Virus record (IMG/VR): IMGVR_UViG_3300020190_000035
Location: 16,091 to 80,090 of that record
Strand: one strand, 5' to 3'
Length of the DNA: 64,000 nucleotides
Origin: a virus
Shown: in pieces, positions 1-64,000 of the stretch
Layout: each line of letters begins with the position of its first letter
Numbering within the stretch: position 1 is the first letter of the stretch
Program-made: the position numbers and the translations under genes
The notes under the pieces: generated by a model
Told to the model about the DNA's origin: nothing
The model's input: the letters and a program-made list of their open reading frames with translations, nothing else
The model's database searches: none

Positions 1-810
1 TGCCCTATCAGCTTCCGACATACTAGAGGTCAAGCTGTATAAATCACCTCCAAAAGCATAAGTAATTTTTGACTGATCTAAGAATTGTGATATAAAAGTT
101 TCGCCAATTGAAAAGTCTCTTGGAGATATATAGCTTTGCATTCTCTTTGCAATCTTTGCAACGTCTGCCCAATTTTTAGAACCATCTTTTTGTGCTACTT
201 TTTTAAATAATTTTGATAAATATTCTTTTCTTATTGGAGAAGCTCCAACAACTGATTTGAGAAGTTTTGATTGTTCTCCAGTTAACTGTAGACCACTTTC
301 GGAAAAATATTCCAATATTGAATAACCTTCATCGGTTATTGATACGGTTGTTCTCCTACTTTCGTCAATTGTTTGATCTAAAGCTTGAATAACTCCTTTT
401 TGATTATTCTGAGTGTTTGACTTATAAAATTTAGCTCCTATTGAAGTTCCAGCTAAATGGCCTAAACCAACATCTGTTAGCTGTTGCATTTTTACTGGAT
501 TAGATGCAGCTTCTCTTAAAAAGTCGTTAACAACTTTTACTTCACTTGCTAATTGATTTGCACCTCGAGTTACAGAAAAATTATTAAAAGGACCTTCTGA
601 CGTAGCAGAAGAAAATATTCTAAAATCTATTAAACCTAATACGTTGACAGAATCAAATGCATCTGATATTTCATCAAAAGATTGACCAGTTACTTTATTA
701 ACATATTCAATTTTTCCATCTGACTCAACAACATCAATTGCAAATCTATATTTTGGAATAGAAGTTAATGCTCTTCTTGCAGTCTCTAATTTAGGATTTA
801 TATTAGTCAT
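1..810 (-). CDS. Partial protein of unknown function (3' end outside window)
   Basis: An open frame starts at an ATG at 810 and runs leftward off the window for 270 codons without a stop. The start lies 2 bp after the stop of the giant 2221-residue gene and has no clear Shine-Dalgarno site, so translation is probably coupled to that gene. The visible protein starts MTNINPKLETARRAL and is mixed, mostly hydrophilic and without Cys clusters or a signal peptide. I do not recognise a family. Being the next gene after the tail chaperones and the giant protein, it is probably a virion or baseplate component; that is inference from position only. Confidence 0.75.
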   Translation of the reverse strand, partial: MTNINPKLETARRALTSIPKYRFAIDVVESDGKIEYVNKVTGQSFDEISDAFDSVNVLGLIDFRIFSSATSEGPFNNFSVTRGANQLASEVKVVNDFLREAASNPVKMQQLTDVGLGHLAGTSIGAKFYKSNTQNNQKGVIQALDQTIDESRRTTVSITDEGYSILEYFSESGLQLTGEQSKLLKSVVGASPIRKEYLSKLFKKVAQKDGSKNWADVAKIAKRMQSYISPRDFSIGETFISQFLDQSKITYAFGGDLYSLTSSMSEADRA

Positions 811-812
811 AA

Positions 813-3800
813 TTATCTAACACCAGAATATATATCTATACCAGAAGATCCAAAACCATTTAACACTGGAACAACATTTCCACTAATTCCATTTCTGGAC
901 ATCATCATTCTTATTTGAGCAGCAACGTTTTCTGAATCTTGTTCTTTTTTAAATTCAGGATAGCTTGGATTGACCAGTTCTGCTTCACGCACCTGTTGAG
1001 GATAGTAACCCATTTGGGACATATTAATTCCCATAGATTCTCCCATTTTTATTTTAACATGATCCATATTTGTATTTGGATGCCAGCCTTCCCATCCAAG
1101 GTCTGGAAGTTCATGTCTAGAGAAGTATTCTACAAGATCTGGTCTAGACTCTACTTTCATTCCCCAAGCTGCTTCATATATTCTTCTTTCAAGTCTTGGA
1201 GCAGTAGAAAGAATCCTTTCTCTTTCTTGAAGTGGAGCATTAATCATTGCTTTAAAATGTTCACGTTTTCTTTTTGGAATTGCCAAAGATAAAGTTTGTA
1301 CAGAAGAGTTTTCTAAATCTGCTCCATACATCGTTCTTTTAGCAGCCTGGCTAAATTGAGCTGCTGCGGCCATATCACCTTGAGTTTTTGCCTCGTTTGA
1401 AAGCCTAGTGTTTTTTACGTAACTTAATATATCAATATACTCTTCAAGAGCAAGTTGTTTTTTTCTTTCTTGTGGCATAAAGCGTTCGCCAGTAATTGCT
1501 TGTTTTGTTTTCGAATACAAAGAATAACCAGCTCCAGTAGTAAAACCTATTAAAGAACTTCCAGTTTTTGCTTTGGGAGAACGACCAAACTGAGACATTA
1601 CTCCTGACATAACCAAACCGCTAGTTAAAGGATTTCTTCCTTGACTTTTATATAACATTGGTTTGATAAAGCTATCTATTGGGTTTTGCCACTCTGGGAA
1701 TGTTGCTCCATATACATTTCTTCTTTCCCAATCTTCTTGTGCAGTTCTATCAGAAAGGAGTTTTGTATTTATAAAAGTATCTCTGTGAGCTATATATTCA
1801 CCAACTCTACCAAGAGTGAGTGCTGATATAGATAAATTTAATTCTTCTGGACTTGAATATTTATACTTATATTCACTAAAAGTATATTTTGTTGTTGCCT
1901 CGTCAACTCTGGCTCTGATTTCTTGCAGCTTCTCTCTTTGACCCGGATCAATAGATGCCATTGTAATTTGAGTATTGAGTTTTCTAAACTGCTTTGAATA
2001 AGGTGCAATATCGCCCAATATATCTAGTTGAGTAATTGGATCATTATATCCAGACATATCAGGATTAAGTCTTTCATACCCAATACCTGGAAGCCTAAGC
2101 TCTCCTTCTTGCACCCTAGTAAATGGATCACCCTGTTGGAAATTCATAAAATAGTCGGCACCTGGTAAAAATGGGTACTTTATTCCCATTGTATTTTGAA
2201 TTGGGTTTATATAGTTAATATCTGTTCTTTCTTTAGGAACAAATCTTCTAACTATTTCTGATATTTCAACATTACCAAGTGCACCTTCAGGCTTAATTGG
2301 TATGTCTCCCAAACCACCTAGATTAAGATCCCAGAATGCTCGTGTTGATCCATAGGCTTTAGATGCAGACTGCAGCATTGACCTCTGAGGTTGCAAATCT
2401 CCTTGTCCAAATCCAAATTTTTCTCTTAGAGAAGCAAAAGCAAATCCATATATACCAGCTGTCTCCTGCAGTCTATAACCAATTTCTCCAGATACCATTC
2501 CAAATCTGTTAGACTCAACTGGTTGACCAGCTGCTACAATTCCTGGAGGAACATTACCTGGCACTGGTGGTGGACCAAACTGTGCTGCTTGAACATATAT
2601 GTTATTAATATTTGCAATTGATGAATTAGAAATTCTACTTGCAGTTTGCAGGGGCATTCCGCCCATGTATGAAAGTCTGGAGTTAGCTTGAGATATTTGA
2701 TTTGCTACTGGACCATAACCTCCACCAGTGCTTGATACCAGTGCAGATCCCCCCTGGCCCATAGCTGGACCAGATATTCTTTGAACTCTACCACTTGAAA
2801 TCAAACCCTGAGGATTATATGCACCGCTTTGACCAGCAGAAACATATTGACCTAAAGCACTGATTGTTTCTTGCTGATGCATAAGCCTTTGTGGCTTAAG
2901 AAGTTTACCAAAAGTTGCATTAAGAACTGAAGTAACCGGACCCCATGGTCCAGTAAAATATTCGCCAGTTGTTGGATATGGTCTATCATAATATTGTTTT
3001 TCTTCAAACCTATAAGGATCAAACGGCCTTAAGGGAGAAAAGTCATATCCAAAAGCAAATCTTTCTAGTGGACTACCAAACGATTCGCTTGTGTAGTTTG
3101 CGCCAGCTTGAAGCCTCTTATAATAAGAAGGCCTATAATACATGACCTTTCCACCCTTAAATGGTGTAACACCAAGTGGCCAGTATCTACCTTGTCTGAT
3201 TGGAACTTCACCTTCTAAGAGTTGTTCCTTTTTTTCCTCATAGGACATGCCACCTGGAGTAATTCCAGACAATACTGACTGTGCTTCTACTGCAGATCTT
3301 GCTAGCTTGCTAGTAAAATAAGGAGAGTAAACCCTTTCTCCTCTTCTATCTCTTTCATTTGCAAGTCCGCCTATTGTCCTATCTGCAGTTAAAAGTGCCG
3401 TTCCTCCAAGAACTAATGGAACTGCTCTTTTGGCAACCATTCCACCCGCATAAAGAGACATAGGGCCAGAATACTTTGATTCATCAAGTCCTAATCCAAA
3501 TGTCTCAAAGTATTTATTTAATCTTTGAACACCATGAGAAACTGGCACAGACGCGGCACTGAATGCCTCTGCGTCTGAATATGTTGAAAATCCTAGTGCG
3601 CTCTTTGCTGCTCTACCAAAACCAACAGAAGAAACAACAGTTCCAAATGTTGGAACAAAAACTGTGCCTTGATTACCTAGTTCATTTACTGCTGTCTCTT
3701 TTAGTCTATATTCTGATGGCTTAAATGTTCTTGAAACAAATGGCCTAAATATACTAATTACGTCATTTCCAATTCCACCGGTTCCAACGTTTACTATATT

Positions 3801-6800
3801 TTGACTAATAAATGGATCAAGCAATGTTGCAAAACTTTGAGAACCTGAATCTCTTATTGACATCAAGCTTTTTAATGCTTGCGTTAAGTTCTCTGATTCA
3901 GTTGCTGATTTTTTATATCCCCTAAATGCCACAAAGTTTAATACAGATGAAAGACCAGCTGCTCTTGCTTCGGTAGCTTGATTTTTGCTTATTATGTCTC
4001 TTGATAATAGCTCTAATATTATCTGTTCTATGTCAATTACAAATTGACCAATGTCTACATTTCCAGTATTTTGTGCAGCAGCAAATGCTCTTCTTTGTAG
4101 GGCTAATTGAAATATAGCTTCTCTTAATTCATCAACTTTTGTTGTAATAGTCGGAGAAGTTGCAACTCTTGGTGACATTTCATCTAAATCAAATTCCTCT
4201 AACTTAGATCTGACGACTCCCATTGATGCTGTTAGAGAACGTGTATCAACCGATTGAGAAGAAACTGCAGCAGAAGTTGCTTGTGCTTTCTCTATTTCTT
4301 TTACAGCAAATTCTCTCATTTCAGCTTGAGACCTAACTTGACTCAAGTTGATTCCCTCATCCGAACCACTAAGTATATTTCTTAAGAAATTTTCAGAACT
4401 ATACTTTTGTTCTGCTCCTCTAATGACTGGAACAGGAGTACCATATGATTGTATTCTTCTTCTGAAAGATTCATAGGCTCTGAGCACTTCTTGATGGCCA
4501 TATACTTGATCTCCAGACTCATCAACAACCTTCAGTAGATTATCTGCTTCACTTGTCAATGAGAGAGTGGATCCTCTTTTAGTTTCTACGACTTCATTTC
4601 TTAATAGCTTTCCAAAGACAACTGGATTATATAAGTCTTGTCGTCTTTGCCTGAATCTACCAAAGTATCTTAAAAGTGAGTTGGGCTGTTCTTCTGCTAC
4701 ATCAAATCTTCTTTGAATTTTTTCTAAAATAGATAAACCAGATTGTTCTTGCTGACCTGCTTGTGGAAGATTCTGGTTTATTTGTCTACCAGCAACAATT
4801 CTTGCTGTTCTTGAAAACATATCGTTTTCATTTGTAGCGAACTGTCTAAAAGTTCCAGTTAGTTTTGATACTTTTTTAGCTAATGAATCTGAAGTTCCAC
4901 TGATAGAATATATTGATCCAGTTGGGCCAAAAAATCTTCTTCTTTCCTGCGCAAATACGAGTGCACTGGCACCTTCTGATGCTATCTGACCAAATGGCTG
5001 AAAGGAAAGAGATGGAACCATAGAAAATATGTTTCTATGATCTATTCCTTGCGGTCCACCATAACCAATCATATCCAAAGGATTAAATTTGATAATTGGT
5101 ATTTGCAGCTGATCTCTAACGAAATTCATTGCACCAAAAGCTGCTGACCTTAGCCTGGTTGTATCTATTATATTCCCAGACTGAGTTCTGTAAACACCCT
5201 TAAGTTCTGAATAACCTATACTAGAAGAAATAGGATCAGTTCTTGCTATTTCGCTTGCTAATCCTTCGATAACATTTGTTTGATTATCATCGAGATAACC
5301 AAACATTCCCATATCAAAAGCTTCATCAATTAATAAAGGCTTTAATCCAAATAAGTTATAACCTTCTTTTGATGTAGAAGAGGTCATTCTCTTCTGCTGC
5401 ATCAGGAATGCTCTTAATTGACCAATATTTGATATATCTATTCCACGCCTAGCTAAACTATCACCAATAACAGCCCTAGATACTCTTTGTCCATTTTCGT
5501 CTAATAGATTTATTCCAAGTTCATCTGCTGCAGACCTTGCTAGATAATCTGCTTTGTCTTGTGATATATCGCCTTCAAAATCTTTATACAAAGCTTTTTG
5601 AGCTCTGACCATTTTCCTACCAGTAGGAATAGCTACATCATCATAGAATGCGCTCCATGCTCTATTTATTTTGGCTTTTAAATTTTGTTGAAATTGTTTA
5701 TTAGCAAAAAGAACATCTGTTAAAATAACAGCAGATTCAAATGCTTCAGGAGTAAATGTTGCATCTGCTATTTTTTCTAGTTCATTATCTCTACTAATAA
5801 CTTGTTTGAAAAAATCTTGTGTATTATTTTTGTCAATAATTTTAGTTGCGCCAAATTGCATTCTTTGGCTTATATTTTCTGCAGAACCGTATGATCTAGG
5901 GATACTGACTAAACCAACTTTTTTAATAAATACGTCTGCTGTTCCTTCATTGACACCATTAGAAACAAGATGTCTGTATAGAGCTTTTTTATACTCTTCA
6001 GTTTCTATCTCTTTTGCGAATTTTCCTTGACTAAGACCTTGTCCAGCAATTGCAGAAGGACCCATAAACCTAAGAATAGAGTTAGAGTAATCAGAGAATA
6101 TACTGCTGTGCAGTGATCTCACTTGCTTAATGCTAGAAGCAAGAAGCTCTTGAGGATTTGCTGATCTAATTCCACTAACAGCGGCTAATCCTTGATCATA
6201 AGATATGGCGCCATTGACAACATCATACGCTGTTCTAGCTGCTTTAAATCTTGTTCTAAATTCTGCTACACCAAGAGTAATACCCTTTAGAGATGGAACA
6301 GCATCGGCAAAACCCTGGAGTCTTGTTCCATGATCTATATGCCCAACATTTTGAATCTCATAGCCAAATAGATAAGCTTTTACTGAAGCTGCTGCTTTTC
6401 TTAACTTTCCAGCTTGACCTCCAGCACCTGCTGCTGCACCTGCTTCACGAGAACCTCTTCTAGCCTGTCTCATTGCAAAGACAACGTTGCCTTCTGCAGC
6501 TCCTCCTTCTTTTACTGCAGTAGCAAAAGCTGCAGTCATAGCTGTTGTATTTCTTGTTAGCGAACCAACAACTTTTTCTACATCTTGACCAAAAGCAGAA
6601 AGGATTGTTTTCACATCTAGAATTGCATTAGAGAATTTTGTTTGTCTAGCTGTTAATCTTAAGTTTGGATTCTTAGCTGTTGGAGCTGCAGCTAAGAACT
6701 TGATTCGAGAAATTGCTGCCCCACCCAAATCAAATGGCGTAAGCATTGTTGCCATATTAATGGCAGACTGCTTAGAAAAGTCTGCTATAACATCTACTGG

Positions 6801-7478
6801 GTTATACCATTTAACCCTTCTTCTATCTTGCTCTGTACCAAAGAATGGATCTACAACAGCCCTTTGTGTGACATACATTGCTGGAAGCTCAAAAGCTAGA
6901 TTTCTAGCTCTTTTAACTAAAGCTTGTTGCATATCATCTTTGAAAGACCATACTGCTGCTGGCTCTCTAGTTACTCCAGCTGAAGCCTGCCTAATTTCTC
7001 CACTAGTTAAAAACTGATTTCCCTCTAACTGAAAAAGACCACCCTGAAGACGAGTAAGATTTTGTTTAGCAGTGCGTCCATCTATTTGAAAAATTAATTT
7101 TGAATATACGTCAGATGGATCTACACCATCTATTTGCCTCGTTACACCTTCAAGTTCGTCAAGAGCTTTCTTTATCTTTCCGGCACTCTCGACAAATCTT
7201 GTCGCGGATCCAGCAAATTTTCCACCCGAATCAGCTGTTGACTGAATAAACTTTGCTAGTTTTATTCCACCACTTTTTATAATTTTTGATGCAACTACAG
7301 ATCCTGCCATTGTTGCTGTACTGGCAGCAAAAAAGCGCATAACGGGATGACCGTTAAGCGCTTTACTTAAAATGCCTGAGTTAGGACTTGGACCTTCTGT
7401 CTCGCCCTCTCTGATGGGAATATCTCTGGATGTTACACCAAAGCCTAAAGAACTAATGGGGCCACGATCTCTGATCAT
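813..7478 (-). CDS. Giant virion protein, 2221 aa (tape-measure position)
   Basis: This is the largest gene of the window and directly follows the two tail-assembly chaperone-like genes, where contractile-tailed phages usually keep the tape measure. The sequence is not a classical coiled-coil tape measure. It has hydrophobic Gly/Ala patches near residues 45-65 and about 1345-1365, many Arg/Gln-rich helical stretches, and a Tyr/Pro/Gly-rich part around residues 1400-1520 (for example YYRPSYYKRL and a later TGPWGP). The C-terminal third is rich in Asn, Gln and Gly. It may be the tape measure or a large tail-tip or internal virion protein. Call: structural protein, high confidence; tape measure, tentative. 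The start (ATG at 7478) lies 14 bp after the preceding gene. Confidence 0.7.
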   Translation of the reverse strand: MIRDRGPISSLGFGVTSRDIPIREGETEGPSPNSGILSKALNGHPVMRFFAASTATMAGSVVASKIIKSGGIKLAKFIQSTADSGGKFAGSATRFVESAGKIKKALDELEGVTRQIDGVDPSDVYSKLIFQIDGRTAKQNLTRLQGGLFQLEGNQFLTSGEIRQASAGVTREPAAVWSFKDDMQQALVKRARNLAFELPAMYVTQRAVVDPFFGTEQDRRRVKWYNPVDVIADFSKQSAINMATMLTPFDLGGAAISRIKFLAAAPTAKNPNLRLTARQTKFSNAILDVKTILSAFGQDVEKVVGSLTRNTTAMTAAFATAVKEGGAAEGNVVFAMRQARRGSREAGAAAGAGGQAGKLRKAAASVKAYLFGYEIQNVGHIDHGTRLQGFADAVPSLKGITLGVAEFRTRFKAARTAYDVVNGAISYDQGLAAVSGIRSANPQELLASSIKQVRSLHSSIFSDYSNSILRFMGPSAIAGQGLSQGKFAKEIETEEYKKALYRHLVSNGVNEGTADVFIKKVGLVSIPRSYGSAENISQRMQFGATKIIDKNNTQDFFKQVISRDNELEKIADATFTPEAFESAVILTDVLFANKQFQQNLKAKINRAWSAFYDDVAIPTGRKMVRAQKALYKDFEGDISQDKADYLARSAADELGINLLDENGQRVSRAVIGDSLARRGIDISNIGQLRAFLMQQKRMTSSTSKEGYNLFGLKPLLIDEAFDMGMFGYLDDNQTNVIEGLASEIARTDPISSSIGYSELKGVYRTQSGNIIDTTRLRSAAFGAMNFVRDQLQIPIIKFNPLDMIGYGGPQGIDHRNIFSMVPSLSFQPFGQIASEGASALVFAQERRRFFGPTGSIYSISGTSDSLAKKVSKLTGTFRQFATNENDMFSRTARIVAGRQINQNLPQAGQQEQSGLSILEKIQRRFDVAEEQPNSLLRYFGRFRQRRQDLYNPVVFGKLLRNEVVETKRGSTLSLTSEADNLLKVVDESGDQVYGHQEVLRAYESFRRRIQSYGTPVPVIRGAEQKYSSENFLRNILSGSDEGINLSQVRSQAEMREFAVKEIEKAQATSAAVSSQSVDTRSLTASMGVVRSKLEEFDLDEMSPRVATSPTITTKVDELREAIFQLALQRRAFAAAQNTGNVDIGQFVIDIEQIILELLSRDIISKNQATEARAAGLSSVLNFVAFRGYKKSATESENLTQALKSLMSIRDSGSQSFATLLDPFISQNIVNVGTGGIGNDVISIFRPFVSRTFKPSEYRLKETAVNELGNQGTVFVPTFGTVVSSVGFGRAAKSALGFSTYSDAEAFSAASVPVSHGVQRLNKYFETFGLGLDESKYSGPMSLYAGGMVAKRAVPLVLGGTALLTADRTIGGLANERDRRGERVYSPYFTSKLARSAVEAQSVLSGITPGGMSYEEKKEQLLEGEVPIRQGRYWPLGVTPFKGGKVMYYRPSYYKRLQAGANYTSESFGSPLERFAFGYDFSPLRPFDPYRFEEKQYYDRPYPTTGEYFTGPWGPVTSVLNATFGKLLKPQRLMHQQETISALGQYVSAGQSGAYNPQGLISSGRVQRISGPAMGQGGSALVSSTGGGYGPVANQISQANSRLSYMGGMPLQTASRISNSSIANINNIYVQAAQFGPPPVPGNVPPGIVAAGQPVESNRFGMVSGEIGYRLQETAGIYGFAFASLREKFGFGQGDLQPQRSMLQSASKAYGSTRAFWDLNLGGLGDIPIKPEGALGNVEISEIVRRFVPKERTDINYINPIQNTMGIKYPFLPGADYFMNFQQGDPFTRVQEGELRLPGIGYERLNPDMSGYNDPITQLDILGDIAPYSKQFRKLNTQITMASIDPGQREKLQEIRARVDEATTKYTFSEYKYKYSSPEELNLSISALTLGRVGEYIAHRDTFINTKLLSDRTAQEDWERRNVYGATFPEWQNPIDSFIKPMLYKSQGRNPLTSGLVMSGVMSQFGRSPKAKTGSSLIGFTTGAGYSLYSKTKQAITGERFMPQERKKQLALEEYIDILSYVKNTRLSNEAKTQGDMAAAAQFSQAAKRTMYGADLENSSVQTLSLAIPKRKREHFKAMINAPLQERERILSTAPRLERRIYEAAWGMKVESRPDLVEYFSRHELPDLGWEGWHPNTNMDHVKIKMGESMGINMSQMGYYPQQVREAELVNPSYPEFKKEQDSENVAAQIRMMMSRNGISGNVVPVLNGFGSSGIDIYSGVR

Positions 7479-7492
7479 TTTTTATTCCCCCC

Positions 7493-8122
7493 TTATTTTA
7501 GGCCCCAAAGCTTCTGAGCAACAGGATCTTCGTATACTGCTTCGCCTGGCTTCTTGGACTGATTATATCTATTGGCAAAATCTTTTTGCTTTTTTGTTTC
7601 TTCTTCTGGATCAATCAACTGCAAGCTTACATTCGTTGATTCAATTCCAAGTATGCTTTGTTTAATTTCTATGATTTTTTCTGCCAAAGCAACATTTTCT
7701 GCCAACATTGTATATGTCATATTGTCTAAATCATCAGGACTATATGTAGCAATAGTAGCCAAAACAAAGGCTTTCATTAAGCTTCTCACCTCTGAAGCTT
7801 TTAACCTTTTTTCTTCTAAAACATTTTTAGCTTTTTTAATAGAAGAAAAGCCAGACTCTTCCAATATCTCATCGGCAAGAGAAGATATTAATCCAGCAGG
7901 ATATTTATCGCAGTTAAACTGTTCTGGAAAAACAACTACATTTTTTATTATTAAATCTTCTATATCTACATTAGTGTAGTCACTAGAGTTTTGATATTCA
8001 CAAATCTTGTCAAACTCAGAAAAAGTTAACTCTCTAAATACAATATCTTGACCTTTTATCTGTGTTACAAATAAAGATCCATAATTTTTTTTTAGTTCGT
8101 ATAACTTTTCTGAGTCTAACAT
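7493..8122 (-). CDS. Tail assembly chaperone-like protein (second of pair)
   Basis: 209 residues, 3 bp downstream of a related gene. The two proteins share a layout: a strand plus helix block (VFRELTFSEFDKI here, AWRTLTRLEYKNL in the neighbour), then a Val/Phe-Pro segment, then a helix ending EILEESGF (EVLEASGF in the neighbour). A pair of such genes between the tail tube and a giant tail gene is the usual position of tail assembly chaperones, which bind the tape measure during tail assembly and do not enter the virion. The C-terminus is Lys/Gln-rich. No slippery frameshift site was needed to join the two; each has its own ATG. The call rests on position and the shared fold pattern. Confidence 0.6.
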   Translation of the reverse strand: MLDSEKLYELKKNYGSLFVTQIKGQDIVFRELTFSEFDKICEYQNSSDYTNVDIEDLIIKNVVVFPEQFNCDKYPAGLISSLADEILEESGFSSIKKAKNVLEEKRLKASEVRSLMKAFVLATIATYSPDDLDNMTYTMLAENVALAEKIIEIKQSILGIESTNVSLQLIDPEEETKKQKDFANRYNQSKKPGEAVYEDPVAQKLWGLK

Positions 8123-8125
8123 TAA

Positions 8126-8644
8126 CTATAACTGACGAACCTCAAGGGCAACGAAGCCAGAAGCTTCTAGAACTTCTTGAGCTATAAGCGAAGGAAGTCC
8201 TGCCAACTCTCCAACAATACTCTGCTTGTCATAAGCGGGATAAAGAACACAAATCTCAGAAATTGCTTCTTCATTCCAAAGATTGGCTTCCGCTGAAGAT
8301 AACTGACCAGCTTCAATTAACTGTTCCATCTTTCTTACAAGATTCTTATATTCTAATCTCGTAAGAGTTCTCCATGCTATGTGCTTATCATAAGTGATTG
8401 AAGTAACGTAAACGTCTCCATGCTCACTCTTCCAGTCTTTAATCATTCGTGCAGTTGGTCCATTTGGCCAAATCAACTCTTCATCATCAAGATCTTCAAC
8501 CGTACTTGGTTCTTGTGCAATCTCTATTTCTTCTTCTTCAATCTCAGAAATATTTTTTTCTTGGACTATATATGCTTCATCCGAACCAACCTCTTGTGCC
8601 AATTCAGGTGACTGTTTTACAACTACTTTTCTTCCTTCAGTCAT
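8126..8644 (-). CDS. Tail assembly chaperone-like protein (first of pair)
   Basis: 172 residues. The first 55 are strongly acidic (run of Glu around residues 36-41) and probably disordered. The rest matches the following gene in pattern: TLTRLEYKNLV, then a segment ending in ALYP-like Val-Leu-Tyr-Pro, then a helix ending EVLEASGF. AGGAG lies 8 nt before the ATG, and a good extended -10 promoter lies upstream at 8679-8687, so this gene begins its own transcript serving the chaperones and the giant protein. Function is inferred from position between the tail tubes and the giant tail gene. Confidence 0.6.
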   Translation of the reverse strand: MTEGRKVVVKQSPELAQEVGSDEAYIVQEKNISEIEEEEIEIAQEPSTVEDLDDEELIWPNGPTARMIKDWKSEHGDVYVTSITYDKHIAWRTLTRLEYKNLVRKMEQLIEAGQLSSAEANLWNEEAISEICVLYPAYDKQSIVGELAGLPSLIAQEVLEASGFVALEVRQL

Positions 8645-8678
8645 TATTTCTCCTATTTAAATAAATACACTTTGACAT

Positions 8679-8687
8679 ATTATAACA
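8679..8687 (-). promoter_or_regulatory. Extended -10 promoter, leftward
   Basis: On the minus strand the bases read TGTTATAAT, a perfect extended -10 (TGn + TATAAT). The predicted start of transcription is near 8672, giving a leader of about 28 nt with AGGAG before the ATG at 8644. It lies in the 65-bp gap between the third tube-like gene and the chaperones. No convincing -35 is seen. Confidence 0.6.
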
Positions 8688-8709
8688 TGAACAAATTTTA
8701 AAATACAAA

Positions 8710-9768
8710 TTATTTAGTTCTTTCATTTAGTAATCTTAGCTCATTAGGTGTTAATGGTGGCTGTACCTTGTTTGAATCTGTTTGTTTTGTTCCTTCCGAT
8801 TCAACATCAGAAAGTATTGACTTATCTGTAGATCTTATATTTCCATTAGAAACATACATATCTCTTGCTATAAAAGAGTAGTTTTCAACAACTGCAACTC
8901 CACCAGGAGTGACACTTAGATTCATCGATGACAGATTTACATCTTGTATAACTATGTCCATTTCAACAGCTACTTTTCCTGGCTTTACAAGTCTCTCGTT
9001 AAAATCTGTTGCCATCAATCTATCTAGAGTATCAAAATCATCTTCTGAATTAGTTCCCTTATTTCTAGCTATTGTTGAAACTGATCCTTCTTGAGTTCCG
9101 TATTTAATAATTAAATTAAATGGTGGGTGCGCACTAAAAATGTTTCTTTGATCCGAGCCATCTGAATCTGCGGCTAGTCTATCTAAATTAGATCTATTCC
9201 AGTATCTTCTTATGTTTTTTTCATCTTCAATAGACTGTTCATCTCTGCCCGATAAGTAAGATTGTATTCTGGCATTCTTATCTCCATTGTTAAACAAAAT
9301 TCTTTGTTCAGCGGCAACAGATAGTAGCTCACGCATTCTTCCTGGATACCTAGAATACATCGAGAACTGGCCATTAATGATTCTTACTCCACTCATAATG
9401 ACATCATACGTATAGGACCAAAAACCATACAGTGGTTGCTTTTCTTGGCTAATTGAAAATGCAACTCCGGCTAAATCCAATTCATATTCTGGATCAAATA
9501 AACCATCTATATAAACTCTAATGTCTTCGCCAGTAAAATAATAATCATAATAGGTATTAAATTTTTCCCCATCAGATGTTTTGCCAGCCCACTGTGCATC
9601 GACTTTTTCATTCAGTGGATCAAATGACTTGCCTGTTCTGATTGTTGTAGATGGAAGTGATCCTCCACGACCATAAAGTCTTTCTTGAAGATCTGCTGGC
9701 AAATAAGTTGTAAACGGTCTATAAGATCTATTTCCAACAACATCTTTATAATCAAAATCTGATGCCAT
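8710..9768 (-). CDS. Tail tube-like structural protein (third paralogue)
   Basis: 352 residues. It shares with the two upstream genes a pattern typical of the tail-tube group: an E-K-Q-P-L-Y block (EKAPIY and ENAPVR in the others), then ...GVRIINGQFSMYSR (IAGSLIFTVF in the others), and later HPPFNLIIKYGTQEG (IPPFDITITFANEYG in the others). It is longer than the others, with an insert of about 60 residues after the first half and an extended C-terminus of polar residues. It may be a tail tube terminator, an initiator at the baseplate or a minor tube ring. The family link is read by eye and is weaker than for the other two. Confidence 0.5.
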   Translation of the reverse strand: MASDFDYKDVVGNRSYRPFTTYLPADLQERLYGRGGSLPSTTIRTGKSFDPLNEKVDAQWAGKTSDGEKFNTYYDYYFTGEDIRVYIDGLFDPEYELDLAGVAFSISQEKQPLYGFWSYTYDVIMSGVRIINGQFSMYSRYPGRMRELLSVAAEQRILFNNGDKNARIQSYLSGRDEQSIEDEKNIRRYWNRSNLDRLAADSDGSDQRNIFSAHPPFNLIIKYGTQEGSVSTIARNKGTNSEDDFDTLDRLMATDFNERLVKPGKVAVEMDIVIQDVNLSSMNLSVTPGGVAVVENYSFIARDMYVSNGNIRSTDKSILSDVESEGTKQTDSNKVQPPLTPNELRLLNERTK

Positions 9769-9774
9769 TTATTA

Positions 9775-10506
9775 CTACCTAACGTTTCTTGGAGCTTTAG
9801 GTTGTGGTGGAACTATTCTATCAATTAATTCAGTATAAGACTTGAGTGTTTTTTCAGAGTAGAAATTCTTCTGCCTTTGAAGATACATTGCTCTTTCATC
9901 ATTAGGCAAAAGTAGTGGATCTGTTTCCATGCTTACTAATGGCTGAATTCCTCTTGCCATATATACATATGTCTGCTCAGTAATTAAGTCATCAACAGAC
10001 ATTGTCTGACCTTCATCTACTATAGTAACGCCATAAATTTTCATTTTTGCACCGAGGCCATACTCATTAAAAAAGCTAAGAACGATATCAAATGGCGGTA
10101 ACATATCTGCAAGTGGAGCAAAAAATAGACCTGTTTCAGACATCATTTGTCTGAATTCTCTAATCCTATAAAAAGCATACTCGTTAAAGACTGTGAAGAT
10201 TAAAGACCCACCTATTGTTCTTCCACCCTTTATAAAGCCCCTTGGATTTACGTGGCCAATTGTTCTTACTGGTGCATTTTCTCTGTGGACTGAATATGAT
10301 ATTGTTTGTAGTTCGCCAAGATTAAGAACATCTGTTCCCTCTATTGTTCCAGTATCTCTGTTGATTGCTGGTATTACCATTGCTGCGGAGATATCGACGC
10401 CAGCAAATGACATGTTTGAAAAAGGATCTGGAAGATTATGATCTATTCTATATTTTGAAAAAGAACCTTCATCATAATTCCAAGAATTATTTTTGTTAAA
10501 CATCAT
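9775..10506 (-). CDS. Tail tube protein paralogue
   Basis: 243 residues, clearly related to the next gene upstream: both have the block ISYSVHRENAPVRTIG / ITFSVTREKAPIYTMG, then NPRGFIKGGRTIGGSLIFTV / NPRSFSRGKRGIAGSLIFTV, then PPFDIVLSFFNEYG / PPFDITITFANEYG and a conserved Val-Asp-Glu-Gly loop. These are tail-tube (inner tube) features. The copy lies after a stem-loop at 10523-10557 that may reduce its expression relative to the main tube gene. That would fit a minor tube or tube-cap role. Confidence 0.65.
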   Translation of the reverse strand: MMFNKNNSWNYDEGSFSKYRIDHNLPDPFSNMSFAGVDISAAMVIPAINRDTGTIEGTDVLNLGELQTISYSVHRENAPVRTIGHVNPRGFIKGGRTIGGSLIFTVFNEYAFYRIREFRQMMSETGLFFAPLADMLPPFDIVLSFFNEYGLGAKMKIYGVTIVDEGQTMSVDDLITEQTYVYMARGIQPLVSMETDPLLLPNDERAMYLQRQKNFYSEKTLKSYTELIDRIVPPQPKAPRNVR

Positions 10507-10522
10507 TATCCTTTATAAAATA

Positions 10523-10557
10523 AATGTGGGGACTAGAAAAAATCCAGCCCCCACATT
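10523..10557 (-). terminator. Stem-loop between tail tube genes
   Basis: About 12 bp of pairing (AATGTGGGG...CCCCACATT with flanking pairs) around an A/T-rich loop, right after the main tail tube gene. On the minus strand it is followed by TTATTTTATAAAG rather than a pure T run, so it may be a partial terminator or an RNA-stabilising end that sets tube stoichiometry. Confidence 0.5.
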
Positions 10558-10579
10558 ATTTAAATATAATATTTAGATT

Positions 10580-11287
10580 TTATGGTCTAATTATCTTAGT
10601 GCCGTTTTTGTTTAGACCGGCTGTAGTAGGAGTGCTCTCGTTGATGATCTTCTTAAGTGGATTATCTCCACCAAAAATACCACCAGTCAACTGAGCGTTT
10701 GATATCTTATACATTGGGCCAATTTCACGAGCAACGTAGGTCATTGTCTCTTCGATAACAATGTCATCCATTGAAGCTCCTGAACCTTCATTAAGAAGCT
10801 CAACTCCATAGATTGATCTTACCGCACCCTGGCCATACTCGTTAGCAAAGGTGATTGTAATATCAAATGGCGGAATCTGGTCTGCGTAGAAAGGAACCTG
10901 AGAAACGATATCAAGCTCTTGCTTATCAAACTCTGCAATGCCTCTCTTATGATTCGCATCACCAGGAAGAGTATTGCTTACTCTTGTGAAAAAGTTCTGT
11001 GGATTGCTATTGGTGTAGTTAGTCTCAAGCATTTGATAGAGGGCTGGTCTATCAAAAACTGTAAAGATTAATGATCCTGCGATACCTCTCTTGCCTCTTG
11101 AGAAAGAACGTGGGTTTGGTGAACCCATTGTGTAGATTGGGGCTTTTTCTCTGGTTACCGAGAAGGTAATGCCAGAAAGTGCACCAATTTCAACGCCACC
11201 AAAGGTAGCAACTATATCTGCGCCCGAAAAGGTTGTGTAAGTATTAAGATACTTATTAACCGGGCCATCATAATAATCATCAGCCAT
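10580..11287 (-). CDS. Major tail tube protein (putative)
   Basis: 235 residues forming the inner tube of a contractile tail. It directly follows the sheath gene, the usual sheath-tube order of myoviruses. Sequence marks are ITFSVTREKAPIYTMG near residue 40, RGIAGSLIFTVF near 70 and PPFDITITFANEYGQG near 140, all shared with the next two downstream genes. Composition is GC-richer than the oxygenase genes, as for other abundant virion proteins here. GGAGGG lies a few bases before the ATG, and a TATAAT (11313-11318, minus) overlaps the stop of the sheath gene, so it may have its own promoter. Confidence 0.75.
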   Translation of the reverse strand: MADDYYDGPVNKYLNTYTTFSGADIVATFGGVEIGALSGITFSVTREKAPIYTMGSPNPRSFSRGKRGIAGSLIFTVFDRPALYQMLETNYTNSNPQNFFTRVSNTLPGDANHKRGIAEFDKQELDIVSQVPFYADQIPPFDITITFANEYGQGAVRSIYGVELLNEGSGASMDDIVIEETMTYVAREIGPMYKISNAQLTGGIFGGDNPLKKIINESTPTTAGLNKNGTKIIRP

Positions 11288-11313
11288 TTATATACCCTCC
11301 AATACGGTATTTA

Positions 11314-12576
11314 TTATATGCTTAGTGCGACTTGAACTTCAATTGTCTTGAGTTCAAATGCTGGTGTTAATACGAGGTCAACAAACGCCTTGTTTTCTGC
11401 AGGGAAGTAGCTTACGCTAAAGTCACTGCTGAGCAGGGCACCCATTTGTTGCATACCTCTAAGTGCAGAAGTAATTGCTGTCTCCATTGAGTTACGTGTC
11501 TGAAGTGTTGATGCTTCACCAATAAACTTCTGACATACTTGTCTCACCAAAGTAGCTGCTTCTGAGATTATTCTAAAAGTAGAAATTCTTGTGTAGTCAG
11601 AAGTTGGCTGTGCCATTGTGAGGCCTTCAACAAATGTAGGAACCTTATTGAAGTTAAGAGCAATAAAGTTGGATCCCTTCTCTGACATTGCGAGTTGCTG
11701 AGTTCTAGTTGGGTTGTATCTGATTGATGCAACGTTGTATGCTGTCTTGTTTATTGGAGAAGTAAACGAAGCCATTCTTGAAATAGCTGCAGCAAATGTA
11801 GTTGCACCATTAGCAAATCCCCATGTGCTGTCGTAGTTAACGGGCTTGAGTTCTGAAGCAATAACAACAACGTACTTATTTGCTCCGTCATTTGCACCAC
11901 CAGCTTCAAAAGTTGCATCTGTTCTTGACACAAGACCTGCAAGACCACCTGAGCCAATATGTGTTGCTACTTCACTTGGTGTCATAATCTCTGAAGAACC
12001 ATCAACATAAGGCTTGACACCCATGATCGCAAAGCATGGGTAGCTATTCTCTGAAATTTCCTTAATTTTTTTACCAACCTTAGCAACAAAGCTATTTGCT
12101 GAGCTTGAGTTGTCAGCAACAAAGCCATAAACATCGCCTGGCCAGCCTGGTGTTGCTCCTGGTTCATAGTCAAAGTCAGTTGTCTTTGCGCCTCTACCCC
12201 AAGGAACAATAATGTCTGGCTGACAAGACTCAGCTGCATCAAATGCGGCATCAAAAACGCTTGTGCCACCTGATGTTACTGTGCCAGATGAGTAGTTCCA
12301 CGCTGTATTTGATGGTAGTGGAACAATGAAAATTCTTTCAGCTCCACCTGCAATCAATTCAAAGTATGCTTTATGTGCATCTGAATCTAGACCAAATGCA
12401 TCAATAACATCTTTTTCGCTAGTAGCTTGAACTACGTCAAGATCCTTCACGTTGCCGGTATTATCGGCATTATTTCTCTTAGCGATTACACAGATCTTTG
12501 GACCGACAGGAATGTCTTGTCTAGAAATGCTGTAAAAGCGATCCTTTATAATTGTTTTTACACCTGGTAGAGCCAT
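11314..12576 (-). CDS. Tail sheath protein
   Basis: 420 residues from the ATG at 12576. It is the contractile sheath subunit that defines a myovirus tail. The start MALPGVKTIIKDRF and the C-terminal part (FRIISEAATLVRQVCQKFIGEAS, then an alternating strand ending ELKTIEVQVAL) fit the sheath family, whose termini form the inter-subunit mesh. GGAGG lies about 11 nt before this ATG. An in-frame TTG at 12603 has no ribosome site and is rejected as the start. The upstream gap holds an extended -10 (12630-12638). Base use is GC-richer than in neighbours, in line with high expression. Confidence 0.85.
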   Translation of the reverse strand: MALPGVKTIIKDRFYSISRQDIPVGPKICVIAKRNNADNTGNVKDLDVVQATSEKDVIDAFGLDSDAHKAYFELIAGGAERIFIVPLPSNTAWNYSSGTVTSGGTSVFDAAFDAAESCQPDIIVPWGRGAKTTDFDYEPGATPGWPGDVYGFVADNSSSANSFVAKVGKKIKEISENSYPCFAIMGVKPYVDGSSEIMTPSEVATHIGSGGLAGLVSRTDATFEAGGANDGANKYVVVIASELKPVNYDSTWGFANGATTFAAAISRMASFTSPINKTAYNVASIRYNPTRTQQLAMSEKGSNFIALNFNKVPTFVEGLTMAQPTSDYTRISTFRIISEAATLVRQVCQKFIGEASTLQTRNSMETAITSALRGMQQMGALLSSDFSVSYFPAENKAFVDLVLTPAFELKTIEVQVALSI

Positions 12577-12629
12577 TGGACTATAGACCTCCGATTGCGG
12601 CAAATAAGAATATGTTTACTTCAGGAAAT

Positions 12630-12638
12630 ATAGTAACA
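12630..12638 (-). promoter_or_regulatory. Extended -10 promoter for sheath/tube genes
   Basis: Minus strand reads TGTTACTAT, identical to the promoter candidate after the capsid gene at 35927-35935. Predicted start of transcription near 12623, giving a leader of about 47 nt before the sheath ATG. It occupies the 86-bp gap after the preceding gene. Confidence 0.5.
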
Positions 12639-12662
12639 GAGAACTTGTAAAAACAAACTACA

Positions 12663-13400
12663 TTAACAGTCTGGAGTAGCACTTTGATATAGGTCTATTA
12701 TATTAACTTCAGTCCCAGCGAAATTGGGAGTAGCAGGAGATAAGGCTTCTTCCCATATAGAATTTTCATAAGCCATATACCTTCTCACGTCTATGACTAT
12801 CTTCTCAATTTGATCGATTGTCTGTGCAAATAACTTCTCAGTTGTTAACATATAGGTAACAGTTCTTTTACAAATGTCGGCACTGTCTCTATTTTCATCT
12901 GAATCAGAGAGCCTTCTAGAATACACGAATTCTGAAGCTCCTAATCTTTTAAAAACAGGAGTATGCTCAAGCATAAAGTCCTCAAATATCTCTACAATAT
13001 TATCTGCAACTTCTGACCCAGAATATCTCTTAGCAGTGCCCTGGGCTATTCCAGAGTCAGCTTCTGTCATTACGGTAAAACTGACAATATTTTGAAATCT
13101 TTGTCCAAAAACAACAACATTCTTATTTGTTTGAGTAGTTCTTGTTCTTGGCTTTGGCTCACTTGTGTGAGTTTTTCTAAGTTCGAGCCCATATGCTATC
13201 ACAGGATATTCTGCATACCTGCCACCTTGTGATGGAACTATTTTAATATCTGGATATGCATTTTCCCAAAGTGCTTTAACTACTGCTATAAATTCAAGGT
13301 ATGTTAAATTTCCACTAGCCTGAAGTGGCTCACCAAAAATTCTATCGTAACTTATATCATTGGTATTTCCAGATGGGAATCCAATTGTATTTTGGGTCAT
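12663..13400 (-). CDS. Putative tail terminator / head-tail joining protein
   Basis: 245 residues between two sheath-like genes. The fold cannot be read with certainty, but the size, position and middle part (a strand FQNIVSFTVMTEADSG, then helix VADNIVEIFEDFMLEH, then GASEFVYSRRLSDSDE) resemble tail-terminator or tail-completion proteins that cap the tail before it joins the head. The start overlaps the stop of the upstream sheath-like gene by one base. Alternative: a minor tail protein of another kind. Confidence 0.45.
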   Translation of the reverse strand: MTQNTIGFPSGNTNDISYDRIFGEPLQASGNLTYLEFIAVVKALWENAYPDIKIVPSQGGRYAEYPVIAYGLELRKTHTSEPKPRTRTTQTNKNVVVFGQRFQNIVSFTVMTEADSGIAQGTAKRYSGSEVADNIVEIFEDFMLEHTPVFKRLGASEFVYSRRLSDSDENRDSADICKRTVTYMLTTEKLFAQTIDQIEKIVIDVRRYMAYENSIWEEALSPATPNFAGTEVNIIDLYQSATPDC

Positions 13401-14998
13401 TATATCCCCTTACCTGTCGCAACATTAAAAGATATTTCTCTTAAAGTTCTTGAGGAAGTAACTGATATATTAAAATATAAGACTCCTCTTTCTTCTCGAT
13501 CTGCGTAAGAATCCATCCTATAATTAACAAGTGCTCCTGATGATTTTAATGCAGATAAGAATTCTTGAACATAGCTTATAATTTTCTCATAACCAAATTT
13601 ACCTATTGCTAAATTGCCCAAAGACTGAACTTCGTTAATAATAGTTGCAACTAATCTAACATTTGAAGAGTCTTCATAGTTTTGACTAATAGATTGAGTA
13701 TAATCGCTAGTTAGATATATATCGTATAAAGCGGCTCTTCTTGATCTTTGCCCTCTAACTGCTGTATTGATCTTCTTTTCTTGTAGTCTTTTTACTTGGG
13801 CGGCATTTATATCAATTCCGTGCAATGATAATGCAGAAGGTATCCTAGTTTTTGTTAGTCCCATATCTATTCTAGTTGAAGACAACATTCCTGCAACTGC
13901 AGCTGCTAAAGTTGACGTATAGCTTCTTTGAAGTTGCTTGTGACTAAAAACTGCTTCGCCATAGAGTAAAATAACATATCTTCCATCATCTTTTGTAATA
14001 TAACCATCTGGAGTAATTGAGCTATCTATGTCAAAATCTTTTGTATACAGTTCATCTATATCTTCTTGTTTGACTCCATTGCTTCTAGAGCCAATAATTC
14101 CAATTTGCACTTCGCCAGTTTCTTCTTGCATTTTATTGCAATGAATAGCTAACTGTTTTACGAAATTATTTGAACCAGTATTTATTATAGAAGCTTCTAA
14201 TGGAACAATAATGTCAATGAACTCATAGTCTTCTAATAGCCTATAACATTCTACTAGCCTGTTGTAATATAGGTCATAGAAACTATATGTGTTTGGAGTT
14301 GTTGAATTGTCTTTAAATATTAATATATTTCTTGAATCGATATCAGGAACATACTCTGCCATATATCCTGCAGACATCAAATATATATCTCTTGCTCCAG
14401 AAGTGTATGCATCGAACATTCCTCTTAGGAGAGGTGAATTAAAGTCACCTCTTAGTATATTAATGCCTTCTTGCATTGACTTCACTTTAACAATACCATA
14501 TGGTTGTATTGCGTCTGTATGACCAATCAATAAAACATTCATTGTTGATGAATCAGAAACACTGTCATATCTTGCTCTATTGTCAATCTTTATTGATTTA
14601 GAACCTATATCATATCCATCTTGATATGAAGCGTAGCCTTTTTTTGATTGAATATTTATTTCTTTAAAATCTTGAACTCCTGCAACTTCTGCTGTTATCT
14701 CTACAGAATAAAATCCATCAAAAAGATTTTGTGGAGTTTTAAATGATAATGTGTAAGATCCTACAGAATTTTTTTTCAAAGTATGAACAGGATCACTTGA
14801 ACCTATTGGAAATAAATATCCAGTTGATATTGTTGACTCATTTGGGCTCACTGAATAAGGTCCAAGTATTGTTGGACCTACTCCATCCATTCCTCTGCGA
14901 AAAAGTATTTTAATATTTCCAGTTGGATCAGTGTAATTTACGCCTGATCTAAATATAATAGGAATCTCTACTTGAGTATTTGGACTTATTACTAGCAT
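13400..14998 (-). CDS. Second tail sheath-like protein with N-terminal Ig-like domain
   Basis: 532 residues. Residues 1-120 look like a beta-sandwich (YTDPTGNIKILFRRGMDG, later GSYTLSFKTPQNLFDGFYSVEI). The remainder has sheath-family traits: MNVLLIGHTDA, a DIYLMSAGYMAEYV strand, TRIDMGLTKTRIPSALSLHGI, and a C-terminal strand pair ending SRTLREISFNVATGKG. It therefore looks like a divergent, longer sheath paralogue, possibly forming a specialised ring at one end of the tail. It lies between the head-closure gene and the putative tail terminator, away from the tube genes. The gene abuts its neighbours with no gap. Confidence 0.6.
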   Translation of the reverse strand: MLVISPNTQVEIPIIFRSGVNYTDPTGNIKILFRRGMDGVGPTILGPYSVSPNESTISTGYLFPIGSSDPVHTLKKNSVGSYTLSFKTPQNLFDGFYSVEITAEVAGVQDFKEINIQSKKGYASYQDGYDIGSKSIKIDNRARYDSVSDSSTMNVLLIGHTDAIQPYGIVKVKSMQEGINILRGDFNSPLLRGMFDAYTSGARDIYLMSAGYMAEYVPDIDSRNILIFKDNSTTPNTYSFYDLYYNRLVECYRLLEDYEFIDIIVPLEASIINTGSNNFVKQLAIHCNKMQEETGEVQIGIIGSRSNGVKQEDIDELYTKDFDIDSSITPDGYITKDDGRYVILLYGEAVFSHKQLQRSYTSTLAAAVAGMLSSTRIDMGLTKTRIPSALSLHGIDINAAQVKRLQEKKINTAVRGQRSRRAALYDIYLTSDYTQSISQNYEDSSNVRLVATIINEVQSLGNLAIGKFGYEKIISYVQEFLSALKSSGALVNYRMDSYADREERGVLYFNISVTSSRTLREISFNVATGKGI

Positions 14999-15379
14999 TT
15001 AAGAACTTGGACTTTCTTTTGTTGCACCAACTATCCAATAGTTGATTTTTCCTTGACGACCCCTAACACCATGTGCGCTATCTATTACATAGATCATAGC
15101 ATCTTCTAGAGAACCGTCTCCTTCTTCATATATTCTATCTCCAGATTTTGGTTTTACCCAATCTTCGAAATAATAAATAATGTCTGCATTGACAACGTAA
15201 CCTTCCATCTCTTCTTGTAGTCTAGTTGCCATTGTGGAGGTCTTTGCAACCATGCTTCTTGTTGTAATTCTCTCTAACGTATCAGAATATACGAAGTCAT
15301 CTGACAATCTTCTTTGGTAGAAGATATCATGACCCCAATCGCTCAGAATCTTTTTAAAAACTCTTTTTGCATCAATCAT
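14999..15379 (-). CDS. Putative head closure protein
   Basis: 126 residues, small and beta-rich: a turn with KPKSGDRIYEEGDG near residue 80, then AMIYVIDSAHGVRGRQGKINYWIVGA. Head-closure proteins of the gp16/gp7 type are of this size, are mostly beta-barrel and lie right after the connector gene, as here. It overlaps that connector gene by 8 bp and abuts the sheath-like gene. Assignment is by position and secondary-structure feel only. Confidence 0.5.
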   Translation of the reverse strand: MIDAKRVFKKILSDWGHDIFYQRRLSDDFVYSDTLERITTRSMVAKTSTMATRLQEEMEGYVVNADIIYYFEDWVKPKSGDRIYEEGDGSLEDAMIYVIDSAHGVRGRQGKINYWIVGATKESPSS

Positions 15380-16271
15380 ACTGCCTTAGACCTCTATCTG
15401 GCATGGGGTCTTCTCCATCTACCACTCTTTTGCCAGGACCATATAGTTCTCTGTCAGATAGATAAATAACTCCACCAGTATTAGGATCTATTGTCTTTCC
15501 GGAGCTAAAGATCTTCTTTGTTGGAAGACCCTTAGGAATAACTCCACGCATTGAAACTTTCTTAGCGAGAATCTCTCTTCTTAAAGAAGATGCTATTTGA
15601 CACCATGTAGTTGCATTTGATCTAGTTGCGACACTTCTGGGTGCAGAACTATTTCTTATTTCTAAATCTGCAAGTTTAACACTAAGTTCATCATCTCCGC
15701 CAAAACCATAAGTTCTGCTTAATTCACAAGCTGCAGCTGCTTTAATATATTCAAGAACGGTAAAAGGAAGTTCTGGATTAGTATTATCATCTTGTATTGC
15801 ATACATTTCTTTTACTTCTAATGAATAATGATATATTAGTTCACCTATTTCAAGCAGGCTCGCATCTGGAAAAATCGATCTGAGTTCTTCTGGATCTAAA
15901 TACAATGGTTCTATATCTGGAGCAAAAGTAATTGTTTCATCTGCCCTTAGTGTTACTGTTGGTTTAAATTCCTCCGTTGGAGTACTAACATAAAGCTGTT
16001 GATTAACAGTTATAAAACTTCCATTAGTTAAAGTTCCAATAAAAGTTACCTTATATTGACCAGCTTCAGTTGGAGTATAATCATAATAAAACTGAGAAGA
16101 AGTTAAAGAAGTTGCAGAAGTTGAGACTATTTCTGTGTCATCAGAATCGTAGATCTTAACCGATACTGTCGATGGACTAACATCTATTTGACCACCAGTT
16201 GCAGGATCTGTGTCAATAAATCTAACTTTAATCCTTACGGTATCATTTACTAGGACATTGCCAACGGTCAT
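15372..16271 (-). CDS. Head-tail connector with N-terminal Ig-like domain
   Basis: 299 residues in two parts. Residues 1-95 look like an Ig-like or bacterial surface-layer domain (VRIKVRFIDTDPATGG, then YYDYTPTEAGQYKVTFIG). Residues from about 115 on are helical and resemble gp6-type head-tail adaptors: LDPEELRSIFPDASL, LIYHYSLEVKEMYA, then FTVLEYIKAAAACELSRTYG. Adaptors of this type dock under the portal. The added Ig-like domain would be exposed on the neck. An Ig domain also begins the second sheath-like protein, so decoration domains recur in this tail. Confidence 0.55.
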   Translation of the reverse strand: MTVGNVLVNDTVRIKVRFIDTDPATGGQIDVSPSTVSVKIYDSDDTEIVSTSATSLTSSQFYYDYTPTEAGQYKVTFIGTLTNGSFITVNQQLYVSTPTEEFKPTVTLRADETITFAPDIEPLYLDPEELRSIFPDASLLEIGELIYHYSLEVKEMYAIQDDNTNPELPFTVLEYIKAAAACELSRTYGFGGDDELSVKLADLEIRNSSAPRSVATRSNATTWCQIASSLRREILAKKVSMRGVIPKGLPTKKIFSSGKTIDPNTGGVIYLSDRELYGPGKRVVDGEDPMPDRGLRQYD

Positions 16272-16336
16272 ATAGACTCCAAATTAAAATAAAACTATGT
16301 AGTAATAGTAGTGTTTTTAGGCTTTATTTTGAATAC

Positions 16337-16588
16337 TTAAACTGTCTCTATTGAGACTTCGCCATAATATTCATCTTTAAAGTTTTCAAAGGTGATAATT
16401 CCATTTGGAACATAATCAAAAGTAACATATCCAATTGTAGTTGCATTTGAAAAATCTTCTGCTGAAAATATAACAAAAGTTATATTGTTTAAAATAATAG
16501 GATTAGAAATTCCGGGAACATTAATTTGAACTACTCCCGTATATGTTATATTTGTTTCATTATAAGTTATAATATCGTTATATAGCAT
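16337..16588 (-). CDS. Small beta-rich protein of unknown function
   Basis: 83 residues, Thr/Ile/Asn-rich with alternating hydrophobic residues (IILNNITFVIFSAEDF, then TIGYVTFDYVPNG), suggesting a small beta-sandwich. It has AGGAT 6 nt before the ATG and lies alone between 65-bp and 60-bp gaps, at the left border of the oxygenase island. The upstream gap contains TTGACA (16642-16647) and TATACT (16625-16630) on the minus strand, but the 11-bp spacing is too short for a standard promoter. No family recognised; perhaps a neck decoration protein. Confidence 0.55.
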   Translation of the reverse strand: MLYNDIITYNETNITYTGVVQINVPGISNPIILNNITFVIFSAEDFSNATTIGYVTFDYVPNGIITFENFKDEYYGEVSIETV

Positions 16589-16648
16589 ATTCCAGATCCT
16601 AAAATATTAGTTTTATGCTTAAATAGTATACGTATATCTTATGTCAAC

Positions 16649-17590
16649 TCAGTCATAATTGAGATCTTCTTTTCTATCATAAGACGAAGGATCTATTTGA
16701 TATAGATCTGTCAGTAAACTTGAACAAAGTTTTCTAATTTTTCTACTTTTATCAATTTCATTTAAAAATACTTGACTTAAATCATCGGCGTAATAGATGC
16801 TAGCCGTATTATGTGTTTCCGATCTTTTTCTAGCTATTTCATACCATTTTTCTTTACCATGAATAAGTTCACCATCAATCCATTTTTGAGTTGGACCAAC
16901 GCGGTGCTTTAGATAGTTTCTTACAAGAAGCTTACTTGAACCCTTAACCATATTAACTGCATGGAAATATGGTTCTCCTCCAGGAAAAATAGGAGAACCG
17001 GATGGGAAAACAATTATGTCACCAGCTTTTGGTTTATAAAAAATAATATCATTTTTTACCAAGAAGACAATTTCTCCATCTTCATAATCATCATTAAGGT
17101 AAGTTGTGCATGTAAGTAAAAACTTTTCTCCTGGCCAATACCATTCGCCAATCCCATAGTCTGTATGGAATTGCATTGTTTTCTTCTCTCCAGTATCAAC
17201 ATTGATATCATACCTAGCGATATTTGGTTTTGTAATAAAACAGTTGCTTGGAAGTGGCACCTTGTTTCTAGATGCATATTCTGTTATCGCTATTGTATTA
17301 GACTCAATAGTTCTTTGTAGAAGATTTTTTTCTTTTAGATGAAGTTCTATATCATAATTTTTAGAATTGATTATATTTTTAATATAAAAATTTTTTATTT
17401 CTTCTTCGTTTTTTGTGTGAGCATATTTTCCAAATATAAACCAATCAGTCCAATCAGTGAATATAGCACTCTTGCTCACTTCCTCTGAATTGAACATCGT
17501 TTTAGCAAGTTCATTTGTATCGGGAAGCAAATTGCTATAAACGCATATATAGGGATATATCTCTGTGTAGGAGGTGTCAAAAGGTAGCAT
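16649..17590 (-). CDS. 2OG-Fe(II) dioxygenase, long variant (oxygenase 1)
   Basis: 313 residues. Iron ligands are readable: H142-x-D144 (MQFHTDYG) and distal H210 (PYFHAVNM). The 2OG-binding position ten residues on is Lys220 rather than Arg. Between them lie [14 protein letters not shown] and [13 protein letters not shown], the core strands of the P4H/2OG-FeII_Oxy group. About 80 extra C-terminal residues ([18 protein letters not shown]) are not part of the core. It is the leftmost of the oxygenase series and ends 2 bp before the next one begins. Substrate unknown. Confidence 0.85.
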
Positions 17591-17591
17591 A

Positions 17592-18119
17592 TTAATCGGC
17601 CAATTGATGAAAAGTTGTATAGGAGTATTTTTCTCCTGAAATTATTGGCCTTGTTTCATGATAAACGCTAGAATCAAAAAAAACGCACATTCCTGCTTTT
17701 GGCTTTATCTCTAAATAAGGCCTATCTGAGTCCTTAGACTTAAAAAAACATATTTCTCCGCCAGTATAATCATCATTTATATAATAAACGGAAGCTAAAT
17801 CTATTCTAGGTTTTTTGTTTTCTATAACATAAGGATCGCTTGGTTCCCAATCTCTATGTCTTCCTATAAAATTAGCAATAGTATATCTTGCTATTGATTT
17901 TCCTGTACTAAATAATATTTGTTTTTTATAATATAAGTTTATATTATATTCTATTTTTGTAGAAAGATAACTAAAGTCATTGTATGTTTTTTCTATTCCA
18001 AAACTTTCAAAATGAATATTATTTGGAGCTTTTTCAAAAAAACCATTTAATATTGAGTTTTGAATTTCGGTTACTTTTTTGTCCTCAATAATATTGTCGA
18101 CTATAATCATTGGGTACAT
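17592..18119 (-). CDS. 2OG-Fe(II) dioxygenase, prolyl-4-hydroxylase-like (oxygenase 2)
   Basis: 175 residues, close to a bare catalytic domain. Metal ligands H88-x-D90 (IGRHRDWEP) and H154 (SVYHETRPI), with Lys164 as the 2OG-carboxylate residue, as in prolyl 4-hydroxylases. Core strands are [17 protein letters not shown] and [11 protein letters not shown]. It is packed between oxygenase 1 and the FkbM-like gene with no gaps, so they are co-transcribed. Lys in the cosubstrate position favours the P4H branch over the Arg-type branch found in the four-gene array to its right. Confidence 0.85.
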
Positions 18120-18701
18120 TTAGAGTGTTTCCCATCTTAAATATTTTCTAAATTCATTAATGCTAAATACTGATGGGTCAACCCACCAATCTTCGTGTTT
18201 TTCCCTTACAACCAGTGCGTAGCCTAAGCTATCCAATATCTCTCTTTGAGCATCCCTCATTGCAGAATTTCTGAAATACATATTGGCATCGTGTTCAAAA
18301 GTTATTATTGAGAACCTATATTGAGTCAGGGGAAGTGATATTAATCCCAATAAACTTAGGTAGTGGTTACCGAATGGTCTTCCATCGTGCTGATATCCTG
18401 CATCTATATCAACTTGTAAATAGTCTATTTGTTTTGGAAAATTATTATTTTCAAAATAAGATATATAATTGAAACTTAAAGCGTCACCAAAACAAGGATT
18501 TTTTCTATTTGTGCTAAATTCATTTCTTCTATCTTCTAGAATTTCAAAAGAAACTCCACTCCAATTATAGCTTGATTCTAAGTAAAATGTGTTGCTTCCT
18601 AACTTAGAGTCAAAAGCACCTAGCTCAACATAAAAACCATTATTTTTTTCGTTAAAAATTTCTACTACAAATTTTTCCTGAGAAGAACTTCCTTTATACA
18701 T
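18120..18701 (-). CDS. FkbM-type SAM-dependent methyltransferase
   Basis: 193 residues. The pattern fits FkbM-family O-methyltransferases: NNGFYVELGAFDSKLGSNTF near residue 20 (SAM-binding loop with acidic end), GVSFEILED about 25 residues later (acidic residue for the ribose), DYLQVDIDAG near 95 and IITFEHDAN near 130, ending with DSLGYALVVREKHEDWWVDP. Such enzymes usually methylate sugar hydroxyls. It is the only methyltransferase in the oxygenase cluster and adjoins oxygenase 2 directly, so a modified glycan or modified side chain could be a shared product. Substrate is unknown. Confidence 0.7.
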   Translation of the reverse strand: MYKGSSSQEKFVVEIFNEKNNGFYVELGAFDSKLGSNTFYLESSYNWSGVSFEILEDRRNEFSTNRKNPCFGDALSFNYISYFENNNFPKQIDYLQVDIDAGYQHDGRPFGNHYLSLLGLISLPLTQYRFSIITFEHDANMYFRNSAMRDAQREILDSLGYALVVREKHEDWWVDPSVFSINEFRKYLRWETL

Positions 18702-18715
18702 AGAATATTCAAACC

Positions 18716-19522
18716 TTACAATTTATATTCTTTACTATTTATTTTATTATGAACATCTTTAATTATATCTGGCATCCAAAATTTATGTGGATTTTCTTGT
18801 CCAACAATCTCTTTTTGCTCAAAAGAAGTTCCATAGCAAGATATGCTCAAGAATGCATATCTTTGTCCAAATGTTACTGGATAAACCTCATGCCTTCCCA
18901 TGTATGATGATGGATATATTGCTACACTGCCACTTTTGGGTGCATAAACATATGGAACATTCGGAAAATGAATTTGTCCACCCAAGTAAGAATAATCAGT
19001 CATTTCACTTTCGCTAGACACGCAGTCATTAAGATAGAGATTTATACTTGAGCTATTGTGCATTGATACTTGATTTCCCGTTTCTTTACCCCACTCATAT
19101 GGTACCTGATCGTCACAGTGTGGTCCTATTCTTTGACCATTTTCATATCCAGCTATATGACCAGTTGGTCTCCACCATGAAGTAGTCGCTGCATCAGGGA
19201 AATAACAGCAATATTCTACTAAAGCATCATAAACTGCATTTTCTAAATTGTCTACAAAATTAATATATTCCTTTGGTGTTTCTGTATAAAAATTTTGGCC
19301 TTTAGTGTCTAGATATCTCTGGGGCGCTTGTTGTACATCTTCTAATTTAAACTTAAATCCAGTTTTATTAACTGCATACTTTACTCCATTTTCTTCGTGG
19401 TAAGTAAATGTATCTTCTTGATTTTTGCGAATCCAATTTATATATTCAAACAAAAAATCTTGATCTATATCAATAACGTCTTCGCAAATTACAACTCCCA
19501 TTCCAATATGTCTTGACTTCAT
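18716..19522 (-). CDS. 2OG-Fe(II) dioxygenase (oxygenase 3, tandem array member)
   Basis: 268 residues. First-from-left of four paralogues that share WW-x(3)-GHI-x(2)-Y, G-x-H-x-D, Y-x-GG and P-K-x-G blocks. Ligands: H135-x-D137 and H211, 2OG Arg221. The N-terminal 100 residues form an accessory domain (GMGVVICEDVIDID, later YAVNKTGFKFKLEDV) that is also shared by the other three. An FPSNY-like block reads IYPSSYMGRHEV here. Cys105-Cys106 precede the core. Eight bases separate it from the next gene. Function is hydroxylation or oxidation of an unknown substrate. Confidence 0.88.
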   Translation of the reverse strand: MKSRHIGMGVVICEDVIDIDQDFLFEYINWIRKNQEDTFTYHEENGVKYAVNKTGFKFKLEDVQQAPQRYLDTKGQNFYTETPKEYINFVDNLENAVYDALVEYCCYFPDAATTSWWRPTGHIAGYENGQRIGPHCDDQVPYEWGKETGNQVSMHNSSSINLYLNDCVSSESEMTDYSYLGGQIHFPNVPYVYAPKSGSVAIYPSSYMGRHEVYPVTFGQRYAFLSISCYGTSFEQKEIVGQENPHKFWMPDIIKDVHNKINSKEYKL

Positions 19523-19530
19523 AATTTTCC

Positions 19531-20412
19531 TTAGTAATTTGACTTAGTAATATAATATTGTTCAGAGTTTTCTGAATACCCACATTCTTTAAGGTATCTC
19601 TGAAAATCCTCTCTAAGCGTTGACATATATACGTTAGTCGCCTTTTCTGCCAACTCTGGTTCGGTAACGGGGTCTGCAACATATTCGTGCACTGCTGGAT
19701 TTGGAGTTCCTTGACTATACCAACCTAGATAACTATATCTGAACCCATTGGTAACTGGTTTCACTTCATGAGCTGCCATATAATTCGATGGAAACATTAT
19801 TATATCTCCCTTTTTAGGAGAATAATCTATATTTAAGTAATTAAAGTAATGATGACCACCAGTATAATTTTGACTATTTAAATCCTCTTCGTTATCAACA
19901 GAATCATTGAAATAGACTAAACTAGTGAGGACATTTCTTAAAGCTAATTGATCTTTTGGTTCTAATATTCCATATATATAGTCTGCGCTTATATCAGAAT
20001 GAGAACCAAGATACACATTTTTTGGATACTGCAATATATGACCTTTTACTTTCCACCAAATACATTTATACGCTAGAGGAAAAATTTCCAGATATTGTAG
20101 GAGGCACTTATCTTTACATTGTTCTAAAAAGTTTAGAATTTCTTTTACATTTGAGTCATCTTTATAATGTATTGAACTAGCTCTCTTTGGCATTAAGTCT
20201 ATACTTGTTTTATTGAAGAAGTAACCACTTTTATTAACATATATTTCTTCACCAGTTTCTGGATCTATTCCAGGGCTATACATATCAGACCATTCCTCTT
20301 GGATTAATTGATCTGATTTTTTAATTAAATAATCCCAGTCTAATTGAATACAGTTTTCAAAAAGAACTACTCCACCACCAAGATTTTTAGGATCAACTTT
20401 ATTAAATAACAT
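19531..20412 (-). CDS. 2OG-Fe(II) dioxygenase (oxygenase 4, tandem array member)
   Basis: 293 residues. Ligands H138-x-D140 (LGSHSDIS), H215 (YMAAHEVKPV) and 2OG Arg225. The accessory N-terminal domain (GGGVVLFENCIQLDWDYL, then YVNKSGYFFNKTSIDLMP) and the WWKVKGHILQY block match its array neighbours. It overlaps the upstream gene by 11 bp, a sign of translational coupling. All catalytic residues are kept, so it should be active. Confidence 0.88.
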   Translation of the reverse strand: MLFNKVDPKNLGGGVVLFENCIQLDWDYLIKKSDQLIQEEWSDMYSPGIDPETGEEIYVNKSGYFFNKTSIDLMPKRASSIHYKDDSNVKEILNFLEQCKDKCLLQYLEIFPLAYKCIWWKVKGHILQYPKNVYLGSHSDISADYIYGILEPKDQLALRNVLTSLVYFNDSVDNEEDLNSQNYTGGHHYFNYLNIDYSPKKGDIIMFPSNYMAAHEVKPVTNGFRYSYLGWYSQGTPNPAVHEYVADPVTEPELAEKATNVYMSTLREDFQRYLKECGYSENSEQYYITKSNY

Positions 20413-21337
20413 TTTTTATAATTTCCCTATTGGTATCATGACTTGTCATGGGTCTTTTAACTGCTTCAGTTAAATACGTATTTTTTTCTGAGTATATATC
20501 AATATTTCTTTTTTTAAGATGGTCAATATAATCATCCATTATGGATGGCATCCAGACTTGACCACTATCTATTACATCAGAAGGCTGCCTTATATTTACT
20601 CCGACTTTTTCATCGTTTGATCCTTGCGCAAAATATCCAACATATGCATATCTTTCTCCATGTTGACATTCAAGCACTCTGTGTGTGCCCAAATAATTAG
20701 AAGGAAACATAAGAACATCTCCAGCTTTTGGAGAATATTTATAGTCTGCATAAGGAAAGTATATTTCGCCACCAACGTAATCATAATTATTTTTGATTAG
20801 TTCAACAGATTCAACAGAATTATTAAAATAAATTAAACCACCAAGAACATTTCTGATAGCAAGTTGCTGATCTGGTTCTGCTCCTGGCTGATAATTAACA
20901 TCATTATCACAATGTATACCAAACTTTGCGCCAGGGCCATATCCAACTATATGGCCCTGAGTTCTCCACCACAAACATGGGATCATCATTGGAAAAAATT
21001 CCACATATCTCAACATACAGTTGTACAAAACTTCTTCACATATCTTAAAAAATTTAAAATATTTACTATCTAATGTTTTATCTTCAAGAAAATTCATTAT
21101 GTGGTTGCACGATATGTTAATGTCCTCTAATGAATATCTATGACCGCTTCTGTTTATTGCATACAGAGGATTTTCATCTTCATCTTTTATGTAAGTAAAA
21201 TCTTGCTCAAGCGCTGTTTGTCTTAGTGAGGCTGCAAAATCTATTATAAAAGAATAATCTTCCATTGGTATAACATTCTTAAACAGAATGATTCCCATGT
21301 CGTGTTTTTCTATATTATCTTCTTTAACATCAAACAT
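20402..21337 (-). CDS. 2OG-Fe(II) dioxygenase (oxygenase 5, tandem array member)
   Basis: 311 residues. Ligands H142-x-D144 (FGIHCDND), H219 (YLGTHRVLE) and 2OG Arg229. Shares MGIILFKNVIPMEDYSF at the start, YAINRSGHRYSLEDI, WWRTQGHIVGY and SPKAGDVLMFPSNY with the other three array members. A charged C-terminal tail of about 55 residues follows the core. Seven bp separate it from oxygenase 6 upstream. The array most likely arose by tandem duplication; spread of identity suggests the copies have been kept for different substrates rather than as recent duplicates. Confidence 0.88.
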   Translation of the reverse strand: MFDVKEDNIEKHDMGIILFKNVIPMEDYSFIIDFAASLRQTALEQDFTYIKDEDENPLYAINRSGHRYSLEDINISCNHIMNFLEDKTLDSKYFKFFKICEEVLYNCMLRYVEFFPMMIPCLWWRTQGHIVGYGPGAKFGIHCDNDVNYQPGAEPDQQLAIRNVLGGLIYFNNSVESVELIKNNYDYVGGEIYFPYADYKYSPKAGDVLMFPSNYLGTHRVLECQHGERYAYVGYFAQGSNDEKVGVNIRQPSDVIDSGQVWMPSIMDDYIDHLKKRNIDIYSEKNTYLTEAVKRPMTSHDTNREIIKNVI

Positions 21338-21343
21338 ATAATT

Positions 21344-22462
21344 TTACACCAATTTTGGTTCTGTTCCACATGGTCCTTCTGGAAGATCAACAGCTTGGGG
21401 TTCTTTATTCATTAAATCATTATCTTCAAAAGTAATTGTATCGTGACTTTGACCATATTGAGTAACCTCCCTACCCTGATACACTGGATTCCATCCTGCT
21501 TCTAGACCAAATTGTTCAGCTTTAGTCTCCCATCTAGAATATTCTGTTCTACAATACATTTCATAATCATCATAAATATTGTTCAACCAAACTGGTGGGC
21601 ACCATTCAAAACTCTCTTTTGGCTCAGTGATAACTATATTACACGATTGGTCTGAAGATCCTTGTCCAAAAAAGGTTAAATAGGAATATCTAACTCCTTT
21701 TCCCATTCTTTCTACGTCATGAGCTGCAACATAATTTGTTGGAAAAAATATTATATCTCCCTTTTTTGGTTTATAAGAAATTTTTAAGTGTACAAATCTT
21801 AAATTTCCACCAGTAAAATTCTTTCCATTTAATTCTTCCTCTGAGTCAACACAATCGTTTAAATAAATTAATGCACCACATGTTTGACGAGAGGCAACCA
21901 TCCCCTTAGGCATATATCTAATACCTTTAGTAACCTTATAGTTTGTGTCGTTATCTGCGTGACAACCCAATATTCCACCATCACCATATCTAAGAATATG
22001 ACCTCTAGTTTTCCACCAAATTGAACCTATCATCAAAGGATAGTAGTCTATATATTTAATAAGACTTTTGTATATTTGATCTTCTAAATAGATAAAGAAA
22101 TTTTTTATTTTCTCTTTTGTATTTGGATTTACAGGATCAAGTATTCTAACTGGTGCTGCTGGAACATCTTCCATTCGATACCTAAAACCATCTTCGTTAA
22201 TTCCATAAGTTACACCATCTATTTCTTTGTAATTCCATCTGGATTCATGGGCCTTTTGTGCTCTTTCGTCTATGTGGCTCAGAATAAGATTTTGATCAAT
22301 TTCAAAGGCGTTTTTTACAACTATGATACCTGGCGCAAGTTCTTCTGTCTCAAGCTTAGCTATTTCATTGATAACATTTTTATCAAACTCTGGAGACACT
22401 GGATATGCTTCTGAACTCATTCTAGACTCATCTCTTAAGAAGAATTCTTTGTTATCTTCCAT
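21344..22462 (-). CDS. 2OG-Fe(II) dioxygenase (oxygenase 6, longest array member)
   Basis: 372 residues, with about 40 extra N-terminal and about 95 extra C-terminal residues compared with the core. Ligands H168-x-D170 (LGCHADND), H248 (YVAAHDVERM) and 2OG Arg258. The blocks WWKTRGHILRY, FTGGNLRF and KPKKGDIIFFPTNY match oxygenases 3-5. The C-terminal tail is rich in Glu and aromatic residues (ending EGPCGTEPKLV). The start overlaps the stop of the glutathione-peroxidase-like gene by one base, so the redox gene and the oxygenase are translated together. Confidence 0.88.
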   Translation of the reverse strand: MEDNKEFFLRDESRMSSEAYPVSPEFDKNVINEIAKLETEELAPGIIVVKNAFEIDQNLILSHIDERAQKAHESRWNYKEIDGVTYGINEDGFRYRMEDVPAAPVRILDPVNPNTKEKIKNFFIYLEDQIYKSLIKYIDYYPLMIGSIWWKTRGHILRYGDGGILGCHADNDTNYKVTKGIRYMPKGMVASRQTCGALIYLNDCVDSEEELNGKNFTGGNLRFVHLKISYKPKKGDIIFFPTNYVAAHDVERMGKGVRYSYLTFFGQGSSDQSCNIVITEPKESFEWCPPVWLNNIYDDYEMYCRTEYSRWETKAEQFGLEAGWNPVYQGREVTQYGQSHDTITFEDNDLMNKEPQAVDLPEGPCGTEPKLV

Positions 22463-23076
22463 TATCCTAAGACCTCATCTATTGCTTCTCTTACTGTCCA
22501 TCCTGCACCTTGAATTCTGGGAATTGTATCTAGAGGCATATCTTGCCAATTGAATCTAGACATCATAATGCCATCTCTACTTACTAAGAACTTTTCATAA
22601 TTATGAGATATCCTAGCTATAGCTTGCCCTGCTAAATTTTGCCCCATTATTGCTTGATCAGAAGCGTCTGCTTTACTATCGGAATATGCTCTTTTTTCAT
22701 AACCTTTTAAGGCTGAAAATAATGGGTGCTCATTTTTTCCATTTACTTCAACTTTTTCTAGAATTGGAAAAGTAACAAATGAATAATTATCTTTTATAAA
22801 ATTATCAATTTCTTCATTAGTTCCTGGTTCCATAAAGCCAAATTGGTTACATGGAAATCCCAATACAGAAAAGCCTCTGTCTTTAAATTCTTCATGTACG
22901 TGTTGTAGTTGCCATAATTGTCTACATGTTCTTGCGTAGGACCAAAACTTTGAGCATTGTGGACTATATCCATACTTACTAGATATATTGACCATTAAAG
23001 TAATTTTACCACGAAAATTAGATAGATAATTATTTTCACCAGTAATAGAATTTATTTGTATATCATAAACAGACAT
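22462..23076 (-). CDS. Glutathione peroxidase-like protein lacking the catalytic Cys
   Basis: 204 residues of the thioredoxin-fold GPx family. GFSVLGFPCNQFGFMEPGTNEEI (quoted in parts: GFSVLGFPCNQFG, then EPGTNEEI) is the family signature, and YEKFLVSRDG matches the usual WNFxKFLVxxxG strand. The peroxidatic site, normally SKCG or Sec, reads SKYG here with Tyr35. The tetrad Trp is replaced (HNY at 158-160). Gln78 of FPCNQF remains. Cys41, Cys51 and Cys76 are present and could take over. The Tyr codon is TAT, so selenocysteine is excluded. It has a 10-residue insert near residue 45. It may be inactive as a peroxidase or work as a thiol-binding or chaperone fold. Confidence 0.8.
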   Translation of the reverse strand: MSVYDIQINSITGENNYLSNFRGKITLMVNISSKYGYSPQCSKFWSYARTCRQLWQLQHVHEEFKDRGFSVLGFPCNQFGFMEPGTNEEIDNFIKDNYSFVTFPILEKVEVNGKNEHPLFSALKGYEKRAYSDSKADASDQAIMGQNLAGQAIARISHNYEKFLVSRDGIMMSRFNWQDMPLDTIPRIQGAGWTVREAIDEVLG

Positions 23077-23384
23077 TATTTTTCTCCAACAAAATTTACT
23101 TGTAAATAATTGTCAACTTTTATTTGACCAAAAAGATTATCATCATCCAACGATAGGTTCATGGTCAATGTACAAGGTATGGGGAATTCAGTTTTTCCAA
23201 CCAGCATTATGAAATTTTTTGTGTTATTTTTTTGCTGAAGATTAACAAAGCCTTTTTCATTATATATTTTATAATGAGCTATATTATCTAATATAGATAT
23301 ATCAAAATAACATTCTTCTTCTCCAAATGGTGTATCTATTTTAAGATTCCATTTACCTAAAAAATTTTTATTATATTCATCCAT
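23076..23384 (-). CDS. Small beta-rich protein of unknown function
   Basis: 102 residues with alternating polar and hydrophobic residues (GKWNLKIDTPFGEEECYFDI, then NFIMLVGKTEFPIPCTLTMN), suggesting a small beta-barrel, perhaps lipocalin-like in size. Its start overlaps nothing upstream but its stop overlaps the start of the GPx-like gene by one base. An extended -10 (23392-23400) lies so close that the transcript would begin at or within a base or two of the ATG, so this may be a leaderless mRNA. No family recognised. Confidence 0.55.
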   Translation of the reverse strand: MDEYNKNFLGKWNLKIDTPFGEEECYFDISILDNIAHYKIYNEKGFVNLQQKNNTKNFIMLVGKTEFPIPCTLTMNLSLDDDNLFGQIKVDNYLQVNFVGEK

Positions 23385-23391
23385 AGATATA

Positions 23392-23400
23392 ATTATATCA
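23392..23400 (-). promoter_or_regulatory. Extended -10 promoter giving a probable leaderless mRNA
   Basis: Minus strand reads TGATATAAT. Seven nt downstream of the TATAAT hexamer is 23384-23385, which is the A of the ATG of the 102-residue gene. The promoter would drive that gene, the GPx-like gene and the oxygenase array to its left. Confidence 0.55.
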
Positions 23401-23407
23401 CAAAGTC

Positions 23408-24079
23408 CTATTCGTAATAGAAACTTCCATTAGATAATGCTAGAGGTGGATTATCCTTATGCCAAAGATTAACAACAAGCACTTGTCTTATTCCAGACTT
23501 TGACCCAACTGTATTGTGTAATACATGACCGGCATCAAAAAAAATAGCTCTATTTCCTTTGTAGGCTATTTTTTCTCTATCTTTTTTTAAAGATATATAT
23601 TTTTTAATATATTTTTTTTCTAGTATATTTTTTTTGCCATCTTCTAATGTTTTTTTATGAATTTCTAAAAATCCACCATCTTCATTTTCTTTGCCATAAA
23701 AAACACAACCATATATTGGTCCTTTAAAAATTTTTGATTCTGCGTAAAGAAATGTATCTTCATCTACATGAATGTCTAAATATTGTCCTGGAAGATAAGT
23801 TCTTGTCCAATATTCAAATCCCAAAATATCATTTAGATCCCAAATCATTAGATCTTTCCATAAAGATTGGATAACTTTTTTCTTTAAAGTATTAGCTGGA
23901 GTTCTCCACCAGCCATCCCAAAACATGTATGGGGCAAAGCAGTCGCTTTTTTCATCATGATATGAATTTAGATGTTCTGCTATTTTTTCTCCATAATTCA
24001 TTATCTCGGGAAAAAAAAGATTGTCAGAAATTACTTCCTCATATGTATCTTGATCTAAACAATTGTCTTTTATCAACAT
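23408..24079 (-). CDS. 2OG-Fe(II) dioxygenase (oxygenase 7, distinct subtype)
   Basis: 223 residues. Ligands H104-x-D106 (YLDIHVDEDT), H188 (GHVLHNTVG) and 2OG Arg198 (SGIRQVLVVNLW). The motif spacing is longer than in the array members because of a Lys-rich insert between strands (LEDGKKNILEKKYIKKY). It lacks the WW...GHI domain and the FPSNY block, so it belongs to a different subgroup. It overlaps no neighbour; a promoter lies just downstream of its stop. Substrate unknown. Confidence 0.83.
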   Translation of the reverse strand: MLIKDNCLDQDTYEEVISDNLFFPEIMNYGEKIAEHLNSYHDEKSDCFAPYMFWDGWWRTPANTLKKKVIQSLWKDLMIWDLNDILGFEYWTRTYLPGQYLDIHVDEDTFLYAESKIFKGPIYGCVFYGKENEDGGFLEIHKKTLEDGKKNILEKKYIKKYISLKKDREKIAYKGNRAIFFDAGHVLHNTVGSKSGIRQVLVVNLWHKDNPPLALSNGSFYYE

Positions 24080-24095
24080 GTAAATTGAAATTATT

Positions 24096-25307
24096 TTACT
24101 GATCTTCTTCTTCTGAAGATTCTTGCTCAGAAAAATTCATTGGTTGAATAATTTGATTCAAATAATTTTTAACTGATTTTTTTTCTGTTCTAGAAAAATA
24201 TTTAAGAACAATATCTTCTATAGTATTGTTTTTTCTTCTATCGTCTAAATAGTCAGATGAATTGTATATCATATCCAATATATCAACACTTGAAACTGTT
24301 TCTAAATCTAGTGAGTTATTTACTGCAAATTCATATATCTTAGATTCAAAAAATTCCTTTTCTTTATCGATAATTGATTGTGGAATAGATATTGGTAGAG
24401 GAAAATTTTCTAACAATGAAGATAATGTTCTGTATCTTATGTTTAACATAAACCATTTTTTGAATTTTGAACCAAGCTCAGCTGGCTCAACTATTGACTG
24501 TCTAGGATCTTCATTTCCATTAAAATAATGCTCTAATACAGTACTTGGCTGAGAATCAATTAATTCTTGTATTGCATCTGATGGAATATCCCAATCTTGA
24601 AATGCTTTTTTGCATTTTATTGCAATTGTGTCATTTGAATTCCATGGATCTTCCGCCAAGATAGACCATTGATATGCCATTTTTAAAATATGTGGGAAAG
24701 TCTGAGACATAAAAACTCTACCTGGCCAATCTTTATACGCCCTATCAGTAATTGATCCATGTGTTAATTTTGCAATATAAAGGTTAGACATTGATGCTAA
24801 AACCAACTGCCAACCAAGTACGCCGTCATTTCCAAGATAATCTCTATCTACAATATCTGGTGCACCTTCTTTATTAGCATCTGCGAACGGCATAGATGCA
24901 TAGTTATCATCGATCAAATCACATCTTCTCTTTGGATCTATGGCTGACCCAAACCATTCACCATGTTCATCTTCTGATACATTAGCAACGGAGTTGTGAA
25001 GTATAAAAGTGTGAGACTCTTTATCGTAATCTCCACTTAGAATATCCTCAAGTGACTCAAATGTTTCAGCGTTTATATCTTGTGAATAATTTTCTGATTT
25101 AATTCTATAAACAAATTCAGTTTTGAAAAAAAACATTTTTGTAAAGGCTATTAGAACATGATCTTCAATTTCATATAAATCATAATGAAATAACTCTTTT
25201 AGACCACTTGAATGAACTGTATATATGCCAAAATCTTCTTTAATATCAGTTATGGCATAACATGCATATAGCGATGGATCGTAATTTTCTACATTTTTAT
25301 AAATCAT
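24096..25307 (-). CDS. Unknown 403-aa protein of the oxygenase cluster
   Basis: I do not recognise a family. The N-terminal half is beta-rich (YACYAITDIKEDFGIYTVH), the middle has Trp/Asp-rich segments (GVLGWQLVLASMSN, KDWPGRVFMSQTFPH, SILAEDPWNSND), and the C-terminal 120 residues are helical and charged, ending in an acidic tail (SSEEEDQ). No signal peptide or membrane segment. It lies between oxygenase 7 and two small acidic proteins. Its role could be a substrate, a scaffold or an accessory factor for the oxygenases; nothing in the sequence decides this. Confidence 0.5.
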   Translation of the reverse strand: MIYKNVENYDPSLYACYAITDIKEDFGIYTVHSSGLKELFHYDLYEIEDHVLIAFTKMFFFKTEFVYRIKSENYSQDINAETFESLEDILSGDYDKESHTFILHNSVANVSEDEHGEWFGSAIDPKRRCDLIDDNYASMPFADANKEGAPDIVDRDYLGNDGVLGWQLVLASMSNLYIAKLTHGSITDRAYKDWPGRVFMSQTFPHILKMAYQWSILAEDPWNSNDTIAIKCKKAFQDWDIPSDAIQELIDSQPSTVLEHYFNGNEDPRQSIVEPAELGSKFKKWFMLNIRYRTLSSLLENFPLPISIPQSIIDKEKEFFESKIYEFAVNNSLDLETVSSVDILDMIYNSSDYLDDRRKNNTIEDIVLKYFSRTEKKSVKNYLNQIIQPMNFSEQESSEEEDQ

Positions 25308-25326
25308 TGAAAATTTAATCTTCCTT

Positions 25327-25572
25327 TTAATTAATTAAATTGGATAATTCTTTAATTTTTTCTTCTACTTTTTTAATTTTTAAAATTAATTCTTTTATAT
25401 AAAATTCAGACATTTTATCTTCCTCTGGAATAAAATTATCTATATCAAAACTTTCTGGATCTTTACCTATTGCGCACAATCTTTGTATTAAATCTTTTTC
25501 AAAAGATTTTTTTGTCTGTTTATATGTAAGTAGCTTTTCTTCTAGAGTCAAAGAAAAATTCATTTTATTCAT
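25327..25572 (-). CDS. Small acidic helical protein (paralogue A)
   Basis: 81 residues, helical, with a conserved centre GKDPESFDIDNFIPEED and a C-terminal Lys/Glu helix (LILKIKKVEEKIKELSNLIN) that looks like a short coiled coil. The upstream gene encodes a relative with the same layout (SGLDPDDFDPDSF and a C-terminal helix). The two overlap by 8 bp. No known family; the pattern suggests a small dimerising adaptor. Confidence 0.55.
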   Translation of the reverse strand: MNKMNFSLTLEEKLLTYKQTKKSFEKDLIQRLCAIGKDPESFDIDNFIPEEDKMSEFYIKELILKIKKVEEKIKELSNLIN

Positions 25573-25822
25573 TTTCCAATTGATTGATTTTGTTTTTTAT
25601 ATTAACATAGACCTCAGTGTGTAACTTTAAAATAAGTAAGTTTGAATATGTATCAATAGATTCATCTATCTCTTCAAATGACCCAAGAAAAGAATCAGGA
25701 TCAAAATCATCAGGATCTAACCCAGATTCTAGAATCTTTTCAAGAATTGCTTGCTCTCGAGAAATCAGAACTTTGTTATAAACTTCTAATTTTGTTTCTT
25801 TTTTTAAGTTTGAAAAATTCAT
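25565..25822 (-). CDS. Small acidic helical protein (paralogue B)
   Basis: 85 residues, starts MNFSNLKKE (paralogue A has an internal MNFSLTLEE near its start). Both have a helix, then a (G)-x-D-P-x-x-F-D-x-D-x-F loop, then a helix ending Lys/Asn-rich. The acidic loop resembles a calcium- or protein-binding turn but is not an EF hand. A sigma-70-type promoter is visible upstream (25857-25884). Confidence 0.55.
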   Translation of the reverse strand: MNFSNLKKETKLEVYNKVLISREQAILEKILESGLDPDDFDPDSFLGSFEEIDESIDTYSNLLILKLHTEVYVNIKNKINQLENE

Positions 25823-25856
25823 TTATTAATATCTCTTTTCTACTCTGATCTTAGCT

Positions 25857-25884
25857 ATAGTACTGCTAAAATGAATACAATCAA
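25857..25884 (-). promoter_or_regulatory. Sigma-70-like promoter inside the oxygenase cluster
   Basis: Minus strand has TTGATT (25879-25884), a 16-bp spacer and TACTAT (25857-25862). Predicted start near 25850, leader about 28 nt to the ATG at 25822. It lies in a 64-bp gap after the DUF6065-like gene. Confidence 0.45.
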
Positions 25885-25886
25885 TC

Positions 25887-26585
25887 CTATTCTGGTTCCT
25901 TAAACTTTGGTAGACCTTCCGTTTTTGGACCTATTGTATTACCTTTTTCGTCTAGACCAGTTCTGATTCCATTCATCCAAGTCCATGGTTGTTCATGTAG
26001 TTTTTTCATTTTTGCATCACCGTATGCTTGTCTTTTTTCCATTAATTCTTTTTTATCCCATAAATTTTCTATTGAAAAATCTACTTCTTGTAGTAGGTTG
26101 TTTGGATAAATATTAAAGAACATAAATGGCGTGCCGCTTTTAAAAATTACTGGCTCACCAATTTTTGTAATTTTCCAATTCATATTAAACTCATCTGGCC
26201 ACCAAGAACTAGGTATGCTTGCAGACAAAGGAACTGCTCCATCAACGAAATAATTTGGAGATCCAGTGATCCAAGTATCGTACCCTTCCTCTGTATTGAT
26301 TGCCCATCCGGTAGCAAATGACATAATACCTATTATTGATGGTATTACAACAGGTCTGCCATTTAAAAATTCTCCGTCAAGGACTTTTGGAGGAGAATTT
26401 CCACCATCCCACTGAACCACCACATCTTGCTGAAGAATTAATTCCCATCCATTAACATTTGCTGCTGACATTGGCAAGCATCTATACGCATGTTTGTTGT
26501 ACGTTTCGTCCATCCAATCTCTTTTGAGTCTGGATTGCTTAATGCTAGGCGGATTCTGATGAGTTTTCGTTAATGTTACTTTCAT
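25887..26585 (-). CDS. DUF6065-like protein
   Basis: 232 residues from the ATG at 26585; an in-frame GTG at 26597 is the longer choice. The run KRDWMDETYNKHAYRCLPMS, followed by ANVNGWELI and VQWDGG, matches what I recall of the DUF6065 family, seen in bacteria and viruses often near oxygenases and sugar genes. Later motifs are SWWPDEFNMNW and GTPFMFFNIYP. Function of the family is not known to me. Its start lies inside the end of the second GPx-like gene (about 40 bp overlap), so the two are coupled. Confidence 0.55.
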   Translation of the reverse strand: MKVTLTKTHQNPPSIKQSRLKRDWMDETYNKHAYRCLPMSAANVNGWELILQQDVVVQWDGGNSPPKVLDGEFLNGRPVVIPSIIGIMSFATGWAINTEEGYDTWITGSPNYFVDGAVPLSASIPSSWWPDEFNMNWKITKIGEPVIFKSGTPFMFFNIYPNNLLQEVDFSIENLWDKKELMEKRQAYGDAKMKKLHEQPWTWMNGIRTGLDEKGNTIGPKTEGLPKFKEPE

Positions 26586-27201
26586 TATAGCTTTCACTTA
26601 ATAATTTTTCTATGGTTTTTTTTATATTATTTAATGCTTGTTCAGAATTAGTTTGCCTATTACCACTATTAAATGCCAAATCTAATAAATCAGAATTGCA
26701 AAATCTTACATATCTTTGACCGTCTCTAGAAACAATAAATTTTTCAAAGTTTCCATGAACTGGGTCTCTATTCTTTTGAAATTGTTCATATAGTGCATGT
26801 TGTTTTCCGCTAACTTCATAATAACTTAATTTACAATTTTCATTTAATATATTTACCATTTCAGAAAATGGTAAATCCGTATCATACAATACTTTCATAT
26901 GATCTCTCATGTTTTCTGCACTTGTGTTTGAATCAGCAAATTCTCCATAGGCGTCTTGACAAAAATCAATACTTGGAATTGCTAGAACTTCAAACCCCTG
27001 ATCCCTATACTCATTATAGAGATTTTGAATAATGGGATACTGTGCTGAATTTGCACATTCTCCAGTAACATTGACTATCATTGTTACTTTTCCCTTTAAT
27101 TCATGAAGAATATTTTTTTTACCGTCTATTGAATTAAGGTCAATAGTATATATATTAGTTTCGGCTTGCTCAACTATTGATTCTTCTGAGTTTTGTTCCA
27201 T
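26545..27201 (-). CDS. Divergent glutathione peroxidase-like protein with catalytic Cys
   Basis: 218 residues. The fold is recognisable from GKVTMIVNVTGECANSAQY (position of SKCGFTPQY; Cys49 is kept), YRDQGFEVLAIPS, and NFEKFIVSRDGQRYVRF near residue 151. The FPCNQFG block is lost (IPSIDFC), so the Gln of the catalytic tetrad is missing, and the Trp before NF is also missing. It thus complements the other GPx-like gene, which lost Cys but kept Gln. It starts inside the end of oxygenase 8 (32 bp overlap). The N-terminal 15 residues are Glu-rich. Activity with a thiol donor is possible but unproven. Confidence 0.7.
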   Translation of the reverse strand: MEQNSEESIVEQAETNIYTIDLNSIDGKKNILHELKGKVTMIVNVTGECANSAQYPIIQNLYNEYRDQGFEVLAIPSIDFCQDAYGEFADSNTSAENMRDHMKVLYDTDLPFSEMVNILNENCKLSYYEVSGKQHALYEQFQKNRDPVHGNFEKFIVSRDGQRYVRFCNSDLLDLAFNSGNRQTNSEQALNNIKKTIEKLLSESYNESNINENSSESA

Positions 27202-27859
27202 TTTCTTCTTTTTCTTCTTTAAATTTATTTGCTATTTGATTATATTGTAAATTATTATCCTTATAATCAAACATTGTTACAGCTGAATACTTGATCCCAT
27301 CTGTAACAGGCATAGCGCCATGCGCATAAATATAGGTTGAAGGGAAGAAAATTACATCACCTTTTTGTGGTTTGAAATTTATTTCAAGATATGGAAACCA
27401 TAACTCTCCACCTTCATAATCGTCATTAAAATATACTATTGAAGACAGGGTACAGTTGTAGGAAAATCCATGGTCTGTATGGACAGCAAAATGCTGACCT
27501 GGATTATACTTCACGAAGTTTATTGCTTCCATAAACTCCATTTTAAAGTTATATCTGCTTTCATAATCTGATAAACAGCTTCTTAAAATAGATTCTGTAT
27601 CTTCATATATATTTTTAATTTCTGACAATTCCTCTGGGAGCACCTGCCAGTGCGCTGAGCTCACTTTAAGGTCAAGACAATCTCTATAATCTGGCATACT
27701 TTCTTTGTATCCAACTGTTGCCTCGTTCCACTTAAAGTATTCGTGAGAACTGTCTTTTAGACAAGTTTCCAATCTTTCTGGAATATTTAAATCAGTAGAT
27801 ACAGCTTTTCTGTACAAAATGATTCCAAATTTTGGGTCTTCTACATTATATATTTCCAT
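27170..27859 (-). CDS. 2OG-Fe(II) dioxygenase (oxygenase 8)
   Basis: 229 residues from the ATG at 27859; an in-frame TTG at 27871 would add four. Numbered from the ATG, ligands are H127-x-D129 (FAVHTDHG) and H180 (YIYAHGAMPV), with Lys190 as the 2OG residue. Core strands read SSIVYFNDDYEGGELWFP and KPQKGDVIFFPSTY, very close to P4H-like phage oxygenases. It is the first gene of the leftward half of a divergent pair; the promoter palindrome lies 30 bp upstream. The C-terminus is Glu/Lys-rich and overlaps the GPx-like gene. Confidence 0.87.
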   Translation of the reverse strand: MEIYNVEDPKFGIILYRKAVSTDLNIPERLETCLKDSSHEYFKWNEATVGYKESMPDYRDCLDLKVSSAHWQVLPEELSEIKNIYEDTESILRSCLSDYESRYNFKMEFMEAINFVKYNPGQHFAVHTDHGFSYNCTLSSIVYFNDDYEGGELWFPYLEINFKPQKGDVIFFPSTYIYAHGAMPVTDGIKYSAVTMFDYKDNNLQYNQIANKFKEEKEENGTKLRRINS

Positions 27860-27889
27860 GTTCCTCTGCAATTCGTTAATATGCTTTTG

Positions 27890-27904
27890 TGATATACTAT
27901 ATCA
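27890..27904. promoter_or_regulatory. Divergent palindromic promoter
   Basis: TGATATACTATATCA is an inverted repeat apart from its centre. Rightward it gives TGATATACT (27890-27898), leftward TGATATAGT (27904-27896), so each strand carries an extended -10. It sits between the leftward oxygenase 8 and the rightward oxygenase 9 and is preceded by TTTTG, as at the recA promoter. A dimeric repressor could cover both starts. Confidence 0.55.
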
Positions 27905-27946
27905 TAGTACGTAACATATATCAACGCAAAAACGGAAAATATCACT

Positions 27947-28585
27947 ATGAACAGTAGGGCAGACGAAGAAAAATCCTTAATTGAACCTGGACATTTTGGA
28001 TCTAGCGCTGAAAATATCAAAATAATTACTAACTTTATTAGTATTAATGATATAAAAATCATTCAAAATTTTCTTCCAAATATCAATGAATGGATGGATT
28101 CTGGCGAAAATAAATACGACGAAAATGGCACCTGCATATATGATGCTGCATATTGGTCAAATCGCCAATGCAGTGGAGATATTTTAAAAAGAATAAATCC
28201 TGAAGTTTACAACATAATTGATTTTTATATAAATAAAATGAAGCTATTCTTAGACCAAGAATTTAAAGTTGACCTTTCAACTAGGCCACCTGTTATTATT
28301 AAGTGGAAACCTGGAATGGAACAACAACCCCATGCAGATAAACAAACGAATGATGGAAAACCCAATCCATTTCCAACGTATGATATTAATTCTCTTTTTT
28401 ACTATAATGATGATTTTGAAGGTGGCGAATTGTATTATCCTCAACACGATATCGTCGTCAATCCCAAGCCAGGTTTAGCGGTTGCCCATCCTGGTGATAT
28501 ACATTATCTACATGGTGTAAAAACCATAATTAGCGGATATAGATACACTACTCCATCTTTTTACACAATAAACAAAGTTTATTAA
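27947..28585 (+). CDS. 2OG-Fe(II) dioxygenase (oxygenase 9, inverted cassette)
   Basis: 212 residues, rightward, against the direction of the surrounding virion module. Ligands H129-x-D131 (QQPHADKQ) and H189 (HYLHGVKTI), 2OG Arg199 (SGYRYTTPSF). Core strands LFYYNDDFEGGELYYP and NPKPGLAVAHPGD are of the P4H group. It is first in a three-gene cassette and starts about 43 nt after the predicted transcription start. No strong Shine-Dalgarno site is seen (GGAAA 9 nt upstream). Confidence 0.86.
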   Translation: MNSRADEEKSLIEPGHFGSSAENIKIITNFISINDIKIIQNFLPNINEWMDSGENKYDENGTCIYDAAYWSNRQCSGDILKRINPEVYNIIDFYINKMKLFLDQEFKVDLSTRPPVIIKWKPGMEQQPHADKQTNDGKPNPFPTYDINSLFYYNDDFEGGELYYPQHDIVVNPKPGLAVAHPGDIHYLHGVKTIISGYRYTTPSFYTINKVY

Positions 28586-28587
28586 TA

Positions 28588-29379
28588 ATGAATATTTCTC
28601 CAATAGAAAATGTTTCTTTTAAAGATATTATAAATAATATAGATAATTATTATAATCTTTTTTTAAAAAATGGTTTAATCTTTTTTAAAAATGCAAACGT
28701 TTCTCCAGATGAGCAGCAAAAAATTTCTAATGAGTTAGCTAAAAAAATTAAATGTAATTATGTGGCACCGATAGATTATGAAGATCATTCATTTACTTTT
28801 AAAAAAAATAATAAAATTTATTCAAAAAACGATCTTTTTATACCCTGGCATTTAGAGCATTGCGAGAAACCATTTTCTCAAGTAGCAACTTCTTGGAACA
28901 TGGTACATCTATCTTCCGACTATGGAATTGGTGATACTGGATTTGTTAATTCATACGAACTGTTTAATAGAATGCCCTATGAATGGAAAGAGCTATTGAA
29001 TCAATCATACATAATTGATCATAACAAAAATTTTCCTGCTAGAAAATGTATTCAAAAACATTTTTTTAAAAATCAAAACATAATAAAACTATCACCCAAT
29101 AAAGAAGATAAATTATATTCGGTTAATAATCAATTGCCTTCAGATAAGAATTCAAAACTTTTTTTAGAAATTACAAATTGGTATTTAAATGAAACTGCTA
29201 ACAACACAGACTTACAGGTCTGGTGGCATTGGTCTGAAGGAGATTTACTAATAGTAGATTTGTCCCTAATGGCACATGCGGTAAAAGGAGGTTTTACTTT
29301 GGGAGAAAGAGTTATAACAAGAAATTGGATTTTTAAAGAAGAATCTGATTATCTAAACCAAAAGGAACACAATGAATAA
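28588..29379 (+). CDS. TauD/clavaminate synthase-like 2OG dioxygenase (oxygenase 10)
   Basis: 263 residues, the only member here of the TauD/CAS branch. H88-x-E90 (IPWHLEH) is the first facial pair; Glu in place of Asp is also seen in clavaminate synthase. Distal H230 and Arg241 lie in LMAHAVKGGFTLGERVITRNW. An opening LKNGLIFFKNANVSPDEQ matches the usual TauD start (helix, then GxxxFRG-like strand). It follows oxygenase 9 by 2 bp without a clear ribosome site, so it is probably coupled. TauD-type enzymes act on small molecules or free amino acids more often than on proteins. Confidence 0.8.
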   Translation: MNISPIENVSFKDIINNIDNYYNLFLKNGLIFFKNANVSPDEQQKISNELAKKIKCNYVAPIDYEDHSFTFKKNNKIYSKNDLFIPWHLEHCEKPFSQVATSWNMVHLSSDYGIGDTGFVNSYELFNRMPYEWKELLNQSYIIDHNKNFPARKCIQKHFFKNQNIIKLSPNKEDKLYSVNNQLPSDKNSKLFLEITNWYLNETANNTDLQVWWHWSEGDLLIVDLSLMAHAVKGGFTLGERVITRNWIFKEESDYLNQKEHNE

Positions 29380-29917
29380 TCTTTGTATTAAAAGAAATGT
29401 TATCGATATTTCATATAGTCAAAAGATAATAGATTATTTAAAAAATAATAGTCCATCCAAAGATCCTACTGGATATTCTCCATTTGGAGTGTATTCAGGC
29501 ATTTCTAGTAACGAAACATTTCAAGATATATTTAAAATAATATATTCAAATTGTAAAAATCTTATTCAAGATAATTTTAATTGTCAAGTATACGACGAAG
29601 GAATGAGTGACATAACGGAAATGAGTACAGGACATTTTCTACCTGTTCACTATGACCACAACCCAGCTTTAAATAAAAATGTTTTAACAAAAACTGGTGC
29701 AGGTCACCCAGAAAGAAATATAAGTTCTGTATTTTATTATAATGATGATTTTCAGGGTGGAGAATTATATTTTCCAAATCAAAATATTTTAATAGAACCA
29801 GAACCTGGATTGTTCGTCTCATTTCCAGCTAATGACGATTTTCCTCATGAAGTAAAAGTGATAAAAAATGGTCGTCGTTGGTGTTCTACTTCTTTTTGGT
29901 GTATTAAGAAAGATTAA
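29372..29917 (+). CDS. 2OG-Fe(II) dioxygenase (oxygenase 11, end of cassette)
   Basis: 181 residues. Ligands H93-x-D95 (LPVHYDHNP), H159 (DFPHEVKVI) and 2OG Arg169. Core strands SSVFYYNDDFQGGELYFP and EPEPGLFVSFP closely resemble oxygenase 9, so the two are paralogues flanking the TauD-like gene. AAGGA lies 5 nt before the ATG, which overlaps the previous gene by 8 bp. Its TAA shares bases with the stop of the oncoming tail fibre gene (TTAA), leaving no room for a terminator between the two. Confidence 0.86.
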   Translation: MNNLCIKRNVIDISYSQKIIDYLKNNSPSKDPTGYSPFGVYSGISSNETFQDIFKIIYSNCKNLIQDNFNCQVYDEGMSDITEMSTGHFLPVHYDHNPALNKNVLTKTGAGHPERNISSVFYYNDDFQGGELYFPNQNILIEPEPGLFVSFPANDDFPHEVKVIKNGRRWCSTSFWCIKKD

Positions 29918-31524
29918 GCTTGTAGGTCTCCTATTGCGACCCAAGTATTTGTTGCTCGTTTAATCAACGTTGCAGATGACCATTGTGCTCTTAACTTGAG
30001 TCCCGGAGTAGCATTTATTGTTACACCAGCACCAGCAGTAATTGTAGTCTGCCCTGCACCAGTTTGAAGTATTATTATCTGAGATCCAATTGGGAATGCA
30101 ACAGAAGAGTTTGGTGGAACAGTTAAGGTATTTGCAGCAGCATTTGATACTTCAACTAATTTATCTTTGTCGGTTAAAACAACAGTGTAGCTCGCAGCTT
30201 GGGTGTTAGTAACCAATGTGCTTGAGGGGAAGTCTATTACTGTTGTACCATTGCCAACTTGAATCTTTTTATTTGTAGAATCCCAAGACATTATTGCGTC
30301 TGTTGATGATGAAGAAGTTGATAAGGTCAATGTTGGTGTTGTTATAGTGGGACTGGTTATTGATGGACTAGTTGCTAGAACAACAGAGCCAGAACCAGTT
30401 GTTCCATTGCTTAAAGCAGATGCTGCAATCTGCGACCCATTGATATGAACTGCGCCGACATCAATGGTTCCAAGTGTTCCTGAGAAAACTTCAGATGTAT
30501 TTGTTGCATCTGGTATAAATGTAAACTTACCAGTTGAGTCGTCGTATCCAAAAAATCCGGCCTTCGCTGATGTTCCGTCGTGCCAGCGAAACTCGACACC
30601 ACGGTCTTTGTTGTCATCCGACGCTGGAGCAGTATCACCACCAACCGTGATGATTGGGTCATCTACGGTAATCGTTGTTGAGTTAACAGTTGTTGTTGTC
30701 CCGTTAACTGTTAAGTCTCCGCTAACAGTGAGGATTCCGGCAACAGTGATGTTGCCTGTTGTATTTAATTGGGCAAACTGCACAGATGCGTCTGTAGCTA
30801 CAGATTGGCCAATTGCAATTGAAGCACTAGAGCCCTCGCCTGGTGTGTGAGTAACGGTAACCCCAGTTCCAGCGGTTATATCAGAGATGTAATTTCCTGT
30901 CGTATCTGTTCCAAGGGCAACTGAGTTTGCAGCGATTGTTGCGGTGATTGACGCATTAGCCGAGCCATTGAACGAGGCGGAACCAGTGACATCGCCTGTC
31001 AACTCAATCGTTCTTGAGGTGGCAAGCGTGGTTGCGGTATCTGCATTGCCCGTCAAATTTCCAGTGACATTGCCCGTTACGTTACCCGTCAATGGTGCGT
31101 TGACACCTGCAAAAGTCACGGTAGAGTCAGTACCGACGGCCTGACCAATAGCAATTGTGGGTGTTGCGGCTTCCCCAGAGTTATTGCTCAGGGTTACACC
31201 AGTGCCAGCGACAAGAGACTCAACATACGAGCCGACCGTATCCACGGAGAGATTGACGGCGTCGTTTACCCAGGCGGTGCCGTTCCAGCGCAAGAAGTCA
31301 CCATTTGCAGCTGAAGTTATTGTAACGTCAGCGAGACCATTAAGATAAGCTCCACTTATATCTGCAGTTAGATATGAAAGAGAATTCCAGGCTGTTGTTC
31401 CATCTCCAACTTTAAGTTTACCGGTATTTGTTTCATATCCGATTTCTCCTGCGTACAAAACTGGATTATTAGTTGACCAAGACGATGAAGTAGCCCTTTT
31501 AAACTGAATTCTTGCGCCAGACAT
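29914..31524 (-). CDS. Tail fibre / appendage protein with repeat modules
   Basis: 536 residues. The start (ARIQFKRATSSSWST, then LYAGEIGYETNTGKLKVGDG) is the short N-terminal module common in aquatic phage fibres. The middle has repeats TGNVTGNLTGNAD, SRTIELTGDVTGSASFNGS, ATIAANSVALGTDTTGNY and TAGTGVTVTHTPGEGS that are nearly identical to those in the 680-residue fibre. The C-terminus (AANTLTVPPNSSVAFPIGSQ) is a compact beta domain often found at fibre tips. It overlaps the 81-residue fibre gene by one base. Probably binds the host surface or serves as a fibre segment. Confidence 0.8.
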   Translation of the reverse strand: MSGARIQFKRATSSSWSTNNPVLYAGEIGYETNTGKLKVGDGTTAWNSLSYLTADISGAYLNGLADVTITSAANGDFLRWNGTAWVNDAVNLSVDTVGSYVESLVAGTGVTLSNNSGEAATPTIAIGQAVGTDSTVTFAGVNAPLTGNVTGNVTGNLTGNADTATTLATSRTIELTGDVTGSASFNGSANASITATIAANSVALGTDTTGNYISDITAGTGVTVTHTPGEGSSASIAIGQSVATDASVQFAQLNTTGNITVAGILTVSGDLTVNGTTTTVNSTTITVDDPIITVGGDTAPASDDNKDRGVEFRWHDGTSAKAGFFGYDDSTGKFTFIPDATNTSEVFSGTLGTIDVGAVHINGSQIAASALSNGTTGSGSVVLATSPSITSPTITTPTLTLSTSSSSTDAIMSWDSTNKKIQVGNGTTVIDFPSSTLVTNTQAASYTVVLTDKDKLVEVSNAAANTLTVPPNSSVAFPIGSQIIILQTGAGQTTITAGAGVTINATPGLKLRAQWSSATLIKRATNTWVAIGDLQA

Positions 31525-31769
31525 TAAACTTCTCCTCCATCATATGTAATTGAAATATGATTTGTTACTTCTGCTTCAAAAATATCAGGAAGAGCATTTC
31601 CGCCATCAATATTCAAAGATTGACCAGGTGAAAACTCTACAACGTTTCCTGATGAATCCTTGTAGAACATCTTACCATCAGCGTAATTAAGAGCTAATTC
31701 TCCGTGTTCAAGCGATGCTGGAATCTGAGAAGAAACTCCTGATCTTTTTATTTTTATAGTATTAGACAT
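31524..31769 (-). CDS. Small fibre-module protein
   Basis: 81 residues. MSNTIKIKRSGVSSQIPASL, then ELALNYADGKMFYKDSSGNV: the same N-terminal fibre module as in the 680-residue protein (MANTIRIKRRTSG...ELAFNEVDETLYYGKG). Here it stands alone with a short tail ending in TYDGGEV. It lies between the PP(F/Y)F-repeat gene and the 536-residue fibre, and could be an adaptor or a remnant of a fibre. Confidence 0.7.
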   Translation of the reverse strand: MSNTIKIKRSGVSSQIPASLEHGELALNYADGKMFYKDSSGNVVEFSPGQSLNIDGGNALPDIFEAEVTNHISITYDGGEV

Positions 31770-31780
31770 ACGTTAACCCT

Positions 31781-32266
31781 TTATTTAAAGCTTGGTGGGA
31801 AGTATGGTGGGAAGTATGGTGGGAAGAAAGGTGGGAAGTATGGTGGGAAGTATGGTGGGAAGTATGGTGGGAAGTATGGTGGGAAATAGGGTGGAAAGAA
31901 AGGTGGGAAGAAAGGTGGGAAGTATGGTGGGAAGAAAGGTGGGAAGAAAGGTGGGAAGAAAGGTGGGAAGAAAGGTGGGAAAAAGGGTGGGAAGAAAGGT
32001 GGGAAATATGGGCTATACTTAGTATAGGCAACTGGTTCTCTACGAGGATAAACAGTATTAGCAGAAGGGCTAGAAGAAATTATTTCATCTAATCTTGTCA
32101 ATAAAGGCTGACCAGCAGTTGGGTCATTTAATGCAGTATTTGTTACAGTTCCTTTAGTAAAATCTGCTGCTGTTAATTTGGGATCAGCAACAGGTGGTTT
32201 ATCCCCAACAATATTAGGGACATTATTTTTTCTTGTTCCAGACGCATTACCAATATTAAAAGCCAT
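31781..32266 (-). CDS. Proline/aromatic repeat protein (PP(F/Y)F)n
   Basis: 161 residues. Residues 1-84 are ordinary and polar (start [18 protein letters not shown]). Residues 85-160 are a near-perfect tetrapeptide array: SPYF, then seventeen PPFF or PPYF, then PPSF and a final Lys. I know of no function for such a protein. The periodic Pro-Pro with aromatic residues could form a polyproline-II fibre or an adhesive strand. It lies within the fibre cluster and next to eleven oxygenases, so it is a candidate substrate for prolyl or tyrosyl hydroxylation (inference). A palindromic promoter lies upstream. Confidence 0.7.
31787..32014 (-). repeat. 12-bp tandem repeat, about 19 units
   Basis: On the plus strand the units read GGTGGGAAGTAT or GGTGGGAAGAAA (12 bp), coding PPYF and PPFF on the minus strand. 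Because 12 is a multiple of three, gain or loss of units changes length without breaking the frame. The plus strand is almost all G and A with regular GGG runs, so G-quadruplex or triplex structures are possible. Confidence 0.9.
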
Positions 32267-32300
32267 AATTTAACCTATAATCTTTTTAAAAAAATTTAAA

Positions 32301-32320
32301 TGTATAATATATATTATACA
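32301..32320. promoter_or_regulatory. 20-bp perfect palindrome with TATAAT on both strands
   Basis: TGTATAATATATATTATACA is identical to its reverse complement. It lies directly after the stop of the 680-residue fibre gene and 35 bp upstream of the repeat-protein gene. On the minus strand a TATAAT is at 32313-32318. It may be a promoter, an operator or both. Confidence 0.5.
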
Positions 32321-32321
32321 C

Positions 32322-34364
32322 CTAGAAGGTTCCGCCATCAATTGTAAAACCAGCTAAAACACTACTGTTTCCATATAGGGCACCAGAGATTCCAACACCA
32401 CCTGTGACGACTAATGTTCCAGTTGTATATGAACTGGACGCAGTTGCGGCGGTGAACGTAACGGCACCATTTGCAGCTAATGAGGTAAAAGCACCTGTTC
32501 CTGGAGTTGTTGCGCCTATGCTAGAAGTATTAATTGTTTTATTACTAAGGTTTTCAGACCCAGCTAAAGTAGCTAAAGTTCCACTTGTTGGAAGGGTTAA
32601 CGATGTTGTTGCGGTTGTGGTAAGAGTAGTATTATGAGCACCTGAGGTTTCAAGATTTCCACCAAGAGTAATTGTCTTAGAACCATTATTTACACCAGTG
32701 CCACCATAGGTTGGTCCAACAATTGTACCCTGCCAAACACCAGATGAAATTGTTCCAACAGATGTCAAGCTAGAAGCTGTAACCCCTGAACCAAGTGTTG
32801 AGCCACTAAGAACTGATGTTCCATTAATGGAAAATGCTTTTCCTGAAGCAAGATCTAGATGCTCTGAAGAAGTCCACGAGTCTGTTGCATCAACCCAGTT
32901 AAATGTTTTATCAGTAGTTCCTTTAAGAGTAATACCGCCACCGTCAGCACCTGCATCAGTTGGAGACCCTGTAGAACCGAGCTCCAAGTTCTTATCATCA
33001 ACTGTGACTGTTGTTGAGTTGACGGTTGTTGTAGTTCCATTTACCGTTAGGTTTCCAGTAATTGTTACGTTTCCGCCTGCAGCTACGTCATTAAACTGAA
33101 CATTGCTATTTGTTGCCACTTCTTGACCAATTGCAATTGTTGCGTTTGACCCCTCTCCTGGAGTATGTGTAATGGTTACACCTGTTCCAGCAGTAAGGTC
33201 TGACATGTAGTTACCAGTAGTGTCTGTACCAAGAGCAACGCTGTTTGCCGCAATTGTTGCCGTAATTGATGCGTTTGCGGAGCCATTAAATGAAGCAGAA
33301 CCAGTGACATCACCAGTAAGTTCAATCGTTCGCGAGGTGGCGAGGGTCGTGGCGGTATCTGCGTTTCCAGTAACATTGCCCGTGATGTTTCCAGTAACGT
33401 TGCCCGTCACGTTTCCTGTTAAGGGCGCCGTAACACTCGCAAAGGTTACGCTAGAGCCAGTACCAACTGCCTGACCTATAGCAATAGTTGGAGTTGCTCC
33501 TTCTCCTGAGTTATTACTGAGTGTTACTCCAGTTCCAGCAACTAGTGAAGATACATAATCACCAGTCGTATCAGTTCCAAGGGCAACTGAGTTTGCAGCG
33601 ATTGTTGCTGTCAATGTTGCGTTGCCGAGGTTTGTAACAGTAGCACTACCGCTAAGGTCTCCCTCTAATGTTATTGTAAAGTCGGCAACATCAAAATCTA
33701 ATGTATTATCAGTATCGTCGTAGCTTACGCTAATTCCAGATTCTGTGTTTGAAGATACCATTGCTCCAACAACATCTGCTACAGCCTCATTAAAGTCTGT
33801 AACTGCTGTAGATGCTATTGCAATATTTGTTGATGCGGCAGTTGTTAAACGACCCTGTGCATCAACAGTAAATGTTGCTACTGCCGTAGCTGAACCATAT
33901 GAGGCTGCTGTTACTGCTGTATTATCAAGATTGATTGTAACTGTATCTGTTGCAGAAGCGACTGATGTAAGACCTGTACCGCCAGAAATGGTCAAAGTGT
34001 CTGTGCCAGAAGTTATCGTTTGGTTAGCGCCACTGTCTGCAGCTACCGTAAACGACGTTGCAACGGCTCCAACAGCAGTATCGACATATCCTTTTGTTAC
34101 AGCGTGTGTGCTGGAACTGGGAGCCGGAACTATTACTGTCCCTGAAAATGTTTTATTACCAGAAATTGTCTGAGTGCCAGTTAGTGTTGCAAAAGCTCCG
34201 GGACCGGCTATTGCAAGGACGGACGTTGCATCTCCGCCCGAGTCACCTTTGCCATAATAAAGTGTTTCATCAACCTCGTTAAATGCTAATTCAGCATTTT
34301 TTAAACCAGACGGAGCGCCAGATGCTCCACTTGTTCTTCTTTTAATTCTAATTGTATTAGCCAT
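32322..34364 (-). CDS. Long tail fibre protein with repeat modules
   Basis: 680 residues. N-terminal module MANTIRIKRRTSGASGAPSG with LAFNEVDETLYYGKG. The body consists of Gly/Thr/Ser-rich beta repeats (TGNVTGNITGNVTGNAD, SRTIELTGDVTGSASFNGS, AGTGVTITHTPGEGS) of the kind that build triple-helical fibre shafts. A VTVDDKNLELGS module and a C-terminal part (SSYTGTLVVTGGVGISGALYGNSS-like strands) follow. The nucleotide sequence of some repeats is shared with the 536-residue fibre and is GC-richer than the rest. It starts one base after the stop of the 112-residue fibre protein. Confidence 0.8.
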   Translation of the reverse strand: MANTIRIKRRTSGASGAPSGLKNAELAFNEVDETLYYGKGDSGGDATSVLAIAGPGAFATLTGTQTISGNKTFSGTVIVPAPSSSTHAVTKGYVDTAVGAVATSFTVAADSGANQTITSGTDTLTISGGTGLTSVASATDTVTINLDNTAVTAASYGSATAVATFTVDAQGRLTTAASTNIAIASTAVTDFNEAVADVVGAMVSSNTESGISVSYDDTDNTLDFDVADFTITLEGDLSGSATVTNLGNATLTATIAANSVALGTDTTGDYVSSLVAGTGVTLSNNSGEGATPTIAIGQAVGTGSSVTFASVTAPLTGNVTGNVTGNITGNVTGNADTATTLATSRTIELTGDVTGSASFNGSANASITATIAANSVALGTDTTGNYMSDLTAGTGVTITHTPGEGSNATIAIGQEVATNSNVQFNDVAAGGNVTITGNLTVNGTTTTVNSTTVTVDDKNLELGSTGSPTDAGADGGGITLKGTTDKTFNWVDATDSWTSSEHLDLASGKAFSINGTSVLSGSTLGSGVTASSLTSVGTISSGVWQGTIVGPTYGGTGVNNGSKTITLGGNLETSGAHNTTLTTTATTSLTLPTSGTLATLAGSENLSNKTINTSSIGATTPGTGAFTSLAANGAVTFTAATASSSYTTGTLVVTGGVGISGALYGNSSVLAGFTIDGGTF

Positions 34365-34703
34365 TTAAAAATTTCCTCCATCCGTAACTTCTTTTTCAGG
34401 CGCATTGACCCAAACAGCTCCGTTATATCTTAATATATCATTGTTCGCAACTGAACTGATAGTAACATCAGTTAAACCATTTAAAACTGATTGTGTAGTT
34501 ATAGCTGATTCTGCTGCTATAATTCTATCTTTAACTGTTAAATGCGATCCAGCTGGACTAAGACCCAAAACTGTCTCAATAGCTTCTACTGCATCATTTA
34601 GGTCAGCATGCTGCTGATGATGTGGCACTGTAGCTGAGTTTAGTTTATCTGTTGAAGTTGGATTAACAAAATTATCCAATGTACCAGGATATAGCGTAGG
34701 CAT
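34365..34703 (-). CDS. Fibre-associated appendage protein
   Basis: 112 residues. The start PTLYPGTLDNFVNPTSTDKL followed by VPHHQQHADLNDAVEAIE and LGLSP is a block seen repeatedly at the start of phage fibre and appendage proteins. The C-terminus (SVLNGLTDVTISSVANNDIL, then RYNGAVWVN) matches the 'LNGLADVTITSAANGDFL..WNGTAWVN' segment of the 536-residue fibre. It probably forms a base segment of a fibre. Confidence 0.7.
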   Translation of the reverse strand: MPTLYPGTLDNFVNPTSTDKLNSATVPHHQQHADLNDAVEAIETVLGLSPAGSHLTVKDRIIAAESAITTQSVLNGLTDVTISSVANNDILRYNGAVWVNAPEKEVTDGGNF

Positions 34704-34711
34704 TGTTCTCC

Positions 34712-35125
34712 TTATAGGCTAAATATTTTATATTGGTCATTGTTCCAGTTAATTGTAACTGAAATAGTTTCTGCTGTAGCAGATATGGGCAAACCAGTGG
34801 CTGTATCAATATAAGCTATTAATCTAGATGTTGAGGCAACACCTGTATCTCTGTAAATAACTAGATATGCAAAACCAGAATTGCCATAATCTTCTATTGT
34901 TATATTATCTGCGTCAAAAATACCAAGAGAAGTTGATTTTTCAGTTAAAATACTTGAAGTTGCAGCAATAGCATCATTAGATATATCTGATAAAAATTGA
35001 TCGGTATTTAAGTTAACAGAATAATTATTTTTTACTAAAGCAATTTTTATTGTATTATCAGTTAGATCCAATAAACCCTCAAGTAAAGCTTCTTTGGCTT
35101 TGGCATAAAGTGCATTGGCCATCAT
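34712..35125 (-). CDS. Phage structural protein of the NALYAKAKEALL type
   Basis: 137 residues. MMANALYAKAKEALLEGLLD with TIKIALVKNNY, then AYLVIYRDTG and SRLIAYIDTATGLP, and a final strand ITVSINWNNDQYKIFSL-like end is a well-known small tail-associated phage protein layout. The two start ATGs overlap the stop of the upstream gene (ATGATG), showing coupling. Its role is in the tail or fibre base. Confidence 0.7.
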   Translation of the reverse strand: MMANALYAKAKEALLEGLLDLTDNTIKIALVKNNYSVNLNTDQFLSDISNDAIAATSSILTEKSTSLGIFDADNITIEDYGNSGFAYLVIYRDTGVASTSRLIAYIDTATGLPISATAETISVTINWNNDQYKIFSL

Positions 35126-35895
35126 GGGCCAACTTCTGAAGAAACAATTAACCTATACTTATAACCTGATTCAAAGTATTCTTTATTATCAGTATTATAA
35201 ACTGGAGTAGCGTCATCGGATGGAAAATCTATGTATACATCAGCTTTCCATGAATGCATTGATATTTCTGTATCTACAGTTTCCCATCTACATGGTGTTT
35301 TCTGTATTTTCTTTTTTTGAGCCTTAAAATACTTTGAGGTCAAAAAGTTTGAAGCTGGGCGAGAGCTAAAGCTTATAGTAACTCTTCCGTTGTTTTCATC
35401 ATTATAGATATAAAAACTACCAGTTAAAGGATCTGTTGAAATTATGTAAAAATCTGGATTTTTTGCTAAAATCTGATAACCAGTCTCTATATCCACCCTA
35501 ACTGATTTATCTTCAACTAAAACCTCATTAAGAACAGTACCCTGAACCTCCTGGAGAATAGATGGTGTAGCGGAATTGGTCTGACTCGCAAAATTAATTT
35601 GTTCTTCTGGAATAGTTAAACCAGAAGAATCTACTAAATTAGCTACTTTTATAATATAATCTGAACCAGAAGATAGTACAACATTCCAATAAAGAGTTAA
35701 AGTTCTACTAATCTGATTATAATCAGTTATTGTATTTATAGTTCTAAAAGCAGAACTAATTTCAACTGGTGTAGCAGCATCAGTAAATAATTTAAAGTTA
35801 GCGTTTACTAAAGAAGCTATTTTTATTGTTCTACCAAATTTAATATTAACTGTATTAACAGTTACGGTAGCGTTGTCTATTAAATACAAGCTCAC
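35122..35895 (-). CDS. Beta-rich structural protein
   Basis: 257 residues. N-terminal 110 residues look like a Big/Ig-like domain (VNIKFGRTIKIASLVNANFK, TDYNQISRTLTLYWNVVLSS). The C-terminal half resembles a separate beta domain (NGRVTISFSSRPASNFLT). It is the first gene after the capsid terminator and has its own promoter (35927-35935). Probable fibre-base or capsid-surface protein; no named family. Confidence 0.55.
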   Translation of the reverse strand: MSLYLIDNATVTVNTVNIKFGRTIKIASLVNANFKLFTDAATPVEISSAFRTINTITDYNQISRTLTLYWNVVLSSGSDYIIKVANLVDSSGLTIPEEQINFASQTNSATPSILQEVQGTVLNEVLVEDKSVRVDIETGYQILAKNPDFYIISTDPLTGSFYIYNDENNGRVTISFSSRPASNFLTSKYFKAQKKKIQKTPCRWETVDTEISMHSWKADVYIDFPSDDATPVYNTDNKEYFESGYKYRLIVSSEVGP

Positions 35896-35926
35896 TCAGT
35901 ACACTCCATTAATAAAACCTAATTTA

Positions 35927-35935
35927 ATAGTAACA
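35927..35935 (-). promoter_or_regulatory. Extended -10 promoter after the capsid gene
   Basis: Minus strand reads TGTTACTAT, the same nine bases as upstream of the sheath gene. Predicted start near 35920, leader about 25 nt. It lies 22 bp past the capsid terminator, so the fibre cluster is re-initiated as a separate unit. Confidence 0.5.
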
Positions 35936-35956
35936 AACCAAAACAAATAAAAGCAT

Positions 35957-35986
35957 AGGGGGTAGCAGATTTCTCTACTACCCCCT
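35957..35986 (-). terminator. Terminator after major capsid gene
   Basis: On the minus strand a 13-bp stem (AGGGGGTAGTAGA / TCTGCTACCCCCT, one G-U pair) closes a GAAA tetraloop and is followed by TATGCTTTTATTTG. It stands 43 bp after the capsid stop codon. The stem is strong; the T run is interrupted. Confidence 0.8.
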
Positions 35987-36028
35987 AGCTATAGGGTTAA
36001 ATCGCAACTATAACAACCCTAAGGTCTA

Positions 36029-37087
36029 TCAGGTTGCCTCGTTGGTAACCATGATTTCGTAGTTACGGCTTAGTCTGACATTCTTGGCTACAGTAATACC
36101 TTCACCATCACCTAGCATTACGATGTCATAGCGCTCCTTCATCTTCAACGAACGAAGATCGCGGCTTGGATCATCGAATTGGTCGGTGCTCATGTCGTCC
36201 TTAACCAGTAGTGTACCTACCTCGTTACGGTCAATCAGGAACAAATCTGACTTAGCTGCATTTGCACCACTCTTAGCGGTAAAGCTTACGAATGGCGAAA
36301 CAAGGACGTTTAATCCCATTGGGGCTGTTGCATTAAGAGCGCCCTGAGCTGACTGAGGACGGTAACCCCAACTTGTGCCAACAGCAGAAGCTGCACCGCC
36401 GGCGTGGAAGATGGAATCCTTAAGGAATACCGACCACATTAGGGGGTGAAGAATAAAGTCTGTTGGTACATGATTTTCAGCCATCAGAACAGCAGCCATA
36501 TCTACAATGTTATCCCAGGTAATTGTCTTATTGGCAACGCCGTTAATGTCAAAACCTGTTGTATCATCATATGAACCACTATCATTGTCAAAAACGATAG
36601 TAGCTGCGTCCTTAAAGCGACTAAGTGCTATTTGCTCTTTCAAGCGAGCCATGGCACGACCGGCTGCACGAACATGTAGACCGACAATGTCCCAAAGTGA
36701 ATCGGCAATTACCTCTTCTGTAAAGGCGAGCTTAACGCCTTTCTTTGAAACCTTACCTTCTACCTGCTTTGCAAAAGCGAGTGCTTGCTCTGGATACTCT
36801 TGTCCTTCTGGGATCTCTGCTGCTTGGATTGCATTGACTGCTGGGAACTCCAAAGAGCGCCCCTTGCCGAGGCGAACTGTAGAAAGAAGAGGCGTAACCA
36901 GCAATTGTGGCTCAGCTGCTTCTCTTAGCGTACGAGAGAGAACTTTGGGGAAAAGAGCTGCTGCGTCTGGTGAAGCAAAAGCCTCCTTAATGGTTACTCT
37001 ATTGTCTGCATCGATATACCCGTCCTCAGTCATTGCAGTCTCCCAAGCTGGGAGACCACAGAGGAGCTCTTGGATTGTCTTACTCAT
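36029..37087 (-). CDS. Major capsid protein (HK97 fold)
   Basis: 352 residues. It follows the protease and a capsid-associated gene and has the layout of HK97-type capsid proteins: a short N-arm, an E-loop region (LGKGRSLEFPAVNAIQAAEIPEGQEYPEQ), KGVKLAFTEEVIADSLWDIV, a spine helix (RAMARLKEQIALSRF) and an A-domain part with PTDFILHPLMWSVFLKD. Gene composition is clearly GC-richer than most of the window, as expected for the most abundant protein. AGGAGGA lies about 8 nt before the ATG, and a strong terminator follows it. Confidence 0.88.
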   Translation of the reverse strand: MSKTIQELLCGLPAWETAMTEDGYIDADNRVTIKEAFASPDAAALFPKVLSRTLREAAEPQLLVTPLLSTVRLGKGRSLEFPAVNAIQAAEIPEGQEYPEQALAFAKQVEGKVSKKGVKLAFTEEVIADSLWDIVGLHVRAAGRAMARLKEQIALSRFKDAATIVFDNDSGSYDDTTGFDINGVANKTITWDNIVDMAAVLMAENHVPTDFILHPLMWSVFLKDSIFHAGGAASAVGTSWGYRPQSAQGALNATAPMGLNVLVSPFVSFTAKSGANAAKSDLFLIDRNEVGTLLVKDDMSTDQFDDPSRDLRSLKMKERYDIVMLGDGEGITVAKNVRLSRNYEIMVTNEAT

Positions 37088-37120
37088 CTTAGGAATATTC
37101 CTCCTGTGTTATTGTTTTGA

Positions 37121-37891
37121 TTAGAGTGTCAAATTGACGCGGAAAGCACCAGTGACATTATATACATCTAGGTTGGCACGGATACCGAGCTTGCCCTTAT
37201 GGCTTCCGCTACGAGTAAGTTCGTATACGGTTTTTAGTGCACCTGGATCTGATGGGAGCTGCATGTAGCTAAGGAGGCCATCATCGAAGTTTGTAGCAAA
37301 CTTCTCAACCTCAATAACCTTACCGACCTGTAGGTAGGCGTATACAGCTGAACTGTTATAAAAATCAGCTGCAGCTGCAGCCACTGGACGTCCCATAAAA
37401 TCAGAACGGATTAGTGACCCAACTGTTACATCGTCATTGATACCAGCAACCATGGGGTACTCTACATAACCATGGGTGATAAAGCCAGCACCTTGTGATG
37501 TGCCCTTATCAAATGGCCTATAGAGATCATATTGTGCGCAACCGATAGGAATTGAACGAGCCGGAACTGTGACTGTGTCACTTGAACCAGTTGTTGATGT
37601 TGGTGTAGCACCGTCTAGTGGATTCCAGCTTGGCATTACATCACCATAGCTCTTGCTAGATGATGTACCATTCGCTGGTACCACACGGGCATCACCGTTG
37701 CTATCGGCAACCACGGAAAGAATGGTACCCTTAGGAATAACAATCTCGAAACGATCATCTTCGCTATCTAGATACCATGTTGGCAAACCAGGGTGGGGAA
37801 GCAGGTATGCACTGGGGGCTATGCCCTCAGAAACAACAAACCGGCCAGCGCCTGTCTTGCTATGAACCTTACGGAACTTTGCTAAACTCAT
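37121..37891 (-). CDS. Capsid-associated protein (decoration or stabilising, putative)
   Basis: 256 residues, Gly/Pro/Val-rich and beta-rich (FEIVIPKGTILSVVADSNGDAR, VTVPARSIPIGCAQYDLYRP, SLIRSDFMGRPVAAA). It lies between the protease-scaffold and the capsid gene, uses the same GC-rich codons as the capsid gene, and so is probably made in similar amount. Decoration or capsid-stabilising proteins sit here in many phages. Function inferred from position. Confidence 0.6.
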   Translation of the reverse strand: MSLAKFRKVHSKTGAGRFVVSEGIAPSAYLLPHPGLPTWYLDSEDDRFEIVIPKGTILSVVADSNGDARVVPANGTSSSKSYGDVMPSWNPLDGATPTSTTGSSDTVTVPARSIPIGCAQYDLYRPFDKGTSQGAGFITHGYVEYPMVAGINDDVTVGSLIRSDFMGRPVAAAAADFYNSSAVYAYLQVGKVIEVEKFATNFDDGLLSYMQLPSDPGALKTVYELTRSGSHKGKLGIRANLDVYNVTGAFRVNLTL

Positions 37892-37909
37892 TTTCTATCT
37901 CCTTAATTA

Positions 37910-39529
37910 TTAAAGTTTACGTCTGCCCATTAGAGCATCTACTAAAACCTGTTCAAAAGAATCTACGGAAGAAACAGGCTTGCCAATTTCTTCTTCTTTA
38001 CCAAGAGTCAAAACATTATCCTCTAACTTATTTACCTCTGCCTCAGAAGTAACTTCTGGCATTCCAACAAAATTAGAAAGTCTTTTATTAAGTTTTGCAG
38101 GAGTCTTAGCCAAATCTCTAAGAGTATCAGCTAGTGATGAGGCCGTGCGAGCAACGTGCTCTTCGATCAACTTTTCGCGATCATCAACAGACTCAAAACC
38201 TAGACTAATCTTGGTATCGACAACTCTTTCAACCAAAGTTCTATGTAAAGCACTCTTAAGCTTTGCATTTTCTTCTTCAAGAAGCTCAATTCTAGCCTTA
38301 AGTGGATTGATGTCTTGCTCAACGCCCTCTTTGTTATCGCTGAGCTGATCAATCTCTTCGGCCTCTTCTTGATTCTCATCAGTCATTTCGACCAATGACT
38401 CTTCTGGCTTTTCAGCATTTTCGGAATCTACAATCTGTACATCCGCCTCTTCTGAATCGTCAGCTGAGTTCTTTTCTTGCGAATCTGTTGAAGCAGACTC
38501 TTCTGAAACCTCTTCCGCTTTCTCTTCTGAAAACCCTTCGGCAACGTCTTGATCGGTTGCCCCTAAAGTGTCTTCGGAAGAAGAAGCTGCTATATTAGAG
38601 AGATCCTCGCTTAAGCCTTTGGCTACAGCCAGAATATCCTCTTCTTTATTAACATCTTTCATGCTATGAGTCTCCTCAGAATTATTTTTTTCAGAATCTT
38701 CATTGGATAGTAATGAATTAGAATTAATTATATAACTTTCACTTTCTTGAAGGGCTAGCGCTGTTAAAAATGCACCCTTTAAGTGTAGATAAATTGGTTT
38801 AGATTCTTTCTTTTTCATATCTGAAAAAATTGATCTATTTTCCTCAATTGAGACAATATCTTCATTATCCATACTTAAAATAAAAGCAGAGCTTTTTGCC
38901 ATCCAGTCATCGGAATCTGAAAGCTCTGCTTTACCGTCTTGAATCTTTGTAGATCTAACTCCAGATTTTTGATCTGCTGGTTGATTAACAAATGAATACT
39001 CTTTAAATGATATATCTTGCATATCAATGTAGGCAAGTTTGCCTTTGTAAACCTTACCTCTTTTAAACTTTGGCATACGAGGACGACCGGAATCATCTTC
39101 GGTAGCTAGATCGTCACCAGATATGCTGCAAACAGCTTTTGCAGCTCTTCCCCCAACTGAGCCAGTTAAATATCTTTTATCAACAACTTTTTGAGCTGCG
39201 ACAGGATCAGTGATTGCAATTTGCAATCTTACAAATGCACTTCCGTCCGACTCTTTATCCATTTTAGCTGCCATGACCCTGCCAATTGGCTCTGCGTTTA
39301 AATCGTGGTTAAGAATGATGGGTTTTGGATAAGGCTCAACCCATGACTGCAAAGCTTTTTCTAACTCTAAAGCTGAATAGTGGTTATAATTAGCAGTCAA
39401 ACCCTCGTGTATTGCGGCAACCTCGATTATTAAACCGTGCTTGGAGTTAAATGACTCCGAAAAATCTATATCTGATTTCGAAAAATCAGGAAGCTGTAAT
39501 ATAAAGTTTTCCACAAAATCAAAAGACAT
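37910..39529 (-). CDS. Prohead protease fused to scaffold-like domain
   Basis: 539 residues. Residues 1-195 form a prohead Ser protease: catalytic His75 (ILNHDLNAEPIGRV) and Ser124 (YLTGSVGGRA), with the strand IDMQDISFKEYSFVNQPAD after them. Residues about 200-400 are acidic, Ser/Glu-rich and disordered. From about 400 there is a coiled coil (INPLKARIELLEEENAKLKS), then helices ending LVDALMGRRKL. The tail is typical of a scaffold that is cut and expelled during maturation. It stands between the portal side and the capsid gene, the usual place. Confidence 0.85.
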   Translation of the reverse strand: MSFDFVENFILQLPDFSKSDIDFSESFNSKHGLIIEVAAIHEGLTANYNHYSALELEKALQSWVEPYPKPIILNHDLNAEPIGRVMAAKMDKESDGSAFVRLQIAITDPVAAQKVVDKRYLTGSVGGRAAKAVCSISGDDLATEDDSGRPRMPKFKRGKVYKGKLAYIDMQDISFKEYSFVNQPADQKSGVRSTKIQDGKAELSDSDDWMAKSSAFILSMDNEDIVSIEENRSIFSDMKKKESKPIYLHLKGAFLTALALQESESYIINSNSLLSNEDSEKNNSEETHSMKDVNKEEDILAVAKGLSEDLSNIAASSSEDTLGATDQDVAEGFSEEKAEEVSEESASTDSQEKNSADDSEEADVQIVDSENAEKPEESLVEMTDENQEEAEEIDQLSDNKEGVEQDINPLKARIELLEEENAKLKSALHRTLVERVVDTKISLGFESVDDREKLIEEHVARTASSLADTLRDLAKTPAKLNKRLSNFVGMPEVTSEAEVNKLEDNVLTLGKEEEIGKPVSSVDSFEQVLVDALMGRRKL

Positions 39530-39573
39530 GAATTCCCCTATTGATTAATATCTATTTTAATAGTAAGTTTGTT

Positions 39574-39608
39574 TTTATAACATTGAACAATTTTATATAA
39601 ATATATCA
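39574..39608 (-). promoter_or_regulatory. Promoter region before protease-capsid genes
   Basis: Two extended -10 candidates read leftward: TGATATATT (39600-39608, which uses the TGA stop of the glycosyltransferase gene) and TGTTATAAA (39574-39582). From the second, transcription would begin near 39567 with a leader of about 38 nt and AGGGGA before the ATG. It would feed protease, capsid-associated and capsid genes. Confidence 0.45.
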
Positions 39609-40385
39609 CACTTTAGCATAGTTTTCAAAAATTAATTCAGATCTCTCATCTCCATGCTTTAGATATTGACGGTACATCACTTCAGACATTATATGTGGAG
39701 CATATATATAAGAGGCACAGTACAAATTATACCCTGCCTCTTTACAAGACCATGACCAACTAACATCTTCGCCCTGCTCATGGATTCTATAGTTTATACT
39801 AGAGTATACTTTTTTGCTCATCATTTTTGCTGCCATAATTACATCAGACTTAAAATAAGTTCCAAGAGAATACTGCTCTTGTCTAAAAGCTTTTCCGGGG
39901 ACATCTGATCTCCATGTCATAACACTGGGGTACATTGTTCCAAACGGAGTCATGAACATTAGTGGATTAACGGCATCTGCGCCAGATTTAATATGAGCTA
40001 TTAATAATTCTATTGTGTTTGGATTGACTAGAAGTATATCTGAATCTAAACTAAAATAATAATCAGGATTGATATCTCTTACTGTTTTTAATAAAGAATT
40101 TCTTAGTGACACCATATTTTCATATTTAGAAATAGTCCATTGTCTTCCATTGTTTTCATGCTGGAAATGAGGTATGTCTTCTCTTATGTTTATATAAAAA
40201 TAAGGTATTCTATTATCGTATTTCTTCCAAGCTTCAAGACAATTTATTGTTTCTGTATCATCTGGTGAAACTTCAAATACAAAACCAATATCCTTAAGTG
40301 AAACAGACTGGCTAGCAATACATCGGATCCAGTCAGGCAATATCCAGGATCTCTTATACATTGGGCAACCTATTAAAAGCTTCAT
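39606..40385 (-). CDS. GT-A family glycosyltransferase
   Basis: 259 residues. MKLLIGCPMYKRSWILPDWI begins a Rossmann-like strand and helix. YYFSLDSDILLVNP contains the D114-x-D116 metal and nucleotide-sugar motif of GT-A enzymes. The later segments YSLGTYFKSDVIMAAKM and HEQGEDVSWSWSCKEAGYNL (with the catalytic-acid-like Glu-Asp) fit family 2-type transferases. It lies between the portal and the protease, where no metabolic gene is expected. It may glycosylate a virion protein or host glycan during infection. Confidence 0.7.
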   Translation of the reverse strand: MKLLIGCPMYKRSWILPDWIRCIASQSVSLKDIGFVFEVSPDDTETINCLEAWKKYDNRIPYFYINIREDIPHFQHENNGRQWTISKYENMVSLRNSLLKTVRDINPDYYFSLDSDILLVNPNTIELLIAHIKSGADAVNPLMFMTPFGTMYPSVMTWRSDVPGKAFRQEQYSLGTYFKSDVIMAAKMMSKKVYSSINYRIHEQGEDVSWSWSCKEAGYNLYCASYIYAPHIMSEVMYRQYLKHGDERSELIFENYAKV

Positions 40386-40747
40386 TGGGGATTTTTAGTC
40401 TCCTCAGCCTTCATCTCGGCATCCTTTGCTTCTTCGATTACAGGCATATCGTCCTTTTTTACCTCTTCTTTGACATAAGACTGCATAGGCTGGTCTAGTA
40501 CGATGGGCTCTTTATCTTGCGTATTTTCAGGTGCATCAGCTTCATTATAAATACTATTATCAACTGAATAAACAATATCTTCTAAATCCATAACTCTTTG
40601 TGTTAATTCAGAAACAAGATCCAAAACGACTTGAAGAGCAAGTCTTGTTTGACCATTTTCTACGGCTTTCTCTAAGGCTTCAATCGAATCATCTGTTGCC
40701 AAATAAGCTACTAACTGTTCATTCTTGAGTGTTGGGTTGATCGACAT
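40382..40747 (-). CDS. Small acidic protein between portal and protease
   Basis: 121 residues. Residues 1-60 are helical (LATDDSIEALEKAVENGQTRLALQ, then VVLDLVSELTQRVMDLEDIV), a possible dimerising helix pair. Residues 65-121 are acidic and Lys/Glu-rich, probably disordered. It overlaps the portal gene end by 29 bp and the glycosyltransferase start by 4 bp. It may be a scaffold or chaperone for the portal; inference only. Confidence 0.55.
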   Translation of the reverse strand: MSINPTLKNEQLVAYLATDDSIEALEKAVENGQTRLALQVVLDLVSELTQRVMDLEDIVYSVDNSIYNEADAPENTQDKEPIVLDQPMQSYVKEEVKKDDMPVIEEAKDAEMKAEETKNPQ

Positions 40748-42383
40748 GATTATATTCCTTTTCCTCTTTTGTATAAACTATAGTATACTCTGATTCAAGG
40801 GCATTTTCAACTAATGTCAGCCATGTATTATCGGATCTTCTTATGTTTGGTGAAATATTTCTACCTTGCTGATTTGCGGGACGAGTTGCATTGCCAACTC
40901 CTCTTCTGTTATTTGGTAGATTTCTTTGACCCTTTTGTGCAGAAGGCTGTTTATCGCCATCTCTTAGCACATCTTTTGGTTCCGCCTTAGTCATTGTCAG
41001 CTCAGCTTGATTTTTTGCTAAATCCATCTGCACTTTACCCTGTATAGCGGCAAACATTTCCTCTTGTTCATAATCAGGATTTAATCCCAGTTCTAATCTT
41101 GCTTCTTTTATGGAAATCATATTATTGACATATTTTTGTATAACATGTGTTTCCTTTTTAACCTGGGTATCAACATCAATCTCGTTAAACTTAAAATAAC
41201 ACCTATCAGATAAACCTTCTTCTAGCGGAGTGGTTACGGGATCAAATCCGCCTTCAAGTAAAAGTTCATTGAATATATGCACCCTAATCATTTCTGCAAC
41301 TATTTTTTGATACTGTTTAATCTTATCGTACAGAGCGGTGTCGAGACGATCTGACACTGCTCTGTTTCCGCCATTCATCGTCATACCCAGGTGATGAGGG
41401 GCAACACCCAAACCAACAGCAACTCTTTCCTTGAAATGCTCCAGGTACTTTGAGGCATCTAGTGCGGTATTGTTTGCTCCAATTACCTCAATATTATGTC
41501 TATAAGGAAGTATTAAACCCCCCTCCGATCTTAGGGACTCTATCTCGGACGCAGCGTTAGAGATTTCTTGCGGCTCTGCTGGTTGATCTGCTGTACCTAT
41601 AATATATTTGTATAATGGAAATAGTTCTCTATGAACTAAATTTTGGATATCCTCCTCTATTTGACGCAAAGCTACAACATCGTCTAAAACCGAACTTAAG
41701 AACGGCGTGCCAAAAGCTCTTCCAGATTTTTTATCCAAATACATATGTATGACACGATCAGCTGACCACACAGGGTCTCGTTCTGACGGCATATAGGTTA
41801 ATGGATCCGTAGCCTGCTGATATGATCTTGGTCTATTAAACTTATCTCTTAAAATTCTTACCTGTTCTGTTGGAATTAAGTAATAACCAACTACTGGTTG
41901 AGCTGCATTGACGCCTGATATTGATATTGGGAAATATTCAGATATATCACCCCTAGCTTTAACAATAAACACATTTGCATATTTAACAATATGTTCTGTA
42001 ATTTCAATAAGAAAATCTAGAAATGGTCTTTTCATAGCCATTTCCATATAATCTATTCTTTGATATAAATACGATACAGCTTCTGGATTTTCGCCTACTA
42101 TTGACCAGTTTTCCTTCCAGAATAATTCCTTATATTTATTTATTGCCTGCTTCACATAAGAATCCGTATCAGCTGCTTGCATAATCCTATCAAAATCATA
42201 GGGAGAAGGCTCAAAGGTAGCTCTATTATTATAATAATAGGTGTTACCCTGGAAACCAAGTGCGAGAGCAGCCACTTTCATAGCTTTGTTGATGGAACTT
42301 ATCTCTTCTGGCTTTAGAGCTTTTGCTACAAAGTTATTTTTTTTATCGACTTGCCTAAAAGGCAAGAAATCAGCAACTGCCAT
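40719..42383 (-). CDS. Portal protein
   Basis: 554 residues forming the dodecameric DNA gate at one vertex. The sequence has the family layout: an N-terminal part ending in DSYVKQAINKYKELFWKENW, a wing with YYLIPTEQVRILRDKFNRPR, a Trp-Ser-Ala-Asp-x-Val-Ile-His strand (VWSADRVIHMYLDKKSGRAF), the GTPFLSSVLDDVVALRQIEEDI helix and the stem/crown part with GVAPHHLGMTMNGGNRA. The C-terminal 80 residues are Gln/Asn/Arg-rich. It precedes the protease and capsid genes as usual. Confidence 0.88.
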   Translation of the reverse strand: MAVADFLPFRQVDKKNNFVAKALKPEEISSINKAMKVAALALGFQGNTYYYNNRATFEPSPYDFDRIMQAADTDSYVKQAINKYKELFWKENWSIVGENPEAVSYLYQRIDYMEMAMKRPFLDFLIEITEHIVKYANVFIVKARGDISEYFPISISGVNAAQPVVGYYLIPTEQVRILRDKFNRPRSYQQATDPLTYMPSERDPVWSADRVIHMYLDKKSGRAFGTPFLSSVLDDVVALRQIEEDIQNLVHRELFPLYKYIIGTADQPAEPQEISNAASEIESLRSEGGLILPYRHNIEVIGANNTALDASKYLEHFKERVAVGLGVAPHHLGMTMNGGNRAVSDRLDTALYDKIKQYQKIVAEMIRVHIFNELLLEGGFDPVTTPLEEGLSDRCYFKFNEIDVDTQVKKETHVIQKYVNNMISIKEARLELGLNPDYEQEEMFAAIQGKVQMDLAKNQAELTMTKAEPKDVLRDGDKQPSAQKGQRNLPNNRRGVGNATRPANQQGRNISPNIRRSDNTWLTLVENALESEYTIVYTKEEKEYNHVDQPNTQE

Positions 42384-42442
42384 ATGTGTTCTCCAATATA
42401 AAAGCTACTGTAATAGTAGCTCTCTGGATTTTTTTTTATAAG

Positions 42443-42643
42443 TTACTGGCCAGATTGCTGTGATCTAGCAAATGCGTTATTTAAAATGAGGGCTTTGACA
42501 GATTCCATCCAGAAAATAGTTTCTGCTTCATTAAAATCACTCTTATATTGTAGGTTTGCATCTGAAATCTTAATTTCAATTGTAAACTCTTTTTTCGCTT
42601 CAGTTGCTTCTGGTACCTCTGTTGCCTCTGTTATCTGTGACAT
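42443..42643 (-). CDS. Small protein of unknown function
   Basis: 66 residues from the ATG at 42643, which has GAGGA 5 nt upstream; the longer GTG start at 42655 overlaps the previous stop and is rejected. N-terminus Thr/Glu/Ala-rich (ATEVPEATEAKKEF), then a strand-helix part (TIEIKISDANLQY, ETIFWMESVKALILNNAF). Probably a small virion or portal-associated protein. No family recognised. Confidence 0.55.
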   Translation of the reverse strand: MSQITEATEVPEATEAKKEFTIEIKISDANLQYKSDFNEAETIFWMESVKALILNNAFARSQQSGQ

Positions 42644-42651
42644 TTTTATCC

Positions 42652-42837
42652 TCACTTAAACTCTTCTGGTTTATCTACTTTTGTTTGTTTTACTGGCTTT
42701 ACGTTTTCAGTTAACTGCTGAATCTGTGCTGTCAACTGCTTAATTGTTGCCTCTTTAATAACTATTTCAGTCATCATTTGAGACATACGCTCATTAAATA
42801 CTTGAATCAATATATTAATATCAAGATCATTATTCAT
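42652..42837 (-). CDS. Small coiled-coil protein
   Basis: 61 residues, almost one long helix (MSQMMTEIVIKEATIKQLTAQ, then IQQLTENVKPVKQ) with a Lys/Pro tail. AAGGAG lies 5 nt before the ATG and a perfect extended -10 is upstream at 42861-42869. It heads the small-protein, portal and protease group. Function unknown. Confidence 0.55.
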   Translation of the reverse strand: MNNDLDINILIQVFNERMSQMMTEIVIKEATIKQLTAQIQQLTENVKPVKQTKVDKPEEFK

Positions 42838-42860
42838 GATTACTCCTTAAATAGGAGTCT

Positions 42861-42869
42861 ATTATATCA
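42861..42869 (-). promoter_or_regulatory. Extended -10 promoter overlapping a stop codon
   Basis: Minus strand TGATATAAT. Its first three bases are the TGA stop codon of the S74 fibre gene. Predicted start near 42854, leader about 17 nt that contains the AAGGAG site of the 61-residue gene. Would drive portal expression. Confidence 0.6.
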
Positions 42870-44813
42870 CTTATTTTCTAGAATTTCTAATCTTTCTATT
42901 ATTTCCTTAACAGCTGAAGATAATAGTGTTGTTATCATACTATAGTTCAACGCTTGATGAACTGGTTGACCATCTTCTGATATTTTATCTTTCACACCTA
43001 CCACTGCGTAGGGCATTATTTCCTGAACTTCGTGGGCTATAAAACCAATTGCTTGCTCTTCTGGTTTATGTAGATAGGTAAACCTTAAGGGGTTCAATTT
43101 TTTCACTAAACTACATGAGTCAATAATAGATTCAAAATTTTCCTTTATTCTATAATCGGAAAACGTAATAAATGCCTTTGCATAAACATTAACCCCCACA
43201 GCATTATTCAAACCTTCTGTAAAATATAGGGCGTCGCTGCCACCTAATCTAATTTGAGCAGAATATGTTCCATTCTGTGCTTTAAAACCTAATGAAACAT
43301 TAGCATTGGATGTATTCATGATTACATTGGCACTGTTGACATCTGCTGCATTTGCAGCTGTATCTAGATGAAGGTCTGATGCAATAATTCTAACATTTGT
43401 TGTGTCGTTATAATTTCTAAAATAGAAAAAATTAGCACCGCCGCCAGAACGTATTTGACCCGTATCGTTATCAGTGGTCCCTCTAAAGGCTATTGAACAG
43501 TTTCCAGTTGTATCAGCTCTGGCTATAATATTAGCGGTTCTCCAATCTGTGGTTACATTTTTTCTTACATCTATGGTTCCATCTAAGACTTGTAAATATG
43601 CTCCAGCTTCTAATCTTACTCCAGTTGTTCCAATATCTCCAGGATAGTAACCAATACTCATTGTTGAACCTTGAGCGCTCACTTTGATAGCACCAGTACT
43701 AGTTATTAATCCATAATCTGTTGAGCTGGCTGGATTAAAAGTAATAGTTGATGTATCACCGGAACCAGAAGAATATAAGTTGAATGAAGTCTCACTGAGA
43801 ACAATTCTTTTGCCACTAGATGCAGTTTGAACTGTTCCGCCTGTTACTGTTGCACCAGATATTGTACCACCAGATATTGTGCCACTTGCTGTAATTGTTC
43901 CGGTAAATGTTCCTGAGCTAGCATTAATTTCACCACTGACAGTAACTCCAGTAGCAGTTAGCGCACCTGAGCTAGAAACTTTAAAAGGTGCGGAAGCGTA
44001 GCTTGCATTACCTAGCCACATGTTACCATTTGCATCTACATGAAAGGATGTTGAATCTGATCCACCTATATCAATAGTTGCACCGACAACCGCTCCCCTG
44101 ACTGTAACATTATTAAATTCAGCTAAACCATCACCTCTAATTAACCAACCAGTTGAACCAGACTGATAATTAGATGTTCTTAATACAGCCATATTTGCTG
44201 GTGGAGTATAAGAGTATGTAGTTCCTGGCTGAGTTAGAATGATTTCATGTGCACCGATTGTTCCTGCAGTTATTTTTGCTGCGGTGAGTGAGCCAATGAA
44301 TTCCTCATCAATAAGAGGAGTATCACCAGAAGCTACAATAGAAGTCCAATCACTAATATTTCCTGCGCTATCTATTGCGCGAACCCTTCCGTAGTATTTA
44401 ACTGGATTGGTTACAGAAGAAGTGCTGGTAGTTGCGCTGTTATCATCGACTGATACTAGAAAAACATTTGTTTGCACAAAGCCAGTTCTATGGGGAGTTA
44501 GCGGAGTTGCAGCAGAAATAACTTGATACCCGCCTCCAACACTTTCTATTTGCTCCTGCTTATAAAGTTCGTATTCGTATTTAGCTGTATCTTCGTCAAC
44601 ACTATCAGTATATTTAAATAAAACATTTAAGAATGACGCCGCTAAAACTAGGTTGGTTGGAGCATTTGGAATAGTAGAATCTGTTGGTGTAGAAAATCTT
44701 ACAGAATCAGTATATGCCGAAACAACATTGACATCATTGTTCTTGCTTCTAACTGTAACAATATATTCTTTATTTGGTTTTAGATTTTCTATATTTACAG
44801 GTATAATAGCCAT
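42867..44813 (-). CDS. Tail fibre with FN3-like domain and S74 self-cleaving chaperone
   Basis: 648 residues. Residues 1-60 and 60-180 look like fibronectin-III-type domains (LKPNKEYIVTVRSKNNDV; NAPTNLVLAASFLNVLFKYT). The middle holds Gly/Thr beta repeats (GTFTGTITASGTISGGTISG). The last 97 residues are an intramolecular chaperone of the peptidase S74 type: SDYRIKEN (Ser552, Lys557) marks the self-cleavage site, then NPLRFTYL, AIGFIAHEVQEIMP and a final helix. These chaperones help the trimeric fibre fold and are then cut off. It overlaps the upstream gene by one base. Confidence 0.85.
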   Translation of the reverse strand: MAIIPVNIENLKPNKEYIVTVRSKNNDVNVVSAYTDSVRFSTPTDSTIPNAPTNLVLAASFLNVLFKYTDSVDEDTAKYEYELYKQEQIESVGGGYQVISAATPLTPHRTGFVQTNVFLVSVDDNSATTSTSSVTNPVKYYGRVRAIDSAGNISDWTSIVASGDTPLIDEEFIGSLTAAKITAGTIGAHEIILTQPGTTYSYTPPANMAVLRTSNYQSGSTGWLIRGDGLAEFNNVTVRGAVVGATIDIGGSDSTSFHVDANGNMWLGNASYASAPFKVSSSGALTATGVTVSGEINASSGTFTGTITASGTISGGTISGATVTGGTVQTASSGKRIVLSETSFNLYSSGSGDTSTITFNPASSTDYGLITSTGAIKVSAQGSTMSIGYYPGDIGTTGVRLEAGAYLQVLDGTIDVRKNVTTDWRTANIIARADTTGNCSIAFRGTTDNDTGQIRSGGGANFFYFRNYNDTTNVRIIASDLHLDTAANAADVNSANVIMNTSNANVSLGFKAQNGTYSAQIRLGGSDALYFTEGLNNAVGVNVYAKAFITFSDYRIKENFESIIDSCSLVKKLNPLRFTYLHKPEEQAIGFIAHEVQEIMPYAVVGVKDKISEDGQPVHQALNYSMITTLLSSAVKEIIERLEILENK

Positions 44814-45751
44814 TATCTAAGCCCACCTATCTTTGTAAAACTATTATCTATTTGATTTATTAATTCGGTTCCGACTTTAAGATAAAGATTATAGCTAAAA
44901 GAATATTTAGATATTTTAATATTATTTCCTCTAGAACCAATATTTTTTTCATATAATACTTCTAGTTCAGCTACGTGATCTTTTTCTTCAAAATCTAATT
45001 TTGAAAATAATTCTATATTATCTGAAAAACTTGAAGAAAAACAATCTATTGTTTGCCAATCTAATGCAAGCACTGCTGGTGTTTCGGCATTTTGTAATGC
45101 TGTAAATTTAATTCTAAATTTTCCATAGTTAATTCCCTTTGAACCATACAACGTAAACTTTGGCCCAGAAAAATTAATATATAATTTAGATCCGGGTTTA
45201 TTTGACAAGCCATTGTCCCAATCTGTCATTGAATTAATGAAAGAAAAATTATAACTTGAATCTGAATTTAAATTAACTTCATATTGATCTGTTGAAACTT
45301 CAGAGTAAAGTCCGCAATATGGATTAGGAGGTGATAAATTAACTTGATAATCATTAGTTCCAGCATTATCAACTTCATTAAGCTTTCTAAGATTTGGCGT
45401 TGCATAATAAACAAAGTAGCTACCTTGAATTTCATTTACGGCTGTATGTTCTTCTGCTGTTTCGAAATATATATAGTCTCCATTAATAACTGTTTTAACA
45501 GGATTAAAAGTTATACCTTTTTCATACACAACAACATAAGAATTGGCGTCTTCCAAAGTTTCCAGCGTTGAACTTTTGTATGTATTTATATTTAAATCTT
45601 TTATATTTGCAAAAAGCCAAAAATCAGCAGACAACGTATCCCTGGGTGTAAATTTAGAAATAGCCCTTTTACAGTAGGGATATGAATAGCTATAATTAGG
45701 AGTTGCAGAACTAATGCTTTGATCTAACTTAAAATATTTAAACCACGCCAT
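44813..45751 (-). CDS. Beta-rich structural protein, fibre-associated
   Basis: 312 residues, beta-rich with many Tyr, Asn and Ser (SSATPNYSYSYPYCKRAISK; YFVYYATPNLRKLN; DSSYNFSFINSMTDW). The C-terminal part (KFTLYGSKGINYGKFRIKFTAL) resembles a jelly-roll or carbohydrate-binding-type sandwich. It lies between the 593-residue protein and the S74 fibre with near-zero gaps. Probable fibre or fibre-network protein; family not recognised. Confidence 0.55.
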   Translation of the reverse strand: MAWFKYFKLDQSISSATPNYSYSYPYCKRAISKFTPRDTLSADFWLFANIKDLNINTYKSSTLETLEDANSYVVVYEKGITFNPVKTVINGDYIYFETAEEHTAVNEIQGSYFVYYATPNLRKLNEVDNAGTNDYQVNLSPPNPYCGLYSEVSTDQYEVNLNSDSSYNFSFINSMTDWDNGLSNKPGSKLYINFSGPKFTLYGSKGINYGKFRIKFTALQNAETPAVLALDWQTIDCFSSSFSDNIELFSKLDFEEKDHVAELEVLYEKNIGSRGNNIKISKYSFSYNLYLKVGTELINQIDNSFTKIGGLR

Positions 45752-45752
45752 A

Positions 45753-47534
45753 TTAAGTTACTTCCGTATAAATAATTTCATATTCATAATTATCTATTAT
45801 ATCATCAACTACTTCTATATTCAGAACTGCATCACACCTAGGTAAACCATTAACAATATCTACAATAAATTGGCTGACACTTATTGATACTGGCTTCTTC
45901 GCAGCATCTAGGCTATAATCTACACTTCTAGCCAAACTATAATCAATATCCAAAGAAGATATCTTCTTAGAGCCATCTGCGCCAGTATGCGCATGATCAC
46001 TTAGGTCTACTCCATCTATAGTAATACCTTCTGCAACTTCTATATCACCAATAATTTTCCCACCATCTTTTAATAAATATTGAGGATGATCATTTTGATC
46101 TAATCCAGATAAAAGTTGGTGATCTGATTGAACTACATCTTTTCTTGTTAAGGAAATAATTGCTCCATCAAATATTTGAGCATATACGTCATTATCTACA
46201 TTCAGCAGAACATTTGGCTTTGGCAACCCCTTAACGGAAAGCTGAGATATATAGTTGGCATATTTTCTTTTTTCATGAATTAACTGCATAAGGGAATCTG
46301 TTTTTCCCATAACTATATGATGTCTATCTACAACATCAGCCATGATTGAAGTAAAATTACCCTTTAAAAGAATTGAAGCCAGTAACATTTCTTCAGTTAA
46401 AAATGGAAATCTTTTCTTAAAAGAAGTTGTTTCATAATCCAAATCAAAGGGACTTCCTATTTCAGAAGAAAATTTTAATCCAGGAGCTAAATATCTTGTA
46501 TAAAAAATTACAGAGTTCTCTTCTAAATCTCTCTTTAATGATTGTAATATGTCTTCTATTTCTGAATCTACAGCGTTTAATTTAATCGCAAAAAAAGCTT
46601 GAAATTTTGCGGCATGTTCTTTTGAGATTTTATCCAATTCGGTTGAGGGAATCGCTCCTGGTTTGGATACGATTGTTTTTGCAATCCTGCTCGAATAATG
46701 TTTGGCCGTTTTACACCATGAGTCGTAGTGCGATGCGACTTTTTGCTGCAGTTCGTTTTCATAAACCTCCCTAAAATCTTGGTTTAAAGATAATTGTATT
46801 GCATATACTTCTCTCTGAAGAGACTTTAATAATTTTCTGAATTGTAGAAAATATGAAAAGGTAGAGTGAGCTATAGAATAATAAAACTCTTCTAAAAATT
46901 TTCTTGAAGAGGTAGAGTTTAACTTTTCCGCAAACATTATTTGTTGAAAATTGATATGACCAGGAATTGGTATTCTCAACTTTACCATTTCGTCTTTACG
47001 ATCTTTGTACACATCGCTGTTTGGAGGTGGATAAGGAAGTATTGTAGCAATGTCATCAGATTCTTCTAGATCTTTTTCTGACACATCTATTTCATTTGAT
47101 TGTGGTAAATTTTGCGATGAATTTATCTTTAAAGAATCTGCTACACGCTGATTATAAACTGCTACAGCTTGAGGCTGTGTTGTATAAAGGTTTCTATGCA
47201 GTTCGTTCCAAAGATTTTGATGTGCCACCAAAAGATCATTATTGATATTAGGATTAATATAAACTTTTTTCATCAAGTTTTCAATATCATTAATCGTGTC
47301 AGTTATGAGCATCTGAGCTGATTCTGATTCTTTTCTAACAAAATCTATAGGTATAGAATATGCCTGTTTAATTCCAGATTCTGCTGTTCTATTATAGGCT
47401 TTTTCTCCTACAGCTTTATAGGCTTCTGCTCCTGTGGGATTTGTAAATGGAGCATCTTGGAATTTATAATCCCCATAAATATTATTTGGAACTTGTGAAT
47501 AAGATTCCTGATAATTTACACCAATATCACTCAT
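45753..47534 (-). CDS. Virion protein with helical body and fibre-like C-terminus
   Basis: 593 residues. Most is helical (YSIAHSTFSYFLQFRKLLKS; GAIPSTELDKISKEHAAKFQ) with little similarity that I recognise. From about residue 485 it changes to a short fibre-like part: SDHQLLSGLDQNDHPQYLLK, then DGGKIIGDIEVAEGITIDGV and DLSDHAHTGADGSKKISSLD, a block often seen in phage fibre-base proteins. Overlaps the terminase stop by one base. Perhaps an attachment base for fibres on head or neck. An internal TGATATAAT at 45796-45804 (minus) could serve the next gene. Confidence 0.55.
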   Translation of the reverse strand: MSDIGVNYQESYSQVPNNIYGDYKFQDAPFTNPTGAEAYKAVGEKAYNRTAESGIKQAYSIPIDFVRKESESAQMLITDTINDIENLMKKVYINPNINNDLLVAHQNLWNELHRNLYTTQPQAVAVYNQRVADSLKINSSQNLPQSNEIDVSEKDLEESDDIATILPYPPPNSDVYKDRKDEMVKLRIPIPGHINFQQIMFAEKLNSTSSRKFLEEFYYSIAHSTFSYFLQFRKLLKSLQREVYAIQLSLNQDFREVYENELQQKVASHYDSWCKTAKHYSSRIAKTIVSKPGAIPSTELDKISKEHAAKFQAFFAIKLNAVDSEIEDILQSLKRDLEENSVIFYTRYLAPGLKFSSEIGSPFDLDYETTSFKKRFPFLTEEMLLASILLKGNFTSIMADVVDRHHIVMGKTDSLMQLIHEKRKYANYISQLSVKGLPKPNVLLNVDNDVYAQIFDGAIISLTRKDVVQSDHQLLSGLDQNDHPQYLLKDGGKIIGDIEVAEGITIDGVDLSDHAHTGADGSKKISSLDIDYSLARSVDYSLDAAKKPVSISVSQFIVDIVNGLPRCDAVLNIEVVDDIIDNYEYEIIYTEVT

Positions 47535-49390
47535 TAAAACATCCTTCTTACTCTTTTAGAAGAAGTAGATCTACGAAAACCTGTTGAAGGATTCAGTGCA
47601 TCAACTCGACCACTAATTATAACTTTATTTTTTTCATCATCTTCTTTATCTACTTTTTTATTGTCTGGAACAAAAAAATGATTAGAGAAAGTTTCAGTAT
47701 TTGTTGCATACTGCCCCTGAGAAAACTCTCCATAATTTTGCGTAATAGCCAACAAGGCTAGCATTAAAGCATCGTGTGCGTGATCCATCGCAGATCCTGC
47801 AGCCTCAAAAACTGGTCGACCAGTTTGAGTTGTGCGAACAACAACATAAGATATTAGCTGCATATATAGCTCTTCGTCAGAGTCTGGAATCATTAATTTT
47901 TCTTTTTCCAAAAACTGTCTAAGGTTATCGACCATAAATGGTTTCATTTCCTTTTTAACCATTAACTTAGTATATGGATCTCTTACGTCAATACTTTCAC
48001 CAAATGCAACACCTTTTATTTTTTCTTTCAATCCGGATCTAGGGTTCTCAACACCATGTTTCTTCAAAAGCTCTACTTGTACCTCTCCATATCCACGGTC
48101 TACATAAATGTGTTTTGGATTAAATATTTGATTAAGTTCAATAATTCTATCTACCGCTTTAGTCAAAGTATATTCTGATCTAGCAATTTCTTCTCGATAA
48201 CAAATTTTTGTTTTGCCTCTAAATGTAGAATTTTCATAATTCTCAGAACATACCTCTACAACAACAATATTTGTTCCGGCACCGTATTTATCCCAGTCAA
48301 CGCCAATTGTATGAAATGATCTAGCAGATGTTATTTCTGGAGTATAATTCCAGGAAGGAGAAATAAAAGCCCTATCAACAAACTTTCTAGGATAAACACC
48401 TTCGGAATCTTCGCCCCAATCAGCCTCAATTTCATGCCTATATCCATTGGGCGAATATTGCTCCCTAAATTCTTCTTCTTGCTCTTTAGAAAAATATGGA
48501 TTGCAATAACTCGGAAACCAAAATTCGGTAAACCTAGGTGATCTACACCATTCCCAAAATCTTTCCCGCCTTCCAGTTGGAGTAGATGCTCCAATCATCA
48601 CTTTATCAGGTTGATCTTCTGCTGTTTTTTGAAGCATGGCGTATAGGGCATCGAGATCATCTGCATGCATATAGTCCATTTCATCAAGAATAATTAAATG
48701 CGCTTCTTGACCACGAGCAACATCTGACTTGCCTCCTGATTTCATTCCTGAAGTGAAAAATCTAATTGTAGAACCATTTGAGAATTGAATCATAAATTGA
48801 GGACTAGTTACTTTTCTTGTTATAGAATCTATAACAACTTCATTCTTAGAGGCAATTCTAAGAATCTCCTGATAGATAAGTTCTACTTGCGTTTTCATTG
48901 GTGCAATAACTAAAGATCTACCATCTTTATGAGTATAACTGTAATGCAATAGCTGCACTGCTAGGCTAAATGTTTTACCTAAACGACGACCAGCTCTTAA
49001 AACTTTTCTTAAAGAAGGGTCTCTTAATATTAATATTTGATACACACGAAGGTTGGCTTCCAAAAATTGTTTTGCCCAAACTACAGGGTCTTTAGAAACA
49101 TGTAACTGTCGTTGATGATCTGCGCTAATTCCATCTGCCAATAAATCTAAATCAATTTCAAATGGTTCATCAATTAAAAGAGCTAATTCTCTGTTGGTTA
49201 TTTCTCTTTCTATAACAGGCATTCCGTTGTTCCACGATAGGTGAGATAATTTATTTTTAAATACCCATTCAATTCTGTTGACTTGCTTAATAAGTTCAGG
49301 ATCTTGGATGCGAATTATTTCAAGTAAATCTTCTCTAGACAATTTTTGTAAGGCACTTCTAAATTCTTGTGTTTTTGTAAATATACTCAT
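47534..49390 (-). CDS. terL: Terminase large subunit
   Basis: 618 residues; the ATP-driven motor and nuclease that packages the genome. ATPase: Walker A AGRRLGKT (133-140), Walker B LIILDEMD (232-239), coupling motif GASTPTGRRE. RNase H-like nuclease: D365 (IGVDWDKYG), D431 (HIYVDRGYG) and D536/D540 (MDHAHDALMLALL). All catalytic residues are present. It is followed by fibre genes rather than the portal. No clear small terminase is adjacent; the 238-residue gene at 55252 is one possible candidate. Confidence 0.93.
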   Translation of the reverse strand: MSIFTKTQEFRSALQKLSREDLLEIIRIQDPELIKQVNRIEWVFKNKLSHLSWNNGMPVIEREITNRELALLIDEPFEIDLDLLADGISADHQRQLHVSKDPVVWAKQFLEANLRVYQILILRDPSLRKVLRAGRRLGKTFSLAVQLLHYSYTHKDGRSLVIAPMKTQVELIYQEILRIASKNEVVIDSITRKVTSPQFMIQFSNGSTIRFFTSGMKSGGKSDVARGQEAHLIILDEMDYMHADDLDALYAMLQKTAEDQPDKVMIGASTPTGRRERFWEWCRSPRFTEFWFPSYCNPYFSKEQEEEFREQYSPNGYRHEIEADWGEDSEGVYPRKFVDRAFISPSWNYTPEITSARSFHTIGVDWDKYGAGTNIVVVEVCSENYENSTFRGKTKICYREEIARSEYTLTKAVDRIIELNQIFNPKHIYVDRGYGEVQVELLKKHGVENPRSGLKEKIKGVAFGESIDVRDPYTKLMVKKEMKPFMVDNLRQFLEKEKLMIPDSDEELYMQLISYVVVRTTQTGRPVFEAAGSAMDHAHDALMLALLAITQNYGEFSQGQYATNTETFSNHFFVPDNKKVDKEDDEKNKVIISGRVDALNPSTGFRRSTSSKRVRRMF

Positions 49391-49392
49391 AA

Positions 49393-50871
49393 TTATCCAT
49401 AATGCGCAGCCATCATTGCGCCCTCTGTACCTAGCATGCTTCTTGCGTTTAGTCTAGAATTTTGTATTGCCTGAACACCTCTAGCTCTAGAAGTTGCTGC
49501 AGCTTCGGTATCCCTAAAGCCCATTCCAAATGTTGGTTTGGCTATAGAACCTTGTAAAGATTTATTTGCATCTCTTGTAAAATTGATTCCACTCTTAACT
49601 AATTCTCCGCCGAGCCGAGCAAGGTCGTATGCCAATGATGCTGCAGCGACGACCTGAAGACCGGGCATTGCTAGTGCAGCCCCTCTCATTGCCATCATTC
49701 CAGCTGCGCCCTTACCACCAAGCTTTAATGCTGTCCTTGCTCCAACTTGAGAGAAAAACTTTTCTCCTCCAGTTGATCTAAGAAATGATACCGCTTCGTC
49801 TGCTCCTTTTAAAACCTGACCACTTGCTAACTTTATTCCATCGTCACCAAAAGATTGAACAGCTTTAGCAAATGCATCTTCTGCTGCCTTTGCACCTTGT
49901 GCTGCTCTGCCAACTAATCCAGGTTGACCACCAAAACCTAGTGCACCACGAGAATATCCGGCTAAATATCCCGTTGCTGCACCCGCTAGAGCAGAAGCTT
50001 GAAGATTACCACGAACACCAAGAGCGCCGGCTCCTGTAGCTGCGTTATATCCCCCTAAGCCAACTGCTGTTTGAGCTGCTGTTTGTCCAGCCGGAGCGAC
50101 AATTCCCATACCCATACTTTTAGGTATAATCCGCCCAAACTGTCCACCAGAAACAGTTAAGCCTGCTGGTGAATTTATTCTTAAAAGCGAGGAAGTGGCA
50201 GTATCTATTTTTCCAAGTTTTGCTGCGGCCCGAGAAGATCCTTTAAGTGCTCTTCTTTCTAAAGCGTCTGTTTTAACTCCTGCGGATATGCCGGAAAGCA
50301 GTCCTGGACCAAAAGCCTTTTCTCCTTCAACTAGAGGATTGTTACCTAAAATTTTGCCAGCTAGCCTTTGTCCATGCTTACTGTTCAAGAGCTTATATCC
50401 ACCAAACATTGAATATGCTCCAGCTTTTTCTCCAGCAAAAATAGTTTGAGAATGACCTCTAAAGAAAGCTCTAGGATTTGCTGTTATATTATTAACTCTT
50501 GAAGATCTTAAAAATGGAGTTTTTCCTGCAGCTCTAGCGCTAGTTTGTCTTGATGAAGAGCCCATAAAATGAGAATCCATGGCGTCAGACATGTGTCCGC
50601 CAACCATAATCCTGTGCTTAGAAGCTCTTTTGGCTAATCTTTTTTGACGTCTTGCACTTAAAACTTTTTGAGGATCACCAAGATCATCCATGAATCCGCC
50701 ATACATCATTGTATTTGAGCCTCTCATGGAACCAAATGCAATAGTTGTACTCAAACCAGGTAGATGTTCCATCATCCTAAAGCCCAAAGGAACATCAGGG
50801 GTATCAACAAAAGTTGACTCGTTTAATGGGCCTATTGACTGACTATATCCAGTTGGATCACCTAAGGGCAT
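49393..50871 (-). CDS. Gly/Ala-rich virion protein (internal or ejection candidate)
   Basis: 492 residues, rich in Gly, Ala, Arg and Ser. The N-terminal 110 residues are Met/His/Gly-rich. The centre and C-terminal half hold long low-complexity Gly/Ala helices (ALAGAATGYLAGYSRGALGF; GGKGAAGMMAMRGAALAMPG; LQVVAAASLAYDLARLGGEL), some hydrophobic enough to touch membranes. No signal peptide. Neighbours at 50871 and 51740 also have such stretches, so they may form one functional set, such as proteins ejected with DNA. It follows the next gene with a one-base overlap. Family unknown. Confidence 0.5.
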   Translation of the reverse strand: MPLGDPTGYSQSIGPLNESTFVDTPDVPLGFRMMEHLPGLSTTIAFGSMRGSNTMMYGGFMDDLGDPQKVLSARRQKRLAKRASKHRIMVGGHMSDAMDSHFMGSSSRQTSARAAGKTPFLRSSRVNNITANPRAFFRGHSQTIFAGEKAGAYSMFGGYKLLNSKHGQRLAGKILGNNPLVEGEKAFGPGLLSGISAGVKTDALERRALKGSSRAAAKLGKIDTATSSLLRINSPAGLTVSGGQFGRIIPKSMGMGIVAPAGQTAAQTAVGLGGYNAATGAGALGVRGNLQASALAGAATGYLAGYSRGALGFGGQPGLVGRAAQGAKAAEDAFAKAVQSFGDDGIKLASGQVLKGADEAVSFLRSTGGEKFFSQVGARTALKLGGKGAAGMMAMRGAALAMPGLQVVAAASLAYDLARLGGELVKSGINFTRDANKSLQGSIAKPTFGMGFRDTEAAATSRARGVQAIQNSRLNARSMLGTEGAMMAAHYG

Positions 50872-51737
50872 CAGTATCCCCTTCTAGAGTTATGCATTCC
50901 GAGAACAATATCTCCACTAGCGTTCAATGTGCTCTGAGTATTTCTTGTTGTGGAGTATGGCGAATTTTGAAAAAACTCTCTGTTATTATTCATATAAGCT
51001 CCGACGCCAAGTGCTGGCAAAACTACTCCCACGTTTGCCCCAACAAAACCACCAACTAATCCGCCACTAATTTTTCCTATTTTAGATCCAGTTTTACCAA
51101 ATGCAGAACCTAAAAATGCTCCAGCTGCTACTCCCATCGTTCCAGTAACTGGACCGGTTGCAGTTCTTGCTGCAACCATAGCGGCACTAAACGTATCTGA
51201 ATTTATTGGTGGATTCGCAGCAAAATAATCCCCTGGGGCAGTCGCCTGTAACATGCGTCCACCAACTCCACCCATTAGTGTTCCAGCTAAAAATCTAGCA
51301 TCTAGGTCTCTTCCAGTAAAATATCTATCTGCTTCAGTATCATTAAAAGCTGCTTCAAACGCAGCATCTTTTACAGCTGGACCGACAGAAGAACCAAAGC
51401 CGATTGCGCCAGCGCCAATTGTCACACCAGCTATCCCGGCCCTACTTGAAGCAACTTCGCCTAGGGCTCCCCCTAAACCAGCTGCTGCTCCACGAGCAGC
51501 CCTTCCGGTACGGCCTTGAGCAAAACCTTGAGCTGTTCCTTGTAATTTTGGAATAAGCTCTTCATCTATTCTTTTGCCAACTGATTCAGAAACGTCATCA
51601 AACGTTTGCCTTGCTCTGCCGCGTAAACCAGCTGTTCTTGCAGAAGCTGATGCCCTTTGACTTTCAGCCATTGGCTTTATGGTATCATTAAATAAAGATG
51701 TAACTCTTTTACCTAAAGAACCCAAATTAACTGGCAT
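50871..51737 (-). CDS. Gly/Ala-rich protein with hydrophobic glycine-zipper segments
   Basis: 288 residues. N-terminus Arg/Ala-rich (AESQRASASARTAGLRGRAR). Then three hydrophobic Gly-zipper stretches: GAALGGALGEVASSRAG-like, GVTIGAGAIGFGSSVG, and near residue 210-250 GAFLGSAFGKTGSKIG and LVGGFVGANVGVVLPALGVG. Glycine zippers are common in pore-forming or membrane-associated proteins. Candidate internal or membrane-penetrating virion protein. Ends one base into the next gene; starts 2 bp after the exonuclease-like gene. Confidence 0.5.
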   Translation of the reverse strand: MPVNLGSLGKRVTSLFNDTIKPMAESQRASASARTAGLRGRARQTFDDVSESVGKRIDEELIPKLQGTAQGFAQGRTGRAARGAAAGLGGALGEVASSRAGIAGVTIGAGAIGFGSSVGPAVKDAAFEAAFNDTEADRYFTGRDLDARFLAGTLMGGVGGRMLQATAPGDYFAANPPINSDTFSAAMVAARTATGPVTGTMGVAAGAFLGSAFGKTGSKIGKISGGLVGGFVGANVGVVLPALGVGAYMNNNREFFQNSPYSTTRNTQSTLNASGDIVLGMHNSRRGY

Positions 51738-51739
51738 TA

Positions 51740-54700
51740 TTACTGCCCTCCATAAAGATGATTATATTTATTGTTTCCCATTTTTGTATGTCCAATTTTA
51801 TTTCTATCTAGATTTCCGACAACACCAGCAGTAACCAATGGATCCCTCCTGGAGGAAGGCAACGAAGTCATGGAAGCAGTGTAGGTATTCGTAACACTAT
51901 TTTGATTATAGTTTTCTAATGGTTGCCGTTCAAGTGTTTCGTTATATAAATCTCTTTCTTCTTTTTTTCTAAACAGATAGTAACCACCAGCCATGGCTGC
52001 TGCACCCATAGCAATCAAACCAGCGTGTGGTTTTATGTTATTGTATATTTCAACACTTTTTGAAATATCTTGCTTTCGAGTTCCAGCTTTAATATTTTGT
52101 AAAGCTGTTCTCAGCAGGTCGTTATCACCAGCAAGTCGTTCTGCTACATCATTAGCACCCTTCAATGAAGATCTAGCAATGGCATTCATATTTCTGGTAA
52201 ATGTGGTTCCAGCTGGAGCAGTGGCTCTTGCTGTAGTTTCGTCAAAGAAAAATACTCTCAATAAATCAGTAGAATCATCTATTACATTACCAAGAATTCT
52301 ATTTCCAGTATCTCTAGTTAAATCTACTCCCATGGATGAAGCATTTTGAACTAATCTAGCTATTGGGCTATCTACGCCAGTATCTTCTATAAATCCTGCT
52401 ACAACTCCTCTTTTAGCTAAAGCTTCTAATTCTGCTACTGCAGACTCTTTACTTTTTTTCTCAAAAAGAACTTTTAAGTTTTCTATTTCAGCTCGCAAAC
52501 GAGAATCTGGTTCTTTTATGATATTCTTATAGTTATCTGTCTCAACAAAATCTTCATATAACTTTTCTGCTATTTTTTTTGAAGTAAGACCAGAATCATC
52601 TCTGCCCTCTTGCCAGGTTAGGTTTAACATATTGTGCACTGTATGTTGATTAGTTTTATCATCTTTTATTGCTGTTTCAATAAAACTAAGAGACATATTA
52701 ACTTTACCCTCAGCCAAAGCTTTACCCATATCGGGTATGCTTGGATCTGAAGCTAGTTCAATTGATTTAAAGTACTCATAAGGAAGAATTAGCTTCTTTC
52801 CTAAAGATGACTGAGTTTGAGATTCCATAATTCTCAAAGATGATTGGAATTTAAAGTGCGATACACCAAACTGAGAAACAACATCACCTATCTCTTCAGA
52901 TGCTCCATATCTCATTGAAGTTCTGAATTGAGATAAATATGAGTCACTTACACCAGCCTTTGGCTGGGTGCTTAAAGTCTGGAATCTTTCTCTAGCCACA
53001 CCACCGGTTGCCCTTGACATCATATCGCCAAAAGCCAATTCAGTAGGACCTAAGATAGAGTTAGCCATTCCTAAACCAGACATTGTCTGACCATGAGAAA
53101 CATATTGAGCCAATATCTCAGAAGAACTGCGTGCATTCATATTGAATCCCATAGAGAACGTTGGTGTTTTTGAGGGATTCATTAAAGAGCGAATTTGCCC
53201 AACAACACCCCTGATTGTACCAGGTGAATCTCCGCCTATTACCCTGGGATTATCTGCAAAGTTTTCATAAAAATTACCAACATTGTGAATATAAGAATCC
53301 ACATCTACAGGACTAATATTTGTTGGCATGCCGATTTGATCTATTAGTTCTTGTGCTATTAGAATATTTGAATTTTCTCTTCTTGTTAAACCCAAGCTCA
53401 TTATTTGTTTTTCAAATGGGTTTATTCTTCTCGTAATCGAAGGAGCTGCCCCTTGTGGGGTTAAATTAATTGTTTTGTCATACTGTGTATCTTGAGCTCC
53501 TGTAATGACACTTCTTAAATATTCTTTTGCTTGAACCTTATCTAATTCTATTGGGCTTCCTTGTCCAGTGAAAATCTTATACGAACCCTGATCATACTTT
53601 ATAAAGCCTTTTTCAATATCTGCACCAAAATCTACACCAAAAGTCTTTTTTGCTTCCTGCGCATCAATCATAATGCTTGTGCTAGCCAGTCCCTCATCTG
53701 TTTGTATGTATCTAAGAGCTGCTTGAGACAACTGTCGCGGATCAGATATGTTTGCTTCTGGTACAATTGCTGAGGACTTTAGCGCTGTTAATCTCGCCAT
53801 ATCTATGATATCTTTAGATATTTTTGCACCGGGCTCTTTTGTCTTCGGATTACGAAAATCTAATTTACCCTGATGTATATACTTCAACATGTAGTCCTGC
53901 ATAATTGTGTCAGTTTCAGCTACGTGAGAACCTTCAAATATTTTTGCAAAAACCTCAGGCGCATGATCTTCGGCAGCTATTAAATCCAATAGATTTGTAT
54001 TCATGATGAAGTTTTCCATAGCGGCATATGTAGCTTTTCCTCCACGAGAAATATCAGCTAAGGTTTCTTCCGCAAAAAAGCTTTTTATAAATCTATCTCC
54101 TCTAGCAATAGCATCATCAGGCGATAAACCTTCAGTTTGCTGAAATAGATTTCTCATATATTGACGACCAATTTCAAGTGTATCTATCATGAAATTGGGA
54201 TTATTATCTACTCTATCTAAAAACTTATTAACTACCAGATTAAGTGAAGCATTCTGCTTGTAGCCCCTCATTGACCTAGCTGTATCGAGCAATGTATTTA
54301 TGTCATACTGAATGTTGTGTCCAGTAAGAAAATCAACTTCAGATTCATCAGAAAGATAACCAAATAATTTTGTCATCCTTTCCATAAACTCATCTTCATT
54401 ACCAATAATATTTCCTAATTTGTCAAACCCTTCTTGCTCAGCTATAAACTGGCTCAAAGTTTGACTATCACTAGCCAGAACACCCGCAAGTCTTGGTGAG
54501 TCATACATAAAATCCATGCCTTCTTCGGCAACCTTAACCATTTTAGCTGCCTCATCCAAACCAGTTCTCTGTATCAAAGAAACAGATCTAGCCTGAGAGC
54601 CAAACATTAGTCCAGTAGATTCAATGTCTATCGTTGCTATTTTTGAAGTTTGAGTAAAAAGACTTCCATTAGCAATAGCAGATATCTGAGACATGTTTCT

Positions 54701-55252
54701 TTGTATCTGCGAGGAAGACATGATGTTTTGCGTATTGAATGTCATGTCAGATATAGACTCAGACATAGGGTCAACGTTAAATATCATTTTATTTAAAACT
54801 GAAAAAACAGGATGTTCCATTTTTTGGTTTATGTCAAACATTAAACCAACTCTTACATCATTAGCACCTTCTGGTAAGGCAATATTGGGGAAGCCAACAT
54901 TTGATATTAGATCACCCAATTTAACAACCTTAGTTCTATAATTAGATATTAATTCTTGTCTTGCCTGATAATTAAAATAAGATAAATCAATTTTACCCAT
55001 TTTACGAAGATGCTCTACATCTACAACGTTTACCATTCCAGGCTTAAGCTTTTCTGGATCAGACAACATCCTGTAATACATATTCTCAAACTCTTTTTGT
55101 GACTGCATAAACTCATCTGCAGTCCCGTATATGCCTGTTGCTGTTTGATCATTTAAGATCACTTCGCCAATACCTTTGTTTTTCTTAAAAGGAAAGGATT
55201 GAGTACTTTTGTCGACTAATCTAGATAGTCTTTGAAAAAGCTCTTCTGACAT
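51740..55252 (-). CDS. 1170-aa protein with DEDDh (DnaQ-type) exonuclease domain and C-terminal membrane segment
   Basis: Residues about 203-450 show the DEDDh exonuclease signature: ExoI IATIDIESTGL (D209, E211), ExoII TGHNIQYDINTLL (D317), and ExoIII SHVAETD with H443-x4-D448. YSLDTLEIGRQ-like MIDTLEIGRQ lies between. Such folds degrade DNA or RNA 3' to 5'. The rest, about 900 residues, is unrecognised and helical. Near residue 1090 a Gly/Ala segment (AGLIAMGAAAMAGGYYLF) is followed by basic RKKEE, like a C-terminal anchor, and a tail of 70 residues. It lies in a set of putative internal virion proteins, so it may be carried in the particle. It overlaps the upstream gene by one base. Confidence 0.7.
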   Translation of the reverse strand: MSEELFQRLSRLVDKSTQSFPFKKNKGIGEVILNDQTATGIYGTADEFMQSQKEFENMYYRMLSDPEKLKPGMVNVVDVEHLRKMGKIDLSYFNYQARQELISNYRTKVVKLGDLISNVGFPNIALPEGANDVRVGLMFDINQKMEHPVFSVLNKMIFNVDPMSESISDMTFNTQNIMSSSQIQRNMSQISAIANGSLFTQTSKIATIDIESTGLMFGSQARSVSLIQRTGLDEAAKMVKVAEEGMDFMYDSPRLAGVLASDSQTLSQFIAEQEGFDKLGNIIGNEDEFMERMTKLFGYLSDESEVDFLTGHNIQYDINTLLDTARSMRGYKQNASLNLVVNKFLDRVDNNPNFMIDTLEIGRQYMRNLFQQTEGLSPDDAIARGDRFIKSFFAEETLADISRGGKATYAAMENFIMNTNLLDLIAAEDHAPEVFAKIFEGSHVAETDTIMQDYMLKYIHQGKLDFRNPKTKEPGAKISKDIIDMARLTALKSSAIVPEANISDPRQLSQAALRYIQTDEGLASTSIMIDAQEAKKTFGVDFGADIEKGFIKYDQGSYKIFTGQGSPIELDKVQAKEYLRSVITGAQDTQYDKTINLTPQGAAPSITRRINPFEKQIMSLGLTRRENSNILIAQELIDQIGMPTNISPVDVDSYIHNVGNFYENFADNPRVIGGDSPGTIRGVVGQIRSLMNPSKTPTFSMGFNMNARSSSEILAQYVSHGQTMSGLGMANSILGPTELAFGDMMSRATGGVARERFQTLSTQPKAGVSDSYLSQFRTSMRYGASEEIGDVVSQFGVSHFKFQSSLRIMESQTQSSLGKKLILPYEYFKSIELASDPSIPDMGKALAEGKVNMSLSFIETAIKDDKTNQHTVHNMLNLTWQEGRDDSGLTSKKIAEKLYEDFVETDNYKNIIKEPDSRLRAEIENLKVLFEKKSKESAVAELEALAKRGVVAGFIEDTGVDSPIARLVQNASSMGVDLTRDTGNRILGNVIDDSTDLLRVFFFDETTARATAPAGTTFTRNMNAIARSSLKGANDVAERLAGDNDLLRTALQNIKAGTRKQDISKSVEIYNNIKPHAGLIAMGAAAMAGGYYLFRKKEERDLYNETLERQPLENYNQNSVTNTYTASMTSLPSSRRDPLVTAGVVGNLDRNKIGHTKMGNNKYNHLYGGQ

Positions 55253-55968
55253 TAGTCGATGTCCTTTGGTGAATCTATTTCAATATAATCATCTTTATCA
55301 TAAATGCCCAGTTTTTGTTTAAGAACTTTTTCTCTTTGATTCTCTAAAGACTGAACTTTATAAAGTATATCTGATATAGCTTGAGCGCTATCAAGCTGAG
55401 CTTGTCCAACCTTAGCTTTAGCTTCTCTTGTGGCAAGCAGTTGATTTCTTAGATCTTTTCTACGCTTATGTAATCTGTCTTCCAGTTCTACTGCAAGGTG
55501 TAGCTCTTTTTTAAGGATTGGCTGGCCATCACTATCAACGCCAATAATATTTTCTTGCACAAAATGTTCTTTAGCAAGAAGTTTTGTTTTGCGAATATAT
55601 TGAACCTCTTGATCAACAAGATCTCTAACCATAGAAACTTCAACCAAATTGTCTGGATGAACATCTAGCTGTTCCATGTATTCCTTGGTAAATTGTGCAA
55701 CTATAGACATTTCTATAGGACAGGGCTTTCCGCGTGGTGCTAGATTTTCCTTGAGGAGTGGACATGTGTCTGCAAAAGTGCATTTATGCGCCTCACAATT
55801 CATAGGAATAGAAGAAAACATGGATGTTCTAGTTTTCTGAGGCCGGACTAATTCAACAGCCTTTTCTTTTTCTTCATCTGTCCAATTGTCAGGAAAAAAC
55901 AAATCTGGACGCAGGGATTCAAAATCTTGTAAAAATTTTCCCTTGTCACTCTTTTCTATGTTGCTCAT
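55252..55968 (-). CDS. Helical protein with Cys cluster (small terminase candidate)
   Basis: 238 residues. Near residues 57-83 four Cys (NCEAHKCTFADTC then KPCPIEM) may bind zinc or an iron-sulfur cluster. The C-terminal 100 residues are strongly charged helices (ELEDRLHKRRKDLRNQLLAT, then QSLENQREKVLKQKLGIYDK), a likely coiled coil. Being upstream in the packaging side of the module it could be the missing small terminase, but the sequence does not prove it. Its start lies within the zinc-ribbon gene (23 bp overlap). Confidence 0.5.
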   Translation of the reverse strand: MSNIEKSDKGKFLQDFESLRPDLFFPDNWTDEEKEKAVELVRPQKTRTSMFSSIPMNCEAHKCTFADTCPLLKENLAPRGKPCPIEMSIVAQFTKEYMEQLDVHPDNLVEVSMVRDLVDQEVQYIRKTKLLAKEHFVQENIIGVDSDGQPILKKELHLAVELEDRLHKRRKDLRNQLLATREAKAKVGQAQLDSAQAISDILYKVQSLENQREKVLKQKLGIYDKDDYIEIDSPKDID

Positions 55969-56131
55969 TTAAATCAATCCACTCGCTATCATAGGAGCCA
56001 TCAGAATGAAATCTTTCTATTGTAGCACTTTTGCAGTAAGAACAATACATGTCTCTTGTTAAATATCTTTTTGAGAAATCAAAATATTCAGTTATAACTT
56101 GAACCATGCCGTTACATCTGGGACAATTCAT
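55946..56131 (-). CDS. Zinc-ribbon protein
   Basis: 61 residues. CPRC near the start and CSYC at residues 30-33 form a two-pair zinc ribbon (C3, C6, C30, C33). A charged tail follows. Overlaps both neighbours (20 bp with the upstream gene, 23 bp with the downstream one), a sign of tight coupling. Such small ribbons in phages often bind DNA, RNA or another protein. No specific role can be read. Confidence 0.6.
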   Translation of the reverse strand: MNCPRCNGMVQVITEYFDFSKRYLTRDMYCSYCKSATIERFHSDGSYDSEWIDLNEQHRKE

Positions 56132-56534
56132 CTAGAGCTTTCATTAAACCCTTCTGTAGTTTACTGGCTACTTCTGCATTTTGAATTGCATTATAGAAAA
56201 TGCCAACTTCTCTAATTTCATCAGAGGTTAGATAAGGCGATATCCTGTATCTGGATCCCTTACATATTTCGCAATAAAAATCTTTTTCCTCATTAAAACA
56301 AGTGCACTTTTCAATTAAATCAAAAAACTCTAATGAATCAGCTATTTCAAACCATTTTGACTTAAACAATTTTTTTGTCTGCTCTTTAAATGCTCTAAGC
56401 TTTTGCGGATCATTAGATAATAATGTTCCCATATCTAAAGACTGTTTCATCAAATCATTTATTGTCTTATACAAAAAATTTGCTAACTGAAAATCACCAT
56501 TAACATCTGTAAACTTCTTCCAATCATTCATCAT
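56112..56534 (-). CDS. Small zinc-finger-like protein of unknown function
   Basis: 140 residues. N-terminal helices (FLYKTINDLMKQSLDMGTLL), then a Cys cluster KCTCFNEEKDFYCEICKGSR near residues 75-95 (C-x-C ... C-x2-C), then helices ending LQKGLMKALDELSQM. The spacing fits a single zinc site. It stands 19 bp after the 153-residue gene. Function unknown. Confidence 0.55.
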   Translation of the reverse strand: MMNDWKKFTDVNGDFQLANFLYKTINDLMKQSLDMGTLLSNDPQKLRAFKEQTKKLFKSKWFEIADSLEFFDLIEKCTCFNEEKDFYCEICKGSRYRISPYLTSDEIREVGIFYNAIQNAEVASKLQKGLMKALDELSQM

Positions 56535-56553
56535 AATTCCTAACTATTATTTT

Positions 56554-57015
56554 TTAATATCTATACATTGACTGTCTTCCAGAGGAAGCGCCTTCTCCTC
56601 TTCTGTTCATTGCTACTCCAGCTGCAACACCAAGGCCAAGACCTATGCCCAAAAGACTTCTTTTACTCATTTTCATCCCCTTAGTAGTAACCGGGGGAAC
56701 CGAGGGACCGTGCATCATTCCCGTGTCAACGCCACCTAATTTTGCAGCTGCCTGTCTCATTGATGACTGCCTTGCTCTTGCTGCATCAATTCCAGCCATT
56801 CTCTTTGGTGTCATAACTGTTCTTTTTGCATCTCTTGCTGACCCCGGTGCATTCGCTGGATTAAAACCTGGCAAAAAGGGTTGTCGCGGTCTTGATGGGC
56901 CCATGGTTACTGGAACTGGCCTTCTTGCTCGTGCATTTCTTGCAGCGGCGGAATGTGGCCCGACCATTGGCCCTCTCGTGGGTGTTTCAAATCCTGGTAA
57001 TTGCATTTGTGGCAT
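56554..57015 (-). CDS. Basic, Pro/Arg-rich protein with C-terminal hydrophobic segment
   Basis: 153 residues. Residues 1-85 are Pro/Arg/Ala-rich and disordered (MPQMQLPGFETPTRGPMVGP; RARRPVPVTMGPSRPRQPFL). Near residue 122-138 a Gly zipper (LLGIGLGLGVAAGVAM) follows Lys-Arg, then a short basic tail. The layout, Gly-rich membrane-like segment plus tail close to the C-terminus, is also seen in the 1170-residue and 486-residue proteins. Probably DNA-binding or virion-internal; family unknown. Confidence 0.5.
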   Translation of the reverse strand: MPQMQLPGFETPTRGPMVGPHSAAARNARARRPVPVTMGPSRPRQPFLPGFNPANAPGSARDAKRTVMTPKRMAGIDAARARQSSMRQAAAKLGGVDTGMMHGPSVPPVTTKGMKMSKRSLLGIGLGLGVAAGVAMNRRGEGASSGRQSMYRY

Positions 57016-57031
57016 GTCTATCGTTTTTCCT

Positions 57032-58441
57032 CTACTCTATATTTGCTTTTCTTTTTGTTGGCTTTTGAAAATCAAAAGTAAAACTATTATTAAGATAGTC
57101 AATATAAAATATAGTACCCTTTGGTATGCTGCTATTAACAATAGTTTTAGCAAGTGGTGTTTCTATAACATCACGTCTCACCTGAGAGATGCCTCGTGCG
57201 CCTTTAACTGTATCTATCCCTTTATCTATCAGGGCATTTATAACATTGTCAGTGTAAGCAATTGATAGCCCTTTTCTGGAAAGCTTGTCAGCTATAAGGC
57301 TCATTTCCATTTCTGCTATTTTTTGACAGTTTTCATAATTCAAATGATTAAATATAACAATTTTGTCTAATCGGTTAATTAGTTCTACTTTAAAATATTT
57401 ATTAATAGCCTCGTGAGCGTTTCTTTGTACAACAGATCTTGGTGGTACTTCTTTTGTTTCTCTTTTAAAAACAACATTTCTTGTGAAGCCAGCACCAGTA
57501 GAAATTATATGATCAACTGTTTTATCGTTTCCTAGATTGGTCGTTAATATAATAATACAATTTCTGAAGTTAACGCTTTCACCTTTAGAATCTGTAACCA
57601 TACCTTCATCAAATATTCTTAAGAAGGTGTTCCATATGTCAGCATGTGCTTTTTCGACTTCATCAATCAGCACAACGGTATTTGGATTTTTCTTGATTTG
57701 GTTAGTTAATTGACCCCCATCATCATGACCTATGTAGCCCGGTGGTGAACCTAAAAGCTTTTGATTTTCATGTTTATGTTGATATTCTCCGCAGTCTATT
57801 CTAACCATGGAGGAATTGCTGTCAAAAAGATATTTGTGCAGTGCATTAGCTAAATGGGTCTTTCCGACACCAGAACTTCCCGCAAACAAAAAGACACCCA
57901 AAGGTCTATTAGGATCATTTAGTTCAGCTTGAGATCTGAACAGCGCAGAAATAACCTCATCAATTGCTTCATCTTGACCTATGACATTACTTTTAAGATA
58001 TTGCTCTAATCCTAAAAACTTTTGCTTGTTAAGTTTTTTTATCTTAGAGGGCGCAGAACTATTTTTACTTTTATTTTCAGCTTGACGTAAAAATTTCTTA
58101 ATTTGATCAATATTATAATCTTTTCCAATACCATCAGAAAATTTAGCTGGATTTGTTGAGTATGCGATATTTAACCAGTAATCAATATCCAGGCCAGGAT
58201 TTAACATAATACAGCCGGCATAAACTGCCTCTAGCGCTCTTTCTGCTGCGTCCCTAGACATCGACGCTAAAGCAGCGGCAACATCTGTTGTTAAATTATA
58301 AACAATAAATTGTAATATTCTTTTTCTTAAGTCTTTTGCGGCTTTATTCTTCTTAACAAAGTCTTCTAAATCTTTTACTGGCAAAACTTTAAACTTAACA
58401 TTAGTGCCTAGCTCAGGTATGAATATCTGATATATGTTCAT
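57032..58441 (-). CDS. ClpB/ClpA-type AAA+ unfoldase with phage-specific N-domain
   Basis: 469 residues with one AAA+ ring module of the D2 type. Walker A GSSGVGKT (188-195), pore loop GYIG (235-238), Walker B VVLIDEVE (256-263), sensor 1 N302 (LTTN), arginine finger R357 (LINRLDK), sensor 2 GARG (414-417). The first ring (D1), the middle domain and the Clp N-domain are absent. In their place is a unique 120-residue helical region (TTDVAAALASMSRDAAERAL). All residues for ATP-driven threading are present; no ClpP-binding IGF/L loop was seen. It may remodel virion or host proteins, for example during assembly. Confidence 0.85.
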   Translation of the reverse strand: MNIYQIFIPELGTNVKFKVLPVKDLEDFVKKNKAAKDLRKRILQFIVYNLTTDVAAALASMSRDAAERALEAVYAGCIMLNPGLDIDYWLNIAYSTNPAKFSDGIGKDYNIDQIKKFLRQAENKSKNSSAPSKIKKLNKQKFLGLEQYLKSNVIGQDEAIDEVISALFRSQAELNDPNRPLGVFLFAGSSGVGKTHLANALHKYLFDSNSSMVRIDCGEYQHKHENQKLLGSPPGYIGHDDGGQLTNQIKKNPNTVVLIDEVEKAHADIWNTFLRIFDEGMVTDSKGESVNFRNCIIILTTNLGNDKTVDHIISTGAGFTRNVVFKRETKEVPPRSVVQRNAHEAINKYFKVELINRLDKIVIFNHLNYENCQKIAEMEMSLIADKLSRKGLSIAYTDNVINALIDKGIDTVKGARGISQVRRDVIETPLAKTIVNSSIPKGTIFYIDYLNNSFTFDFQKPTKRKANIE

Positions 58442-58543
58442 CGGCTATCTCTTTCGTGGGCACGTTCTCTTATATAGAGTATATTATTATATGTTACCAT
58501 ATAAGTATATAGGTATATAGTAACTATATATGTATATAGTAAA

Positions 58544-58566
58544 GGGGGGAAGGGGGGAAGGGGGGG
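58544..58566 (+). repeat. G6-AA-G6-AA-G7 tract (G-quadruplex candidate)
   Basis: Three G runs (58544-58549, 58552-58557, 58560-58566) separated by AA in a genome that is otherwise A/T-rich. Each run could supply two G triplets, so an intramolecular quadruplex is possible on the plus strand. It lies between divergent transcription units. Confidence 0.75.
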
Positions 58567-58622
58567 TCATGGCTAGCTTATCATACTGTGTCAAGTCAAG
58601 CCAACACATAGTGACAATATAG

Positions 58623-58784
58623 TCAATCTTTTTTTGATGAATAATCCTCTATCCACGGATGATCCTCTAGGCACGGCCCGGAAAAAGCCCAGTACCTAAT
58701 AAGATCTACCGGTGTGTTAAAGCGGTTGTTTAGAAGATACAATGCTAAATGCAACTGCTCGTTAACTTTAATTTTTTTTTGCAT
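58623..58784 (-). CDS. Small 53-aa protein in the divergent region
   Basis: This gene is below the usual size cut-off. ATG at 58784 has AGGAG five nt upstream, and a perfect extended -10 lies at 58821-58829. The protein starts MQKKIKVNEQLHLALYLLNN, contains RFNTPVDLIRYWAFSGP and ends with a charged, Trp-containing tail (EDHPWIEDYSSKKD). It looks like a small helical regulator. Both signals make it likely to be real although no family is recognised. Confidence 0.6.
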   Translation of the reverse strand: MQKKIKVNEQLHLALYLLNNRFNTPVDLIRYWAFSGPCLEDHPWIEDYSSKKD

Positions 58785-58820
58785 AACGCTCCTAATTTGT
58801 AATATAAAAACTATTGTAAT

Positions 58821-58829
58821 ATTATATCA
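58821..58829 (-). promoter_or_regulatory. Extended -10 promoter, leftward
   Basis: Minus strand TGATATAAT. Predicted start near 58814, leader about 30 nt to the ATG of the 53-residue gene. It is 41 bp from the recA promoter and points the other way. Confidence 0.6.
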
Positions 58830-58870
58830 TTAGTCCTGCACATTGAGTCGGAGACATCTGTGTTTTTTTG

Positions 58871-58879
58871 TGATATAAT
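58871..58879 (+). promoter_or_regulatory. Extended -10 promoter of recA
   Basis: TTTTTTTG followed by TGATATAATCTATAC. Predicted start near 58886, leader about 29 nt with GGTAGGA 4 nt before the recA ATG. The same TTTTGTGATATA string occurs at the divergent promoter at 27885-27896. No SOS box (LexA site) was found by eye. Confidence 0.65.
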
Positions 58880-58914
58880 CTATACATCATTAAGATGAAG
58901 ATCGGTAGGATTTA

Positions 58915-59934
58915 ATGACAGAAGAGACAGTAGTGGCGGAAAATGAAAACGCATTGGCAAGTAAAAAAGTTTTGAAAGAGGATTCAAAAGCTTTAGAGCT
59001 TGCAATCGCACAACTGCAGAAGCAGTATGGTTCAGGGGCAGTTATTAAACTTGGTTCCACTAATGTAAAACCTTGGGCTTCAATTCCCACTGGAGCCTTA
59101 ACCCTTGACCATGCTCTTGGTATTGGTGGGTTACCACGTGGTAGAGTCGTAGAAATATTTGGTCCAGAGTCTTCAGGTAAGTCTACCATTGCTCTTACTG
59201 CTGTGGCCAAAGCTCAAAAAATAGGCCTTACATGCGCCTATATCGATGCTGAGCACGCTCTTGACCCAGTGTATATGCAGGCCGTTGGAATCGATTTGGA
59301 CAACCTCTTGCTAGCTCAACCAGACTATGGCGAGCAAGGTTTTGATATTGCCGATACATTGCTGCGTACAGGTGATATTGGCCTGATTGTCATTGATTCT
59401 GTTGCGGCACTTGTTCCTAAGGCTGAGCTTGAAGGGGAAATGGAGCAACAACAGATGGGCTTACAGGCACGCATGATGGCAAAAGCTATGCGAAAGCTAA
59501 CGGGATTAGCTGCTCAGCATAATACTTTAATTATTTTTGTTAATCAACTAAGAAATAAGATTGGTGTAATGTTTGGTAATCCAGAAACAACGCCTGGGGG
59601 CTTCGCTTTAAAGTATGCAGCCTCTGTTCGAATTGATGTGCGCAAGAAAGAAGATTTGAAGGACAAGCATGGTGATCCGACTGGTATTAGAGTCAAAGCT
59701 AAAATCATCAAGAATAAAATGGCTCCGCCGATGAAGATAGTGGAATTTGATATTATGTATGCTCGGGGCATCGATGAGTTTGGTTGCATCTTCGATCTTG
59801 CAATTAATAAAGGAATTCTTAATCAAAAGGGCCCATGGGTTTACTATAATGGAGAAAACTTTTCTCAAGGGCGAGATAATGCTATTGAAAAATTAAAAAG
59901 TTCTCCAGAAATAGTGAGTATAATAAAAGGCTAA
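58915..59934 (+). CDS. recA: RecA recombinase, bacterial type
   Basis: 339 residues, full length. Walker A GPESSGKST (83-91), LIVIDSVAAL (Walker B), EGEMEQQQMGLQARMM (loop 1 region), then IIFVNQLRNKIGVMFGNPET and TTPGGFALKYAASVRIDVR (loop 2 and following strand). It is a cellular-type RecA, not the short UvsX type of T4-like phages. The N-terminal acidic tail (TEETVVAENENALASKK) is longer than in E. coli. It will form filaments on single-stranded DNA for recombination-dependent replication or repair. First gene of the rightward unit. Confidence 0.95.
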   Translation: MTEETVVAENENALASKKVLKEDSKALELAIAQLQKQYGSGAVIKLGSTNVKPWASIPTGALTLDHALGIGGLPRGRVVEIFGPESSGKSTIALTAVAKAQKIGLTCAYIDAEHALDPVYMQAVGIDLDNLLLAQPDYGEQGFDIADTLLRTGDIGLIVIDSVAALVPKAELEGEMEQQQMGLQARMMAKAMRKLTGLAAQHNTLIIFVNQLRNKIGVMFGNPETTPGGFALKYAASVRIDVRKKEDLKDKHGDPTGIRVKAKIIKNKMAPPMKIVEFDIMYARGIDEFGCIFDLAINKGILNQKGPWVYYNGENFSQGRDNAIEKLKSSPEIVSIIKG

Positions 59935-59936
59935 CA

Positions 59937-60089
59937 ATGAAGTTTGAACCAACAACTTGCCCGGAATGCTCTTATCCACCTAGATTTATTGTTACCATGG
60001 GAAATGACAACGGTCAAAAAATTTTTTTTATAAAATGCAGAGATTGTGGTGATTGCTGGGAGGAAGCTGATGACTCAGATGATAAATGA
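59937..60089 (+). CDS. 50-aa zinc-ribbon protein
   Basis: Small gene starting 2 bp after the recA stop. Cys pairs at residues 8 and 11 (CPEC) and at 34 and 37 (CRDC), plus C40, give a zinc ribbon. The C-terminus is acidic (WEEADDSDDK). It has no Shine-Dalgarno site of its own, so it is probably translated by coupling with recA. Possible role: a DNA- or RNA-binding partner; unproven. Confidence 0.6.
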   Translation: MKFEPTTCPECSYPPRFIVTMGNDNGQKIFFIKCRDCGDCWEEADDSDDK

Positions 60090-60162
60090 GGCTACCTTAC
60101 AGATTGCAACGTATATGAGAGTTTTTTTGTTGTTTGATGCTGTTCGTGATATTATCGATTAA
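60070..60162 (+). CDS. Possible 30-aa peptide gene
   Basis: A reading frame of 31 codons with GGGAGG seven nt before the ATG, overlapping the end of the zinc-ribbon gene in another frame. The peptide (MTQMINEATLQIATYMRVFL and ten more) is amphipathic. The strong ribosome site is the only support. Confidence 0.3.
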   Translation: MTQMINEATLQIATYMRVFLLFDAVRDIID

Positions 60163-60198
60163 TTTTAGGTACTATATTCCGTAACTAAGGGTGGTGTT

Positions 60199-60489
60199 AT
60201 GGATTTTGTTCGAAGGATACTAGATTTATTTAAAAATAAAGTTAACGTTAATTCTTCAGAGTTTTATTCGTTTGCACATTTTTTTGAGAAGGATGAATCT
60301 GAATACGTTATTACTGTCCATAGTGAACCTAATGGTTATTTGATCTTTTGTGTCTTCTCTTATGATGAGTGGACTATGGTTGTTGATATTTGTGAGTTGA
60401 CGAGCCGTAATGCTTGCGATGTTGTTCGTGAACTTGCTGATGATAATGCTGTGATGAACATTGTTGTTGATCCTCGGGATATGAGCTAG
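60199..60489 (+). CDS. Small protein of unknown function (96 aa)
   Basis: 96 residues. AGGGTGG precedes the ATG. Mixed alpha/beta: MDFVRRILDLFKNKVN, YVITVHSEPNGYLIFCVF, EWTMVVDICELTSRNACDVV. No motif recognised. It ends 2 bp before the 486-residue gene. Codon use has more G/T than the leftward genes, as usual for a gene coded on the opposite strand. Confidence 0.6.
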   Translation: MDFVRRILDLFKNKVNVNSSEFYSFAHFFEKDESEYVITVHSEPNGYLIFCVFSYDEWTMVVDICELTSRNACDVVRELADDNAVMNIVVDPRDMS

Positions 60490-60491
60490 TT

Positions 60492-61952
60492 ATGGCTACG
60501 AATCCTAAGTTGGATGAGCTGAATAAGCTTGGTTTACAGTATTTTGATAACTGGAAAGACTATGCTGCTGCTACGGCTAACGCTTCTCCTGGTCAGGTTA
60601 TTGGTGGTATAAATAAAAAGGGTAAGCTTGTTTTTTATCAGGGTGGTATTGGTGAGATAAACATTAAACAGGCTAAAGTTGAGTTGACTTCTTTAAGAAA
60701 TGCCAATGCTCCTTCACAAGCGCCTGTTGCTGCTGTTTCTCAAACTGTGGCTTCTCAGCCTGCTAATACTCCTGTGTTGCAGGGTACAATTACTCAAACG
60801 CAGCCTTCTAGTAGTGCTGCTGCTGCTGGTGTTCAACAAAATGTTATTGATCCTCAACAGGTGAATCCGTCGACTAAAACAATCGATGATGCTTTAAAAA
60901 ATCCGAAAAGTAAAAGTACAAAAAAGGACACTACTTTAAAAACTGGTAAAAGGACGTCTGCTTCTATTGATCGTAGTGCAGCTATCATCAAGCTTGCCAA
61001 TAATCCTGATGCTGAACAGGAAATGATGAGTATCATTTCTCGATCTGTTGGAATGAGAAAAGGTGCATCTGGCTATAGTAAGATAGTCAAATCTGCTAAA
61101 GGTACTTTAGGTAAGCCTAGTCCTGGTCCAAAGTCTAAACAAGGATATATTGATGCTGTAACTAATAGGGATTTCTTTATAGAAGAAGGAAGAGATAATA
61201 CGAGCTCTTTGTTGCGTGCAAGGATTCAAGAAGAGAATCCTAACATAAGTAAAACAAAGTTAAGAAGTTTGGTAGCAAAAAAAATGTCAACTTACAGCGA
61301 TGAAGCTCTTTTCAATATTGGCGAAGAGATGAACAGAGACTTAATACGGAATTATTACGTAGACACATATGCATATGAGGAATTTGAACGTTTGGCTTCA
61401 ATGACTTCAGAACAACGTTTACAAGTTTTTCAAGGTCAAAGAAGCAGGAACGTTGGTGGAAAAAGAGTTCCTATCAACAATATCTCTGATAGACAGGTTT
61501 TAGATTTATCCGCAACATATTTGAAACAATACGAAAGATTAGAGCTTGGTGACAGCAGAATCGTCGGCAAACTAGCAAAAGCCGGAGAAAAATTACGAGG
61601 AGGTATCGCTATGGGTGATATAAGCTATCATCCAGGATACTCTGCCATAGAATCATCGTTAGATGAAGCCTACATGCGCAGAATGGCTAATAAAGCTGCT
61701 GGCGTAGCCAGCGCAGCTGCAGACGACTCCGCTATGGTTGCCGCACAAATCTCTTCAGCGTTATCATCATCTGGGAACATGCTAGAAGACTCTGCCCAAG
61801 CCATCAACAAAGTCACTAGAAAAAAAGCTATCTCAGCGAAAACACTAGAAAAAATCATATCCTCACACAGCCTATCAGCTGGACTAGCAGCCGGAGGAGC
61901 AGCTCTACTATACGGACTCAATAAAAAACGAGGAGAAGAACAAGTAGGATAA
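60492..61952 (+). CDS. 486-aa putative virion protein with C-terminal hydrophobic anchor
   Basis: Residues 1-60 form a small domain (FDNWKDYAAATANASPGQVI; KKGKLVFYQGGIGEINIKQA). Residues 65-165 are Gln/Ser/Thr/Ala-rich and disordered. The rest is charged and helical. Residues about 464-478 (LSAGLAAGGAALLYGL) are hydrophobic and followed by NKKRGEEQVG. This end is like those of the 153- and 1170-residue proteins in the leftward module, so it may be another member of that set, transcribed separately. A strong terminator follows. Family unknown. Confidence 0.55.
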   Translation: MATNPKLDELNKLGLQYFDNWKDYAAATANASPGQVIGGINKKGKLVFYQGGIGEINIKQAKVELTSLRNANAPSQAPVAAVSQTVASQPANTPVLQGTITQTQPSSSAAAAGVQQNVIDPQQVNPSTKTIDDALKNPKSKSTKKDTTLKTGKRTSASIDRSAAIIKLANNPDAEQEMMSIISRSVGMRKGASGYSKIVKSAKGTLGKPSPGPKSKQGYIDAVTNRDFFIEEGRDNTSSLLRARIQEENPNISKTKLRSLVAKKMSTYSDEALFNIGEEMNRDLIRNYYVDTYAYEEFERLASMTSEQRLQVFQGQRSRNVGGKRVPINNISDRQVLDLSATYLKQYERLELGDSRIVGKLAKAGEKLRGGIAMGDISYHPGYSAIESSLDEAYMRRMANKAAGVASAAADDSAMVAAQISSALSSSGNMLEDSAQAINKVTRKKAISAKTLEKIISSHSLSAGLAAGGAALLYGLNKKRGEEQVG

Positions 61953-61982
61953 AATATAGTCATTCGCCGGTAAAAAATTTTT

Positions 61983-62023
61983 AAGGGGTAGGAGTAACAG
62001 TAACGTTGCTCCTACCCCTTTTG
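61983..62023 (+). terminator. Strong terminator between converging genes
   Basis: A 16-bp stem (AAGGGGTAGGAGTAAC / GTTGCTCCTACCCCTT, one G-U pair) with loop AGTAAC, followed by TTGTTGTATT. It stands 30 bp after the 486-residue gene and 30 bp before the end of the oncoming zinc-ribbon gene, so it can serve both directions. Confidence 0.85.
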
Positions 62024-62050
62024 TTGTATTTAGAAACAGTAAAGAAAAAC

Positions 62051-62269
62051 TCAGTAGTCGTAACCAGACTCCCAGCCCATTTCTTCGTACAATTCATTGC
62101 TGGATACATAGGAATTATACTGATCTAGAACAGCAAACTCTACATTAGCTATACCGCCAAACTGATTAATCCATTGGAAACAGTCCGGACAACGTACACT
62201 TAGCCCAATTAGTTCTTCGCTAATAATAAACTCCGAACCACAGTGTGGGCAATCCATATATGAACTCAT
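62051..62269 (-). CDS. Zinc-ribbon protein
   Basis: 72 residues. CPHCGSEF (C8, C11) and VRCPDCFQW (C27, C30) give a clear zinc ribbon, then an acidic Tyr/Glu-rich tail. AAAGGAT lies before the ATG. It is the only leftward gene right of the recA group. Possibly regulatory. No specific family. Confidence 0.65.
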   Translation of the reverse strand: MSSYMDCPHCGSEFIISEELIGLSVRCPDCFQWINQFGGIANVEFAVLDQYNSYVSSNELYEEMGWESGYDY

Positions 62270-62496
62270 ATTTTATCCTTTGCTTTGTTAGGCATTGAGT
62301 GAGTGATGTTTGCCGGCGTCAATAACCGGACATGTAGAAATATAGCCATCCACAGCATTGCTTGCAACACATATGCGAATAATATCCAAAAAATTTCTTG
62401 CGGGCGACTTTTACGATCAGAAACAACACTGATTTATATAAGATTATATAAGTTTAATAAGGGATAATATCAGGAAAAATTTATGGGGGGGAGATA
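62270..62496. other. Non-coding stretch at the composition boundary
   Basis: No gene of normal size seen from here to the first GC-rich genes. It contains mixed-composition sequence, then an A/T-rich part with TTATATAAG twice (62432-62453) and a GGGATAATAT possible -10 (62461-62470), and ends with a G7 run (62484-62490) before the cys-rich mini-ORF. Confidence 0.5.
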
Positions 62497-62562
62497 ATGA
62501 GTACATGTTGTGGCTTCAGACTTTTAACGAGGCCACCCCCCCATGGGGTATGTGCTTGCTAG
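62497..62562 (+). CDS. Possible 21-aa Cys-rich leader peptide
   Basis: ATG preceded by GGGGGGGAGATA, then a 22-codon frame ending in TAG. The peptide starts MSTCCGFRLLTRPPP and ends VCAC, with four Cys in 21 residues. Paired Cys codons near start and end and a Pro run recall translation-attenuation leader peptides. Support is the ribosome site and composition only. Confidence 0.35.
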   Translation: MSTCCGFRLLTRPPPHGVCAC

Positions 62563-62570
62563 GAACGACA

Positions 62571-62633
62571 ATGAGCGGTCGTCCACTCCCTACAGTGGTG
62601 CAGGTATCCCGCATAAAAGGACAGCTCCGATGA
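62571..62633 (+). CDS. Possible 20-aa peptide
   Basis: A 21-codon frame eight bases after the Cys-rich mini-ORF, with AGGA upstream of its ATG. It starts MSGRPLPTVVQVSRIKG. It could be a second leader peptide or chance. Low support. Confidence 0.2.
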   Translation: MSGRPLPTVVQVSRIKGQLR

Positions 62634-62688
62634 ACACGTTACCATCGTAAAAGAAATGTGTAGCCATGTTAATGAAAGGATCATCAAC

Positions 62689-62982
62689 ATGATAACATGC
62701 ATCAACGATGTCATCGGCAAGTATGCCGTTGACATGAACGGAAACACCCTTCCCTATCACAAGGAGGTGACCGGACTTTTTGTCGCCCACACGGGCACTG
62801 AAGTCTGGATCAAGTCTCCGAGTGGGGACAGCTCGGACGTGCTCATCTTCGGGCATGTACACGGCAACACCGGGTGGTTCGCCCGGGAGTTCGGTGGTCG
62901 CATGATCACCGTCAGGAGCCAGCGCAAGTGGGACTACCAGAACCAAATGTGGTACTGGTACAACACAGTCCACGCTGCCTGA
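62689..62982 (+). CDS. Small protein, GC-rich segment (97 aa)
   Basis: 97 residues from the ATG at 62689, chosen because AAAGGA lies 9 nt upstream; the ATG at 62656 adds 11 residues without a ribosome site. Beta-rich with many Trp and Gly: GNTLPYHKEVTGLFVAHTGT, EVWIKSPSGDSSDVLIFGHV, GNTGWFAREFGGRMI. G/C-ending codons dominate, unlike genes left of 62.4 kb. A strong terminator follows 34 bp later. No family recognised. Confidence 0.6.
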   Translation: MITCINDVIGKYAVDMNGNTLPYHKEVTGLFVAHTGTEVWIKSPSGDSSDVLIFGHVHGNTGWFAREFGGRMITVRSQRKWDYQNQMWYWYNTVHAA

Positions 62983-63016
62983 CAAAGCACCTGGTAGGGC
63001 AGGTGCACAAAGAGTT

Positions 63017-63057
63017 GTTCCCCTGGGATCTTCGGATCCTGGGGGAACTTCTTTTTT
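63017..63057 (+). terminator. UUCG-loop terminator
   Basis: A 14-bp stem (63017-63030 with 63035-63048, two imperfect pairs) closed by TTCG and followed by TTCTTTTTT. TTTGAGGATAGGC follows directly. Confidence 0.85.
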
Positions 63058-63067
63058 GAGGATAGGC
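63055..63067 (+). promoter_or_regulatory. TTTGAGGATAGGC element (repeated after each terminator)
   Basis: The element occurs here, at 63295-63307 and at 63889-63901, and in the variant TTTGACAATAGAC at 63835-63847. Each time it follows a terminator T run and precedes a small gene. No -10 was found at the right distance, so it is not a clear promoter. Confidence 0.5.
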
Positions 63068-63107
63068 ATCCAGCCATGTCCACTGCACCAAAGAAAGGAG
63101 GTGTGCA

Positions 63108-63200
63108 ATGTTGCAGATTCCGATGTACATCATCGGGATCAGCGTCATCCTCTTTGCACAGGTCACGTTTTTCGTGGATCTGTTCAAGAAGAAGGACTGA
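63108..63200 (+). CDS. 30-aa single-pass membrane peptide
   Basis: ATG at 63108 preceded by AAAGGAGGTG with ideal spacing, one of the best ribosome sites in the window. Residues 6-23 are hydrophobic (MYIIGISVILFAQVTFFV) and the end is basic (KKKD). A small membrane protein, perhaps acting on host membrane or lysis timing; function unknown. Confidence 0.55.
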   Translation: MLQIPMYIIGISVILFAQVTFFVDLFKKKD

Positions 63201-63209
63201 TCTGAAACT

Positions 63210-63248
63210 GCCACGACACGGGTGGCCAAGCAGTAGTGACGCTTGGGA
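63210..63248 (+). other. Two short hairpins after the membrane-peptide gene
   Basis: GCCAC...GTGGC and CCAAGC...GCTTGG form two adjacent stems in the RNA before the next terminator. They may stabilise the transcript or form a small RNA. Confidence 0.35.
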
Positions 63249-63272
63249 ACAGAATAATCACTAAAAGAAATT

Positions 63273-63293
63273 GGTTCCTTCGGGAATCTTTTT
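63273..63293 (+). terminator. Short UUCG-loop terminator
   Basis: Six-bp stem GGTTCC / GGAATC with TTCG loop and TTTTT. The second half and everything after it recur at 63874. Confidence 0.6.
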
Positions 63294-63406
63294 CTTTGAG
63301 GATAGGCCATTCTCCTCATCTGGCTGCCGGAAGTTAGGCATAAGACCAGCGTCCCTTGTCAGGATGTAAGTGCACCCAGCGTGCCTAAAAGACTACGTAA
63401 TAATCA
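63280..63406. repeat. 127-bp direct repeat, copy 1
   Basis: Identical to 63874-64000. It begins inside the loop of a terminator, includes the TTTGAGGATAGGC element and a TTAGGCA ... TGCCTAA inverted pair, and ends in CGTAATAATCA. Outside the repeat the two copies differ on the left. Confidence 0.95.
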
Positions 63407-63452
63407 CGTCCGGTACGTTAAGCCGAGACACTTTCAGATTCAGGAGGAATCA

Positions 63453-63758
63453 ATGGGAGTAAAACTTCCTAGGTGCATCCGTGCGCGTCGGATCGGGCAT
63501 TGGAGCTATGGCTCCGACACCTTTTTCGACGCGAACGGGAACAAGGCGCCGGTGACCTGGACCTGCAACTGCGGGTCCAGGATCACCCTGGAGGTATACG
63601 ACTGCCAGACCGGCGAGTACACCGACACCCCCAAGGAACTGCTGCAGGCGTTCCTGGCAGAGCACACGGCTTGTGTGGCCATGTGCTACAACTGCCGAAA
63701 GGTGGAGGTGGAGCGCCAGGGATACTGGTGCAACGAGTGCGAGGCCGAGCACTACTGA
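63453..63758 (+). CDS. Multi-zinc-ribbon small protein (101 aa)
   Basis: 101 residues from the ATG at 63453, which has AGGAGGA five nt upstream; the GTG at 63381 lies within the repeat and lacks a site. Cys pairs: CNCG near residue 40, CYNC near 78 and CNEC near 93, plus others, so one or two zinc ribbons. Start MGVKLPRCIRARRIGHWSYG is basic. GC-rich codons throughout. Probable nucleic-acid- or protein-binding host-takeover-type factor; role not provable. Confidence 0.65.
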   Translation: MGVKLPRCIRARRIGHWSYGSDTFFDANGNKAPVTWTCNCGSRITLEVYDCQTGEYTDTPKELLQAFLAEHTACVAMCYNCRKVEVERQGYWCNECEAEHY

Positions 63759-63794
63759 CATCCAGGCTGATGAGCCCAGCCTGAAGAAAAGAGG

Positions 63795-63837
63795 AGTTCT
63801 CTCCTACGCATCCAGCGTAGGGGGAACTTCTTCTTTT
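63795..63837 (+). terminator. Terminator after multi-zinc protein
   Basis: Stem AGTTCTCTCCTACG / CGTAGGGGGAACT with one bulge and a 7-base loop, then TTCTTTT. It follows the gene by 36 bp. Confidence 0.8.
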
Positions 63838-63873
63838 GACAATAGACCTGCGAACAGCAAGTAACAGGTCGGA

Positions 63874-64000
63874 TCGGGAATCTTTTTCTTTGAGGATAGG
63901 CCATTCTCCTCATCTGGCTGCCGGAAGTTAGGCATAAGACCAGCGTCCCTTGTCAGGATGTAAGTGCACCCAGCGTGCCTAAAAGACTACGTAATAATCA
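63874..64000. repeat. 127-bp direct repeat, copy 2 (at window end)
   Basis: Same 127 bases as 63280-63406, offset 594 bp. The copy lacks the upstream half of the terminator stem. It ends exactly at the last base of the window. Confidence 0.95.

Follow-up and report, generated by a model that had tools for sequence, protein, structure and literature searches.

Clustered 2OG-Fe(II) oxygenase genes near an FFPP-repeat gene in an aquatic phage: a probable tail-fibre modification cassette

The window analysed here, a stretch of 64,000 nucleotides from a virus record of 80,090 bases, carries a dense group of 2OG-Fe(II) oxygenase genes next to a structural module and a set of fibre-type genes (Table 1). 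All eleven open reading frames that an earlier note, made from the sequence alone, had read as 2OG oxygenases are present with the starts it gave, and the Hx[DE]...H...[RK] motif set is seen in 11/11, the Arg or Lys lying about ten residues past the distal His. In a Pfam search ten of these ORFs matched PF13640 and the single TauD-type member, at 28588, matched PF02668. Nine of the eleven score above the curated cut-offs (the TauD gene and eight PF13640 genes, at 16649, 17592, 18716, 19531, 20402, 21344, 27170 and 29372), and those at 23408 and 27947 fall under the 27-bit cut-off of PF13640. The four genes at 18716, 19531, 20402 and 21344, previously described as a tandem array, are a true paralogous set with 30-34% identity over ~260 aa. 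Counted with one HMM, ten 2OG genes lie in 13.3 kb here versus 0.07-0.12 per 10 kb for viral loci from three control sets, and since the control loci hold so few, the clustering is not a product of chance.

Table 1. Features of the window (positions count from its first letter)
Feature	Coordinates	Strand	Evidence and remarks
Tail sheath genes and virion protein (structural module adjoining the cluster)	11314..14998	-	PHROGs tail sheath
2OG oxygenase, 313 aa	16649..17590	-	PF13640 29.1 bits; HTD-H-K/R; 61% to G003 orthologue
2OG oxygenase, 175 aa	17592..18119	-	PF13640 47.9 bits; HRD
Conserved protein, 193 aa (methyltransferase in the earlier note)	18120..18701	-	found in 5/21 clusters
2OG oxygenase, tandem array member 1	18716..19522	-	PF13640 33.0 bits; HCD
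2OG oxygenase, tandem array member 2	19531..20412	-	PF13640 44.9 bits; HSD
2OG oxygenase, tandem array member 3	20402..21337	-	PF13640 32.9 bits; HCD
2OG oxygenase, tandem array member 4	21344..22462	-	PF13640 40.6 bits; HAD
Glutathione-peroxidase-like protein	22462..23076	-	PF00255 100 bits; Tyr at catalytic Cys place (SSKYGYSPQC)
2OG oxygenase, 223 aa	23408..24079	-	PF13640 20.3 bits (under cut-off); HVD; 90% to G003 orthologue
Conserved protein, 403 aa	24096..25307	-	no Pfam match; 63% in G003
DUF6065 protein	25887..26597	-	PF19541 149 bits; predicted dUTPase-like (beta-clip) fold
Glutathione-peroxidase-like protein 2	26545..27201	-	PF00255 47.8 bits; Cys kept (GECANSAQY)
2OG oxygenase, putative core prolyl-4-hydroxylase type	27170..27871	-	PF13640 48.9 bits; profile matches 3itq/5hv0
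2OG oxygenase, putative core prolyl-hydroxylase type	27947..28585	+	PF13640 22.0 bits (under cut-off); profile with 29372 matches P3H1 8k0e, P4H 3itq
TauD/TfdA-type 2OG oxygenase	28588..29379	+	PF02668 58.4 bits
2OG oxygenase, paralogue of 27947	29372..29917	+	PF13640 44.2 bits
Fibre-type protein with Mtd_N (major tropism determinant N-terminal) domain	29914..31524	-	PF18454 E 1.9e-15
Proposed substrate, PASTA-like N-terminus and about 19 [F/Y]FPP repeats, 161 aa	31781..32266	-	conserved in G003
Long repeat-rich fibre-type protein	32322..34364	-	among fibre genes beside 31781-32266
Terminase large subunit	47534..49390	-	phrog_2 7.8e-31; nearest Moorella phage MTATph1 38%

Over 50,052 bases the window matches IMG/VR contig 3300021091_000001 (here G002, 202,043 bases) letter for letter, after which identity falls to ~70% inside the repeat-rich fibre gene near window position 33962, which may reflect recombination or misassembly. 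The two ends of G002 abut each other in comparison with a 145-kb relative (G003), so G002 is probably close to complete. A myovirus of ~202 kb that infects bacteria in an aquatic habitat is the source of the window contig, which covers part of its genome. Ten of the eleven 2OG genes are kept in the same order in G003, at 50-90% identity and with the motif set conserved in these orthologues; the TauD gene is absent in G003 and in a further contig, L013. No further PF13640-type 2OG gene was found in G002 or G003 outside the cluster. T4-like cyanophages are marked by a T4-like terminase and often by psbA. The nearest phages to the window's terminase large subunit infect Moorella, Bacillus and Acinetobacter (29-38% identity), no T4-like phage appeared among the matches, and psbA is absent in G002 and G003. 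A T4-type cyanophage origin is thus ruled out, and of the earlier setting for these genes, the view that one phage carries them all holds and the T4-type background does not. A comparison of the cluster DNA with cultured phages found no similarity.

Among the genes interspersed with the oxygenases, two glutathione-peroxidase-like proteins bear out the redox partners proposed before, although a reading of the translation by eye finds the peroxidatic Cys/Sec of 22462 replaced by Tyr; the methyltransferase partner assigned to 18120-18701 stays unconfirmed, Pfam giving no match to it even at E<=1. For the DUF6065 protein, all 50 PDB matches listed in a structure search are dUTPases, with TMq of about 0.4 and TMt of 0.5-0.7. 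No match to DUF6065 was found in cultured phages. A remote relative, 'ACPA253', occurs in haloarchaeal viruses, and the region examined there shows no 2OG or fibre annotation.

The gene at 31781-32266 lies just beyond the interval that the earlier note covered, among fibre-type genes, and in the clade of the window fibre genes separate it from the nearest 2OG gene, 1.9 kb away. The PASTA likeness of its N-terminus is weak. The repeat is strict, in that the residue pair between successive PP is almost always FF, YF, HF or WF, and it is of the [F/Y]FPP kind, not the Gly-X-Y of collagen. Other FFPP proteins that were sampled bear fn3, PASTA, S74 fibre-chaperone or weakly Hint-like domains. A search of cultured phages with the FFPP DNA found none, in a kind of search in which such repeats may be masked.

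Comparison with solved structures allowed us to ask which of the oxygenases resemble enzymes of known substrate. The profile of the 27170 type matches the prolyl 4-hydroxylase (P4H) of B. anthracis first (8e-8), then LH3, P3H1 and the P4H of PBCV-1. An AlphaFold2 model of 27170 (pLDDT 86.9) has as its top Foldseek matches PBCV-1 vCPH and an algal P4H bound to (Ser-Pro)5, so that in its predicted fold this type resembles peptidyl prolyl 4-hydroxylases. For the 27947/29372 pair, the profile matches P3H1 (8k0e, 7.4e-11) and then P4H 3itq among solved sequences, a likeness to prolyl 3- and 4-hydroxylases at the level of sequence profiles. Neither the tandem array profile nor the TauD protein gave a match among solved structures.

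A search of viral contigs for DNA encoding three [F/Y]FPP units gave at least 120 loci, and their fetched flanks were compared with those of three control sets (TGNV fibre repeats, collagen-like GPx and TPTP repeats), a single HMM built from the window clade being applied alike to all four. The FFPP loci hold 2.98 2OG genes per 10 kb (84/120 loci listed) versus 0.069 for TGNV, 0.123 for GPx and 0.082 for TPTP, a 24- to 43-fold higher density; Fisher p values lie between 1e-24 and 1e-27 and overstate the evidence, as the loci include close relatives. Likewise, of the first 50 FFPP contigs 42 have PF13640, versus 7 of 50 contigs picked by the TGNVTGN fibre repeat, with up to 11 copies in one FFPP contig of 18.7 kb. 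Around the GPx repeats there is no such excess of 2OG genes, which rules out a collagen-like substrate as a general rule. Within 18 contigs of at least 40 kb, an FFPP gene lies no more than 10 kb from 103 of the 142 2OG genes; a block-shift null gave a mean of 46.6 and a maximum of 89, and never reached 103 in 10,000. This within-contig test is independent of habitat matching, and the between-set controls come from unmatched habitats. In 13 contigs the FFPP gene and its closest 2OG gene share a strand and are separated by 9-115 bp, the 2OG gene often starting after the other. Thirteen pattern matches were also found in GTDB genomes, four of them genuine long FFPP repeats, and a 2OG gene lies in the fetched flank of three of these four, versus none of the nine short or out-of-context matches.

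These searches show that the gene set recurs in other phage contigs, with FFPP and 2OG genes linked across unrelated phages. They also correct the impression that the window's cluster is of unmatched density, since FFPP-bearing viral contigs commonly hold 5-14 such genes. A survey took in 21 clusters that combine FFPP with three or more 2OG genes close by. All 21 have DUF6065, and every one has a 27170-type gene, mostly at or near DUF6065; 'ACPA253' occurs in 12 and GPx-like proteins in nine, and some clusters hold sulfotransferase-like, short-chain dehydrogenase-like or TauD-like proteins. For the window's terminase, sheath and capsid-like proteins, the fully fetched FFPP contigs outside the G002/G003 clade offer no relatives. 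Since DUF6065 and the 27170 type persist where these are missing, the module is, as judged by sequence comparison, common to different phage lineages, including ones with unrelated terminases. It is widespread in uncultured phages and is not T4-like.

We propose, with a probability of roughly 0.65, that the cluster serves as a cassette for post-translational modification of tail fibres, by which FFPP-repeat fibres are hydroxylated. The core types 27170 and 27947 would hydroxylate residues, most likely prolines, in the [F/Y]FPP repeats of 31781-32266, a candidate fibre or tip protein encoded nearby, and would do so during late gene expression. The remaining 2OG oxygenases would probably act, in some putative order, at further repeat positions or on neighbouring fibre proteins, and DUF6065 would be a constant accessory, perhaps for substrate recognition, which is a guess at its role. 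The likely gain would be a stalk that is hydroxylated, rich in polyproline and rigid, or else a surface whose chemistry can be changed for adsorption. The 1.9-kb gap between the FFPP gene and the nearest 2OG gene in the window clade speaks against this reading. Because the [FY]FPP protein is linked to 2OG genes across unrelated phages, a virion fibre protein is the likely target, not DNA or glycans. The earlier suggestion of a multi-step modification system stands in that the subtypes are diverse, are conserved in related contigs and look more like such a system than like redundant copies; it had missed the likely FFPP substrate, and the cluster is not unique.

The resemblance of the core enzymes to prolyl hydroxylases, the frequent direct adjacency of FFPP and 2OG genes and the lack of such enrichment at other proline-rich and fibre repeats all make it rather unlikely, though by no means negligible, that the targets of the 2OG enzymes are different virion or fibre proteins (e.g. 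hydroxylated on Asn/Asp, Lys or Tyr) or glycans attached to fibres, with FFPP merely co-travelling in the fibre module. That idea would nonetheless suit a tandem array without a prolyl-hydroxylase-like solved relative and the sulfotransferase-like protein of some clusters. It would also suit the cultured cyanophages S-SSM7 and S-CAM7, whose 2OG genes adjoin fibre genes without FFPP in the regions examined, and because of which FFPP cannot be the sole substrate of phage 2OG enzymes. Modification of phage DNA or free nucleotides (TET/JBP-like hypermodification), or of small host metabolites in 2OG/nitrogen signalling, has a precedent in the assignment of phage 2OG enzymes to DNA repair or 2OG/nitrogen status (PMC3037559). 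We consider it improbable here, as the cluster is placed in the virion structural module, no TET/JBP model scored above its cut-off in the Pfam search of the cluster, and the FFPP linkage would be left unexplained. Least probable of all is an indirect association, in which one phage group or habitat just happens to be rich in both kinds of gene: the loci do include close relatives and the control habitats are unmatched, but the enrichment is positional within contigs, the link spans phages that share no terminase, sheath or capsid-like genes, and three of the four genuine GTDB loci carry a flanking 2OG gene as well.

A bolder form of the cassette reading, which we regard as possible but doubtful, is that each of the 5-14 2OG enzymes writes a different hydroxyl on the [F/Y]FPP stalk, giving a combinatorial, tunable adhesin, the enzymes being carried as a mobile module by many uncultured phages; if so, this would be a kind of phage protein modification without earlier description. 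Of the 'auxiliary' genes reported in aquatic phages, those for 2OG oxygenases and prolyl hydroxylases rank with the most frequent. The FFPP link gives phage prolyl hydroxylases a candidate target and poses a concrete question, namely whether the FFPP repeats of virions contain hydroxyproline. If they do, phages alter their own adhesins by oxygen-dependent chemistry, which has consequences for how hosts are recognised, how stable virions are and how far infection depends on oxygen, and enzymes that modify repeats become available as a set.

There are several known systems to which the cluster can be compared. Searches of the open-access literature turned up nothing relevant on FFPP repeats or DUF6065 in phages and no paper tying phage 2OG clusters to FFPP. 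The collagen and algal P4H enzymes and P3H1 share fold and profile with the phage core enzymes and act on proline-rich repeats; however, the phage repeat is [F/Y]FPP and not Gly-X-Y, identity in structure alignments is 15-21%, and the phage activity is a prediction. The best Foldseek match of 27170, the prolyl 4-hydroxylase of Paramecium bursaria Chlorella virus-1 (vCPH), is a viral enzyme reported to hydroxylate peptide proline (Eriksson 1999, via PMC9301287), but it belongs to an algal virus, and the account cited there describes no array beside an FFPP-repeat fibre gene. The 2OG-Fe(II) oxygenases of T4-like cyanophages (PHROG 61) are of the same superfamily, several per genome and in part beside tail fibre genes, with at most five listed per genome (Table 3, PMC3037559) and a role in DNA repair or 2OG/nitrogen signalling proposed for them in the same paper; unlike the present cluster, they come without FFPP in the S-SSM7 and S-CAM7 regions mentioned above, and cultured phages gave no DUF6065 match. 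The viral P4HA described as an auxiliary metabolic gene of Baltic and other aquatic viromes may be the same enzymes met singly; the Baltic Sea study describes what viruses do with prolyl 4-hydroxylase as 'cryptic' and refers to collagen in the tail fibres of viruses, but proposes no substrate or gene neighbourhood beyond collagen-like fibres generally (PMC9301287). Additionally, a 2026 annotation paper reports widespread phage proteins resembling EGLN3 (PMC12774648).

Comparison of the 80,090-base virus record that contains the window (G000) with its relative G002 (IMG/VR contig 3300021091_000001; 202,043 bases) gave 50,052 identical bases, followed by a drop to approximately 70% identity from window position ~33962, within the repeat-rich part of the fibre gene. 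This break may reflect recombination or misassembly. Some [F/Y]FPP-repeat proteins of other viral contigs carry a Hint/intein-like domain at the C-terminal end (L058, with weak Pfam scores; L142, by eye), which suggests from sequence that these proteins could be self-processing.

The 'ACPA253' family of FFPP clusters has relatives in haloarchaeal viruses (Hafunaviridae), such as HRTV-7 gene 38 (L351), positioned there between DNA-metabolism genes and tail genes. For DUF6065, a dUTPase-like beta-clip fold is predicted, yet the gene is located in the fibre module. The peroxidatic Cys is replaced by Tyr in one glutathione-peroxidase-like protein and is retained in the second copy. The 2OG cluster of the related contig L013 includes a putative cytochrome P450 gene, judged by eye.

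Coordinates of the genes discussed
Gene	Sequence	Position
Glutathione-peroxidase-like, Tyr	window	22462-23076
DUF6065	window	25887-26597
Glutathione-peroxidase-like, Cys	window	26545-27201
Fibre	window	32322-34364
Putative P450	L013	6938-8089
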